Source: Serripes groenlandicus
Taxonomy: Eukaryota > Mollusca > Bivalvia > Cardiida > Cardiidae
Assembly: GCA_031761405.1 (NCBI GenBank)
Contig: JASEVX010000012.1
Span: 22,933,723-22,997,722, forward strand
Length of the DNA stretch: 64,000 nucleotides
Direction of reading: 5' to 3'
This document shows, piece after piece, positions 1-64,000 of this stretch. The translations under genes and the position numbers were made by a program. The notes beneath the pieces were generated by a model. That model had not been told where the DNA came from. It did no database searches and was given only the letters and a program-made list of their open reading frames with translations. The number at the start of each line of letters is the position of its first letter. Within the stretch, counting starts at the first letter, position 1.

Positions 1-180
1 CATTGTGACAAAAATCTGAAAAATGTCCATAAAAGATAGTTTAATTGTTAAATAAAGTTGAAAACATTGTGGCCAAAGGAGAAATTGCTCATCATGAGCA
101 ATTTCACCTTTGACCACAATGATTTCAAAAGTCGTCTACTGCAGAGGCGTCGGCAAGTGTCTATAGGTGGGAAAGGGTTA
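1..180. repeat. palindromic TTAA-type MITE, left part cut by the window edge
   Basis: Right part of the commonest repeat of the window. A full copy begins TTAACCCTTTCCC, ends GGGAAAGGGTTAA, and has a central hairpin built on GGAGAAATTGCTCA and its complement, next to CATTGTGGCAAAAGG and GTCGTCTGCTGCAG motifs. TTAA at both ends and CCCTTT termini suggest a non-autonomous piggyBac-like element (inference). Degenerate or partial copies not listed separately lie near 594-728, 1222-1690, 1800-1870, 9150-9300, 19430-19480, 26275-26433, 38812-38930, 41827-41995, 44122-44224 and 53536-53735. Confidence 0.7.
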
Positions 181-927
181 AACAAGAAGTGATCTATATC
201 AGGGGAAATTGTTAGCCAAATATACCCCAATATTATGGTTTATAATATCATGGAAATAGGGGTTGTCCACGTAACATTTTTAAAGTGATGTTCATTACAA
301 ACTGATTAAAAATAATATCAACGAGAACTGAATGTGACTGATCTGTTACCTTTTCTGTCACGTGCTTTGAAAACTTCTAAGGAAATAGATGGAACCCACC
401 TGGCGCTGTTTTCTTGAAACCACCGAAGTAGATACTCCACTGAGCATATGAATAAGTTATTGTATTCATCTCTAGAATAGAAGAATTTCTTAAATATTTA
501 CATTTCAAAATAGTACGGTTTAACGTTTCGTCTTGTATTCAATTTGTTTAACTGATGATTATTCCATTCCCACTTTCAGACACACTTTGACATACTGCAG
601 CAGACAATGTTAGTCATTTCTCCTTTTGCCACAATGTTTCCAACTCTATTATTGTTCTTTCATTGATATATAGAGATTTTCCATATCTTCAAAGTTGTCT
701 GCTGCAGATTTGTGGGAAAGGGTTCAGTCAGCCTTCTGCTTTAAAAAATATCCGAAATGAAAAATTCAATAACTGTCAAATTAAAATTATAATTCGGATA
801 CAAAGTTGAAGGCATTGAAGGAAAATGAGAAATGAGTTCTTTTCTCACAATGTTTTATCAGATGCCATCTGATACAGTGGGTTAAAAAGTTTTCTGTATC
901 TGTAAATAAATATTTTACTTCTTCCAG

Positions 928-1130
928 TTTTACGATAGAAGCTTGGATAAGCCTTGACAGCGGGTTTACGAGTGGCCCCTATCCTATAGCTTGTACTGCA
1001 GACGAGAACCTTTGCTTTTCTGTAGAGGGTGGGGTACTGAAGGGCAAGTATGGTGATGTGTCTGTGACGGGTTCCAGCACTTTGTCTGCCAGTTCCTGGC
1101 ATAATGTTATCTTAAGACATAGTATATCAT
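928..1130 (+). CDS. LamG gene, exon a
   Basis: Acceptor CTTCCAG and donor GTAAGT. The exon enters with one base of a codon, so an earlier exon is needed. It encodes the first strands of the LamG fold, with three cysteines (IACT, LCFS) and a SSWHNV motif typical of the central strand. An ORF on the opposite strand over 845-1102 is a shadow. Confidence 0.75.
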
Positions 1131-4100
1131 GTAAGTATATAACTTATTTTGCTCTTTATATTCCCTCAATAAGTGGTATCCTTTAAGATGTGGCCAATGG
1201 TCACACAAAATGCATCAAATTCAACCCTTTCCCATTTACAACGAATCTGCATTAGATGACATTAGATGACAGTGAAATATTTAGGCAAAAATATGGAAAT
1301 TGTCTATAAATTAAAGTTCTTTTAGCTATTCCGAGAATATGTGAGCTATGGTACTCACCCTGGCGTCAGTGTTTGTGTCACACCTTGGTTAGGGTTTTTC
1401 ATGCAAGTATATTAAGAGCCCATATTTCAGTAACTACTTTATGCATTGCACAGTTATTGCACTGAAACTTGATATAAACCTTCCAAGCCATCACACCTAT
1501 GTATATAATCAATTTAGTTAACTCTGTCATGCATATAATGCAAATGAGGTATAGTCAAGCCATTGTTAATGAAAAGAGTTGAAAACATTGTCGAAAAATG
1601 AAAAACATGCACAGAATGACACAATTTTTCTAAAAGTGTTTAAGGCAGATGCATCAAAATACTTCCGCATCTTGGAACGGTTAACTGTAAATCAATTGTC
1701 CCAAATGGCCAATCAACAGGTACGGTAATCAAATTCTTTATAACAATCATGTTTCAAAACTTGACATGACTCTGTATGCCACTTGTAACCCTTAACCTAC
1801 ATACAGACAGCTTCTTAAAACATTGTGGCAAAAGGAGCATAATATAAGGAGCTTATAATGAGCAATTTTTAACCAGGTTTTCCAAAGGAAAAATCTGGTT
1901 ATTAGTTTGGCGAAGTCGGCGGGCGGGCGTCAACTTTCCTTGTCCAGACCATAACTTTGCCATGCATAGAGATATTTTCAAATAACTTGGCACAAACATG
2001 CACCATATCAAGACGATGTGCCAAATGCAAAAAGAAATTCTGTATATTCAAGGTCAAGGTCACAGTGATAAGAAATAGACTTTAATTGAAATTTTCTTGT
2101 CCGGACCATAACTTTGTCATGCATAGAGATATTTTCAAATAACTTGGCACAAACATGCACCATAGCAAGACGATGTGCCAAATGCAAAACTTTTGTCTGT
2201 AGCTTCAAGGTCAAGGTCACAGTGACAACAAATAGACATCAGTTGAACTTTTCTTGTCCGGACAATAACTTTTTCATCCATAGAGATATTTTCAAATAGC
2301 TTGGAACAGATATACACCATATCAAGATGCTGTGTCATATGCACAATTTATGTGTTTAGCTTCCAGGTCAAGGTCACAGTGACAGAAAATATACTTTACT
2401 AGAACTTTTTTTGTTCAGACCATAACTTTACCATGCATATAGATATTTTCAATTTTTTTTTTTTGTGAATAATCAAATCTATAAAATTCTATAAGCAAAC
2501 ACAGCAGACCCTGATCAGACAGCTCCTACAGAAGCTGTCTGATCTGGATCTGAGGTCATGAAACTTACTCAATTTGAGCATGTTAACATAATTATTATGT
2601 CTCCCCCTGTATACAGGGGAGATATATTGTTTTTGTCCTTGGCGTCTGTCTGTCTGTCTGTCCTTCTGTCTGTCCGTCTGTCCGAAATCGTGTCCGCTCC
2701 ATATCTCCAAGACGGCTTGAAGGATTTTCATGAAACTTGGCTCACATGTTCACCTCATCAAGGCGACGTGCAGAACCCGCGTCTCGACAATATAGGGTCA
2801 AGGTCAAGGTCACGCTTGAAGGTCAAAGGTTTGAGGCTTTATTTCGTGTCCGCTCCATATCTCCCAGACGGCTTGAAGGATTTTCATGAAACTTGGGTCA
2901 CATGTTCACCTCATCAAGGCGACGTGCAGAACCCGCGTCTCGACAATATAGGGTCAAGGTCAAGGTCACACTTGAAGGTCAAAGGTTTGAGGCTTTATTT
3001 CGTGTCCGCTCCATATCTCCGAGACGGCTTGAAGGATTTTCATGAAACTTGGGTCACATGTTCACCTCATCAAGGCGACGTGCAGAACCTGCGTCTCGAC
3101 AATATAGGGTCAAGGTCAAGGTCACGCTTGAATGTCAAAGGTTTGAGGCTTTATTTCGTGTCCGCTCCATATCTCCCACACGGCTTGAAGGATTTTCATG
3201 AAACTTGGGTCACATGTTTACCTCATCAAGGCGACGTGCAGAACCCGCGTCTCGACAATATAGGGTCAATGTCAAGGTCACGCTTGAAGGTCAAAGGTTT
3301 GAGGCTTTATTTCGTGTCCGCTCCATATCTGTCCCAAATTTATAGGTTGGAATGTTTTGAGAGATTTTGACAGATATTTGAGGGGAGACATCTGTTTTTT
3401 GCAAAAACAATTCTAGTTACTATTGTAGTTTACACTTAGATTACAAGGCTAGGAAATTGGCTGGTTGCAAAGTAGATTTCAGTTACAAACTAAAAGTAGA
3501 TTTTTTTTTTTCCAAACTTTGTCCTCAAGCTAACAGAGCTTTTTTAGTTTGAGCATCATGCTCAAACTAAAAATGCTTTGTAACCATGGCGACAAACTCC
3601 AAACATGGATTTTATTCTCATCGTTGGTTTGTAATTTCACCCTATTTTGCAATGAGCATATTTCATAAACTTGTAACTCAAGCATCTAACTTCAACAACA
3701 ATATTTCCATTACATTCTCAAATTGAGTAAGTTTCATAACCTCGGGCCCTGGATCTAGTCTGTTTGTTGCATAAACGTGTTACTATCAAGTAAAGGGTTA
3801 AGGCAGATCACTGATTATCAACCTGGCATTAGGGATCCTAAAATGTGGCTGCTTACAACAAAAGGTTGCTTAATATCTGTTATCTATTATATGTTCTTAA
3901 TAAATGAGGCCATCAACACACGATTGACTGTATTGAACTGATATTTGTTAGATAAAATTGTGATATATTTAATTGACAAAGTAATTATGATTATTCATCA
4001 ATAGAAATATTCCCTGTTACTTGAATTACTAGCTTTGATTAACTATTAACAGAAAGATTTGACAGATCTGTTAATTCTTAATCAAACAACTTCCATTATA

Positions 4101-7100
4101 GAAAATCTGGTTTCATGGAATTTCCATGTCTTGTTCCCTTTGCCACAATTTTTTTCAGCTTTATTGAATAATTGCTCTTTCATTAGTATCTCCGGCATTA
4201 ATTAATGAAACACTTTGTTGTTTGTACTCAAAATAATTCTCTCAGTGAATCAAGCTATTAGTACCCACAACACTGGGTTTAACCCTTTCCCACTAAAATC
4301 AAATTTGCAGCACATGACTTTGAAAACATCTCAGTAAAAAATATGGTAAACCACTATAAAGTGAAATTTAATTATTGAATAGAGCAATTTCTCCTCTTGT
4401 TAAAATGTAGTCTGCTGCATGTCTACAAGTGGGAAAGGGTTAATTAAGGTTCATATAAGGGTTTTGTAACAATAAATACAGTCAAACCTGTGCTAAAGAC
4501 CATCTTAGAAAAGTGATTCCCTGTCTATAGCAACCACACTTTTAGTTTCCCAATTACTCATTTTCTGCATAAATGACCCTGTGATTAAAGGCCACCTTTG
4601 AACTAAGACCATGTTGTTATGTTCCCATGGATGGTCTTTATACACAGGTTCCACTGTATACACTTTGTCTAATGTTTTGGGTCTCTCTATTTTCAGCACA
4701 AACCATCACACTATTTTTAGATGGTACACAGGATGGACAGCAGACTGTCTCTGACATATTTAATTGGGTAAGGCAAGTCTTTTATTGACCCGTTTGTCTG
4801 ATATACTTAGGTTGCCTGCATTGGCGCATAGGGATAAAATATTTGTCGTCTATTCATTAGTCTATCTGCCACACATTCACTTACGGATATATTGGCAGTC
4901 GACACGTGTGTTCCTTCTAACACTCTTGTTAACCCTTTCCCACGTACAACAAACAGGCTCCATAAATGAGAGTTTAATTATTAAAAAGAGTTGAAAACAT
5001 TGTGGCAAAAGGAGAAATTGCTCATCTTGAGCAATTTCTGCTTTTGTCACAATGTTTTCAAAAGACGTCTGCACCTGAGGTGTCAGAAAGCGTCTTTATG
5101 AGGGAAAGGTTAAGTGTTGTCATTGGACCATGATTGATGGATTGTTTGGTGTTTTATGTTAATTTCAAAAGAAATATCACAGTATTTCCTGGGTAAGTTA
5201 CCAGTACTATTTGTCCATTTATCCTGAAAATAGTCAGTCAGTTGTTATGCTTACCCCACAACCCTGATTACCAAGAAGGGCAGCAGTTACTACCATTTTA
5301 AAGTCTTTGGTATGACCTGGCCGAGGGAATCTAACCCTTGACCTACCACACCAGAGACAGATGCTCTACCACTACACCATCAGACCATGAAAGAAATCTT
5401 CTAGTAAAGAATCAGTACACTAACCAGACCACAACATTGGGTGGACTGAATTGTAACCACATGTTTACAGGTTTACCAACATTGAGGTTCATATACTAGT
5501 TTTTAATAAGCTGGAATCTTCCATTTTCATAATTATTATACTAGTTTTTAATGAGCTGGAATCTTCCATTTTCATATGTCAACGTTCATATACTAGTTTT
5601 TAATAAGCTGGAATCTTCCATTTTCATATGTCAACGTTCATATATACTAGTTTTTCAATCAATTGTCAAAGTTGATATGCTAATTTTTCAATAAAATGGA
5701 ATCTTATGATTCTTACATGTGCCTGTGCCTATATTTGATTTCCTTTATTTTCCCTTTTAGACATCAGTAGCAAGTGCAGATCGTACAATGTATATAGGAA
5801 AAGGTAACTCCACGTTTTTCAGAGGAACTGTTGATGAGGTATGTATACAAAATAAGTATCAATTATGTTAAGATCGGAGTTATAAATGACAGGCGCACAC
5901 TTATCCATATGGGTCATTCAGTTTACAGTTTATTCAAAAGTGTTATGTAGGCCACAGGCCTATACCCAAGATACAGAACATATATACAATGAATGTGAAG
6001 TGCAAACATCATTACATTGATAAGTACCGGTATATACAATTATACATTATACAGAATAACAATGTGAAGGTAATTTCAAGATTGAAAGTAAAAAAACATC
6101 TTGCTAGATTTCTAGATGTTAAAAAGAAGTCTTTTACCAAAGCTGCTCATAAAGGAATTTCTCAATTCTAATGCATGGTCACAAAATAAACATGTAAGGT
6201 ATTCTCTTGGAATATCCCTATATCTGCCTTCTTCGGTCATTAAACAATGTCTCAGCCTACGAAAAGAAGCTTAAAACATGGATCATTCAAATGAACCAAT
6301 AAAACCTACATTTGCGACCAGCAAAGATTCAGATCAGCCTGCTCCTCCACATTCAGGCATTATTGAAGCCTCCCGAGAAAGGCTGAGACGAAGAATGCAA
6401 TTTGATATCAGAATTACTATTTATGTCAATACCTCTGAAGGTTGGTTTTTCGCGTGACATTGCACCAAAATGACAACAAACTAGCTCCAAAATTATAAAA
6501 AGTATGTTCTGTGCTCAGAAATTGTGCTCAAGCATCTGATTTGTTAGAAGCGGATTCATTCTTGAAACTGACAAATTCTTGAAAAATGTCTTTGCCTTTT
6601 TCTCAGGGGGAAATTATTTTAAATGAGCCAAAACACAAAAATTACAACAAATCCGAGATTACATGTGATTGAAGCTGATGACTAAATATCACATGACGTC
6701 TTGATAAAGAGAAAGGATGCTAGGCTGCATTCAGATTTAAATCATGTAACAATATTTGCATCCCTATTTTGTGGAGGGCAGCCGTAAAATTAAAATTTAA
6801 ATTTAAATTTGCCGTAATTGGAATTAAGTGTAGATGTGCACTGCACTCACCCTGGGTTCATATTGAAGCTTGCATACTTGTGAATGACACATTTTGACAC
6901 ATCTGCAGCCGATGACTTTTGAAAGCATTGTGTCGAAATAACACCTAATGATGAATTTTTATGCCCCCACGGAATCTCCGATTCGGGGGGCATATAGTTT
7001 TTGGCCTGTCTGTCTGTCTGTCTGTTGGTCTGCACGTCTGTCTGCACAAAAAAAACTTTAACCTTGGCCATTACTTTTGAACCATAACAGGTACGGCTAC

Positions 7101-9094
7101 CATATTTCACATGTGTATTCCTTGTGACATGACCTTTCTGTCAGTACCAACATTTTTGACCTTGCGCCCTTGACCTTTGACCTAGATGTTGCCATTCTCG
7201 AAAAAAACTTTAACCTTGGCCATTACTTTTGAACCATAACAGATACGGCTACCATATTTCACATGTGTATTCCTTGTGACATGACCTTTCTGTCAGTACC
7301 AACATTTTTGACCTTGCGACCTTGACCTTTGACCTAGATGTTGCCATACTAAAAAAAACCTTTAACCTTGGCCATTTCTTTTGAACCATAACAGGTACGG
7401 CTACCATATTTCACATGTGTATTCCTTGTGACATGACCTTTCTGTCAGTACCAACATTTTTGACCTTGCGACCTTGACCTTTGACCTAGATGTTGCCATT
7501 CTCGAAAAAAACTTTAACCTTGGCCATTACTTTTGAACCATAACAGATACGGCTACCATATTTCACATGTGTATTCCTTGTGACATGACCTTTCTGTCAG
7601 TACCAACATTTTTCACCTTGCGACCTTGACCTTGACCTAGATGTTGCCATTCTCGAAAAAAACTTTAACCTTGGCCATTACTTTTGAACCATAACAGGTA
7701 TGGCTACCATATTTCACATGTCAGTACCAACATTTTTGACCTTGCGACCTTGACCTTTGACCTAGATGTTGCCATTCTCGAAAAAAACTTTAACCTTGAC
7801 CACTTCTTTTGAACCATAACAGGTACGGCTACCATATTTCACATGTGTATTCCTTGTGACATGACCTTTCTGTCAGTACCAACAATTTTGACCTTGCGAC
7901 CTTGACCTTTGACCTAGATGTTGCCATTCTCGAAAAAAACTTTAACCTTGGCCATTACTTTTGAACCATAACAGATACGGCTACCATATTTCACATGTGT
8001 ATTCCTTGTGACATGACCTTTCTGTCAGTACCAACATTTTTATGCCCCCCCGGAATCTCCGATTCGGGGGGCATATAGTTTTTGGCCTGTCTGTTGGTCT
8101 GCACGTCTGTCTGCACAAAAAAACCTTTAACCTTGACCACTGCTTTTGAACCATAACAGGTACGGCTACCATATTTCACATGTGTATTCCTTGTGACATG
8201 ACCTTTCTGTCAGTACCAAATTTTTTGACCTTGCGACCTTGACCTTTGACCTAGATGTAGTTTTTGGCCTGTCTGCCCGAAAAAAACTTTAACCTTGACC
8301 ACTACTTTTGAACCATAACAGGTACGGCTACCATATTTCACATGTGTATTCCTTGTGACATTACCTTTCTGTCAGTACCAAAATGTTTGACCTTGCGACC
8401 TTGACCTTTGACCTAGATGTTGCCATTCTCGAAAAAAACTTTAACCTTAGCCATTACTTTTGAACCATAACAGGTACGGCTACCATATTTCACATGTGTA
8501 TTCCTTGTGACATGACCTTTCTGTCAGTACATTTTTGACCTTGCGACCTTGACCTTTGACCTAGATGTTGCCATTCTCAATTTTTTTTTTTTCCTTCCCC
8601 AATACTTTTGAACAATAACAGGTAAGGCTACCATATTTCACATGTGTATACCTTGCGACCTTGACCTTTGACCTAGATGTTGCCATTGGGGGGCATCAGT
8701 GTTTCACAAACACATCTTGTTTCCTTTTGCTATGCTGTCAACTGTATTAAACAATTATACTTTCATTTACAGAGATTAATTAATAGTTTTGCCAAGATGT
8801 TTTCGAAGTCGTATGCTGCAGATGTCCTGGGAAAGGGTCAATGCAGTAAGGCTGGTTTCCAGGGTTATGGCTAATAAAACAAAATTCTCCTTCCAGATTC
8901 GATTTTACAGTGAAGCCATTCTAGACACTGAAATAACCGCTCACATCTCACTCGCCTCGCTTGAACGTGAAATCTTGAAGAATTACGGGGCCATTCATTT
9001 CCGTATGGAGGAGTCCGCCGCCGCAACATCACTGACGAATTCTGGTTATCTGTCATCAGCATCGGCTCAGTTGTCTGGTGGTACATTTGTGACG
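928..9094 (+). CDS. laminin-G/ConA-like domain protein, four internal exons (gene open to the left)
   Basis: Spliced exons 928-1130, 4697-4767, 5761-5838 and 8897-9094 give one open frame of about 183 residues. All borders are AG/GT and the phases agree: exon 1 ends with one base of a codon that exon 2 completes, and the next two junctions fall between codons. The peptide has the look of a LamG/Laminin_G_3 beta sandwich: FTIEAWISLDSG at the start, SSWHNVILRHS, then TITLFLDGTQDG, TMYIGKGNSTFFRGTVDE and IRFYSEAILDTEI. The last exon begins a second module (AIHFRMEESAAATSL). Such domains bind glycans or matrix proteins and are usually extracellular; no signal peptide or membrane segment is in view. 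Upstream exons lie outside the window. I could not find the next exon, so the C-terminus is unknown. Confidence 0.75.
1871..2460 (+). repeat. tandem repeat element with AACCAG...CTGGTT hairpin head
   Basis: A hairpin head (AACCAG, TTCC/GGAA, CTGGTT) is followed by a GGCGGGCGGGC stretch and then about four roughly 145 bp monomers, each with CCATAACTTTG, ATGCATAGAGATATTTTCAAAT and TCAAGGTCAAGGTCACAGTGA. Small ORFs on both strands here are products of the repeat. The right end is unclear, near a T-run at 2452-2463. Confidence 0.6.
2543..3757. mobile_element. inverted-repeat-bounded element hosting a nested tandem-repeat element
   Basis: Sequence at 2543-2583 (GGATCTGAGGTCATGAAACT and on) recurs inverted at 3716-3757 (AGTTTCATAACCTCGGGCCC). 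Together they look like about 40 bp terminal inverted repeats of a DNA element with no coding capacity, into which the element at 2598-3416 inserted. A perfect 33 bp palindrome (16 bp arms, one central base) lies at 3541-3573. Confidence 0.45.
2598..3416 (+). mobile_element. TGTCTCC-headed rolling-circle-like element, 4-monomer copy
   Basis: The head is a hairpin (TCTCCCCCTGTATACAGGGG AGA), followed by GTCT microsatellite, four 156 bp monomers, and an end consisting of a hairpin (TGTTTTT...AAAAACA) then ATTCTAG before T. The insertion sits between A and T. Hairpin plus CTAG with A|T insertion is the Helitron signature (family knowledge); no Rep/helicase is present, so it is non-autonomous. 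The 270-codon ORF over 2558-3370 exists because the monomer length is a multiple of three. A sister copy is at 58743-60159. Confidence 0.6.
4279..4443. repeat. TTAA-type palindromic MITE copy
   Basis: Bounded by TTAACCCTTTCCC and GGGAAAGGGTTAA. About 165 bp; the central hairpin is partly lost. Confidence 0.7.
4697..4767 (+). CDS. LamG gene, exon b
   Basis: 71 nt exon after TATTTTCAG, donor GTAAGG. It encodes QTITLFLDGTQDG and ends at a tryptophan codon, phase 0. The LFLDG strand is the most diagnostic LamG motif here. It is too short for an ORF search. Confidence 0.75.
4929..5113. repeat. TTAA-type palindromic MITE copy with intact central hairpin
   Basis: TTAACCCTTTCCC on the left and GGGAAAGGTTAA on the right. 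The centre holds the CATTGTGGCAAAAGGAGAAA arm facing its complement. Confidence 0.75.
5128..5395 (-). repeat. tRNA-derived SINE copy (family S1, reverse orientation)
   Basis: Read on the minus strand it has a tRNA-like head with a pol III B-box region, then GACTTTAAAATGGTAGTAAC, the ACTGGTAACTTACCCAGG segment and a tail with ATTGATTG-like sequence. Other S1 copies: 12215-12425 (-), 12430-12625 (-), 13775-14005 (+, B box GGTTCGATTCCC at about 13833), 18063-18300 (-), 38512-38745 (-), 39428-39645 (+), 43420-43690 (+), 44870-45025 (+), 45235-45425 (+). Confidence 0.65.
5488..5660. repeat. short tandem repeat, about 3 copies of ACTAGTTTTTAATAAGCTGG
   Basis: Three copies of a 52-66 bp unit containing ACTAGTTTTTAATRAGCTGG and AATCTTCCATTTTCATA, with a decayed fourth copy up to about 5710. 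It lies about 100 bp before LamG exon c, inside the intron. Confidence 0.7.
5761..5838 (+). CDS. LamG gene, exon c
   Basis: 78 nt exon (26 codons, phase 0 at both ends) after a pyrimidine-rich CCCTTTTAG acceptor, donor GTATGT. It encodes MYIGKGNSTFFRGTVDE, the strand-turn-strand typical of LamG; the asparagine in GNST is a potential N-glycosylation site. Confidence 0.75.
6880..8840. repeat. TTAA-type MITE split by a tandem-repeat insertion
   Basis: The left half (CATCTGCAGCCGATGACTTTTG to about 6955) and the right half (TTTCCTTTTGCTATGCTGTC through GTCGTATGCTGCAGATG to GGGAAAGGG at about 8835) are the two sides of one MITE. They are interrupted at 6960-8719 by the TATGCCCCC-headed element. 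Confidence 0.6.
6960..8719 (+). mobile_element. TATGCCCCC-headed rolling-circle-like element with about 10 monomers
   Basis: The head hairpin (GCCCCC..GATTCGGGGGGC) is followed by GTCTGTCTGTCT and a tandem array of roughly 155 bp monomers with fixed words TTTGAACCATAACAGGTACG, CATGTGTATTCCTTGTGACA and TTGACCTTTGACCTAGATG. A second head occurs at 8041, so two copies may be fused. It ends GTGTTTCACAAACAC (hairpin), ATCTTG, T. About nine monomers keep TGACCTTTGACCT, a DR1-type motif. A one-monomer copy is at 54772-55021. No protein is encoded. Confidence 0.65.
8897..9094 (+). CDS. LamG gene, exon d and start of a second module
   Basis: 198 nt, 66 codons, phase 0, acceptor CTTCCAG, donor GTATGT. 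It finishes the first domain (IRFYSEAILDTEI) and opens a second (HFRMEESAAATSL, then SAQLSGGTFVT). If the donor is not used, the frame continues to a stop at 9158-9160, which would be a short alternative end. Confidence 0.75.
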
Positions 9095-9419
9095 GTATGT
9101 TATTTAACCTGTTCTTGTTTGTTGACGAATTTTAATGCATCTGTAGCAGATGGCTATTAATGAGCAATTTTTGCTTTTACCACAACGTTGTCAAGTCTAT
9201 TCAATAATAATTAGTTTATATATAAAGATTTGTCATATTTTGCCTAATTATTTTCAAAAGTTATCTGCTGCAGAATTGTTGTATGTAATAAAGGGGTTAG
9301 AGCTTTACCAGCTATAGATGACAACTTCAGAAATAATTGTAGAAAAAAAAGAAAGAGTTTGTTTTTGAACAATTTATCCTTTGCCAGACCTAAGCTTCAC
9401 TGCAGTTTAAACTGCTTGT

Positions 9420-9710
9420 ATAGATCCGATGACTGCCTATTACAGGTCATCTCAGATTGACCTTTGCGTCAGCCAATGAAAATGTCACCTACTTAATTGT
9501 TAGGTATCAATAGGGGAGATAACCAATATAACTGAACAAGATTGAGAAGCGATGATGGCGGCGCTTTGTATAGAAAGCATTTTCATAGGAAAAACAAGTA
9601 TTGGTTGCATCATGCAATTTCATTGAGCATAAAAATGAGTTTGTGCTCTTGAATAGTTAAGGTGAATCCGAGATGACCTTGTATGCAGTATCATCAGATC
9701 CAATATAAGT
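9420..9710. mobile_element. MITE with about 40 bp imperfect terminal inverted repeats
   Basis: GATCCGATGACTGCC...GGTCATCTCAGATTGACC at the left faces GGTGAATCCGAGATGACC...GCAGTATCATCAGATCC at the right. About 290 bp, no ORF. Inside is GATGGCGGCGC, a YY1-like word. Confidence 0.6.
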
Positions 9711-10003
9711 CTTTTGATATGAGATTAATGAGATTGACTGTAGAACTGGTAACTTACCTAGGAAATGCCTTGATATAACTGAAACATTGTTGAAAGCGGT
9801 GTGAAACACCGAACAATCAATCAATCAATATTTAAAGATGTTACATTGTTCATCCCATAGAGTATATCTCACAAGATATGGTTATTAGTTGATTGTTATT
9901 TATCTATCCTTTCAGAGCTACCAACAATATAGACAGTTCCAAATAGCATTTCCTAACAACTAATCAAGGGGCAATTGATGAGTTCAAGCCGATATTATAT
10001 CTA

Positions 10004-10233
10004 TTAACCCTTTCCCCTTTACAACAAATCTACAGCAGACGACTTTAAAGTATCTAGACCAAAACACTCAGAAAATCTCAATAGTCAAAGGTATAGTTCC
10101 TTAAAAAAGTTGAAATCATTCTAACAAAAGGGGAAATTGTTCATTATGAGCAATTTCTCCTTTTATCACAATATTTTCAAAAGTTGTCTGCTGCAGAGGC
10201 TTCAGAATGTGTCTATATGTGGGAAAGGGTTAA
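10004..10233. repeat. TTAA-type palindromic MITE, near full-length copy
   Basis: 230 bp between two TTAA sites. It contains both GCAGACGACTTT and GTCGTCTGCTGCAG and the central hairpin; the best-preserved copy in the window for defining the family. Confidence 0.8.
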
Positions 10234-10301
10234 TTATCTGTTTTGTTATGTAAATATAGAGACAGTACACATGTGTGTTGTTTATTAGGCGCCTGTAAAA
10301 A

Positions 10302-11197
10302 AGTGGATTTTAGATCACTTGATTCGAAGGCTCAAGGTGATCTGTTCTGATCACTCTCTGTCAGTCTACCTTCTGTTGTTTAATTGTTGCATCTCCTCTG
10401 AAACCCTTGAACCAATTTTAAATAAACTTCACAAGTATGTTCTTTTGGTAATACTTTGTCGAAATTGCTAAAATATTTTTATTCTGTAAAGAACTGTTAA
10501 AATTCTTCTCCTCTAAATCTGCTTGTCTGATTAAAAAAATATTTGGACAGAAATGTTTCTTAGGTGATCCTATACAAACATTGTTCAGGTTAAAAACCAT
10601 GGCTTTCAGGGGGCACCAGGAAAGGGGCAAAATGACAACATTTCTACTTCTACAATGAAAGTTCTTATCTGATTTCAAGATAATTAAGCAGAAATGTTCA
10701 CTTAATGACATAACTTGTTCAAGCCATATTAATTTAGTGAAAAACATAGCCATCAGCAGGTATGAAAAAGTGGTATCGACAAAGTTTAAATTCTTCTCTT
10801 CTCAGAAAGTGTTTGTCAGATTTCAAGATGTTTTTGACTTTTGTTACTTTTACTGAATATGTTGGAGCTAAATTAATGGTTTCAAAGCATAGTTGCTAGG
10901 AGGCATGAGAAAGGTGGGTAAAATGACAAAACTTTCAAATTATTCTCCTGAATCTGCTTGTCACATTTCAACATCTGCACAAACAGCTCAAGCCATATGG
11001 ATTGGTTGAAAAATATGGCTGCCAGGAACAGGGCTTGTTTAGAATGTCTTATCCGTTGCATGCTGTTTCATTTACAATGTTCAATCATTGCAGTTTCTTT
11101 CAAGCTCTTGATCAATTTTACGCCGACTTTAGCTGTTATACATTTGCTACTTAACCTTCACCGAAGGAATCAATTTAGAGCCATCTTGACCCTCTTG
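10302..11197 (+). mobile_element. rolling-circle-like element with GATCACTTGA hairpin head
   Basis: Starts TTTTAGATCACTTGATTCGA with a hairpin to TCAAGGTGATC, has three degenerate internal monomers (each with GGCATGAGAAAGGTG- or CTGCTTGTC-like words), and ends CATCTTGACCCTCTTG. ORFs inside on either strand are not conserved between monomers. Confidence 0.45.
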
Positions 11198-11199
11198 GT

Positions 11200-11600
11200 T
11201 TAATTACAACTATGTATTTGAGTTTGTTGGCTATAAATATGTTATATCATTAGTCCATTAATGCATTTCACATATGTAATTATTGTAACTTTTTTGTTTG
11301 ACTGCAAAAACGTATTACTACAAGTCCTTTACAGATTTTTGTTGTTTTTATTGACAGCAAATATGTGATATTATAATTCCTTTGCAAATTTGTGATAAAG
11401 TTGACTTATATATTTGTGATAAAGTTGACCAAAGACCTAATAACACATATGTGTTATTAGGTCTTTGAGTTGACCTATATATTTGTGATACATTGTGTTG
11501 TTTACAGAAATGGGTTATCATTAAATTAGTTTGTATATCTATTTGTTATATCATGAGTTTACTACATAATATGTTGCTCTTTATTACACTGTGTTACAAT
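11200..11600. other. AT-rich non-coding stretch with a perfect 38 bp palindrome
   Basis: No exon is visible. It contains a 19+19 bp palindrome with no spacer at 11430-11467 (centre ACACATATGTGT), flanked on both sides by GTTGACYTATATATTTGTGA direct repeats. Confidence 0.6.
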
Positions 11601-11760
11601 GTATGTTGCAAAAAGTCATATATTGAGAGTCCAAACGTACAGAGTGATGTAAATTGTCAACGCTCTGAGTAGCAAAATACAAAGCCATGTAACGACGCTA
11701 CTGCAACATTTTCCTGCTACATATAACTTTTGATACAGAAAAAAACCTCATTATACCTAC

Positions 11761-11791
11761 TAGGGACGTAGATAATATATCTATGTCCCTG
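11761..11791. mobile_element. 31 bp palindromic P-type excision-scar candidate
   Basis: TAGGGAC-N17-GTCCCTG, exactly 31 bp, same length and ends as the motifs at 30056 and 33636. ATTATAC occurs immediately on the right and again on the left four bases away, compatible with an old target duplication. Confidence 0.5.
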
Positions 11792-12661
11792 ATTATACTA
11801 AATAAAATGTTTTCAATAACGTAACCACACCTTTATCATGTGGGAATGCATAGAACTCCCATAGTTTAATGATGTGTCGTCCTTGTTCAGTTATGTTACT
11901 TTATGGTATTCATTTACAATAGTTGAACTATTAAATTTTTGTATTTTATTTGCCTGTGATATTTGCGACGTAAAATGTCTGTATAAAATTAAAGATGATA
12001 CTGCACCGTTTGCAGTTTTGGTATTATTGCAAATGTTATAAGTTGTCAACAAAATTATATGCTCCAAATAAGTAGCCACACTTTTGTCAAACAACATTGG
12101 CCAGAGATCGAATCAACGACCTCCCGCTCAAGAGACTGACGATTTATCACAATACCACCGAGGCGGTTTGATAAAGACGGACAACGCTCACGGGAATGTC
12201 ATATCACTGTGTTTAAATCAGCCTTTAACACATTTTCAGTTATATCATGGCGCTTCCTGGGATACCAGTTACCAGTACTACCGGTCCATTTTTTCAGACA
12301 CCAGCCAGTCAGTCGTGATGCTAACCCAATAATCCTGAGCGTCAAAGACGGCAGCCATTACTACCATTTTTAAAGTCTTTGGTATGATCAAGCCGGGAAT
12401 CGAACCCACTACATCTCCGAGGCGGTTTGTTCAAAACAGACAACTCTAACAGTGTCTTTTACTCGACTTTCAAGAACTTTTCAGTTATATCACTGCGTTT
12501 CCTGAGTAGGTTACCAGTACTACTGGTCCATTTTTCCTGACACAAGCGAATCGGTGTTATTCAATAATCCTGAGAGTCCAGGAGGTAAAGCCATGACTGC
12601 CATTTTTAAAGTGTTTGGGTATATGTGTGAAAGAGTTAATGATATGCTCTTGTAATACTTC

Positions 12662-12835
12662 TGTAACGGGAACGGGGTATATGTATAAATATCACTTTTA
12701 CGGCCTTGTCGTAGACGTCGGCTTTTATAGCGATGTTGCTAAAGTGGTTAACCTTGTATTAAGGTTAGGCAACGCTCTTCGCGGTTAGTGCCTGGATGGG
12801 TAATCCGCGATGGCTTAACTCCGGTACACGTAACA
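12662..12835 (+). repeat. TRIM 5' LTR
   Basis: 174 bp, TGTAACGGGA to ACGTAACA. The 5S-like control region is at 12761-12806: AAGGTTAGGCAACG (A-box-like) and GGTTAGTGCCTGGATGGGTA (C-box-like). Confidence 0.8.
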
Positions 12836-12837
12836 AA

Positions 12838-12856
12838 TGGTGGCAGCGGTGGGATT
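12838..12856 (+). promoter_or_regulatory. TRIM primer-binding site, complementary to a tRNA-Leu-like 3' end
   Basis: TGGTGGCAGCGGTGGGAT begins 2 nt after the LTR. It is complementary to a tRNA end reading ATCCCACCGCTGCCACCA, a common tRNA-Leu acceptor sequence. Confidence 0.75.
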
Positions 12857-12965
12857 TTGGATTGACATCACCATCATCCTCGGACCCCGGTTGTTCCCAG
12901 TGATGTTACATAGACTCTGCTCTGGTATACTGCTTATTTTCAGTTGTGTGACTTTGGGTCGAAGT

Positions 12966-12984
12966 CAAGAGAAAGAGGAAGAAA
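12966..12984 (+). promoter_or_regulatory. TRIM polypurine tract
   Basis: AAGAGAAAGAGGAAGAAA, all purine, ends directly at the TG of the second LTR: the usual plus-strand primer position. Confidence 0.75.
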
Positions 12985-13155
12985 TGTAACGGGACAGTGG
13001 TTATTTAAAAATAACTTCTAAAGCCTTGTCGTAGAAGCCGGCTTTTATAGCGACGTTGGTAGAGTGGTTAACCTTGTATTAAAGTTGAGCAACGCTCATC
13101 GCGGTTAGTACCTGGATGGGTGACCCGCGATGGCTTAACTCCGGTACACGTTACA
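12985..13155 (+). repeat. TRIM 3' LTR with well-kept 5S-like promoter
   Basis: 171 bp. The 5S-like part at 13082-13125 has AAGTTGAGCAACG and GGTTAGTACCTGGATGGGTG. These match the 5S rRNA internal control region (AAGTTAAGCAACG; GGTTAGTACTTGGATGGGTG) with one difference each and similar spacing. The rest of the 5S gene is absent. Confidence 0.8.
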
Positions 13156-13194
13156 CTTCCATACTGAAATAGTAGAATATAAAAATAATTGATT

Positions 13195-13490
13195 GATTGA
13201 TTGATTGTGGTTTAACGCCGTTTTCAACAACTTTTCAGTCATATCACAGAGGCCAGTTCACCTACTCATATGTTTCCTGGTTTCCTCACACCAGTATCCC
13301 ACACAACATACTCTCCAAGCAACTGGCTGCTTTTCCACATAGGCTGTTATCCCATTGGTGAATGACGCTTGTCACAGTGACTTTTGTCAAACGTCGAAAA
13401 GAATGTTGGCCAAGCTGGGGTTCGAACACACAACCCCTGGATTGACAACCCGCGTTGCTACCCACTGATCTACCGGGGTTCGGCAATATA
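13195..13490 (-). repeat. tRNA-derived SINE copy (family S2, reverse orientation)
   Basis: Read on the minus strand: a tRNA-like head with TGGGTAGCAACGCGGGTTG and a GGGTTGTGTGTTCGAACC B box, then ACAAAAGTCACTGTGACAAG and GTGGAAAAGCAGCCAGTTGC, and a tail with AAACGGCGTTAAACC and (CAAT)n. Other S2 copies: 32055-32345 (-), 36935-37195 (+), 42155-42430 (-), 45597-45845 (+). Confidence 0.65.
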
Positions 13491-14032
13491 AAAAGAAAGG
13501 TCAGTATTATGCTGAAACAAAAGGTAAGACAACTTTTTTGTTAAAACAGCCATTTCAATTGCTGATCATGAACAATTTGCCTCATTCGGACACATCGGCA
13601 GCAGACTTCTTTGAGAACATTTCTACTAAAATGTGAAAAAACTCTATATATGACTAAATATTGAATAGAGATAAAAACGATTGTGACAAAAGAAGAAATT
13701 GCTCAATATGAGCATTTTTTTCCTTTGCCACCATGTTTTCAAAAATCATCTTCTGCAGATGCATCGAAATTAATTTTACACTACCTCGGTTATGTATTAG
13801 TAGAGCTTCTGCCTCGGGTGCATGAGGTTTCGGGTTCGATTCCCAGTTGGGACATGCCAAAGACTTTCCCTGTATGGCGCTCAGGGCTGTGGGGTAAGTA
13901 TTACGACTAACTTGCTGGTGTCAGGATTAGTAAATTACCCATGAAACGCCGTAATATATATGAACAATTGTTGAAAGCGGCGCTAAACACCATACATAAA
14001 CAAATTAATACAAATGTTCCTCTTGTTAAAGG

Positions 14033-14242
14033 TTAACCCTGTGACTGCTGGTATTTTTTCTTCTTTTTTTTCTGTAAAGCCTGCGCCACCAGTATAGAGC
14101 CATGCCAATCTCACCGTCTGACCAGGCTCGACTGTCGACTGCTCAACTCAACAAGTTTATCTCGATATTCCTAAGATTGACTCTTTCAATTGCAAAGCTG
14201 GACACAAGTCCATTTTAAAATGTCAACATTGAAAGGGTTAAT
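14033..14242. repeat. MITE bounded by TTAACCCT / AAAGGGTTAA
   Basis: About 210 bp with TTAA at both ends but an interior unlike the common MITE (GACTGCTGGTA, CACCAGTATAGAGCCATGCC). The 86-codon ORF from 14190, with a signal-peptide-like start, begins in it and runs into the next repeat, so I do not count it as a gene. Confidence 0.45.
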
Positions 14243-14313
14243 AATTTTATTTGGCACAATAAGTTGTGTATACTGTATCAACGACCCTGGCATTTCAGGA
14301 AACAAGGAAATAA

Positions 14314-16867
14314 CAAGAGTCCCAAGAGGGCCAGTATCGCTCCACTGCCATTATGCAAAAATTAAATCTCCAAGCAGCCAGCCCTCTGGCGGCCATGTTT
14401 TTTTTAACAATCAACATGGCTTGAAGGAATCTGATAAAGGGTCACCCTAGGAACATTTGAAAATCGGCCCGACACTTTCGGAGAAGAAGATTTTTTAAGT
14501 TTTCACTTTAGTCATATTAGGCCAAATAGACCCGCCCCGTGGTGTCCATTGTTTTCGACCAATTAACATGAATTGAAGGAATCTGATGGAGGGTCACTCT
14601 AAGAACATTTCTACACAATTATTTGAAAATCAGTCGGACAGTTTCGGAGGAGAAGACTTTTTAAGTGTTCTCTACAGCCATACAAGAGAAAGTTGATGCA
14701 ACGCATCAATGTCGCCGGATATCTATAGTGCAGTTATGCATCACACTAACATTATAGTAGTTGAATAAACAGTTATCAACTGCGGGGCATATTGGAACAT
14801 CAGGGGTGGGGTCAAGTGAAACTGTATCATAACTTGCATTGTTTTGTCAACGAAGTGAATGATAATTGAAGCCTTCCATTGTTTATGATCAATCTCCATT
14901 CCAAAGTAGGTTGACCATACACACAACCAACTAATTATTGATCATAAACAGTAATGGAAATAAGTAATCTTGCCAATCATCAGTCTTAGTATGTATACAG
15001 TGCTTTCATTAAGGAATAATTATAATATTTATGAATTCCACATACACTTTTCAAGATGTTTGTCAGAATATTTGAATTTTATTATTTTTCAATAAAACCA
15101 CAAAACAGACAATTTAGGATTTGCATGCAATAGCACCTCATTTTACATTTCCTCTATTAAAGTCAACAGTAGACACATTTGCAGCAATCTACTTTTAAAA
15201 CAATGAGATAAGGGTTAAATCGCTGAAGACATGAGTTTTCTCTTTTTCTCAAAATGATATTAGCTTGGCATCCTAATTATATCATACTTTAACAAATGTT
15301 GAAATGTAGTCCAATATTTATAAATTAGACCACCTTCGAAATATAATATCAACTAAACAGTTAAATCTCATTAAAATTGTTGTATAATTTAAACTTAATT
15401 TCGAACATAAACTGAGCCCTACAACATGTTAATTTATTTTAATTATTTCCTTCCTTTTTTATAATAAAAATAACAAACTACTCATGTTTTAAAATTATAT
15501 TATGATGAGCGCCCTTGTGTCAATGATGCATAACAATATGCAGATCGGAAGCAATATGCCTTTAGGGAATTAAATGACACATTTAAAATTGTCAAGGACG
15601 AAATAATTTTGTACGAAGACCCGATTCTTTCTTATTCGCAGAGGTGTCGTTCTTTAAACTCTCTTTATAGGCAGAGAGTGTTCGTTCAAAGTAATTTTTC
15701 TATTAAAACAAGTTTTATTTTGGTTTGTTCTTTTCTTCATTTGTTTCGAACCAAATAAACATTTTAAATCGCCTATGATTTTACTATTTGTAAGTGAGTG
15801 TAAAGAGCGGCTCTCTGCAAAGGAGATTGATCTACGCAGTTGGTATTCGCGAGTATGTAAACATATTAGACTGTGCGACGTAAAGGTTTGTAGTTATCGC
15901 CTTTTGATTACATGTAGTATATAGTGTAAAATAAAGTATACCAGTATAGCTAATAGGGACTGTTTTGTCTTCGTAAATAAAACAAAAAAACATAAATGCG
16001 AGTCAAAATAAAGAAACTGAAAATACCTAAAACATCGGAATATTTATTTTATTTTAGATGTGTCATTACTTAGTGTTTTTAAACAAACACAATTGTAATA
16101 TGTTCAAGACATCTAAATGTGTTTCTTTCTAATAATAATCCCCCCTCCCATGTCATTTCCGAAAACCTATTAAAACTAGAAGTCGCGGGCTTCTGCCCGG
16201 CGACTAATAAGGCGGAATAGCCCCGCCCTCTGGCGGCCATGTATTTCGACCGATCAACATGGCTTGAAGGAATCTGATAGAGGGTCTCCCAAGGAAATTT
16301 CTACAAAATTATTTGAAAATTGGCCAAATTCTTTCGGAGGAGAAGATTTTTTAAGTTTTCACTATAGACATATAATGCAAAATAGCCCCGCCCCCTGGCG
16401 GCATGTTTTTCGACCAATCAACTTGGCTTCAAGGAATCTGATAGAGGGTCACCCAAGGAACATTTTTACAAAATTATTTGAAAATAGGCCTGCCACTTTC
16501 GGAGGAGAAGATTGTTTTAAGTTTTCACTATAATTAACCATATAAGGCAAAATAGCACCGCCCTCTGACGGCCATGTTTTTCGACCAATCAACATGGCTT
16601 GAAGGAATCTGATAAAGGCGCGCCAAAGGAACATTTCTACAAAATTATTTGAAAATCGGCCAGAATTTTGCATGGATCTAACAAATATGAAGGAATTTAG
16701 AAGAGGACATTGAGGGGATGCTTTCTATGAAGTTTCGTCCCAAATGGCCAAGCGGTTAGAAGGAGAAGTCGTTTGAAGCTACCAGTTTACGCACACACGC
16801 ACGACAACTCGACAGACAATTTGCCATAACATAAGCTCGACTGGCTTTTCAGCCAGTGGAGCTTATT
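14314..16867 (-). mobile_element. AGCTCC-headed rolling-circle-like element, minus strand, split by a nested insertion
   Basis: Read on the minus strand it starts at about 16867 with AGCTCCACTGGCTGAAAAGC (hairpin) and a GTGCGTGTGTGCG stretch. It continues through monomers with CCATGTTGATTGGTCGAAAA and AAATTATTTGAAAAT words, and ends at 14314 with GGCCCTCTTGGGACTCTTG before T. The insertion at 14683-16207 interrupts it; the two flanks rejoin as CCATA/TAAGGC, a sequence kept intact in other copies. Confidence 0.6.
14683..16207 (-). mobile_element. TTAGTCGCC-headed element, copy A (minus strand)
   Basis: The head at 16207 reads TTAGTCGCCGGGCAGAAGCC with a perfect hairpin; the tail at 14683 reads ATTGATGCGTTGCATCAAC (hairpin), TTTCTCTTG. 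The insertion falls between A and T. 1.5 kb with no conserved ORF. It is homologous to, and inverted relative to, copy B at 20300-22006, though the middles differ. Confidence 0.6.
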
Positions 16868-18918
16868 AAAGCAATGAAAGTTTTGACGGCCTGGGGGCTG
16901 CATGAAAGTTTGAGAAGTAGGGAAAATGTTTATGTATTTATTGTTAAGAAGTTGAAAGATCATATCAAAAATAGTAAATACTATGAAACTGCCAATTTTA
17001 AAACAGGAGGATCTTGTTGGCACTATATCGCTTAACTGAATGGAAGAGCTCACAAGTGTATACACATTAAGACATGAAGAATCAAAGGAAATTCTTTTTA
17101 CCTGATATAACCCATATTCGAAAATGGACTAAATATTATCAATAAAAACATTCCGATAACGTTTCAAGCTGCTGAAGCAAAGAATGCGGCCTCCAGAGTA
17201 TTAACAAGATTTTCCTTCAATTTGGTCTAGTGACATAGTTTTTAACCCGGCATGACCCATATTCGAACTTGGCCTAGATATCATTAAGATAAACATTCTG
17301 ACCAAAGTTTAAAAGATGTGGCTTATAGAGTGTTGAAAAGATTTTCCTTCAATTTGACCTAGTGACCTCGTTTTTGAACAGACATGACCACTTTTCAAAC
17401 TTGGCCTACATACTATAGAGACAAACATTTGGAAACAGTTTAAACATGCTCAAGTTAAAAATGCAGCGTTTAGATAACCCTTCAATTTGGCGAAGTGACC
17501 TAGTTTCCGACCCAATATGACCACTAGTCTAACTTGACCTAAATATAATTCAGACAAAATTTAATTTCAAACTGCTGAAGCAAAATATGCTGCCTCTAGA
17601 TTTTTAACAAGATTTTCCTTCAATTTGGCCTAGTGACCTAGTTTTTGACTCGGCGTGACCCATATTCGAACATGGCCTAGAAATCATTAAGATCGACACG
17701 GGTCCTACTTTTTCACTGATGTTCCAACAGCATTAACAGCAATTGGCAGGCTGCCAACTCCGAAAAAAATGTTATAACTTCTATGACCTGGGGCTAAAAC
17801 CCCAGGCCAAAAACCAGTTTATGTTGTTTATAAATTACCCGAATTTGACAAATGTAAAACCCACCAATTGATATGCCATTTTAAGAAGCAACAACACTTG
17901 ATTTATTAACCGATTTGGGGTAAATTGCTATTTACAAAATAGTTTCAGCCCTTTCATGGTCGGCAGTTTACCTATCCGTGTATTTCTCGGTATTCTCGCA
18001 GCGCAGTACTCTCAACGCAACATTCTCTCCAAGCAACTGTTACAAACTTGAACAAATCCGAATATGATTGATTGATTGTTTGGTGCTTTTCATCGCTTTC
18101 AACAATTTTTCAGATATTTCCTGTTCCTGGGTAGGTAACCAGTACTATATTGGTTCATTTATCCTGACACCAGTCAGTCAGACATTATGCTAATCAGGCA
18201 ACTCGCTCTGAGCGCCAAGGTGAGCAGCCATTACATCCATTTTCAGGGATCAAGCCCACGACCTCCCACACTCGAGGCAGTACTCATCAATCTATAAATC
18301 ATAATACTTGATGTTACCATAACTCGAAATGTGTTCTTAAAGGTCAGGGTCACACTAAACAAGAGGCCCAAGATGGGCCCTAAATCGAACACCTGGGTTA
18401 TAGTAAATTAGAAGCAAATATTTAACTGCAAAATCTGTTAAATTTTGATGCAAATGAAACTGCGATGCGTGGCTTAGAAATAGCTTTTCATTCAAGGCCA
18501 TTTGTAATAAGGCATTAAAGCTTTGCACAATTTTAAATGGGAACATTCCAGTGAAGGTTGGTAGATATCGGTCGAATGGTTTGGGAGATGTCATTTGAAG
18601 CTAAAATGTTAGGTTCATTTACCCCTTTTCTAATGCCACATAGCATATCTATTTTAACGGAATAATTGTGTAAAGGGTCAGTAAGACATTTTTGTTAAAT
18701 TATCTTGAAATCTAACAAGAACTTTAATAAAAATGGAATTATAAAGTTTTGTCATTTTGCCCCTTTCCTGATGCCGCCTTGCTGCCCTGTTTTTCAACGA
18801 ATCAATATGACTTGAACAAATTTTTGTAGAGGGTCACTCAGGTAACATTTCTACCAAATGATCTTGTAATCTTACATGCGAGTTCTAGAGGAAAGGAATT
18901 TTAAAGTTTGGGCATTTT

Positions 18919-19007
18919 TCTGACTTTCTGTTACCGCAGCTACCAAAGTTGTACACAGAGTTGCACTCTGTGTACAACTTTGGTAGCTGCGGTAACAGAA
19001 AGTCAGA
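18919..19007. repeat. perfect 43 bp inverted repeat with 3 nt loop
   Basis: TCTGACTTTCTGTTACCGC... runs 43 bp to ...ACACAGAGT, loop TGC, then the exact complement back to ...AACAGAAAGTCAGA. There are no mismatches. The right arm abuts the 228 bp duplicated segment starting at 19005. Confidence 0.9.
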
Positions 19008-19232
19008 GTTCATATTTCAAATACCTTGGTAAAAGGTCATGGTAACAGTTGCTATAATACATTCATATGAAATGATGTTATCAATCTAGCACATTCGTTT
19101 GGGGCAAAATTTCAATACAAGGGAGCTTGGAATAGTACATGTTTCAGGGTCAAAGCAGCATTGACAATCTAGGTCGTTAATGAAGGTCACAGTTGATATA
19201 ATGCGTCTATGAAATGAGTCATTGATCTAGCA
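19005..19232 (+). repeat. 228 bp segment identical to 22051-22278
   Basis: By eye every base from AGAGTTCATATTTCAAATAC to GATCTAGCA is the same at both places, while the neighbouring monomers of the same repeat differ strongly. Confidence 0.85.
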
Positions 19233-20299
19233 TTGTCTTTGAACAATTTTGAAAGATGACGATCTAAGGAACATTCCTGTGAAGTAAAGTTGAAATTGGT
19301 CAAGTGGAATGGTAGGAGTTGTCATTTGTAGCTAAGGTGTTAAATTTATGAAAAAGGTCATAAGGACCGACCGACCGTCCAGTGCTTACAGGTGTTTATA
19401 GTTAAGTCGTGGTTATTTAAGAGTGATAATTTCCAAGTCGTCTGCTGCAGATTTCCTTTATTTGAGAAAGGGAAGGGTCAAAATATATCGGATGAACGAT
19501 TATAAAGCTATGGAGTGCAAGGCCATGTGCATTATGAATTGGAAATATTTTGGCTATATTTGAAAACATCACGGCCAGGTCATACCTTTAAAAATGGTGG
19601 TAATAGCTTTCCCTCCTTAATTGGTGCTCAGGTTTGGTGTCAAAGGAGCTTGGACAACGTAGGTCGTAGGTCAATGTCTCACAACTGCTATAATGTGTCT
19701 ATGACCACTAAAACATTCGTTTTGGGACAGAATGTTTTTATATTACATACACGGGTCAGTGCCAAGGGAGCTTGACAGAGTTCATGTCTCACGGACCTAG
19801 ATCGAAGCTGAAAGTAACAGTTGCTAAAGTTATGTGTATACGAACTGATAACATCACTCTAGCACATTTGTTTGGGGGCAGAATTTCTTTATATTACATA
19901 CAAGGGTTTGATGCCAAAGGAGCTTGGAAGAGTAATGTTTCTTGGACTTAGATAGAAGCTCAAGGTAACAGTTGCTATACTATGTTTATATGAAACGACG
20001 TTTCACTCAAGCTCTTTTGTTTGGAGGCAGAGTTTGGGCATTTTTTTTTTATATTACATACAACGGTGCAGTGCAAATAGAGTTTGGAAGAGAACAGGTT
20101 TCACATACCTAGGTCAAATGTCCTCGACGTCATCACTCTAGCACTTTGGTTTGACGGCGGAATTTCTCCATATTACATACAAAGAGTAGGTGTCAAGGAA
20201 GCATGGAAGGGTTCATGTTTCACAGACCTAGGTCAAATGTCAAGGTAACAGATGCTATAATACGTTCATATGAGACGACGTTATACTCTAGGACTTTTA

Positions 20300-22006
20300 T
20301 TAGTCGCCGGGCAGAAGCCCGCGACTTCTATTTTTAATAGCTTTTCGGAAATCACATGGGAGGAGGGATAATTATTGGAAAGAAACACATTAAGATGTTT
20401 TGAACATATTACAATTGTGTTTGTTTAAAAACACTAAGTAATGACACATCTAAAATGGAATAAACATTTCGATGTTTTAGGTATTTTTAGTTTCATTTTG
20501 TTGACTTGCATTTAAGTGTTTTTGTCTTATTTACGAAGACAAATGTGGTCTCTGCTAGACTTGCAACCAACTGCTATATGTCAATATTGAGATATATTGA
20601 AATAAAAATCACGTCAAATTCTACTTTCAATAGTAATGTTAACTTACTGAATGTTATTTTCATGTTCAAAAATATGTCTTGATTTGTGAAGAATTCATTT
20701 GATAATGTTAACTCGTGTATATCTAAAATATGAACTGTTTCTAACCTAGAACTGTTGATTACGTCACTACCGAGTACCGCCCGCATAGATTTGTAAATTT
20801 TGCACACGCTACTATATACTACTGTACTTACTGTGTGTGCGATAACCAATGAAAAGCTGGATTTGCACGCGATACATTTTACAACAAAAACGTGCGTCGC
20901 TTACACTCATACGATGGGCTGAATATGCACAATGACACACACACACTTGAACATAAACTGGTAACAGAAACAAAAATAAGAAATAATTTGTGAAAATATG
21001 TCTCAAATATAAGCCTGTTTATCGGTCGTGAACGTCGAAACGCCTTTTTCTCAGTTTGTGACCTAGTTTCATATTGCCAAAATGTAAACAAAGCGATGTG
21101 ACCGGAAGTAAAATGTAAACTTAGAAAAGTGACTAGGTTATGCAGACAAAAAATGTCGCACGACAAATTGATTTTTCTTAAACGTCACGAAACGAATGCA
21201 TGGGTCGAATGTAGGAGAAAGAAAGATAATATAGAAATGCTTTTCTCTCTCGAATGCAGTGGAATAAAACATGCACTAAAGCTTTGCCTGATTTTTTATT
21301 CACTTTCTTCGATGTCTGACACTACGACTTGATGAAGCCTGACACGAGGGTAAACATTTCGAAAGAATGCTCAAACACCTTATTACAGATAGATAGCTAA
21401 TATTACACACTTAAAAATATTACACACTTAAATGATTAAATATATGTGATATTAAATGTTGAAACAAATTAAGAGAAGAACAAACTCTGATAAACAATAG
21501 ATTTAGAAATAAAGAAAATCTGCTCTTTCGCACCCAATTAATTTCATACTTGCCAAATATATTGTATGCATCAACGATTTAGATAAACAATTTAGCTGTT
21601 ATATTGTTACAAGTGTGGTCTACTTGTGAAATAATTAGTATTAAAAAGGAGGAAGTTCATGTCTTCAGCAATTTAACCGTTTTCTCATGTTTTAAGCGAT
21701 TAAAGGTTTTCATTGTTGCTTCAGACATGGAAAGGGTTTAATAGCTTTTTATTGCATGTATATTTAAATCCCAAAATGTATTAATTTGTTTTGTTTTTTG
21801 ACAAATACAAAACATCAAAAATCCTGACCAAAAGAAATCCTGAAATTTGTAGATCTATGTGGAATTTCAAAAATCCTGGAATTAATCCTTATGAAAACAT
21901 TATGTGTATGTTTAGACTAATGAAAGTCAAGACTACATGTGTGTTAAAAAATAAATCAATGCAGTCTTTTCCGGCGACATTGATGCCTTGCATCAACTTT
22001 CTCTTG
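20300..22006 (+). mobile_element. TTAGTCGCC-headed element, copy B (plus strand)
   Basis: Head TTAGTCGCCGGGCAGAAGCC, tail GACATTGATGCCTTGCATCA then ACTTTCTCTTG before T. 1.7 kb. Its first 240 bp and last 500 bp match copy A inverted. Several 60-95 codon ORFs on both strands have no repeated or recognisable content. Confidence 0.6.
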
Positions 22007-22477
22007 TTTGTGGGCAGAATTTCTTCCTATTCCATACGAAGGCGCTTGGAAGAGTTCATATTTCAAATACCTTGGTAAAAGGTCATGGTAACAGTTGCTA
22101 TAATACATTCATATGAAATGATGTTATCAATCTAGCACATTCGTTTGGGGCAAAATTTCAATACAAGGGAGCTTGGAATAGTACATGTTTCAGGGTCAAA
22201 GCAGCATTGACAATCTAGGTCGTTAATGAAGGTCACAGTTGATATAATGCGTCTATGAAATGAGTCATTGATCTAGCACTTATAGTATGCCTTTGTGGGT
22301 AGGAATATTTCATATTACATTCAAAGGATCATTGCCAAGATAGTGGAACAATTCTAAACAATTGATTAAACAATCAACCTAGGTCAAAGGTCAAGGTCGT
22401 AATTACTATGATACATCCGTACGAAATGACGTCGGAATTCTAAAATGCCTTCACACGCCATACTTCTGTTCGGAAAC

Positions 22478-23467
22478 CAGACGTTCCCCCCCCCCCCCCC
22501 CCCCCCCCCCCCCAAACTGTTTCCTCCCTGTAGACGTTTCCTCCCTAAACCATTTCCTCCCAAGACGTTTCCCCCCCAAAGTTATATACCTGTAGACGGT
22601 TCCCTCCAAAAATGATTTTGACACAAAATATGTGACATAGTGTTAAAATATTGATGAATTTGATCTAAAATGAATGTAACAGTTTATTAAATGTATTATT
22701 TGATAGTTTCATTACAATTATTTCATTTAATAAACTGTTACATTCATTTTATTGAAACGTAATTATACAATATATACATATTAACAGCAAAAATAAATCC
22801 TTAGGTCAAGTTTGAAAATGTCAAAATATGTTACCAAAGAAGAAAAATGAATATAATTTCTGTCCACTGCTGTTGTTAAATTCCAAGTTTAAAATGTCTA
22901 TCTTGAGACTTTAATTTAAAAGATGGCAATATTACAAAAGTTGAAACTTAAAAATGCATCTGCTTTTAAATATATACAATATATACATATTTACAGAGAA
23001 AAAATTCTGAAGTATTTTAAGGAAGATTAAAAATATCATCTATCTTAATATGACAAAAATATCTAAAATAATTGCACCTTAACTAATCACAGTCACATAC
23101 ATCACATAGTATTACTGTCTTCATCATGATTATAGAGTCACTACAGCCGTGTGATCTGGACCACTGCATGGCTGACTCGGACCTACAGCATCACACACAG
23201 GTCCAATTGAAGTACTTGGCACACTCAGCCAACAAGGTTCCGGTCTCAATGTCCTTATCACGGTACTGCTGCTATTCAAAACCCTTAACAAAGTGTAATT
23301 ACATTTAAACTAAATATATAAAACTATTCATACTTGTTTATCTAGACTACTATAAGGTGTAGTGACCCCTCTCACATTATATATATATAATGCTACTGCA
23401 GACGTTTCCTCCCCAATTTTTTGGGGGAAACGTCTTGGGAGGAAACGGTTTGGGGGAGAAACGTCTG
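22478..23467. mobile_element. 990 bp element with GTTTCCTCCC-rich terminal inverted repeats and an internal perfect hairpin
   Basis: The left end carries CAGACGTT, a C-run (22487-22513), AAACTGTTTCCTCCC and AAGACGTTTCCCCCC. The right end is the complement (GGGGGAAACGTCTTGGGAGG, AAACGGTTTGGGGGAG, AAACGTCTG). Inside, 22668-22755 has 27 bp perfect arms (AAAATGAATGTAACAGTTTA and on) around a roughly 30 nt loop. No credible ORF. It is GC-skewed at its ends, unlike its surroundings. Confidence 0.6.
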
Positions 23468-23941
23468 TCATTCCTTCTGTTCTGTGCAAAGCGAGCTTGG
23501 ACAAGCTATGTCAAATGTCAAGGTCACATTTGCTATAATGTTCCGTAAGAGACGACATGCTTTAGGCGAATTCCTTCATACATCAAACAAAGGTTTAGTG
23601 TCGAGGGGGCTTGATTGGAAGAGTTAGCATGTCGCTGCTCAAGGCCACAGATGCTATGCATATTTTTCAGTAACTACCTTAGCCTCGTTTCAAATTCAGA
23701 TTGAATATATAAAAACAAAGGCAGGGCAAAGGTCGATGTCACAGTTGCTGTAATTAAATAGCATACCATGTGTAAGAAATGATGTCATCACTTTAGCACT
23801 TCAAATTGAGACCGAAATTCCTTCATACTTCATGAAGAGGTTAAGTATATTAAGGGAGTTTGGATGAGATTGCAAGGTTTAGTGTCGAGGGAGGATAGAC
23901 ACGTTTGCATATCACCGACATAAATCAAACGTCAATATGCC

Positions 23942-23966
23942 CAGGGACCGTGTATAACAGGGATAC
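23942..23966 (+). repeat. P-type transposon left terminal inverted repeat
   Basis: CAGGGACCGTGTATAACAGG and GATA. Its first 17-18 bases recur exactly in the 31 bp motif at 30056. Confidence 0.7.
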
Positions 23967-23989
23967 GCGTCGACGAAAATATCGATTAA

Positions 23990-24074
23990 ATCTCGGACTT
24001 CGCGAGATTTCGCGAGAACTCTAGCGGTGGCCTCATTTTACCGTCGCCATCTTTACGAATACATTGGGCAAAAG
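23990..24074 (+). promoter_or_regulatory. TATA-less promoter and non-coding first exon of the transposase gene
   Basis: CGCGAGATTTCGCGAGA (24001-24018) holds two half-copies of the TCTCGCGAGA promoter element. GTCGCCATCTTT (24043-24054) is a YY1-type site as found at many TATA-less starts. A donor AAAG/GTATGA follows at 24075. CpG is dense here and almost absent around it. It lies within 130 bp of the transposon end, so it belongs to the element. The start site itself cannot be read from sequence. Confidence 0.5.
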
Positions 24075-24371
24075 GTATGATATTTTATTTCACTTGATTG
24101 ACTTTAATAGAGTACAAAAACATAATTTTTAATTTAATGAATGTCAGCATTAAGAATCATAGGATATATAATTGAGAAAATCTTTTTAAAAATGATCGTT
24201 TTAAGGCTAAGTTTGGTTGCGACAATCATTGGAAAATTGTAAACAAAGGAAGTTGATAAATTTCAATCGATGGCGAAGCGAGAAACATCACATTGTTACG
24301 GACGATAAATGGTTGGAATAAGGTTCAAATTTCATGGTTAATTGCTCAAAAGATAAATAGATTATATAACT

Positions 24372-25136
24372 GTGTATCTTAATCATTTATAATGTCCCAC
24401 TTGTCATTTTTATTGTTTTATTTGTGTCCTGAATTCGCCTCGTTTTGCTCGTTTTGCTCTATTGCATCAATTTGTAATCAAAACTTCTCGGCCATCAAGA
24501 AAAACTTGTCTACATTGAAAAACACTTTTCATGTCCTAACTGCATAAACAAATGATAAAGTATTATTTTCCAAGAAGTTGAGATGCTATAAAGTGTACGT
24601 TTATCATTAATAATGTATAACTTGTCTTTTTAAATGTTTTATTCATGTTTTGAATTTGCCCTATTTTGCTCTATTGCATCAATTTGTAATCAAACTTCTC
24701 AGCCATCAAGAAAAACTTGTCTACTTCGAAAAATAGTTTTCAAGTATCTACTGCATCAAAAACTGTTAAAGTATTATTTTACAAGAAGTTGAGATGCTAT
24801 AAAGTGTACCTTTATCATTAATAATGTATAACTTGTCTTTTTAAATGTTTTATTCATGTTCTGAATTTGCCCTATTTTGCTATTTTACATCAGTTCTTAA
24901 TAATCAAGGAAAACATGTCTATTTTGAGACACAGTTTTCAAGTCTCTACTGCATCACAAAAGGATAAAGTATTATTTTACAAGAAATGTTTTATTCATGT
25001 TCTGGATTTGCCCTATTTTGCTATTTTACATCAATTCATAATCACAGCCAACTAAGGAAAACATGTCTACTTTGAGACACAGTTTTCATGTCTTTACTGC
25101 ATCAAATAAGGATTTAATATCAATTTACAAGAAGTG
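24372..25136 (+). repeat. about 3.5 tandem copies of a roughly 210-225 bp unit in the transposase first intron
   Basis: Units start near 24372, 24601, 24811 and 24987 (the last lacks its beginning). Shared words: TTATCATTAATAATGTATAA, TTGCCCTATTTTGCT, AAGTATTATTTTACAAGAAG. Copies two and three are the most alike. Confidence 0.75.
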
Positions 25137-25349
25137 CAGCTGTTATCTATTGTGAATAGAAACTAAAACCATTTATACATATTTATCTAAAAACTAATAC
25201 ACATTTTGTATTCATGAACAGCATACATGCATTATAAAATTCCAAGCCCACACATTCTATAAGAACATTTGGTGAACATACACATAACAATGACAACAAG
25301 GCGAGTATTGTTTTGTGAAATGGCTAAATAAATTTATTTTTCCTTTTAG

Positions 25350-25500
25350 ATCAAATAAATATAATCCAGCCTCAAAAGGAAAATGGGTCGAATTAGTCAT
25401 AGAAAAAGGATTGGACGTAGAAAACGCACCAAAAAGCACCTCTCTCAGCCTCAAGGTTCAGTCAAAGACACATTTCAAGAGCTTAACTATACAAACCAAG
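25350..25500 (+). CDS. transposase exon 2 (start codon at 25383)
   Basis: Acceptor TCCTTTTAG, donor CAAG/GTATTTC. 33 nt of leader, then ATGGGTCGAATTAGTCATAG. 39 codons plus one base, basic, with no THAP signature. The overlapping ORF starting at 25315 in another frame does not continue into the core. Confidence 0.6.
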
Positions 25501-28500
25501 GTATTTCAAACAGATTTCTTTCATTTCCCCATAACTCATTAACTGCAGTGCATAGTGTCATCCTCTTGCGGTGACATCGATATATCTGTCACAGTGTATG
25601 CATATGCTTGTGTCTGTCAGCAGTTCTCATTACTTGTGTTATATTATGAGTACAAGTATCCGCCGTGGTCGAGTGGTTAGCGTCAGGGATTTGAAACCTG
25701 ATGTCACAGGTTCAATCCCCAGTCGCTGCACATTTTCTAGCCTTTTTCGTGATATAACTGAAATAATGTTGAAAACGGCTTAAACCCCCAAATAAAACAC
25801 TTAAATACTTTGAGTTTTGAGTACTTAAGCAAAATGGTCAGTACGAGTACTTTCTGTGTACTCTATTAGTACTTCCACACATGATAATGATGAGTGTAAA
25901 ACATTAATTCATATTAACAACAAATAGGACAGGCTTTTGTAGAAATACCGAACTGTAATCTACAGTACAATCAACCAGTATCTTTTGTATTGTAAATGTA
26001 AACAGATACCTGTATACAAATTATGCATAGTGATAATAGCAATCAATTATTGGATTATCACTTTTTCAAACAGGCATATTTTATTTTCACAAATTGGTGA
26101 ATAGAGTCATACTTTAATTGGTGTTTTAGCTAAAGCAAGCTTACAGAACTTGATTTGTAGACCACTTTGTAGTTTCATTTGTAAATATGAACTTTAATGT
26201 ATCAGACTATCAGTCATGTCAAAACAGGGACAATATAATACACGGTTCCTGGTCAAAATAAGCTGATTTCTGAAAGCCACTGCAGCAGACGGCTTTTAAA
26301 AACAGCAATTTTCTCTTTTGTCAAAATAGTTTAAACTTTTTTCAGAAAATATATCTTCATAGAGATTTTCTGTGATTTTGCCTAGATCTTTTCAAAGTCG
26401 TCTGCTGCAAATTTGCTTTATGTGGGAAGGCTTAAATGTTTGACAAATTGACGGAAATACAAACATTTGTGAATTTTTGAAAATTCTTCAAATTGCAGGA
26501 GTTGAGTGTCACTTAGTATGTTGATGATTACTAGTGAGCTTAAAGTAAGTAACTTACCAGGAAACTATGCGATATAATCAGAAAATTGTTAAAGGCTGCA
26601 TAAACACAATATCAAAATGTGTACAAAATGTGTACAACACACACCTGATCAGAAACGGTTTAAAAAGTCGAAACATCTTACTTTTGATTGGTGGAAACTA
26701 ACTTTTAATGTTAAATACTGTTCATTATTTTCAGAGTCCTATGAAAGTGATGAGTACTTCAGATGTTGTTTTGAATCACTTGGAGAAATAGATGGGGAAA
26801 TAGATGGGAAAAACCATGAGGGGAAAAACACAGATGGTTCTGACTATGCTGATGAGTACTACATAATTCTGGACAGAGTGTATGAGGATTTCACTCATCC
26901 TGCTGTGAGTGAGTCTCATTACACGAGTTTGAAAAATGTCTGCAAATCTGATCTACAAGCTTACAGAGAATTTTGTTGTTTGACAACCTCATCAATGTTA
27001 CAGTACATTCAGTGCTATGAGTCAACTTATAATCCTGTGGTTAAGACATGTGTTACAATTGACAAACACTTTTGTGTAAATGTGTCCGTACATGGTAAAC
27101 ATGTGAATAAGAGCCATGAACTCTGGGGTTTGATTCCACGTATTTGCTTCACAGTAGAACATGTACAGTCAGCTTTGAATGTTATCTTGGCTTACAGCGT
27201 CTGTCCTGGGAATCAAGATGAACAGTTTCAAGGCCTTGTTCCTGCCAGATCATTTCTGGATTCAGCAGATGATGACAGGGCAGGTTATCAGGAAAGAATT
27301 GTAGTGTCAACAGTAAGGAGTTCAAATTGCTCACTTCTAATTAAAAATTCTAGGTGTAAATGCTGCTGTACATACCGTAGAACACTAACAAAGTCTTTAT
27401 GGCGACAAAAGGAGAGGGTTGCTACACCTAAGAGGGATTGGCTCAATTCAAAAATGGGAAACAAATCAATGTCAGCCTCACAAAAAACTGAAAAGCTGAG
27501 ACAGTTGAAAACATATACCAATTCACTGAAAAGTGAAAATGCAAAGCTACAGAGGCAGTTAAAAAAACACATACACAAATATGGAGTTAAGTTATCTGAA
27601 CGTGATAGTGTAGAAATGAATCGGATCATGTCAGAATCTGAAGAAACCATCAGAACTGTATATCCAGATCAAAACTCAATACAAAGACTATTTTGGGAAC
27701 AGCAGCTTAAACAGTCTAAACTGCAAAATAAAAAGAACATGAAATGGCACCCAATGATTTTGAAGTGGTGTATTTACTTGAAAAGTAAATCTTCGTCAAC
27801 ATATGATGCTCTCCGAAAGACTGGCTTCATACATCTTCCCAGTGAACGGACTCTTTATGACTATTCACATGTGCTTTCCAAAGGTGTAGGATTTCAAGAT
27901 GACGTTATTTGTCATCTTCAACAGGAAGTCGAACCCTACTCCGAGGAACATCAAAAGATAGTTGGAATCCTTCAAGATGAAATTAAGATCAAGAGTGACT
28001 TGGTGTACGATAAACACTCAGGAGAGTTGGTAGGCTTTGTTGACCTAGATACCATTGGAAATGAGATACGCAACATAGACCAGTGTCTAAAAAAAGAAGG
28101 AAACACCTTGGCTAAATATGTTCTAGTAATAATGGTTCAGGGAATGTCGACTAAACTGAAATACCCTCTAGCCCACTTCGCAACAAATGGAGTTTTGTCA
28201 GATCAGCTTTTCACTATACTTTGGAAGGCTGTTGAAATCCTTGAGATAGATGTTGGCCTGACAGTACTGTTCATCACTAGCGATGGAGCTTCCCCAAATA
28301 GGCGGTTTATAAGATTACATGGGCAAGGAAACGATACCGTGTACAGAGCTCAAAATATTTTTGCCAGTGAACCCCGTTACATATATTTCATTTCTGATCC
28401 TCCTCATCTAATCAAAACAACAAGGAATAATTTTTCAAATTCATTTTCGCACAAGAAGTCCAAAAAATTGTGGAAAAATGGCCAAGACATTTCATGGATG

Positions 28501-29172
28501 AGTATTGTTAGACTTTATGATGAAACATGCTCTGGGGTTTATAGACTTTGCCCAAAACTGTCACGGAACCATGTTGACTTGAAGTCATTTAATTATATGA
28601 AGGTGAATTTGGCAGCTCAAGTTATGAGCTCAACAGTAGCCAATGCTCTTGAAATAACTTATGGTGGTCAATATGCAGAAACAGTTAAATTTATCCGCCA
28701 TATGGACAAATTCTTTGATATCATGAACACAAGAAATTTTGGTGAGTCAATCAGAAAAAGAAATGACAATGTAAAACCATTTGTAGATATTGAAGATGAA
28801 AGGTTAGTTTACTTGAATGAAGAATTTCTAGAGTATTTTGAGGACTGGGATCGAGAGATTTTTACGCGGCCAGGAAACTTTAAAAAGTCGGAAAGAAATA
28901 TGATGAAACTCAGTTATCAAACATTGGAAGGACTAAAGTTTACAGTTAAATCTGTGACGGAATGCATCAAGTTTTGTTTAAAAAGTGGAATGCCATTCGT
29001 TCTCACAGATAAGTTTAATCAGGATGCTATTGAGCAGCATTTTGGAATGCACAGAGCAAGCTGTGGTTCTAATACAAATCCAACATTAGAATTTAGATCA
29101 ATTCAACTGTTCCCTTCAAAAACAGAGAATTGTTGGATCACAAGCATTGGCTCCTATGCGAGGAAATACTAA
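25383..29172 (+). CDS. P-element/THAP9-like transposase, two coding exons
   Basis: Exons 25383-25500 and 26735-29172 join in phase (one base plus two) to 851 residues. The start ATG has an in-frame TAA 21 bp before it. Order: a short basic N-terminus (HRKRIGRRKRTKK), a Cys-rich middle (RCKCCCTYRR, about residue 246), a coiled coil (KLRQLKTYTNSLKSENAKLQ), then the RNase-H-like core: LVGFVDLD (Asp476), SDGASPNR (Asp556), FISDPPHLIK (Asp594, His597), NQDAIEQHFG (Glu806). This is the acidic and DPxH pattern of P-element transposases (family knowledge). They cut DNA in the nucleus and use GTP as cofactor. No THAP zinc finger is visible. From about 29087 the frame is broken (see the next entry but two), so the annotated C-terminus is probably wrong. 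Confidence 0.8.
25663..25795 (+). repeat. tRNA-headed SINE copy (Ser/Leu-like head)
   Basis: CCGTGGTCGAGTGGTTAGCG (A box) and CACAGGTTCAATCCCCAG (B box) are in tRNA-like spacing. The body reads GATATAACTGAAATAATGTT. There is no closed cloverleaf with a matching 3' end, so it is a SINE, not a tRNA gene. It sits in the transposase intron. Confidence 0.65.
26226..26246 (+). repeat. internal copy of the transposon right-terminus motif
   Basis: CAGGGACAATATAATACACG resembles the right terminus CAGGGACAATATATACAGGG. It lies in the transposase intron; it could be an internal binding site or a decayed scar. Confidence 0.35.
26735..29172 (+). CDS. transposase exon 3 (catalytic core)
   Basis: Acceptor TTATTTTCAG at 26725-26734. 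The same frame is open upstream to 26617, but that part (CTKCVQHTPDQ) lies before the acceptor and is probably intron. All catalytic motifs are in this exon. Confidence 0.75.
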
Positions 29173-29233
29173 AAGACGTCTTGAACTTCAGATGGATGAT
29201 ACACCGCTTCTTAAGAAGAGGAGACAACGATAA
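29087..29233 (+). pseudogene. frameshifted C-terminal tail of the transposase
   Basis: Frame 0 leaves the family pattern just after NTNPTL. In the +1 frame the sequence reads DQFNCSLQKQRIVGSQ, then ALAPMRGNTKRRLEL and a basic end KKRRQR, stopping at 29231-29233. APxRGNxRxR is the usual end of P/THAP9 transposases. A stop (29087-29089) limits the shift to 29087-29096: one base too many or two too few. Either a real inactivating mutation or a sequence error. Confidence 0.65.
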
Positions 29234-29546
29234 ACATCTTTACCCGTGCAGAAATGAGTGTATTGTGTTGTAAATATTTGAGGTTTAAACCGTTTATTCA
29301 ATTGTTCGAGAGAGAAAAAATGCTGTAAAATCAACTTTAATTTATGACTGAAAAATTGTTGAAAGCGGTGTTAAACACAAATCTATCAATTAACTATCTG
29401 CTTTTGAGACAATTTGCTACATTTCCTGTAACGTTTTTTTAAAAGGGCCGACTAAGGAAAAAACACAAGTTAAACTTTCATGATTCTATCTTTATTCTGA
29501 ATTCAAATTATACAAGATAAGCAGTTGGGTTATTTCATAGCAGACC

Positions 29547-29754
29547 TTAACCCTTTCCCACCTGCAGACTCATTTTGACGCATATATGCAGAAGATGACT
29601 TTTGAAAACATTGTGGCCAAAGTTGAAATTGCTTATGCTGAGCAATTTCTCCTTTGGTCACCATGTTTTCAAATTTATGGAGATTTTTCAGGTTTTTTTC
29701 ACTATGTTTTCAAAGTCACATGTTGCGGATTTGTTGTATGTGGGAAAGGGTTAA
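29547..29754. repeat. TTAA-type palindromic MITE inside the P-type transposon
   Basis: TTAACCCTTTCCC to GGGAAAGGGTTAA, inserted downstream of the transposase. The 96-codon ORF over 29586-29876 is repeat-derived. Confidence 0.7.
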
Positions 29755-29772
29755 AATCAATGCAACCTAGGG

Positions 29773-30025
29773 TTGAATATATAGTAAATTGTTATCAATT
29801 GCCCTTTAACACATTCAGAGGCTTTCTGATGCCTCTGCAGCAGGCTTTTCGCAAAGACATTGTGGCAAAAAGATAATTGCTCATAATGAGCAATTTTTGC
29901 CTTTTGCCACAATGTTTTTAACTTCAGTAAATAATTGTTTCATTTATATAGTTTCCATATTTTTGACTTAATGTTTTCAAATTCGTCCGCTGTAGATTTG
30001 TTGTATGTGGGAAAGGGTTAAAGCA
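29773..30025 (+). repeat. 253 bp direct duplication, copy 1
   Basis: Contains a MITE copy. Repeated at 30165-30417 with the same length and only a handful of differences (CATTCAG/CATACAG, TTTTCG/TATTCT, GTATGTG/GTTTGTG). Confidence 0.85.
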
Positions 30026-30055
30026 AGAAAGGGTTAAAACCAATTCAACCTAGGG

Positions 30056-30086
30056 CAGGGACCGTGTATAACATATATTGTCCCTG
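30056..30086. mobile_element. 31 bp P-type excision-scar candidate with perfect 8 bp target duplication
   Basis: CAGGGAC-N17-GTCCCTG. The first 17 bases equal the left end of the 9.5 kb transposon and the last 14 equal its right end. ACCTAGGG flanks it directly on both sides (30048-30055 and 30087-30094). Confidence 0.7.
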
Positions 30087-30164
30087 ACCTAGGGACAGAT
30101 TCCTTGATGAAAAAACATAAAAAAATTATGTACATTGATCAGACAAGGGTTTCTTTGGCATATT

Positions 30165-30417
30165 TTGAATATATAGTAAATTGTTATCAATTGCCCTTTA
30201 ACACATACAGAGGCTTTCTGATGCCTCTGCAGCAGGCTATTCTCAAAGACATTGTGGCAAAAAGATAATTGCTCATAATGAGCAATTTTTGCCTTTTGCC
30301 ACAATGTTTTTAACTTCAGTAAATAATTGTTTCATTTATATAGTTTCCATATTTTTGACTTAATGTTTTCAAATTCGTCCGCTGTAGATTTGTTGTTTGT
30401 GGGAAAGGGTTAAAGCA
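30165..30417 (+). repeat. 253 bp direct duplication, copy 2
   Basis: Partner of 29773-30025, ending 35 bp before the stop codon of the minus-strand gene. The short ORF at 30089-30304 (-) is repeat-derived. Confidence 0.85.
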
Positions 30418-30451
30418 CAATCTTTTGCAAACCAGTTGATATATCTATGTT

Positions 30452-31464
30452 CTAATTACTACTAGATTTTTCCTTCAGGACTGCTCGGAGAGCCTTTTTG
30501 TTGTTTATGTCTGTTATTGCTGTAGTTTTAAATTTCCGGGCCCAGGCATGTCCTCTTACAGTCAGGAATAGGTTGACACATTTCTCTAAGAAAAACTCTG
30601 CATATTCTCCAGATATTATTTTTTGAAGATAATGACGTACCAGGACGTTAGACATTACTTTTTCAACTAAGACAGCCTTGTTCAGAGTATCTTTACCAAC
30701 ATGAGTCTCGTCAATTCCTTCACGGCAGATGTTTTCAAACTGTCTTACGAGTAAGAAAAAATTGTCACTTGCAAACTTTAACCCACCGCGATTCACTTTT
30801 TCAGTCCATTCATTGTATTTAGTGACAAAGGTTTTTTCACTGTTGTTTTCATTGCGCATTGCATTTTCAATTGCCTCATGAAAGGCTTCTTGTATTGATA
30901 AATTTTTCTCTTTCGCACATTTTCTTGCAAGAACATTCATCAAATATCCACTTATATAATAGAGAACTTGCTGATCATTATGGGAAATGTTAATCTCACA
31001 GTTTTCCTTCTTTTCTTCATATGAGTTAGACTTGTTTTTCACTATTACATTCATTAGGCCATGACACAGAACACCATAAAACTGCCTAGTCTTAATGGAT
31101 ATTGGTTGAACTATATCGCTGAAGGCAGACAGAGTATCTTGATCTGCTGATAGGCTATATAAGTTTGAAAATAGCACTTCATTGTCAAAGTCTGCTGTAG
31201 CATCAACCTCCTCCATGATGTTCTTAAATTGTGGCAGTAATAGAGACTGAACCTTCTCATATATATGTGAGCTTGCTAAAATTCCTTCCGAAATATCAAT
31301 AATGTTTTTACCATGAACTGATGACGTCTTTCTTAGTGAATTGCTGCTGATAATTTCTAAGCTTGTACCTAATGCACTGTGAAAGTTTTTATCAAAATCA
31401 CTGTCCACTTGAAATGGTCTTGCATTCAAATGTTCAGAGGGGGACTTTATTCTGTAGTCTGAAA
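30452..31464 (-). CDS. accessory gene exon 2
   Basis: 1013 nt, open throughout, stop TAG at 30454-30452. The frame runs above the TTG at 31429 up to the acceptor (SDYRIKSPSEHLNARPFQ), so 31429 is not the start. Confidence 0.65.
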
Positions 31465-32751
31465 CTGTAAATATATCCAGTTTAAATAAATGTGTATATA
31501 TGTATATTACTATCCCAATTTAGCAGTAGCCTACTTTGAAAACACACAGAGGTCACCAATGTTTTCAACACTATTCAAGACTTACACTTGAATGTATACA
31601 GGTTTCCCATATTTTTTCAAAGTTGTTTGTTGTAAATTTGTTGTAGTGGGAAAGGGTTAAGTTAAGCAGAGGTATAGATAAAGCGCGTTTTGCATGTTCT
31701 AAAATCCTTATTTGACCATCAAACCCTATGTTGTTGGTGCTTAGACGATGATTTTGAGTACTACAACATATGGCTTGCTTTGTCAATACCAGATAAAATA
31801 TGGGGAAAGAGCTCCTTATCTGGACCTGGTTAGTGTTAAGAAATTATAAAATAATATTTTAAGAATTGTTTGAAATGATTGCTGGGAAACAACTGTGAGC
31901 AACTTTATAAAATTTAGCTTTAATATAATGATTATTGTGAAGAATATATTGGAACCTTTTCTCATTGAGAGGTATTTATCTAAGGATTACCTTGCAAATT
32001 ATAAATAAAAGTATGTCACTGTATACTGTATGGGTTATTTCTTGTCCTGGTGTTAAGTATATTGATTGATTTGGGTTTAACGCTGTTTTCAACAAATTTT
32101 CAGTCATATCACACAGCCAATTCACCTATTCATGTGTTTCCTGTTTTCTCACACCAGTTATCCACAAAACAATCCTTCCAAGCTACTGGCTGCTTTTCCA
32201 CATATACGGTTAGACCACGAATGACGCTTGTCACAATGACTATTGTCAAATTGGCCGAGCTGGGGTTCGAACTCACAAACCCTGGATTGACAGGCTGTGT
32301 CGCTACCGACTGCGCTATCGGGGCTCGGCTGGTGTTATATATAAGTTTATGAATTGAATCAGCAGTTAGTTGTAAGGCTTGATTTACCTTGAATGAATCC
32401 TATCCTGCTATTAGTTATGATTCTACATTTGCAACCGGAAGTGTAGATCATGCACTCTGATCAACATCTGCTGTCTTTGCTTTTAAGTTTTACCAAGAAA
32501 AAAAAGCATTTACCTCGTATATTGGTTGCGCCATGTTTTGCTTTTAAATGTCCTCGTATTCCTGACATGGATACATATTTCTTGTCACAGCTGTCACAAG
32601 TATACACATAAGTTTTATCCTGCTTTAATTTTTTACACTTTGGCAGTCCCTCATTATCGGAACATTCAATGTCACTACAAGTATATTCTCCAAGCAAAGT
32701 TTCTAAATCAAGATCATGAAAATTAATGAAGTCGTGTTTACTGTAAGCCAT
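30452..32751 (-). CDS. C2H2 zinc-finger accessory protein of the P-type transposon, two exons
   Basis: Exon 1 (32751-32514) ends G/GTAAAT; exon 2 (31464-30452) follows TTTACAG. The phases match (1+2), giving about 416 residues. The N-terminus is acidic. One C2H2 finger lies at about residues 51-75 (CDSC, 12 residues, H, 4 residues, H). The C-terminal two thirds is helical, with LYYISGYLMNVLARKC, VNRGGLKFASDNFFLLV and a LTVRGHAWARKFK end. The YISGY and RGGL pattern resembles tails I associate with THAP9-like and other transposon proteins (weak recollection). The gene converges on the transposase and lies inside the same inverted repeats, so a role in end binding or regulation is plausible but inferred. 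No catalytic motif is seen. Confidence 0.65.
32514..32751 (-). CDS. accessory gene exon 1 with C2H2 finger
   Basis: ATG at 32751, 79 codons plus one base. It encodes MAYSKHDFINFHDLDLETLL, the acidic CSDIECSDNEG, and the finger TCDSCDKKYVSMSGIRGHLK. Reading on into the intron gives FFFLVKLKSKDS, which is not protein-like. Confidence 0.65.
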
Positions 32752-32840
32752 TTTGACTAATAAGTGAATGGCGAAGAGATCTTGCCTTAATCTTTATACT
32801 TAATTTGTGGCAATCAAATTTTAATTATGTCGTTATTTCT

Positions 32841-33006
32841 TTGGGAAAATTAAAACATAAATGAAAATAATAATAGATCAAAGGCGAAAAGTAAAACATC
32901 TTGTAATTAAGGTCAATCAACAAATTAATATAAAACTTAACAAGCTTTTAGGATTAACACCTCCCTCCCGCTATCGGATCAACAGCAACCAAACTGCGAA
33001 ACTCGG
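32841..33006. repeat. promoter-proximal direct repeat, copy 1
   Basis: About 165 bp repeated at 33011-33163. Shared words: CATCTTGTAATTAAGGTCAA and CTCCCTCCCGCTATCGGATC, then AACAGCAACCAAACTGCGAA. It starts 90 bp upstream of the accessory gene ATG. Confidence 0.85.
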
Positions 33007-33010
33007 AACT

Positions 33011-33163
33011 TTGGGAAAATGAAAATATAAATGAAAACAATAATAGATCAAGGGCGAAAGGAAAAAACATCTTGTAATTAAGGTCAATGAACAAAATTAT
33101 TATAAAACTAACAATGCCTCCCTCCCGCTATCGGATCAACAGCAACCAAACTGCGAAAACTCG
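33011..33163. repeat. promoter-proximal direct repeat, copy 2
   Basis: Second copy, followed by ATCGCCGATT (33247) and its repeat TCGCCGATTATCG (33292), then the right transposon end. The block may hold protein-binding sites for the ends or the accessory promoter (inference). Confidence 0.85.
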
Positions 33164-33422
33164 CTGACTCATGTTGGATCATGGGAGACCGCATACTAAA
33201 CCTTACTGCTTACAGATAATAAAAAAGAGACCGCATACTTAACAAAATCGCCGATTGTATTAAAAACACATCCAAAGGAAGACAATAGTTATCGCCGATT
33301 ATCGTTTATTTTTGGTAATTCATAGAGTTTCCCCTTATCTTTTTCCGTGTCGCTCATTCATTATCTGATAGTTAGGCACGGCACTGATAATCGATAAAAT
33401 ATTGATAAATGATAAGCCGTTA

Positions 33423-33447
33423 CCTATCCCTGTATATATTGTCCCTG
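33423..33447 (-). repeat. P-type transposon right terminal inverted repeat
   Basis: Read inward: CAGGGACAATATATACAGGG then ATAGG. Its last 14 bases on the + strand (ATATATTGTCCCTG) recur in the motif at 30056. Confidence 0.7.
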
Positions 33448-33635
33448 ATATGCCACGTGCAGTTGCTATGTACTTTTCTTAATAAAATACTTAGTCTGGT
33501 TTCAAAATCAAATTGAATGAACTTGTTTTAACAAACATAGCCTATGACAAAGGTTAACAGACATTTTAAAGATGGTTCCATAGGTGAACCTGTACTACAC
33601 ATTGTCTAATGCATCGAAAAAATGGTTAATTGACT

Positions 33636-33666
33636 CAGAGACATATACATACATCATATGTCTCTG
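33636..33666. mobile_element. 31 bp palindromic P-type excision-scar candidate
   Basis: CAGAGAC-N17-GTCTCTG. Flanked by ATTGACT on the left and ATTGAAT on the right (6 of 7 bases equal). It lies 190 bp outside the 9.5 kb transposon. Confidence 0.55.
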
Positions 33667-33669
33667 ATT

Positions 33670-34470
33670 GAATCAGCTAGGTCCCTGATTTAATACAACT
33701 TAAATCATTGTTCTCATCTTCTCAATCTGCTTGTCTGATTTCATGATTACTTGATAGATCTATGTGCTCCTTAATTATTCTCCTGACATCTGAAACTTGA
33801 AACATTAGTAGGCCTACCTCCTCTGTTACTAAGAGGTTACAATACACCAAATAAATTCACCGGGCGAATGTGGTTACCGTCAATATTTGGACAAAATCGA
33901 GCCCGGACAAAACCGGTGTTAAGCATTCTCTACTTTCATTTTCAAACAAGGTCAACATACTAAAAGTGATCAAAGCAATCATTTCCAGTGCATCATATAC
34001 ACATTTACATAATGAATTAAAACTCAAAGTCATATATTCAATGCATTCCGGTGATGGTATACACTAATTTGTACGCAAACAATTATTTAAGGGGCTGTTT
34101 GACCTAGATGCTTCGGAAAAATCGAAATATTTCGGACTTCAAATGTCAAGGGAAAATATGGAGTAATCCAAATAAACCACGCTCGTCAAAAATTCAAGAT
34201 GGACGACAATCGCTGATGTGGTATGCAATTTTAATTAATTCGCTTAAAACAACTCTTTTAAATGAAATCTCAATACAATCATTGCTTTCTTTTAAAAGCA
34301 CAACGAACAAATAAGATTTGGGAATATTGGGATTTACATAGTGTTTAGAGGGAGAGGTTATTTCGTCGCATAAAAACGTTGTATTTTCGCTAAACGGGTT
34401 TGGTTTTCTTAGCCGAACGCTTACGAATGGCACGTGGTTGCATAAAATCAATTATGGCTAATCGAGAAAA
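33670..34470. other. non-repetitive stretch without a supported gene
   Basis: Short ORFs on both strands (65-85 codons) overlap and lack splice context or domains. AAGATGGACGACAATCGCTG near 34195 has a YY1-like start. Confidence 0.4.
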
Positions 34471-34475
34471 GCGGT

Positions 34476-34660
34476 TCAAGATAATTTTAATGCTACTTTC
34501 ACCATATTCTTCTTGTCGTTGCTTTTTGGACTTCGTCCGAATTTTGCTTTTTTTGTAGCAAGTTTCCAGCCCTCGGGCATGAAGGGTAACAGATCAATGA
34601 TTGGAAAAACAATGTAAGTGCCCGTCCTTTCCAACAAAGGTTTGAAATTTCCAAAGATTG
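34476..34660 (-). CDS. possible last coding exon of a minus-strand gene
   Basis: After acceptor TTCTCCTCAAG (minus strand) one frame runs 60 codons to TGA at 34478-34476: IFGNFKPLLERTGTYIVFPI, then DLLPFMPEGWKLATKKAKFG and a basic tail ending VALKLS. It looks like real protein (mixed hydrophobic and charged, no low complexity), but I do not recognise it and found no convincing upstream exon. A second frame is also open over most of the stretch, which weakens the call. Confidence 0.35.
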
Positions 34661-34993
34661 CTTGAGGAGAAAAACGAAATGGGTTTATTTCAAACCATGG
34701 AAAGACCTTTTATATTGATGAATAACGCGTCGGCCTCTTGTAGTTTGTACCAAAGGTCCCGGGTTCAGATCCCGTGATGAGCAGGTTCTGCCTTCAGGAT
34801 TTTTCCACACAAACAGCGCGAGTATTGGTTAAGTATCCAGGAAGCAGGCATCAAACGTGATTCATATAAGCTTAAAGCTTGTTTCGCAATCAATGTAAAA
34901 TAAATAAGTTTAAAACTAAACCTGTTCAGCTGCGAGTCCAAGAAAGAACTTTACTTACAGAATATCTGCAAATTTACAGATAGTCCATACATT

Positions 34994-35193
34994 TTAACAC
35001 ATACAATAAATCTGCAACGGACGACTTTGGAATTATCAATTCCGAACTATAGATGATAGTCTGATTATCGAATAGAGTTGAAATTTTTGTTTCAGATGGG
35101 GAAATTGCTCATCATGAGCAATTTATCCTTTTGCCACAATGATTTCAAAAGTCGTCTGCGGCAGATGCGTCTATATATGTGGGAAAGGGTTAA
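34994..35193. repeat. TTAA-type palindromic MITE copy
   Basis: 200 bp, TTAACACATACAATAAATCT to GGGAAAGGGTTAA, with the central hairpin and GCAACGGACGACTTTGG. Confidence 0.7.
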
Positions 35194-35199
35194 CAAAAT

Positions 35200-38150
35200 A
35201 GTCTTTTTATTTACAAATTTTTAGTAAAAATATCTGCTGTATATATATGGTGTTCTGCAGATTTTGGAGTTGTTGAACACTTTACAGATATTCTGTTAAT
35301 AAAGCACTTTCTTAGACATGTGATGGAAGGAAATTTCATTCAAGTAGCCATAATACTTGGGTTAAGAATCGGATGAGGAACACAAAATGCTTACCTTATG
35401 TGCCACTTTAGATTCTAAGAAACTGAAAACATCAAAGAAAAAAACGGAAGGAACATCAATGATCATTACAACAGAAGTTATTTGAAAGAGCCGAAACATT
35501 GTGGAAATAAGGATTTTTTCTTTAACAGAACAACAAGGGTTTATTGATAAATATTCAAAAGTAGTCTTTAAGAAATCGCGACCTTTTTATTTGAAAAAGG
35601 TGATTTTATTTAAAATGAATGGTCAATATCATTCATATTTGTACATAAAAGCATGAACATCCAAAAGTAATGATTATTACTTATCAGTTGTAATGTGTTG
35701 GGAAAATCAGAATTCTTTTCAATTAGCTGAAAGAAAAGGAACAAGGAAAAAACAGGTAAAGGTGAGTTTGGAGTCGCATATTTGTGGAGATTATGAGGTT
35801 TGTTTTTACTTTTTTTTTCTCCTTCTTATTCAGTTATCAAGTGTAATGTATAACTGGTAGAAAAATGACTCATAAAAGTCATCGCGGAGCTTTAGATAAA
35901 GAGTTTTCTCAAATGCTAATTTTTTTCGCGTTTAGGCTAAGAGCTCATTAATTACAGTAATCTCCAAAAGGTGATTCTTATGTGTGTGTGTCCACGGCAT
36001 TGATTTTGTAGTGAAGCAATGAAAATGGTGCATAAAAATACCTGTTTTCTAATTGTGCACAAGTCTAAACAAGGTAGAGTAAACAGATCAATTAAGAAGT
36101 GCGCTCCTTAAATTGTATTCTGATTTCAACTGCTAATAAATCATTGCATGTGTCAAAGGTTATAAATTTCTGAAGTCAACTGTATAAGAGGGAATTTAGA
36201 ATCATTCATTTGGGAATTATTGAATCAGGCATGTTAACTTGCCAATTCTTTCATTTAAGGATTTAATGTAGTTTTAACTCTGCTTACTTCTGGGGATTTT
36301 AGTGTTAATTTTGTTTTTATTTCAGACCTCCAAGTTTATTATAGCATCATGCAAAATAGATTGATTGATTGCAGCTTGAATGCAAAATTTGTTTTTGATA
36401 GGTCAGCAGTGTTTATAGGTATGAATTATAATGTGTCACTCATTCAACATAAATAGATTAATAATATTATAAATATTTTTTCGACGAATAATCGAAGAAT
36501 AAGTGTATATAAATTATCATTCTGATCCTCGATTAATTTTGGTCCAATTTTATAGGCTTTACCCTTTCCTAGATACAACCAATCTGCTGATGACGACTTT
36601 GAACACATCTCAGCAAAAACTGAATTCAGTTGAAAACATAGTGGCATAAGGAGGACATTGTTTTCAAAAATTGTTTGCTTGAGATGTGTCAAATTCTGTC
36701 TGCAAATTGGGAAAGGGTTTATTAATTTTGATATATAATTGTGATAGAATTTCGAGAAATAGTCATCTTTTTGAAAGCATTGCAAATCCCCCTTTTATGT
36801 GTCACCTGCCAGTTAAGGCAGGAGGACTATTATGAATCACTTCTTCATTGTCTTGTCTGTCTGTCTGTCACACTTTGACTTTGTTATTGGTAGGCGACAT
36901 ATGTGTCTGTAAAGTATTGTTTTGCATTGGAAACTCTAGTGCTGAGGTCCAGGGGTTTTGAGTTTGAATCCCAGCTCTGCTAACAATCTTTCCGACGTTT
37001 GACAAAAGTTACTGTGACAAGCGTCATTCGTCTTCCACCAATGGGCTAACAGTCTATGTGAAAAAGCTGCTAGCTGCTTGGAAAGAACGATGTGTGGAGT
37101 ACTGTAGGTGAGAGAGCCAGGAAACATATGAGTTGGTTATCTGGCTGCTGTGATATGACTGAAACATTGTTGAAAACAGCGTTCAACCCCGATCAATCAA
37201 TTAATCTTGTTCTGAGAAAGAAAACGAGACAGATACAAAGGTATCACTTTGAATAAATTGTGCTACGTTTTCTATTTGATTTAATTATGGTATGAATTTT
37301 GTAATTAAAAGATTTGATTTGTAAAAACAAAAATTATTTCAAATAAATTAAAAATCAATAGTAATAAAAAAAAAGTATGCTAATTGAAGTAAACAAATTG
37401 AAAAAACCAAAAACAAATGTGTATGAAATTGAAAGCTGAAGAAGTTAACAGTATAACACAAATAAACGAACATCAAACATGAAACAGGTAAGAAATATGA
37501 AAAAAGAATGATTCTCTCAAAGTTAAATTGCATCATTCAAGCAATTAATAAATTTTGCATGTTAATTCATTGCAAACAGCAACATGAGCAACTGAAGAAG
37601 TAAACAGTATATAACACAAATAAACGAAGATCCAACTCGAAACAGGTAAGAAATGTGAAAAAAGAAAGATTCTCTTGGTCTAATTTCATCATTCGAGCAA
37701 TTAATGCATTTTTGCAAACGGCACCATTTTGTAAGAAAGGCATCCAAGTATGAAATTATAAACCATAGGTCTTCAAAAGGAGATAATGACCAAATAACTT
37801 GATGTTGTTGGTACTTGAATAATGGTTGTTGAGACAATTCTTTTGAACGCTCGCATCAAATTTGTAAGTTCTATTAGTGTTTAGTATGGAATATGGTATG
37901 TAGTATTCTGGTAAAATATGGTGATGGACTTTACTGGAAGCCATATTCTTTTCTTAAACACTAGCTCAGATAAAAACCTTTTATAAGAATGTAATTTCAC
38001 TGATTTGATTAGTGGCTTTTCAAGCTTTCAAATCTTTCATCCTATTTATGTCATCCTGTCTTAGCAATATGATACTAAGGGGTCACTTCTCTGTCTGTCT
38101 GTGTATATAGGAACTGGGTACTGAATGCAATACATTTATTTCTCCAAACA
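35200..38150. other. AT-rich gene-free stretch
   Basis: Contains a partial TTAA MITE (36556-36722), an S2 SINE (36935-37195) and a local duplication: GAAGTTAACAGTATAACACA at 37440 and AAGAAGTAAACAGTATATAA at 37597. No exon is seen. Confidence 0.45.
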
Positions 38151-38153
38151 CTT

Positions 38154-38481
38154 TTTAGCTCACCCAGGCACAAAGTGCTAAAGGTGAGTTATTGTGATCG
38201 CCTTTTGTCCGTCATGTGTCTTGCGTCAACATCTTCTCCTCAGTAACCAGCAGGTCAATTGGGATGAAACTTCACAGAAGGCATCCTCTCAATGACCTCA
38301 CCAAAATTCCTGGAAATGTTTGGGATCAATACAGAAATTTGGTTTCCATGGCAACGAATGAAAACAACTTTGGCAGATTTTCAAATAATTTTGTAGAAAT
38401 GTTCCTTGGGTGACCCTCAATCAGATTCCTTCAAGCCATGTTGATTGGTCAAAAAATCAGGTGAGCGATCCAGGGCCATCT
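38154..38481 (+). mobile_element. AGCTCACC-headed rolling-circle-like element, short copy
   Basis: Head TTTAGCTCACCCAGGCACAA with hairpin AAGTGCTAAAGGTGAG, then TTTTGTCCGTCATGTGTC, and end GATCCAGGGCCATCTTG before T. About 330 bp. Confidence 0.5.
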
Positions 38482-38929
38482 TGTTTCTTTGTGCAAGACA
38501 GAAATTGGTTTTTTGGTGTTTTACACCACTTTCAACAATTCTTTATTTAAATCACGGCATTTCCTGGATAAGTTACCAGTACTACTGGTCAATTTATCCA
38601 GACACCACCCAGTCAGTTGTAATGCTAACCCCGCAAGGAGGGCAGAAATTACTACCCTCTTTAAAGTCTGTGTAATGACCCGACCGAGGATCGAACCTGT
38701 GATCTGCACCTGTGGCAGATGCTCTGCCACTACACCACAGAGATGGAAAACAGAAAGGTAAAGTGTAATATTGATTTTAACCCTGTTTTGGTACCTCTGA
38801 CTATTGTAAATTTTCCCTTTCCCACATATGGTAAATCTACAGTAGAAAATATTTAAGTAAAGGTAGAGAAACTCTCTATAAATGAAAGTATAATTATTGA
38901 ATATAGTTGAAAACAGGCAATAAAGGAGG

Positions 38930-41900
38930 CTGTTATAATTCATTACATTTTTAGCTTGTCTGTTTTTGGCAAGTTTAAGCAAGTCACATAACTCTGGCTT
39001 CAATTCTTATTCAGCAATGCCCCTTTTTCGACTTAGAAAGAAACAGACAAGCATAAGTTAAACCGGTTTTTATTTTGTTCACAAGAATTATATAAATATA
39101 CTGGTACTGTAGCTGACTGAGATTTGAACACCCAAAGTCTTCAATGAAATAGAGGGTAAGTAGGTAAGTATTAAATTTTATTGTTTCAAGTTATTCAATA
39201 GCTGATAATTTAACATATATGAAGTTCCGGTCCTGAAGAACTGAAACAGTATTAGAGGTAAGTGTCTTATCCATTTATTAAGCACTTTGGTAGATGGGCA
39301 TTTTTACTCTTAGTGCAATCATGACTGAAAGGAATTGACTCTCTGAAAGTACAGAAGAATGTAAATTCCAAGTTAATATGACATCATAATGTTCAATTTA
39401 AGTGTTATCACCATCAACTTCTACTGTCTCAATAGTGTAGTGGTAGAGTGCCTGCCTGGGTTTCAGGAGGTTGCAGGTGCAATCCCTGACTTAGTCATAC
39501 CAAAATGGTAGTAATGGCTTTCCCACCTTTGGGATCAGGATTGTGGAGGCAGCATTATGACAGACTCTGTGGTGTCAGGGTAAACAGATCTGTAGTACTG
39601 GTAACTTACCCAGGAAACGTAGTGATTTATCGGAAAACTCCATACAAACAACCAGAACCTTCAGCTTCCTTAGAAATTCAATCTCTTGAAAGTGTCATTT
39701 CTGTCAAATCTTTTACAAATAGTTCAATGACAAGCATTCTGGAAGGATATGTAATCAATTTTGGTTCTTTGAATATTTGTGTTGTCACATGTATGTGAAA
39801 TTTTCTCTTAGCTTCTCAAAATAATTGAAATCACTAAATATGTAAGCAATCTTTCAGAGAGGAGTCAATATGCCCATTATACAGAAAGTGTTTAATAAGA
39901 AAACAAAGCAATATTTATATCAAGAATAAGTAAAAGTGAAAAAATACTATGAAATCATTTAAGTATATTACAGTTTCAACATTTTTTTGTAACACATGTG
40001 TTTATATCTTACAACAAATTTCAATCACGCACTAACCCCTGATTTTCAGAGATCTGCCAGGTTGAGGTAATGAATGTGGAACCGTGTAGAGTGACAAAAG
40101 TTTGTCATCTTGTTGTTTGTGACAACATCATGTTGTGGGAGTTAGATTGTTTCAGATTGTTAGTTATGCCCCCCTGCAGGGTTGATTCCTGGTACGAACA
40201 TTTTATCTTTATTCAATGCCTATAACGCACATTGTGCTCTAGAGACGGTGTTTTCTATGATCTTAATTCACGTTTACAAATCAAACCTATGTGTGTTTTG
40301 GGTACTCAAAGTAGAATTATCAATGGAAAAGAGACTTCTTTATTCCGTTGTATTAATACCTGATAGAGATAAGGATAAGAAAATGTGTCTTTTTCCAAAA
40401 AATAACTCTTTTTATTACTCAATTAAACCTCATGTTATGGGTATTCAGAAGAATTTTGTCAATGATGTGATTCTTTTGTATACCCTGTACATAAGGTTTA
40501 AGGGGAAGTAACTATTAAGAACTTAGAATACACTCCTTATCTAGAGCACTGTTTGTGCTTATGATCATGGTCGTAGGTTGGAAACACTGACTTGATTGAT
40601 TTCTGATGTTTCTTGAATAGTTTGACATTTTACCTTTAGGCAAAAATATTTGTATGTGTGTTTCAGGTTTCAACCTTAGGGGGTAAGATAGATACAGTGG
40701 GTAAAATGCGATTATATTTGTTAGCTGAATTTTAGTTTTTTCAAGACGTTTTTTTATTTTCCTAAATATAAAACTTAGGGTATTGTGGGGGAAAAAAAAG
40801 AAAGGTAGGGAAACCAGAAACATACATTTATAATTTCTTTGGCCTTATTTATGAACATCTTAAGAACACTGACTCGGACAGCTTTTCTAGAATGATTTGA
40901 TGTTTTGAACGGCCTTAAGGCAATTATCGGTACAATTTAACTGTATAATGTTAATTCAGACTTAAAAGTAATACATTACTTATGGTTCTGAATATTAGTT
41001 TCAAGATGTATTATTATAATTGCATGGATGCATTCAATTTTTCATCAAAATTTGAATGTGTGCTGTCCCAAATTGATTAATAACATTTTAAAATTATGAT
41101 TTATTAATATATATATGAGCCGTTCCAAAAGAAAACCAACAGTATGGACCCTGCATAATGTATTAACCTAGATCGGCCTGCCCAATCTGCGCAGGCAAAT
41201 CCAGGCCAACACATTACGTCTCAGGGTGATAGAGATATTGAGTCATGATTCCTGAAACAGAAAATCCACAGGAAGAGGATTTGCCTGCGTGGCATGCTTA
41301 GGCTGATCTAGGCAAATACTTTACGCAGAGTCCCCAATGTTGGTTTTTAGTTGAACAGCTCATATCTATGCACAAAGGTCAGGATCAGGTCAATATTGTC
41401 AAGTAATACATTAACTGAGCTCTAGTTTTACCCTTATCCTGCTGTATTCTTTCTACTGATATCGTCATTGTTGATTTGTAATTAGTTGATACAAATTTAT
41501 GTCTTCGTTTTTGCTCCATATTGATGTATGGGAAGCGACAATGTAGAAAGTTATTTGATTTCATGAATATGTGGTCTGATCTTGGTCTACATTGTTTGCA
41601 TATGTTGTTGAAGATCATGCATTACTACATACATACATAAATGTTGTTTAAAGTCACATACAGCTGGATAAGGGTTAATCTTTCAACGTATATTGTGGGA
41701 CATGATTATCATTTCATTAAGATGATTCTTCTTAATACACACAACATGTAGTGTAAGTGAGTACGATATTATGGGGAAAAGATTAATCAACTACTTAATC
41801 AGACAAATGTTAACTTGATTAGTATTAACCCTTTACCTGACTTGATTTTTAAGTGTTGTCTGATTTGAGAACATCTAAGGAAAAATGTACAATATCTTAG

Positions 41901-44376
41901 AAATTTGAAGTGTTTCCATGATGCTGAAGTTTTGTAGACATTGTGAGAAAAGGGGAACATTTTCATCTTGAAGAATTTCTCCCTTTAATGCTGTCGGAAT
42001 CAAAGATTCTGGCGCATATGGTTTTTGTCCTGTTTGTCTGTGTAAAAAACTTGAACATTGGCCATAACTTTTTCCAATGAAGATAGGGCTATCACGTTAA
42101 ACAGTATTTGCCTTGTGACAAGTCTTTCCCAGAATACAAAAAAAGCTGACCTTGACATTGATTGATTTATTAGAATTTAATGTCGCTTTTCAACAGTATT
42201 TCAGTTTTATGAAGACATCAACTGAACCTGTCTGTTTCCTGGCTCTTTTTCCTCAGTACTGTACACAACACTCTTTCCAGGCAACATGCTACCTTACAAC
42301 ATAGACTGATGGAAGATTATTATTGCTATCCACAATGTCTTTTGTCAATCATCCAAAAAAATGTATGGCTGAGCCGGAATTCGACCTCGCTACCCTTTGA
42401 TTGATAACCATAAATGCTAAATGAGCCATCACATTTTGTCCTGTAACCTACTTTGGTTGCTGCTCAGGGCATTTGCTGTTTCACATATGCATCTTGTCTT
42501 AAAAATGTTCAGATGCTGTTGGCTATAGAGGCATCAAATATCATCTCTAAATCGGTTAAAGAAACAGTTAATATTCTGTGATGATAAAGGGGTGATCATT
42601 CAATGTAGGTCTTGTATTTTTAAAATGAAACTGTCTTCGAATGTATTTGACATGTCACAGTTGAAAATAAGAAAGAATGATATTGGTTCTTGATGCTAGT
42701 CATTACATTACATTACGTTACATTACATGTTTACAGGACACCTGGTCTCAAACTTGCCTTAGCATGTTGTTTTTGAGACTGGCTTCCTGTATTAGATAAA
42801 AAGCACATTTCCTAGCCTTGTACATGGGATCATGAATAGCTGAAATATTGTTGAAAAAGGAGTGTTAGACGCCTAGCAATAAACAAATTCAATATTCTAA
42901 TTAAAATAAGACAGATTAACTAAGCTTTCCTGGATACAGATTGAGCTGTCAATGTAGACTGTAAAACAATCAACAATTGTTGCTCTATGTAAGCAATTCT
43001 ACTTTTTTGACAGTCAAATTCTCTATTATGCTTCATTTCCCCCCATCAATTATTTAAAAAGTAATTGTGACACACATAATTTATATTCCAACAATGGGCT
43101 TGCAGAAAAGACTATGTAGAAAAGACTTGGGTGCATAACTAAATTGATTGGGGTTAACACTTTTTCAACAAAAAAAGTCATATCACAGCGACCGGTTCAC
43201 CTGCCCATGTATTGTCAGGCTTTCTCACAAAGTGTTTATATAGCAGATACACTAAAAATGTTGTTTCATGTCAAATGTAAACAGAGGCCTGTGTAAGAAG
43301 TTATCATACATGCTATTAACAGATTCATTAACCACAACAAAAGTTGATATAAAACTAAAAATGTTATCAAACCTATATACTACTTCTGTATTTAACCCCA
43401 AAAATGGGTACTACTACTAACAAGGGTAAGCCCCTGTGACTTGGGGGCGATCAATAAGAATTTCAGCCACAGTCTGACCCTTGCTTGAACCATAAGAGCC
43501 AGCTAAATGGGTCTGAACGATTGTGGAGTCTATGCAACTCTTGAGCTCCAATAGGTGGGGAGGTATTGGTTTCATATCTAATTTTTATCTCACTGTAAAT
43601 ATAAGGTGTGGGACCAATATGATCTTTCCTGTCAACCATGTTACGACCTTAGCTGTTGAAAGTGGCGTAAAACCCTAAACAAACTAATAAGGATAAACCC
43701 TTACATGTACAAGTAACCAATTGGAATTTCATGCTGGAATAGAACTATATATACATACATACATCTTTGTCAAGATTTTTTTATGTTGGCGCAAATGAGT
43801 ATCACTTATGTTCGCCATGCTTAACTTAACTTTGCCATATTTGCTGGTCATTGACCGGCGACACATGTGTTCCTTAATGCCATAGTTGCTGGTCATTGGA
43901 CGGCAACACATGTGTTCCTTAAACCACTCTTGCTATTACAATTTTTGAGAATTGAGACACTGAAGGTCTAACGGAAAATTGTTCAGGTAGGTTATGAAAA
44001 CAGGTAACAGGTAAAAGGCTTACTAAAATTAATTAAACAGATGTCCTGATACTTGATATTTAGTATGCTGGATCCGTGTTTGTGGTTTATCAAAATAATT
44101 GTCTAAATTGGACAAATCTTTTGAGTACCTCACTCTCCCTAATAAGACAAATTTGCAGCAGACTACTTCGAAAATATCTAAACAAAAATGTTGAAGCAAG
44201 TGTCTGTATGTGGGAAGGGGTTAATCCTAGAGAATGCGCTCCCACAATGTTTTCAGCTTTGTATTCAAATGGTTCTGCATCTTTCCCAGGTGTCACTAGT
44301 TTATGCTGAGATGCTTTCTTAGCAGATGACACTCAAATTACTGTTTCGGGTTTACAATGGATTAATCTATTTTCAG
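38930..44376. other. intergenic stretch with scattered repeats
   Basis: SINEs at 39428-39645, 42155-42430 and 43420-43690; a MITE at 41112-41368; a CATTA microsatellite at 42703-42733; degenerate TTAA MITEs. The longest ORF (109 codons at 40182) has no family signal. The promoter of the RS-rich gene must lie here or further left but cannot be placed. Confidence 0.45.
41112..41368. mobile_element. MITE with TGAGC...GCTCA ends
   Basis: TATATGAGCCGTTCCAAAAG at the left faces TTAGTTGAACAGCTCATATC at the right. Further inverted words are CCTAGATCGGCCTG / GGCTGATCTAGG and CTGCGCAGGCAAATCC / GGATTTGCCTGCG. About 250 bp with TA-rich flanks, as for Tc1/mariner-type MITEs (inference). Confidence 0.6.
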
Positions 44377-44388
44377 ACAACATGAAAC

Positions 44389-44776
44389 ATGAGTGACACA
44401 GACGATTCAACTATTAAAGGTGTTAGTGAGCAGAAGACGAGAGTGGATAATAATGAGTCTTCAGCGACAAAAAGCGCAATTCCTGATGCTTTGGTCTCCA
44501 AGGCTACAGTAGCTGAGGTGTCTCCTGCCATTAATGTTTCTGTAACAATGGCATCAGAAGTCGAGGCCCCAACACTTCTTCCAGAGGTTTCAGCTCCAAA
44601 AGTCCAAAAACCAGATCAAAGTGTTCCTGTTTCCAAAGATCTTAACGTTCCTATGAATACTGACAAAGTTCCTTCAGGATCTGATACACAGCAGACCGTT
44701 ACCACGGGAACCAGAAACTACCCGCTGGCAAATTGGAGATCAATTAATAAGGGACAAGAGACGAAAGAAGAGTCTG
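44389..44776 (+). CDS. RS-rich gene exon 1 (coding)
   Basis: 129 codons plus one base; acceptor TATTTTCAG at 44376 and donor TCTG/GTAAGA. A non-coding exon must lie upstream. The frame continues 16 codons into the intron, which explains a 145-codon ORF to 44826. Confidence 0.75.
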
Positions 44777-46096
44777 GTAAGATATCTTCAAATTTGTTAA
44801 AAAACTTTGTGTGTCAACTGCCATGAGAGGGTGAAACTTCAGGATCACCTGTCCGTTGTTAGTTAGTCTTATAATTGGTCCTTGGCGCTCAGGGTTGCGG
44901 GGTTAGAATAACAACTTACTGTCTGATGTCAGGATAAATGGACTAGTAGTACCGGTAACTTACCCAGGAAATGCCGTGATATAACTGAAAAATTGTGAAA
45001 TGCGGCGTAAAATACCAAACAATCAATACTGTATGCAAAGCTTTAGATTTTTTTTAATGACAGTTGGCCCACTTGACCCATTGAGTTTAAAAATGATGAA
45101 TCTTTTTCTAAAACAAGGGTCTAGGTAGGAAAGAATATGAGACCAAAAAAGTACCAATGTCTCACTTCTTAAATTTACCTGTTTACACTTGCATATACAG
45201 TCAACTATTGTCAATACTTAATAAAAGAAAAAGGGTTGTAATGGTTGCCAACCTTGGCGCTCAGGGCTGCGGGTATAGCCAGTACTGGGTATAGCATTAC
45301 GACTGACTGGCTGTTGTCAGGCAAAATGAACCAGTAGAACTGTTAACTTACCCAGGAAACACTGTGATATAACTAATTATTTTATTGAAAGCTGCGTTTA
45401 AAACTAAACAATCAATCAATCAATTTAATTGGGACATTGAAAAAGTATCGACATAATGTAGTTCGAAATAAATTATAATCGAAGGGGAAAATATTGTACC
45501 TGTTGTGTGTATCAGAAGTAAAAAACTGGTATGATGAGACCACTCAGACCAGTTACATTGAAATTTAATATGTTGCACAAAATAAACAGCTGAGCATCGA
45601 TAGCTCAGTCAGTAGCAACACAGGCTGTCAATCCAGGAGTTGTGAGTTTGAATCCCAACTCGGCCAAAATTCTTTCTGGCGTTTGACAAAAGTCACTGAC
45701 AAGTATCATTCGTATTTCACCAATGTGCTAACAGTCTATGTGGAAAAGCAGCCAGTTGCTTTGAAAGTATGTTGTGTGGAGTACTGATGGGAGAAATCTA
45801 GGAAACACTGGCCGCTGTGATATGACTGATTTTTAGCTCCACTGGCTGAAAGCCAGTCGAGCTTATGTCATGGCGAATTGTCCGCCGTGCGTCCATGCGT
45901 GCGTGCGTAAACTTTTTCCTTTAAACGACTTCTTCTCACTAACCACTTGGCCAATTTGGTTGAAACTTCATAGGAAGCATCCTCTCAATGTCCTCTCTTA
46001 AATTCCTTCAATTTTTAGCTCCACTGGCTGAGGCCTAAAAAAAAAATAGGTTTGTTTCTGGTAACATCTTAGAAAAAAGTATGGGTCGGTAGGTAG

Positions 46097-46130
<34 letters not shown>

Positions 46131-49100
46131 ATAAAAAGACGAAGTCCGAGTGAACCTATGTATACCAGTTTCTCTGTATTGCTTATTTTGATATCAGTGT
46201 TTCATAACTATGTATCTTAAACTATCCTTTATATCTTTTCTGACAGGTTTATGAAAGGACAGAATAAGTTTCCACAATAATAAAAGTGAAAACACTCTGC
46301 CTTTTTAACTGTAATTCCACAAAAACTAATAAATCCAGTGTTTAAACGGCATATCCTATTTAGTAGAGTGGAGTCATGGGCTGGGGTGGAGTGGAATGGA
46401 TTTTTGAAGTATAAAATATAAAGTGACCATTCACATTTCTTCCTCCTTTTTTTTTTATTTATTTTAATAAGGTTCTCCACTTATATAATATAACAGTCAT
46501 AGTACTGCCATTGTAGGTCTAGTTAAAAATAATTGATAATTTTACCATCAATATTTTTGCTAGCGAACAATACTTTACAGAATAAACAATATATACATGT
46601 ATTTATGTTGGTGCAATAAAGCAATATTGTAATAAAAGGTCTGATTACCTTATATTTTGTTTGTAATTAAAAGTTCAAAAAGATAAACCACAGAGATATA
46701 ACATGTTAAAACTCACTGTGCCCATGAAATAACTGTTCTAACTTAACCCTCCAAGAGAGTATTTAATGTCCTAAGATAATGAGGCATTGATGACATGTTA
46801 GATCTGCCATCCAGTTTAACTCCCAACGGGATTCATTATCTCCCATAAAGTAACATACAGATGACTAGGCTTCAGCCAACTGGTACAAGAAAATGTAAAA
46901 TGTACAAGTAAGTGGTATCTACTCCACATTTAAACTTCCAGTTTGCAAAAGTAAGTATCAAATAATAAATTTGATTTCCACTCCAAAACTAGACTCCACT
47001 CCTCCACTCTACTAAATAGGATATGCCTGTTTAAACTGGGTTGGCTTGCTTTGTTATAATATGGTATAAATAGTGGTTGTTTTCATAAAATTGTGAATTT
47101 AAATATTACAGCTATGTAACTTAATAATAAGCTGTTGTCTGTTTGAAGGCTTGCATTACTAGCTACGATCATCGTCAGTTTGAGTAGCAGGGGATACGGT
47201 TTGAGATTTAGATGTGGGCGATATGGACCCTAATTCTAGAGGATTGATTCAGTTAAAACTGTTTCCATGCTTGGTCCTGGTGAAGGTTCTGTACGCAGCT
47301 CAGTATCATGGCTAGTGTCCAATTTTGCTTTACCAATTAAAAAATCGATCATTTTATAGCCTTTTTCAGGCGCTGATGGTAGTTTTTTCTGATAATATTT
47401 ATTATTTCTCAACATTGTCAAATCGTTTTTATCGTAATCATCTAGACGCTTTAGTTATAAATGCATGCGTCTTCAATAAGTAATTTTGTTCTCATTTATC
47501 TGCCGGCGCGGTTAACGTTATCATCATGTTAACATCATAGACAGCTATTGCAACGATTAAATAAATCATATTGAACATTAAATTGAGTCTAAACAATATG
47601 CAGCTTAACATTTAAATACATGAAAGTCCAATTCACATCGGCGAAAAATTTCGTCAGACGCCATGTTTTTTCTTAAAAACACGTGGTTAAGTCGACAAGA
47701 CGAAACGGGTAAAAATAAATAAACGAAATATCACCCAACTCCCAATACTTATTGTATGAAGAAGAAATATAATTACTTCGTTAAATATTTGTTTCGGATA
47801 AATAATTGCGACACCTGAATGGATATGTCACTGAGAAATGTTGCGATTTGTTTTAAAATGTAAACAACAGAGACAGGCCGAGAATGTTTTTGATTTTGTC
47901 AGAAAAGCAAGTTACAAAGTTAAAATTAGGCTAGACGGCCAGAATTGTAAATGGGTCTGTCGGACTCTTTTGGCCAGAATTGTGAATGTCTCCGACGGAC
48001 CCTTTTGGAAAATTGTGAAGAGCCGTTTTTAATTGTGAATGGGTCCGTTAAACGGTACCAGCTAAAGAAGGAAAAAAATCGCCGGTCAACATTTCTCAAT
48101 TTTAATTGCCAGCAGCGTTGATAATGCTGGCGAGTAGGAGATGCGCAAACATTTTGTTGTTATCTGACAACAATACGACATCGCGGCTTCCGGTACGGTT
48201 TAAATCGCGGATCGCCCGGAACCGGTCGCCTTTTTATTCCCTTTTTTTTTTTTTGGTCCGTAAAAAAGTTTCGGTCGGCGGTAAAAATGGACGGTCGGTC
48301 GGGTTACCAGAAACAAACCTATTTTTTTTTTAGGCCTGAAAGCCAGTCGAGCTTATGTCATGGCGAATTGTCCGTCGTGCGTCCGTGCGTGCGTGCGTTA
48401 ACTTTTTCCTTTAAACGACTTCTTCTCCCTAACCACTTGGCCAATTTGGTTGAAACTTCATGGGAAGCATCCTCTCAATGTCCTCTACTAAATTCCTTCA
48501 AATTTTTTTGATCCATTCAAAATTCTGGTTTCCATGGCAACCGAAAGAAAAAAATAGTGAGAACTTAAAAAATCTTCTTCTCCGAAAGTGTCAGGCCGAT
48601 TTTCAAATAATTTTGTAGAAATGTTCCTTGGGTGACCCTTTATTAGATTCCTTCAAGAAATTTTGATTGGGCGAAAAACATGGCCGCCAGGCGGCGGGGC
48701 TTTTTTGCCTTATATAGCTATAGTGAAAACTTAAATAATCTTCTTCTCAAAAAGTGTTCAGCAGATTTTCAAATAATTATGTAGAAATGTTCCGTGGGTG
48801 ACCCTCTATCAGATTCCTTCAAGCCATGTTGATTGGTAAAAAAACATGGCCGTCACAGGGCGGGGCTATTTTGCCTATATGGCTAAAGAGCAAACTTAAA
48901 AAATCTTCTCCTCCAAAAGTGTCAGGCCGATTTTCAAATAATTTTGTAAAAATGTTCCTTGTGTGAACCTTAATTAGATTCCTTCAAGAAATGTTGATTG
49001 GGCGAAAAACATGGCCGCCAGGGGGCGGGGCTTTTTTGCGTTATATAGCTATAGTGAAAACTTAAAACATCTTCTCCGAAAGTGTTCAGCCGATTTTCAA

Positions 49101-52100
49101 ATAATTTTGTAGAAATGTTCATTGGGTGACCCTCTATCAGATTCCTTCAAGCCATGTTGATTGGTCGAAAAACATGGCCGCCAGAGGGCGGGGCTATTTT
49201 GACTTATATGACCATAGTGAAAACTTAAAAAATCTTCTCCTCCGAAAGTGTCAGGCATATTTTCAAATAATTTTGCAGAAACATTCCTTTGGTGACACTC
49301 TACAAGATTCCTTTAAGCCATGGTGGTTGGTAAAAAAAATAGCCACCACGGGGCAGGGCTGTTTGGAGATTTTATTTTTGCCTTATGGCCGTGGAGCGAT
49401 ACTGGCCCTCTTGGGCCTCTTGTTTTTGATCCATCCATAATTCTGGTTTCCATGGCAACCAAAAGAAAAAAATAGTGAAAACTTAAATATCTTCTTCTCT
49501 GAAAGTGTCAGGCCGATTTTCAAATAATTTTGTAGAAATGTTCCTTGGGTGACCCTGTATTAGATTCCTTCAAGAAATGTTGATTGGTCGAAAAACATGG
49601 TCGCTAGAGGGCGGGGCTATTTTGCCTTATATGACCATAGTGAAAACTTAAAAAATCTTCTTCTCCGAAAGTGTTCAGCCGATTTTCAAATAATTTTGTA
49701 GAAATGTTCATTGGGTAACCCTCTATCAGATTCCTTCAAGCCATGTTGATTGGTCGAAAAATATGGCCGCCAGAGGGCGGGGCTATTTTGCTCTATATGA
49801 CCATAGTGAAAATTTAAAAAATCTTCTTCTCCGAAAGTGTTGAGCAGATTTTCAAATAATTTTGTAGAAATGTTCTTTGGGTGACCCTCTATCAGATTCC
49901 TTCAAGCCATGTTGATTGGTTCAAAAATATGGCCGCCATGGGGTGGGGCTATTTTGCCTTATATGGCTATTGTGAAAACTTAAAAAATCTTCTCCTTCGA
50001 AAGTGTCAGGCCGATTTTCAAATAATTTTGCAGAAACATTCCTTGGGTGACACTCTACAAGATTCCTTTAAGCCATGGTGGTTGGTAAAAAATATGGCCA
50101 CTAGGGGGCAGGGCTGTTTGGAGATTTGATTTTTGCCTTATGGCCGTGGAGCGTTACTGGCCCTCTTGGGCCTCTTGTTTTTTGAATACGACGTTAAGCC
50201 CAAATCAATTAATCAAAATAACAAATATTAACATTGTTTACATAGCTAAAGGTTACATGAAATGATGTTCTCTTCATTTTTAGCTCCACTGGCTGAAAGC
50301 CAGTCGAGCTTATGTCATGGCGAATTGTCCGTCGTGCGTGCGTGCGTAAACTTTTTCCTTTAAACGACTTCTTCTCCCTAACCACTTGGCCAATTTGGTT
50401 GAAACTTCATGGGAAGCATCCTCTCAATGTCCTCTAATAAATTCCTTCAAATTTTTTTGATCCATTGGAAATTCTGGTTTCCATGGCAACCGAAAGAAAA
50501 AAATAGTGAGAACTTAAAAAAATCTTCTTCTCCAAAAGTGTCAGGCCGATTTTCGAATAATTTTGTAGAAATGTTCCTTGGGTGACTCATTATTAGATTC
50601 CTTCAAGAAATGTCGATTGGTTGAAAAACATGGCCGCCAGGGGGGCGGGGCTATTTTGCCTTATATTGCAATAGTGAAAACTTAAAAAATCTTCTTCTCC
50701 GAAAGTGTTCAGCTGATTTTCAAATAATTTTGTAGAAATGTTCCTTGGGTGACCCTCTATCAGATTCCTTCAAGAAATGTTGATTCGGCGAAAAACATGG
50801 CCGCCAGGGGGGCGGGGCTATTTTGCCTTTCATAGCTATAGTGAAAACTTAAAAATCTTCTTCTCCGAAAGTGTTCAGCTGATTTTCAAATAATTTTGTA
50901 GAAATGTTTATTGGGTGACCCTCTATCAGATTCCTTAAAGCCGTGTTGATTGGTCGAAAAACATGGCCGCCAGAGGGCGGGGCTATTTTGCCTTATATGA
51001 CCATAGTGAAAACTTAAAAAATCTTCTTCTCCGAAAGTGTTCAGCCGATTTTCAAATAATTTTGTAGAAATGTTCATTGGGTGACCCTCTATCAGATTCC
51101 TTCAAGCCATGTTGATTGGTCGAAAAACATGGCAGCCAGAGGGCGGGGCTATTTTGCCTTATATGACCATAGTGAAAACTTAAAAAATCTTCTCCTCCGA
51201 AAGTGTTTGGCCGATATTCAAATAATTTTGTAGAAATGTTCCTAGGCTTACCCTCTATTAGATTCCTTCAAGCCATGTTGATTGGTTGAAAAATATGGCT
51301 GCCAGGGGGTGGGGCTATTTTGCCTTATATGGCTATAGTGAAAACTTAAAATATCCTCTCCTCCGAAAGTGTCAGGCCGATTTTCAAATAATTTTGCAGA
51401 AACATTCCTTGCATGACACTCTACAAGATTCCTTTAAGCCATGGTGGTTGGTAAAAAAATAGCCACCAGGGGGCAGGGCTGTTTGGAGATTTTATTTTTG
51501 CCTTATGGCCGTGGAGCGATACTGGCCCTCTTGGGCCTCTTGTCAATAATTTTGTAGAAATGTTCCTAGGGTGACCCTCTATCAGATTCCTTCAAGCCAA
51601 AATTGGTCATAAAATCATGGCAATCAGGGGTCAGGGCTGTTTGGATATTTAATTTTTGCCTAATGGCAGTGGAGCGATATTGGGCCTCTTGTTACCTAGC
51701 TAAATTAGTTCAGTTTCTACAGTAAATTAAAAAGACACTTTTTTTTTTCAAAGTCTTATTTTTAATACTAATATTTTTGCACTTATGTTGATATTTAAGT
51801 AAAAATCCTTGTTAAAACAACAAGTCATAATGGTCATACAAAGCAATATCTATTCAAAGATAGAACAAAGCCAAATTTAAGAAAAAATCGAAAAAAAAAC
51901 GCATTTTTGGCTTGAGCATGTTGACACTTTGTCAGAATATTTGTCTTGATGATATCTAGGGTAAGTTTGAATATGGGTCAGGTCAGGTCAACAACTAGGT
52001 CACTAGGCCAAATTGTAGAACAATCTAGTTAACACTTAAAAGCGTTTTTGACATGAGCAGCTTGAAATGTTGTCAGAAAGTTTGTTTTGATGATATTGCC

Positions 52101-55100
52101 ATTTGCACTGAACGAGTAAAGACATGTTTATTGCTTCAGAATGTTTGTTTTAATGATATTTAGGCCAAGTTTGAATATAGGTCATGTTGTGTCAACAACT
52201 AGGTCACTAGGCCAAATTGAAGAAAACAAATTGTAAACTCTCCGGAGTCTGCATTTTGTGCTTCAGCAGCTTTAAACTTAATCACAATGTTGGTCTTGAT
52301 GATTTAAAGGCAACGTTTAAATCTGGGTCATAAACTAGGGTCATTAGACAAAATGGAAGGAAAATCTTGTAGACAATCTATAGGCTGCATTTTTGGCTGG
52401 ATTGCTCTAGCAATTCTGGTCTATAGATTGGCGATGTCCGTCTGTCTGTTTGTCAACATTTTGGTTAAAGTTTCAGATTGAGGCAAAATCTCAGCACTGG
52501 AAAGGGTTACAAACTTGAAACTTTGCCTGAAGGTAACCAGTAACAAGTTCTATTGATTTCTAGGGTTACTTTGACCTTGACCTTGGTTTGTCGATTTTCA
52601 AGGTCAAATTTCCGACAATCTGGCATGTTGAAACTTTGTTAGAATAATTGTCTTGATGATATCTAGAGTAGTTTCAAATAAAGAAATCTAGGCAAAAAGG
52701 CCAAATTTTAGGAATATCTATTTTTAGCTTGAACAGCTTTAAGCTTTGTCAGAATGTTTGTCTTGATGATATCTAGACCAAGTTTGAATACTGGTTATTC
52801 AGTCAAAACTAGGTTACAAGACCAAATTGAAGGAAAATCTTGTTAACAGTGGTCAATGAGAACATACATCTATATCAAATCTTGGACAAGTTCGAAACTG
52901 GGTCATGTGAGGTCAAAGGATAATCTTGTTTACACTCAGGAAGCCATATATTTACCTTCAGCATGTTGAACTTGTCAGAACAATTGTCTTGATGATATCT
53001 AGACCAATTGCGAAAATATGGGTCATGTTGGATAAAAAAAAAGATCAATCAGCCAAATTGTAGGGAAATCTTGTTAACACTTGTATGAGGTTACCTGACT
53101 GCAAAATGAGTTATTGTGATTGACTTTACCTGACTGCAAAATGAGTTAGTGATTGACTTCACATTGGCATTCTTGTTAAAATTAAGAGCTTTGGAAAGTG
53201 TTAACCCTTTCCCTCATATAGAAGCTTTCTGACACCTCTGCAGCAGACAGCTTTTTGAAAACATTGTGACAAAAGAAGAAATTGCTCAAAACGAGCAATT
53301 TCTCCTTTTGCCACAATGTTTTCCACTTTTAGTTAAAGATTATCCATTCAATTATAGAGATTTTCTATTTTTTGACAAAATATGTCGTCTGTTGCAGAAT
53401 TGTCGTATGACAAACATCCTTTATAGAAAAAAAGTTTCATAAACAAAATTTTAAAAGCATTGAGGGAAGAATAAAAATTGCTTGTATTTGAAAATGTTCA
53501 AAAGAGATGGACAGTGAAGTCGTCAATTTTCGGTTGTAATAACCCTTTTCCATAATTTTTTTTGAAAACATAGTGACAAAAGAAGAAATTGCTCAAAATG
53601 AGCAATTTCTCCTTTTGACACAATGTTTTCCACTTTTAGTCTTAGTTTATCCATTCAATTATAGAGATTTTCTTTTTTTTGACAAAATATGTCCAAAGTC
53701 GTCTGCTGCAGAATTGTTGTATTTGTGAAAGTTTTTTGGCTCATTCAGCAGACAACGTTTGAAAGGAGAAATTGCCCATAATAAGCAATTTCAACTTTTG
53801 CCAAAATGTTTTCATTTTGATGATCATGCTATCATTATTTAACCCTTTCCCTCATACGGCAATTCTGCAGCAGAAGACTATGAACATATTTTGTCAAAAA
53901 ACAAAATCTCTAAAATTGAATGGATAAACTAAGACTAAAAGTGGAAAACATTGTGTCAAAAGGAGAAATTGCTCGTTTTGAGCAATTTCTTTTTTTGTCA
54001 TTATGTTTTCAAAAAGCCGTCTGCTGCAGAGAAGTCAGAAAGCGTCTATATGAGGGGAAGGGTTAACGTTTTCCATGTTTTTGCCTCAATGTTTTCCAAG
54101 TCATTCGCCACAGACCTGTTGTATGTGGGAAAGGTAAATGACAGAGCTCTAAATAATAGGGCATTTTTCATGTTCTAAACTCTTTATTATACCACCAGAT
54201 ACATAGTATATGGGGGCTATATAGGAGTCACGCTTGACGGTCAGTCGGTCGGTCCGTTGGTCTGTAGACATTTCTTGTGAACACTATTTCTCAGCAACCC
54301 TTGGTCAGAATTCAATATAACTTCACAAGAATGATTGATTATTGATACCAAGCCTAGTTGTGCATATTGTCGGCATGTTGCACTGGAATTATTTTTAAAT
54401 GAGTTATGGCCCCTTGAATTATTTCTCATACATATGTATATTGTCAGGCACCAGCTGGGGGTATTCATCACCTTCAGTGATATTTCTAGTTTGACACTGA
54501 AACAATGTTTAACGATTCTTTTGAATACCAAAAGCAAAGGGTTTGGTTGGGTAACAAGAAAGATATTGTTTGGAAAAGACCAATTGACTCCCCCTTTCTT
54601 AGTCCTCTGGTTAACCCTTTCTAATGTACAACACATCTGCAGCAGGCGGCAGGCAACTTTGAAAACATCTAGGCAAAAAAATCAGAAAATCTCTCAATGA
54701 AGGCATTATATCTGAAAAAAGTTAAAAAAACATTGTGGCAAAAGGAGAACTTGCTCATTTTGAACAATTTTTATGCCCCCGGAATCACCGATTCGGTGGG
54801 CATCTAGTTTTTTGCCTGTCTGTCTGTCTCTTTGTCTGTCGAAAAAAACTTTAACCTTGACCACTACTTTTGAACCATAACAGGTACGGCTACCATATTT
54901 CACTTGTGTATTCCTTGTGACATGACCTTTCTGTCAGTACCAACATTTTTGACCTTGCGACCTTGACCTTTGACCTAGATGTTGCCATTCGGGGGCATCA
55001 GTGTTTCACAAACACATCTTGTTCATTTTGTCACAATGTTTTCAAAAAAATAGTCTGCTACAGAGGCCTCAGAAAGTGTCTGTATTTTTAAAAGGATTAA

Positions 55101-58100
55101 TGTAAGGGTTTTGAATTTACAGGTGTACCATCCTCGACGACTTCAATATTGATTGCGAATTCCTTTGGTATGAAGATTCCCCCTCCAGAATATTCGGGCA
55201 TCCCTGAACCTTTAGTGGAGCCAGACCTAGATCTTGTCATAAGTAAGTACACTTTTAGCTGTATTGAGGGCTCTGAGTCGATTCTTTTAAATCTTGCATA
55301 GTCTAAATTAGCAATAGCAAGTAGCGAATTAACTACTTAAAATGGGAACTATCTACCTGCCAACAAAGTCAGTAGAAGAAACTTGCTACTTAAAAAAAAC
55401 CACTTTGTCACATCTCTGCAAATATATGGAAAATAACAAAGTAGAATTTATAATTAGACTTGAAAACATTGTGGCAAAAGAAGAACTTGCTTAATGGATT
55501 CCTAATAACTTCCAATACAATTAGGCACAAAAAAGGTAGGTAAAAAATATGTTTTCTACACTGATTGATGTGAAAGTGACTAAGTTGAACTTACCACATT
55601 TTTTGTAATGGTCGAACAGTCTGTTCTGAAAATATCTGAATTCTTTCAAATTTGCATGATTTATGATGTGTGTTAATTGTTTGTAAAAAGGATACTATAC
55701 CTATTTGAAACAGTGTAAGAGCCCTTTCCCACACACAACAAACCTGCAGCAGATAATATTGAAATCATCAATGCACAACCATAAAATTATCTCCATAAAT
55801 GGAAGTACAGTGTATAAGCATTGAATAGAGGTGAACACATATTGACAAAAGGACAAATTGCTAGTATTGAGCAATTTCTCTTTTTTAGCTCTACTGGCCA
55901 AAGGCCAGAAGGGCTTATGTCGTGGCGATTTGTCCGTCGTCCGTGCGTGCGTCCGTGCCTCCGTCCGTAAACAATTTCTTGTTAACACGATACAGTCTTC
56001 ACTTTTGATTGTATCTCAACCAAACTTATACAGTAGTTAGATATTCATGAGAGCTCGGTTCCTTTCGAAAACAAGCCAGATCTGCCCATGCATGACTGGA
56101 TTATGGCCCTTGAAATGGTCAAAATTGCTATAAAAGAGCTTGTTAACACGATACAGTCTTCACTTTTGATTGTATCTCAACCAAACTTATACAGTAGTTA
56201 GATATCCATGAGAGCTCGGTTCCTTTCGAAAACCAGCCAGATCCGCCCATGCATGACTGGATTATGACCCTTGAAATGGTCAAAATTGCTATAAAAGAGC
56301 TTGTTAACACGATACAGTCTTCACTTTTGAGTGTATCTCAACCAAACTTATACAGTAGTTAGATATCCATGAGAGCTCGGTTCCTTTCGAAAACCAGCCA
56401 GATCCGCCCATGCATGACTGGATTATGACCCTTGAAATGGTCAGAATTGCTATAAAAGAGCTTGTTAACACGATACAGTCATCACTTTTGATTGTATCTC
56501 AACTAAACTTATACAGTAGTTAGATATCCATGAGAGCTCAGTTCCTTTCGTAAACCAGCCAGATCCGCCCATGCAAGACTGGATTATGGCCCTTGAAATT
56601 GTCCAAATTGCTATAATTGAGCATGTGAACACAATAGAGGCTCCATTTACTATCTGATCTTCACCAAACTTAGATAGTAGTTAAATATTGATGAGAGCTT
56701 GGTTCCTTTTGAAAATCAGCCAGATCCGCCCATGCAAGACTGGATTATGGTCCATGAAATTGTAAAAATTGCTATAATACAGCTTGTAAACACAAAAGAG
56801 CCTCCATTTACTATCCGATCTTCACCATACATACATGCTCTGGATTGAAAATGACCAAAGAACCATACTAGTAGAGCATAGGCCCTCATGGGCCTCTTGT
56901 TTTCCACAATGTTTTCAAAAGCCCTCTGCTGTACAGGTGTCAGAGAGCATATATATTTGGGCAGGGTTAATTAATTTAGAAAAATCTGCAGTTTCTGTGA
57001 TCAGCTCATTCACTGTATCAAATTTAACTATCAAATGTACAAAATTGCAGTTTCAATATTCTTACCATGAGGTCGAGGGTATAAAGGGATCTGCCTGTGC
57101 ATACATGTCCTAGCAACTTCATATCTTAACTCATTTTCATGAAACTTCTCACACATGTTCACTAGCATTGTCTCTTGTACAAGTTCACTATTAAACTTCT
57201 GTACGAAACGACCAAATCACTGTAGCCAACTTGTTCATTATCCGATTGTGATTAAACTTGACTCATATGTTCACCAACTTCGTCTCTTGTAAAATTTCGC
57301 GTCTCACCAACCTGGGTAAAGGTCACAGACTATAAAAGTCTTGTTAAAAACAATGTCATCGCTCTAGCGACTTTATTTCTTATCTGATTGTTATGAAACA
57401 GGATACACCTGTTAGCCAGCATCACCTTTCGCATAAGTTCACATTTCACTGACCTTGGTCAAAGGTCAAGGTCACAGTGACTTGTACGTTACAATGTCTT
57501 CACTCTAGCTACTTTATTTCTTGTCCGATTGTTGTGAAACTTAAAACACATGAGCACCAAAATGGCTTCTTGCATGAGTTTATGTTTCACCAACCTATGT
57601 CAAAGGTCAAGGTCACAGTGACTATTAAAAGTGTACAATTCAACATTGCTTTAATTTTTAGCTCCACTGGCGCTTATGTCATGGCGAATTGTCCGTCGTG
57701 CGTGCGTTAACTTTTTCCTTTAAACGACTTCTTCTCCCTAACCACTTGGTCAATTTGGTTGAAACTTCATGGGAAGCATCCTCTCAATGTCCTCTACTAA
57801 ATTCCTTCAAATTTTTTTGATCCATTCAAAATTCTGGTTTCCATGGCAACCGAAAGAAAAAAATAGTGAGAACTTAAAAAATCTTCCTCTCCGAAAGTGT
57901 CAGGCCGATTTTCAAATAATTTTGTAGAAATGTTCCTTGGGTGACCCTTTATTAGATTCCTTCAAGAAATTTTGATTGGGCGAAAAACATGGTCGCCAGG
58001 GGGCGGGCTTTTTTGCCTTATATAGCTATAGTGAAAACTTAAATAATCTTCTTCTCAAAAAGTGTTCAGCAGATTTTCAAATAATTATGTAGAAATGTTC

Positions 58101-61100
58101 CGTGGGTGACCCTCTATCAGATTCCTTCAAGCCATGTTGATTGGTAAAAAAACATGGCCGTCACAGGGCGGGGCTATTTTGCCTATATGGCTAAAGAGCA
58201 AACTTAAAAAATCTTCTCCTCCAAAAGTGTCGGGCCGATTTTCAAATAATTTTGTAGAAATGTTCCTTGTGTGAACCTTAATTAGATTCCTTCAAGAAAT
58301 GTTGATTGGGCGAAAAACATGGCCGCCAGGGGGCAGGACTTTTTTGCGTTATATAGCTATAGTGAAAACTTAAAACATCTTCTTCTCCGAAAGTGTTCAG
58401 CCGATTTTCAAATAATTTTGTAGAAATGTTCATTGGGTGACCCTCTATCAGATTCCTTCAAGCCATGTTGATTGGTCGAAAAACATGGCCGCCAGAGGGC
58501 GGGGCTATTTTGACTTATATGACCATAGTGAAAACTTAAAAAATCTTCTCCTCCGAAAGTGTCAGGCACATTTTCAAATAATTTTGCAGAAACATTCCTT
58601 TGGTGACACTCTACAAGATTCCTTTAAGCCATGGTGGTTGGTAAAAAAAATAGCCACCACGGGGCAGGGCTGTTTGGAGATTTTATTTTTGCCTTATGGC
58701 CGTGGAGCGATACTGGCCCTCTTGGGCCTCTTGTTTTAATTATGTCTCCCCCTGTATACAGGGGAGATATATTGTTTTTGTCCTGGGCGTCTGTCTGTCC
58801 GTCTGTCCGAAATCGTGTCCGCTCCATATCTCCAAGACGGCTTGAAGGATTTTCATGAAACTTGGCTCACATGTTCACCTCATCAAGGCGACGTGCAGAA
58901 CCCGCGTCTCGACAATATAGGGTCAAGGTCAAGGTCACGCTTGAAGGTCAAAGGTTTGAGGCTTTATTTCGTGTCCGCTCCATATCTCCCAGACGGCTTG
59001 AAGGATTTTCATGAAACTTGGGTCACATGTTCACCTCATCAAGGCGACGTGCAGAACCCGCGTCTCGACAATATAGGGTCAAGGTCACGCTTGAAGGTCA
59101 AAGGTTTGAGGCTTTATTTCGTGTCCGCTCCATATCTCCCAGACGGCTTGAAGGATTTTCATGAAACTTGGGTCACATGTTCACCTCATCAAGGCGACGT
59201 GCAGAACCCGCGTCTCGACAATATAGGGTCAAGGTCAAGGTCACACTTGAAGGTCAAAGGTTTGAGGCTTTATTTCGTGTCCGCTCCATATCTCCCAGAC
59301 GGCTTGAAGGATTTTCATGAAACTTGGGTCACATGTTCACCTCATCAAGGCGACGTGCAGAACCTGCGTCTCGACAATATAGGGTCAAGGTCAAGGTCAC
59401 GCTTGAATGTCAAAGGTTTGAGGCTTTATTTCGTGTCCGCTCCATATCTCCCAGACGGCTTGAAGGATTTTCATGAAACTTGGGTCACATGTTTACCTCA
59501 TCAAGGCGACGTGCAGAACCCGCGTCTCGACAATATAGGGTCAAGGTCAAGGTCACGCTTGAAGGTCAAAGGTTTGAGGCTTTATTTCGTGTCCGCTCCA
59601 TATCTCCCAGACGGCTTGAAGGATTTTCATGAAACTTGGGTCACATGTTCACCTCATCAAGGCGACGTGCAGAACCCGCGTCTCGACAATATAGGGTCGA
59701 GGTCAAGGTCACACTTGAAGGTCAAAGGTTTGAGGCTTTATTTCGTGTCCGCTCCATATCTCCGAGACGGCTTGAAGGATTTTCATGAAACTTGGGTCAC
59801 ATGTTCACCTCATCAAGGCGACGTGCAGAACCTGCGTCTCGACAATATAGGGTCAAGGTCAAGGTCACGCTTGAATGTCAAAGGTTTGAGGCTTTATTTC
59901 GTGTCCGCTCCATATCTCCCAGACGGCTTGAAGGATTTTCATGAAACTTGGGTCACATGTTTACCTCATCAAGGCGACGTGCAGAACCCGCGTCTCGACA
60001 ATATAGGGTCAATGTCAAGGTTACGCTTGAAGGTCAAAGGTTTGAGGCTTTATTTCGTGTCCGCTCCATATCTGTCCCAAATTTATAGGTTGGAATGTTT
60101 TGAGAGATTTTGACAGATATTTGAGGGGAGACATCTGTTTTTTGCAAAAACAATTCTAGTTCTTATCCGATTTATTGAAATTGAACACACATGTTCAACA
60201 CCATTGCCTTTAGTACAAGTTTGCGTTTCACCAACCTAGGTTAAAGTTCAAGGTCGGTCACAGTGACGTTAATACGTATTTGCAAATAATATTGCTCTAG
60301 CGACTTTATTACCTATCCAATTGTAATGAAACTTAAATCTCATGTTCACAAGCATTGCCTCTTTTACATGTATGCATTCCACAGACCTAGGTTAAAGGTC
60401 AAGGTGACAGTGACTTTACTATTATAAGTGTATAAAACCATCTCATCACTCTAGCGACATTATTTCTTATCCGATTGTTATGAAACTGACACAAATGTTC
60501 ACCAGTATCGCCTATGGTATGAGTTCACATTTCACCAACCTAGGTAAAGGTCCAGGTCACAGCATCTTTTAAATGTTTTACAAAATGATGTCATCGCTAT
60601 AGAGACTTTATTTCTTATCAGATTGTTATGAAACTTAAATCATATATTTACAAATATTATCTCCTCTTGTATAAGTTCATATTCCACTGACCTAGGTCAA
60701 AGTTCAAGCTCACAGTGACTGAGTGACTAATACATTTGTATAAAACAACTTCATCACTCTAGCACGTTCATTTGTTGACAGAATTCCTTCATATTTCCTA
60801 CACAGGTTTAATGTCATGAGAACTTGGTGGGGTTTGCATTTTACCAATCTATGCCTAAGTTCAAAAGGTCAAGGTCACATTGACTGTGTCTGTATTAAAC
60901 AACTTCATTGCTCTAGCATTTTCTTCAAATTCCTCCATACCTTTTACACTGGTTTATTTTACTTCATACACTGGTTTATTGTCAAGTGATCTTCGATGGG
61001 TTCCTATTTCATTGTCAAAGGTCACAGTGACTATAATACAACTGTATGAAAAAACACTGAGGGGATTTGTATGATTGGTGATGCTCTTGTTTAAACAATA

Positions 61101-64000
61101 TAAAATAATAAGTACCTCTTTTTTTTCAATAGCTAAAAAGAAGAAAAAGAAAAAGAAGAAGAAAAATGGGCAGAGGGCAGATGAGGGTGGAATGGGGGAT
61201 GTGATTGAGGGAGCCCCTGTTATTGAGGTACCGCCATCTAAGTCTGATATCAACCAGCTGCTTCCTGAAGGTCACCGGAACATGGAAATGGATCGCCCAC
61301 CCAGCTTGTTGCATGGGGATAATTTCCCTCAAGGTGAAGGCTTTCCCCCAATGCATGGGGGTTTTCCAGGGGAGGGGTTTCCCCCGCATGGTGAGGGATT
61401 TCCTCCCCCACAGGGGGAGAGATTCCCTTCCCCACATGGCGAGAGATTTCCTTCTTCACATGGTGATGATTTTCCTGAGGGACCTGGCCCCTTTCATATG
61501 CAAAGGGGACGTGGAAGAGGCAGGGGAGGGTTTTATGATGGACCACCACATGGTTATGATGACTATGAGGGATTTGAAGGATATGATGAAGAATTTGGGC
61601 CTAGCCCACGAAGGAGGGGTCGCAGAGAGAGGGGCGGCGGCAATAGACCTTTCCCCAGACATGGAAAATTCAGATACAAGGACGACTTTGATGAAGAAGA
61701 CTTTGAAGAGTTTGGAGGGCGCCCTGATGAATTCCGAGGGCGACCTGATGAATTCCGAGGGCGCCCTGATGAATTCCGTGGTCCTGGACCATTTGGACCT
61801 CCGGACATGGGAGAGAATTTTAGACATGGAAGTCCCTTTGGTAACCAGTTTGGTCCAAATTTCAATGGGCCACCCGGACATTTTGGTAACTTTGGACCTC
61901 CAGGACCCCCGGGACCCCCAGGACCTCCTGGACCTCCTAGTAATTTCAGCCCAAGACAACCAGGACCCTTTCCTCCAAGGGGTCCACCAGGATTCGGACC
62001 ACCAGGCGGCCCTGGATTCCAAGATAATTTCCATCCAGGATTTCCAGGTGGACCCAATTTTCAGCCTCCAGAAGGTTTCCATGGTGAGGGATTTCCTCCA
62101 AACTTTGAGGGTCAGAATATGCCACCACAAGGACCTCCTCAGGGGCCACCTCAAGGGCCACCTCAAGGGCCCCCACAAGGGCCACCTCAAGGTCCCCCAC
62201 AAGGGCCTTCTCAAGGGCCTCCACATCCACAGTCATTTTCTGGTGAAGTTTTTCATCCAGATGGGTTTAACCCTGGAGGACCCCCTATGTTCCCTCATGG
62301 AATGCCACCAATGCCTGGGATGATGCCAAATGAACCACCCAACCCAATGCCAAATCAAGAAACAGCGGAAAACATGATAGCTATGGGGATGAATCCTGAC
62401 CTGGCTAAAATATTGAATGCAAATGTTACAATTCCAATAAGATCGGACTCTGACTCAGGCATAGGGAAAGACAAACAAAAAAAGAAGAAGAAAAAAGGTA
62501 AAACCGGTGAAACTATCCAGTTGCCTTTACCTGAGGCGCCTCTACTTCCACCTCCTATCTCTATTCCATTACCGGAAGATGTCCCCTTGCCTCCAGAGCC
62601 TAAAAAGAAGAAAAAGAGGGATAAAAACAAGGGTTTATCAGATGTCTTGTTTCCGCCACTTCCTGGAACTGAACCCAAATTTGAGGGTCCGGCCCCTCCA
62701 CCTATATTCCAGAACCAGCCACCTTTACCAATGGAAATGGGTCGTCCAGGACAAATGCAGCCAGCTCCCCCTTCAGTTCCTTTACCTGGAATCAGTGGAA
62801 TGGTACAACCTGGCTTCATGCAAATGGGATTTATAGGTAACCAGTTTGGAGTCAACATGGCCAATGACAAGTCTTCATCAGCTGGAAGTCCAATTGGACC
62901 TCATGTGAAGCCACCAAGAAAGTCTAGATTTGACCAAGTTGAGCCAACAACAAATGTTCCAAGAGCAATGCCAGAGCCAGTTTCTGTGCCTATAATATTT
63001 CCTACCCCTGTTCTACAACCTGACCCTGGCCAAGGTAACCAGAATGGGGTTCCTCCAGTATTAATTGATCAAGAAATCCAGCCTGTAAAAGATCAAATAC
63101 CTCATGAACCTGCAGCAGTTAAGTTCGAAAAAAGTAATGATAGGAATGATTATGATGCTTTTCATCAAGAACTGCTCATGCAACAGAGAGACTTCCTAGA
63201 GAAAAGGGAAGCAGAGAGACAAGAACAGGACATGCAAATTGAATCGGCTAATGATTCAGAAAGTAAGATGTCGGCTGCTTCAGTAGATATGGTGGAAGAT
63301 GGAAAGAAAGAGGAGTACATCTTTTTTGGAAATATTCTTGACACCAAAGATGAGAAAAAGGACAGTGAATCTGCACAGAATAAAGAGCCTGTCACTGCTT
63401 CCCAACTATTGGAAAAGTTCAAACAAAGAAATAAGTTAAAGAAAACTGAATCAGACCCAGATTTGACTGAGTTGACTCTTAAAACAGTTACAAATGCTCC
63501 AGAAGTGCCTGTTGTACTGAAGCCAATTAAAGAAGAGCCAAAGCCTCAAGGTAAATTTACCATGGCAATAAGAAAGCTTAAACAGATAGAAGCAGAACAA
63601 GAAGAAGAGGAAAAACATGTAATGAATGCTTTAGTGGCAAACACTGAAAAAGAGGCCGAGTCTACAAAAGCTAGTAAGAAACAAGATAAAAATCCAGAAA
63701 AATCATCTAAAGATAAAAAAGATGAAAGTCCTGAATCTAACAAAGATAAGAAGAAGCGCTCAATTTCACAAGATACAATAGAATCAAGGTCAAGGTCACA
63801 GGATGTAGGGAAAAAGACGCGGGATAAGAAGCAATCACAGTCAAGGTCCAATTCGAAGGATAAATCAAAGTCTCCGGAGAAAACTAAAAAATCTCGTGAT
63901 AGAAAGCGATCCGTTTCTCGTTCTATTTCAAGGGAGCGTTCAATATCTAGAGGCAGGAAGAGTAAGTCAAGAGATCGAAACGATGATATTAGAAATAGAA
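44389..64000 (+). CDS. large Lys/Pro/Gly-rich protein ending in an Arg/Ser domain (3' end outside the window)
   Basis: Exons 44389-44776, 55123-55242 and 61133 to the window end join in phase (1+2 at both junctions) into 1125 open codons. All three frames hit a stop within about 25 nt after the acceptor at 44376, one of them directly upstream of and in frame with the ATG, so MSDTDDSTIK is a true start. Order: an acidic/Ser/Thr N-terminus; a run of nine lysines (about 172-180); GFP/HGE repeats; an RGRGRGRGG patch; three GRPDEFR repeats (about 366-388); a GPPGPP run (about 422-440); seven QGPP repeats (501-533); two more Lys clusters (about 615-626, 658-671); a charged coiled coil (FHQELLMQQRDFLEKREAER, about 846); and from about 1046 an RS domain (SRSRS, RSVSRSISRERSISRGRKS). 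Such RS proteins act in nuclear speckles in splicing or 3' end formation. I cannot name the family. Confidence 0.75.
45833..46010 (+). mobile_element. AGCTCC-headed element, truncated copy
   Basis: Head AGCTCCACTGGCTGAAAGCC, then GTGCGTGCGTGCGTAAAC and the first 100 bp of the body, cut where the next copy begins. Confidence 0.6.
46011..49422 (+). mobile_element. AGCTCC-headed rolling-circle-like element split by a TIR transposon
   Basis: The head at 46015-46031 (AGCTCCACTGGCTGA) resumes at 48337 (TGAAAGCCAGTCGAGC). The body has about five monomers of AAATTATTTTGTAGAAATGT, CCTTCAAGCCATGTTGATTG and ACATGGCCGCCAGRGGGCGG. It ends GGCCCTCTTGGGCCTCTTG (hairpin plus CTTG) before T. ORFs of 60-105 codons recur between copies and are repeat-derived. 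Confidence 0.65.
46032..48336. mobile_element. 2.3 kb DNA transposon with about 34 bp terminal inverted repeats and TGA target duplication
   Basis: GGCCTAAAAAAAAAATAGGT and TTGTTTCTGGTAAC at the left; the complement GTTACCAGAAACAAACC...TTTTTAGGCC at the right. TGA flanks both sides, and removing the element restores CTGGCTGAAAGCC. A 3 bp duplication and GGCC ends point to PIF/Harbinger-like elements (weak inference). No transposase ORF remains. An inner element with GGCATATCCTATTTAGTAGA inverted repeats lies at about 46349-47030. Confidence 0.65.
49423..50177 (+). mobile_element. AGCTCC-family element, headless copy
   Basis: Begins within the body (TTTTTGATCCATCCATAATT) directly after the previous tail and ends GGCCCTCTTGGGCCTCTTG. 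Probably a tandem or recombination product. Confidence 0.55.
50276..51542 (+). mobile_element. AGCTCC-headed rolling-circle-like element, complete uninterrupted copy
   Basis: Head AGCTCCACTGGCTGAAAGCC, GTGCGTGCGTGCG, about seven monomers, tail GGCCCTCTTGGGCCTCTTG. The reference copy for this family; no coding capacity. Confidence 0.65.
51543..51691 (+). mobile_element. AGCTCC-family element, tail-only fragment
   Basis: Last monomer and tail only (GGAGCGATATTGGGCCTCTTG). Confidence 0.5.
51880..53165 (+). repeat. array of diverged monomers with TCTTGATGATATCTAG
   Basis: About seven units of 130-170 bp with TTGTCAGAATGTTTGTCTTG, GATGATATCTAGACCAAGTT and GGTCACTAGGCCAAATTG. Intron 1 of the RS-rich gene; no exon is seen. 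Confidence 0.6.
53201..53410. repeat. TTAA-type MITE copy
   Basis: Starts TTAACCCTTTCCCTC; central hairpin GAAATTGCTCAAAACGAGCA. A second, headless copy follows at 53536-53735. Confidence 0.7.
53839..54066. repeat. TTAA-type MITE, full-length copy
   Basis: 228 bp between TTAACCCTTTCCCTC and GGGGAAGGGTTAA. It is inverted in orientation relative to the copy at 53201. Confidence 0.75.
54611..55100. repeat. TTAA-type MITE split by the short TATGCCCCC element
   Basis: Left part TTAACCCTTTCTAATG to GAACAATTT; right part TTCATTTTGTCACAATG to GGATTAA. The insertion at 54772-55021 sits at the same spot as in the MITE at 6880-8840. Confidence 0.65.
54772..55021 (+). mobile_element. TATGCCCCC-headed element, one-monomer copy
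   Basis: Head, GTCTGTCTGTCTC, one monomer and the GTGTTTCACAAACACATCTTG tail in 250 bp: the minimal complete form of this family. It lies 100 bp before exon 2 of the RS-rich gene. Confidence 0.65.
55123..55242 (+). CDS. RS-rich gene exon 2
   Basis: 120 nt, acceptor TTTACAG, donor ATAA/GTAAGT. Encodes VPSSTTSILIANSFGMKIPP then PEYSGIPEPLVEPDLDLVI. Too short for an ORF search; supported by splice sites and phase. Confidence 0.7.
55718..56970. repeat. TTAA-type MITE split by an AGCTC-headed element
   Basis: Left part CCCTTTCCCACACACAACAA to GAGCAATTTCTC; right part TTTTCCACAATGTTTTCAAA to GGGTTAA. Confidence 0.6.
55883..56899 (+). mobile_element. AGCTCTACTGGCC-headed rolling-circle-like element with about 6 monomers
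   Basis: The head hairpin CTGGCCAAAGGCCAG is followed by GTCCGTCGTCCGTGCGTGCG, then about 155 bp monomers with TTGTTAACACGATACAGTCT, TACAGTAGTTAGATATYCAT and CCCATGCATGACTGGATTAT. It ends GGCCCTCATGGGCCTCTTG. The first three monomers are nearly identical, the last two clearly older. Confidence 0.65.
57100..57654 (+). repeat. array of about 160 bp monomers, left part
   Basis: Units with GACTTTATTTCTTATCCGAT, TGTTATGAAACT and AAAGGTCAAGGTCACAGTGA. The array continues at 60160-61090 after two inserted elements. Confidence 0.65.
57655..58733 (+). mobile_element. AGCTCC-headed element, copy close to 48337-49422
   Basis: Same monomer order and nearly the same sequence as the copy ending at 49422. 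The head lacks GAAAGCCAGTCGA (AGCTCCACTGG is followed at once by CGCTTATGTC). Tail GGCCCTCTTGGGCCTCTTG. Confidence 0.65.
58743..60159 (+). mobile_element. TGTCTCC-headed rolling-circle-like element, 8-monomer copy
   Basis: Same head, tail (hairpin, ATTCTAG) and A|T insertion as the copy at 2598-3416, but eight monomers of 156 bp (the second lacks 6 bp). A 432-codon ORF runs through all monomers because indels are multiples of three; its repeat has no signal, membrane or known domain, so I read it as non-coding. Confidence 0.65.
60160..61090 (+). repeat. array of about 160 bp monomers, right part
   Basis: Continuation of 57100-57654 with about six units (TTATTTCTTATCCGATTGTT, CACCAACCTAGGT, AAGGTCAAGGTCACAGTGA). 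It ends about 40 bp before exon 3 of the RS-rich gene. Confidence 0.65.
61133..64000 (+). CDS. RS-rich gene exon 3, open to the window end
   Basis: Acceptor TTTTTTCAATAG. 2868 nt without a stop in the frame AAA AAG AAG. Long ORFs in other frames (372 codons from 61205; collagen-like 164 and 256 codons antisense) come from the repetitive Pro/Gly codons and are not genes. Confidence 0.75.

What the first reader, a model, noticed from the sequence alone, without database searches (positions are those of the whole stretch)
12662..13155. Cassandra-like TRIM with a 5S rRNA promoter in its LTRs in an animal genome
All parts are visible: TG..CA LTRs, tRNA-Leu-type primer site, polypurine tract, flanking duplication, 149 bp interior. 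Each LTR has 5S-type A-box and C-box words in proper spacing. LTRs with 5S sequence are the hallmark of Cassandra, known to me from plants, so this is either convergent capture or a wider distribution.
Basis: partly seen in the sequence, partly recalled or inferred. Interest (0 to 1): 0.85.

Follow-up and report, generated by a model that had tools for sequence, protein, structure and literature searches.

The report
Clam mini-retrotransposon with 5S-gene promoter
A short, protein-less jumping element in what is most likely a bivalve genome carries in both of its ends a copied control region of the host's own 5S ribosomal RNA gene; it is real and has many copies, but an element of the same kind has already been described in ribbon worms.

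Summary
12662-13155 is a 494-bp TRIM: two LTRs (174 and 171 bp, 87.7% identical), 149-bp interior, tRNA-Leu-type primer site, purine tract, 4-bp duplication. The 3' LTR matches the host's own 5S genes at 12/13 bases of box A and 22/23 of box C, ungapped and in register; 0 of 5000 dinucleotide shuffles reach either LTR's score. It is a family: the promoter pattern occurs 2507 times in the 1.76-Gb genome, true 5S genes included, 0 in the reversed control. 15 of 33 complete copies have exact 4-bp duplications, none 5-bp. New detail: a TATA-like word at -30, as in host 5S genes. Against simple Pol III use, 53 of 57 interiors carry 4-6 Ts right after the primer site.

'Cassandra, known from plants' is only partly right. 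Kojima (2024) described Ajax, a 5S-promoter TRIM with a tRNA-Leu primer site in two nemerteans, and named the class TRIMp3. This is a new family of that kind, apparently the first from a mollusc; it is not Cassandra and not shown to be Ajax. Pol III activity and the helper element are untested.

The parts
12658..12661 (.). left copy of the 4-bp target site duplication CTTC
   Evidence: flanks; family: 15 of 33 distinct complete chains with exact 4-bp duplications, 0 of 33 with 5-bp
12662..12835 (+). 5' LTR, TGTAAC...GTAACA, 174 bp
12684..12691 (+). TATA-like word TATAAATA at -30 from the 5S +1 equivalent (12714) in the 5' LTR
   Evidence: host 5S genes have TATAAATA or a one-letter variant at the same -30 position
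12762..12774 (+). box A-like word of the 5' LTR (11/13 to host 5S positions 49-61)
12782..12804 (+). box C-like stretch of the 5' LTR (19/23 to host 5S positions 69-91)
12836..12984 (+). 149-bp interior, too short for gag-pol
   Evidence: 40 genome matches listed, 40 of 2272 first-look candidates having been scored
12838..12855 (+). primer binding site TGGTGGCAGCGGTGGGAT, complementary to the tRNA-Leu 3' end
   Evidence: tRNA 3' end recalled; 26 of 57 distinct interiors identical over the 18 nt, 54 of 57 with at most 2 differences
12855..12858 (+). T-run directly after the primer site, a possible Pol III terminator
   Evidence: 53 of 57 interiors have 4-6 Ts here, 4 of 57 have 3
12967..12984 (+). 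polypurine tract AAGAGAAAGAGGAAGAAA
   Evidence: the 29 interiors listed all end in a purine-rich tract, interrupted by a T in some copies
12985..13155 (+). 3' LTR, TGTAAC...GTTACA, 171 bp
13004..13013 (+). AT-rich word TTTAAAAATA at -30 from the 5S +1 equivalent (13034) in the 3' LTR
13082..13094 (+). box A-like word of the 3' LTR (12/13 to host 5S positions 49-61)
13102..13124 (+). box C-like stretch of the 3' LTR (22/23 to host 5S positions 69-91)
13156..13159 (.). right copy of the 4-bp target site duplication CTTC

Best explanation
A non-autonomous LTR retrotransposon (TRIM) whose LTRs acquired the internal promoter (boxes A and C) of a 5S rRNA gene, directly or through a 5S-derived SINE. 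Proposed cycle: host TFIIIA, TFIIIC and TFIIIB bind the 5S-type promoter in the 5' LTR, helped by a TATA-like word at -30, and transcription starts near window position 12714. RNA that reaches the 3' LTR is primed by tRNA-Leu at the site just inside the 5' LTR, reverse transcribed, completed from the polypurine tract, and inserted with 4-bp duplications by the enzymes of an unidentified autonomous element, probably Gypsy-type. Shown: anatomy, 5S origin of the promoter segment, high copy number, 4-bp duplications. Inferred: Pol III use, start site, tRNA-Leu priming, helper.
For: Paired LTRs, primer site, purine tract and 4-bp duplications recur across dispersed copies. 5S match in register and beyond shuffles; in 46 distinct LTRs from interior-selected loci the commonest bases equal the host 5S at 36 of 37 box positions and 39 of 44 over the whole stretch. 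Of the 45 LTRs (loci chosen for likeness to the window's 3' LTR), 23 hold both exact host box words tested, 22 of these at the host spacing of 31 nt. TATA-like word at exactly -30 in 31 of the same 45, at -29 or -31 in 3 more, as in the host 5S genes. The window's two LTRs fall together in the tree, support 93/86, just short of the tool's mark for firm support. LTR pair identity up to 98.3% over full length (L022) shows younger copies. Ajax is reported with the same promoter motifs and a tRNA-Leu primer site.
Against: No transcription data. 53 of 57 interiors have 4-6 Ts right after the primer site, which could stop much of any Pol III transcription before the interior. The TATA-like word could equally serve Pol II, and 10 of 45 LTRs lack the tested words. 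Promoter boxes are only slightly less variable than other non-CpG LTR sites (0.026 and 0.036 against 0.049 upstream and 0.053 downstream; 758 of 10000 permutations reach the difference). No autonomous helper is known; that search did not complete.
Confidence: 0.72

Rival explanations
1. The 5S segment is a fossil. The element is transcribed by Pol II from the TATA-like word in the LTR, like an ordinary TRIM, and the 5S-derived boxes no longer drive transcription.
For: T-runs after the primer site in 53 of 57 interiors; TATA-like word at -30; only weak excess conservation of the boxes.
Against: As commonest bases, box A still equals the host word at 13/13 and box C at 23/24 positions, while the 7-nt spacer between them matches at 3/7; 22 of the 23 LTRs with both exact words keep the host spacing.
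Confidence: 0.2
2. It is a member of Ajax proper, shared by descent between nemerteans and bivalves or moved horizontally, and not an independent capture.
For: Same class, similar size (494 against 421-434 bp), partial 5S promoter with boxes A and C, tRNA-Leu primer site.
Against: 4-bp duplications (15 of 33 chains exact, 0 of 33 with 5 bp) against Ajax's reported 5 bp. The Ajax sequences could not be compared: they are in supplementary files and Repbase.
Confidence: 0.25
3. The 5S-like words are a chance resemblance in an ordinary TRIM.
For: Rfam's 5S model does not call it; only about 44 nt match; against a recalled human 5S, 3 of 3000 shuffles reach the 5' LTR.
Against: Against the host 5S, 0 of 5000 shuffles reach either LTR's score and 0 of 2176 window tiles do; 39 of 44 family positions agree with the host gene in register.
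Confidence: 0.01

Closest known systems
Ajax (nemertean TRIM, Kojima 2024, PMC10886601)
   Same: [quoted passage not shown] tRNA-Leu primer site; about 0.4-0.5 kb; LTRs far outnumber interiors there, and solo LTRs occur here.
   Different: 4-bp instead of 5-bp target duplications; different host group; no T-run after the primer site is mentioned in the parts read; sequences not compared.
Cassandra (plant TRIM)
   Same: TRIM with a 5S-derived Pol III promoter in LTRs; forms tandem arrays (PMC7215508, passages).
   Different: Host; primer site 8/12 to Cassandra's TGGTATCAGAGC; only about 44 nt of 5S (Cassandra carries most of the gene, as I recall); 494 against 565-860 bp.
biv-TRIM (Satovic et al. 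2019, PMC6934838)
   Same: Bivalve TRIM with solo repeats and tandem arrays.
   Different: 202-218-bp repeats, 77-80-bp inner domain, no clear primer site, purine tract mostly GGGGAGA; its primer words, central word and purine tract match our element no better than 200 shuffles.
Helenus (tRNA-promoter TRIM, including bivalves)
   Same: TRIM with a Pol III-type promoter in LTRs; animal members have 4-bp duplications.
   Different: tRNA-derived, not 5S-derived; no tRNA is called here by ARAGORN or Rfam.
SINE3 (5S-derived SINEs)
   Same: 5S-derived internal promoter; proposed in PMC10886601 as the source of such LTRs.
   Different: This has paired LTRs, primer site, purine tract and 4-bp duplications.

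Membership tests
TRIM | paired short LTRs with TG..CA ends, under 1000 bp | tested here: met
TRIM | primer binding site and polypurine tract at the interior ends, no coding capacity | tested here: met
   a 149-bp interior cannot hold gag-pol; tRNA 3' end recalled
TRIM | target site duplications | tested here: met
   exact 4 bp in 15 of 33 distinct complete chains, about 0.13 expected by chance
TRIMp3 (5S type) | 5S rRNA-derived promoter boxes within the LTRs | tested here: met
TRIMp3 (5S type) | transcription by RNA polymerase III | not testable with these tools
   no RNA data; T-runs argue against easy read-through
Ajax | partial 5S sequence with box A, IE and box C in LTRs | tested here: met
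   3' LTR: 12/13, 5/6 and 22/23
Ajax | tRNA-Leu primer site | tested here: met
   against a recalled tRNA-Leu 3' end; the host tRNA-Leu gene was not fetched
Ajax | 5-bp target site duplications | tested here: not met
   0 of 33 chains 5-bp, 15 of 33 exactly 4-bp
Ajax | sequence homology to Ajax-1_NGe / Ajax-1_LiLo | not testable with these tools
   sequences are in a supplement and Repbase; no supplement look-ups allowed
Cassandra | primer site TGGTATCAGAGC | tested here: not met
   8/12
Cassandra | published box A and box C query words | tested here: inconclusive
   box C 12/13 in the 3' LTR, 11/13 in the 5' LTR; best box A match 10/12 in both, but outside the 5S box
biv-TRIM | repeat-end words, central TGATCCCAAAGGAC, purine tract GGGGAGA, 77-80-bp inner domain | tested here: not met
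   lengths
Helenus | tRNA-derived sequence in LTRs | tested here: not met

The most novel reading that the evidence does not exclude
An independent capture of the 5S promoter by a mollusc LTR element, after those of plants and nemerteans, with the host promoter layout rebuilt: TATA-like word at -30, box A and box C in register. Pol III would then mostly stop at the T-run just after the primer site, making a short LTR-plus-primer-site RNA, while full-length RNA comes from read-through or Pol II; one LTR would serve two polymerases with different products.
Probability: 0.1. Interest if true: 0.65.

Novelty: new member of a known kind. Interest (0 to 1): 0.42.

Why it matters
It extends 5S-promoter TRIMs from plants and nemerteans to what is most likely a bivalve, with a different duplication length, which points to a different helper integrase and perhaps a separate origin. 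A large family with some young copies is a good place to test whether such LTRs really use Pol III; for the animal elements the 2024 paper says this still lacks experimental validation. Such families also add many 5S-like pieces that can confuse 5S gene counts.

Tried and rejected
Chance similarity to 5S: rejected (weaker against recalled human 5S). biv-TRIM: rejected by lengths and diagnostic words. Cassandra: rejected by primer site. Helenus: rejected. A genuine 5S gene or pseudogene: rejected, 5S positions 1-46 and 98-120 do not match and Rfam does not call it. Exact promoter pattern in IMG/VR contigs: 0 matches. Excess conservation of the promoter boxes: suggestive only. RNA folding: the piece 13088-13140 folds better than 200 of 200 shuffles, but the larger LTR pieces do not stand out (17 and 19 of 200 shuffles as good); nothing was concluded from this. 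Host species: not determined; best named relatives of a transposase in the window are mainly bivalve; a search with part of a host-like ORF found nothing. An autonomous helper with the same primer site and the empty insertion site were sought, but the genome search did not complete; a SINE3 source and the host tRNA-Leu gene were planned and never sent.

Full report
What is there. The window holds one 494-bp element at 12662-13155 on the + strand. Its LTRs are 174 and 171 bp, with 150 of 171 aligned bases identical. They flank a 149-bp interior in which two bases precede an 18-nt word complementary to the 3' end of animal tRNA-Leu (recalled) and which ends in an 18-nt purine run. CTTC flanks the element on both sides. 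A blastn search of the window with the element finds no further copy, only matches of 22 nt or less.

The 5S part. The window's own genome could be searched (G000, 1.76 Gb, 1739 contigs): 47 of 35090 first-look candidates were scored with Rfam's 5S model and all 47 are over its cut-off. Against such a host 5S gene the 3' LTR matches 12/13 bases of positions 49-61 (box A) and 22/23 of positions 69-91 (box C), without a gap; the 5' LTR matches 11/13 and 19/23. Scores were 56 and 36; the best of 5000 dinucleotide shuffles scored 28 and 31; with a second scoring scheme 0 of 2176 window tiles reached either LTR. Against a recalled human 5S sequence the signal is weaker: 0 of 3000 shuffles reach the 3' LTR, but 3 of 3000 reach the 5' LTR. 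Positions 1-46 of the gene are not recognisable (15 and 13 of 46). In 46 distinct LTRs from interior-selected loci the commonest bases equal the host gene at 39 of 44 positions: 13/13 in box A, 3/7 in the spacer, 23/24 in box C. Box sites vary less than other non-CpG sites, but not convincingly (758 of 10000 permutations reach the difference). Rfam's 5S model does not call the LTRs.

A further match. The host 5S units read in L001-L008 carry TATAAATA or a one-letter variant at -30. Of 45 distinct LTRs, 31 carry one of the tested TATA-like words at exactly -30 from the 5S +1 equivalent and 3 at -29 or -31; 10 have no tested word and 1 has no box A word. These 45 come from loci chosen for likeness to the window's 3' LTR, so they are a biased sample, and the words to test were chosen after seeing the sequences. 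Pol II could use such a word as well.

The family. The 3' LTR as query gave 43 listed matches at 86-100% identity, 40 of 2029 first-look candidates being scored; the interior gave 40 matches, 40 of 2272 candidates being scored. A 35-place pattern of box A, 7 free bases and part of box C, with up to 2 mismatches, occurs 2507 times (1381 forward, 1126 reverse) and 0 times in the reversed control. True 5S genes differ from it by one or two bases (sequences) and are included in that count, in unknown number. The first 10 listed places, all on one contig and all without mismatch, carry this LTR in 10 of 10 (9 distinct places, since L043 and L044 are two LTRs of one element), and 8 of 10 also carry interior sequence. 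Tandem arrays of LTR and interior occur, for example four LTRs spaced 325 bp apart in L015. Among 33 distinct complete chains in L009-L078 (dropped before the count: 33 truncated chains, 6 duplicates, 5 abutting a further interior) 15 have exact 4-bp duplications and 0 have 5-bp: 2 of 5 solo LTRs, 10 of 22 two-LTR copies, 3 of 6 longer arrays. One of the 15 (L041) is doubtful, since its right flank resembles the start of an interior; some of the 18 without duplication (for example L020, L028, L031, L064) have element sequence in a flank and are not clean copies. The 22 LTR pairs are 85.2-98.6% identical; two (L042, L047) were compared over only 65 and 73 bases. The window copy, at 87.7%, is the third most diverged of the 22.

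Mechanism. Anatomy and duplications show LTR-type retrotransposition with borrowed enzymes. Animal Helenus elements, also with 4-bp duplications, were tied to Gypsy helpers by their primer sites (PMC10886601, section 3.6), so a Gypsy-type helper is the best guess. I could not look for it: the genome search for the primer site did not complete. The 5S layout argues for Pol III initiation. Against it, 53 of 57 distinct interiors have a run of 4-6 Ts directly after the primer site, the kind of signal that stops Pol III (recalled). Either read-through is common, or Pol III makes only a short LTR-plus-primer-site RNA, or Pol II does the work.

Known relatives. Kojima 2024 (PMC10886601; outline, parts 1-4 of 6 and the figure and table section seen) reports Ajax in two nemerteans, with LTRs holding 5S boxes A, IE and C, a tRNA-Leu primer site, 421-434 bp and 5-bp duplications, and coins TRIMp3. 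So a 5S-promoter TRIM in an animal is already in print. Paper searches for the same in a mollusc found nothing further; Repbase, preprints and most subscription journals are not covered. biv-TRIM (PMC6934838; outline, Results, Discussion and part 1 of 2 of Methods seen) is a different bivalve TRIM. Cassandra's published query words come from PMC7215508 (passages); of PMC10853983 only passages were seen. 5S control regions of a bivalve and a crustacean: passages of PMC6204057 and PMC3215682.

Host. Named relatives of a transposase ORF in the window are mainly bivalves (Mercenaria at 54% identity, Mytilus, Crassostrea, Dreissena, Ruditapes), with an abalone and a brittle star among them (most of the 81 hits are unnamed). 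That fits a bivalve host but, being a transposon, is not proof; the species was not determined.

Verdict. A real, multi-copy, 5S-promoter TRIM: a new member of the TRIMp3 kind, apparently the first reported from a mollusc, working like Ajax and Cassandra by anatomy but not filed as either.

Noticed in passing
L045 1571-1620: Directly after the 3' LTR of one copy lies an inverted piece: a tRNA-Leu-like 3' end (recalled), reaching two bases beyond the primer site, followed by the reverse complement of the LTR end; it looks like a mis-integrated first-strand product still carrying primer tRNA sequence.
   Followed up: partly
2688-3330 and 58813-60073: The same 156-bp tandem repeat (97% and 96% matches) occurs twice, about 56 kb apart; its period is a multiple of 3 and open frames of 275 and 457 codons run through it.
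   Followed up: no
26593-29172: 859-codon open frame with TNP-like RNase H and GTP-binding domains (THAP9/P-element-type transposase); closest named relatives are mainly bivalve.
   Followed up: partly
16207-16662, 48554-51484, 57863-58675: Arrays of a roughly 166-171-bp satellite-like repeat at three places; the one at 16207 reads like the opposite strand.
   Followed up: no
61075-63999: Long open frame (975 codons, running off the window end), rich in Pro/Gly and then Ser/Arg, with no Pfam match for the part scanned (61198-63999); perhaps a host exon of an SR-type protein.
   Followed up: partly
30455-31519: 355-codon open frame on the - strand with no Pfam match.
   Followed up: no
13056-13073 and 12736-12753: Upstream of the 5S part the 3' LTR reads TTGGTAGAGTGGTTAACC, reminiscent of a tRNA box A (recalled); no tRNA is called there. 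Vestige or chance is open.
   Followed up: partly
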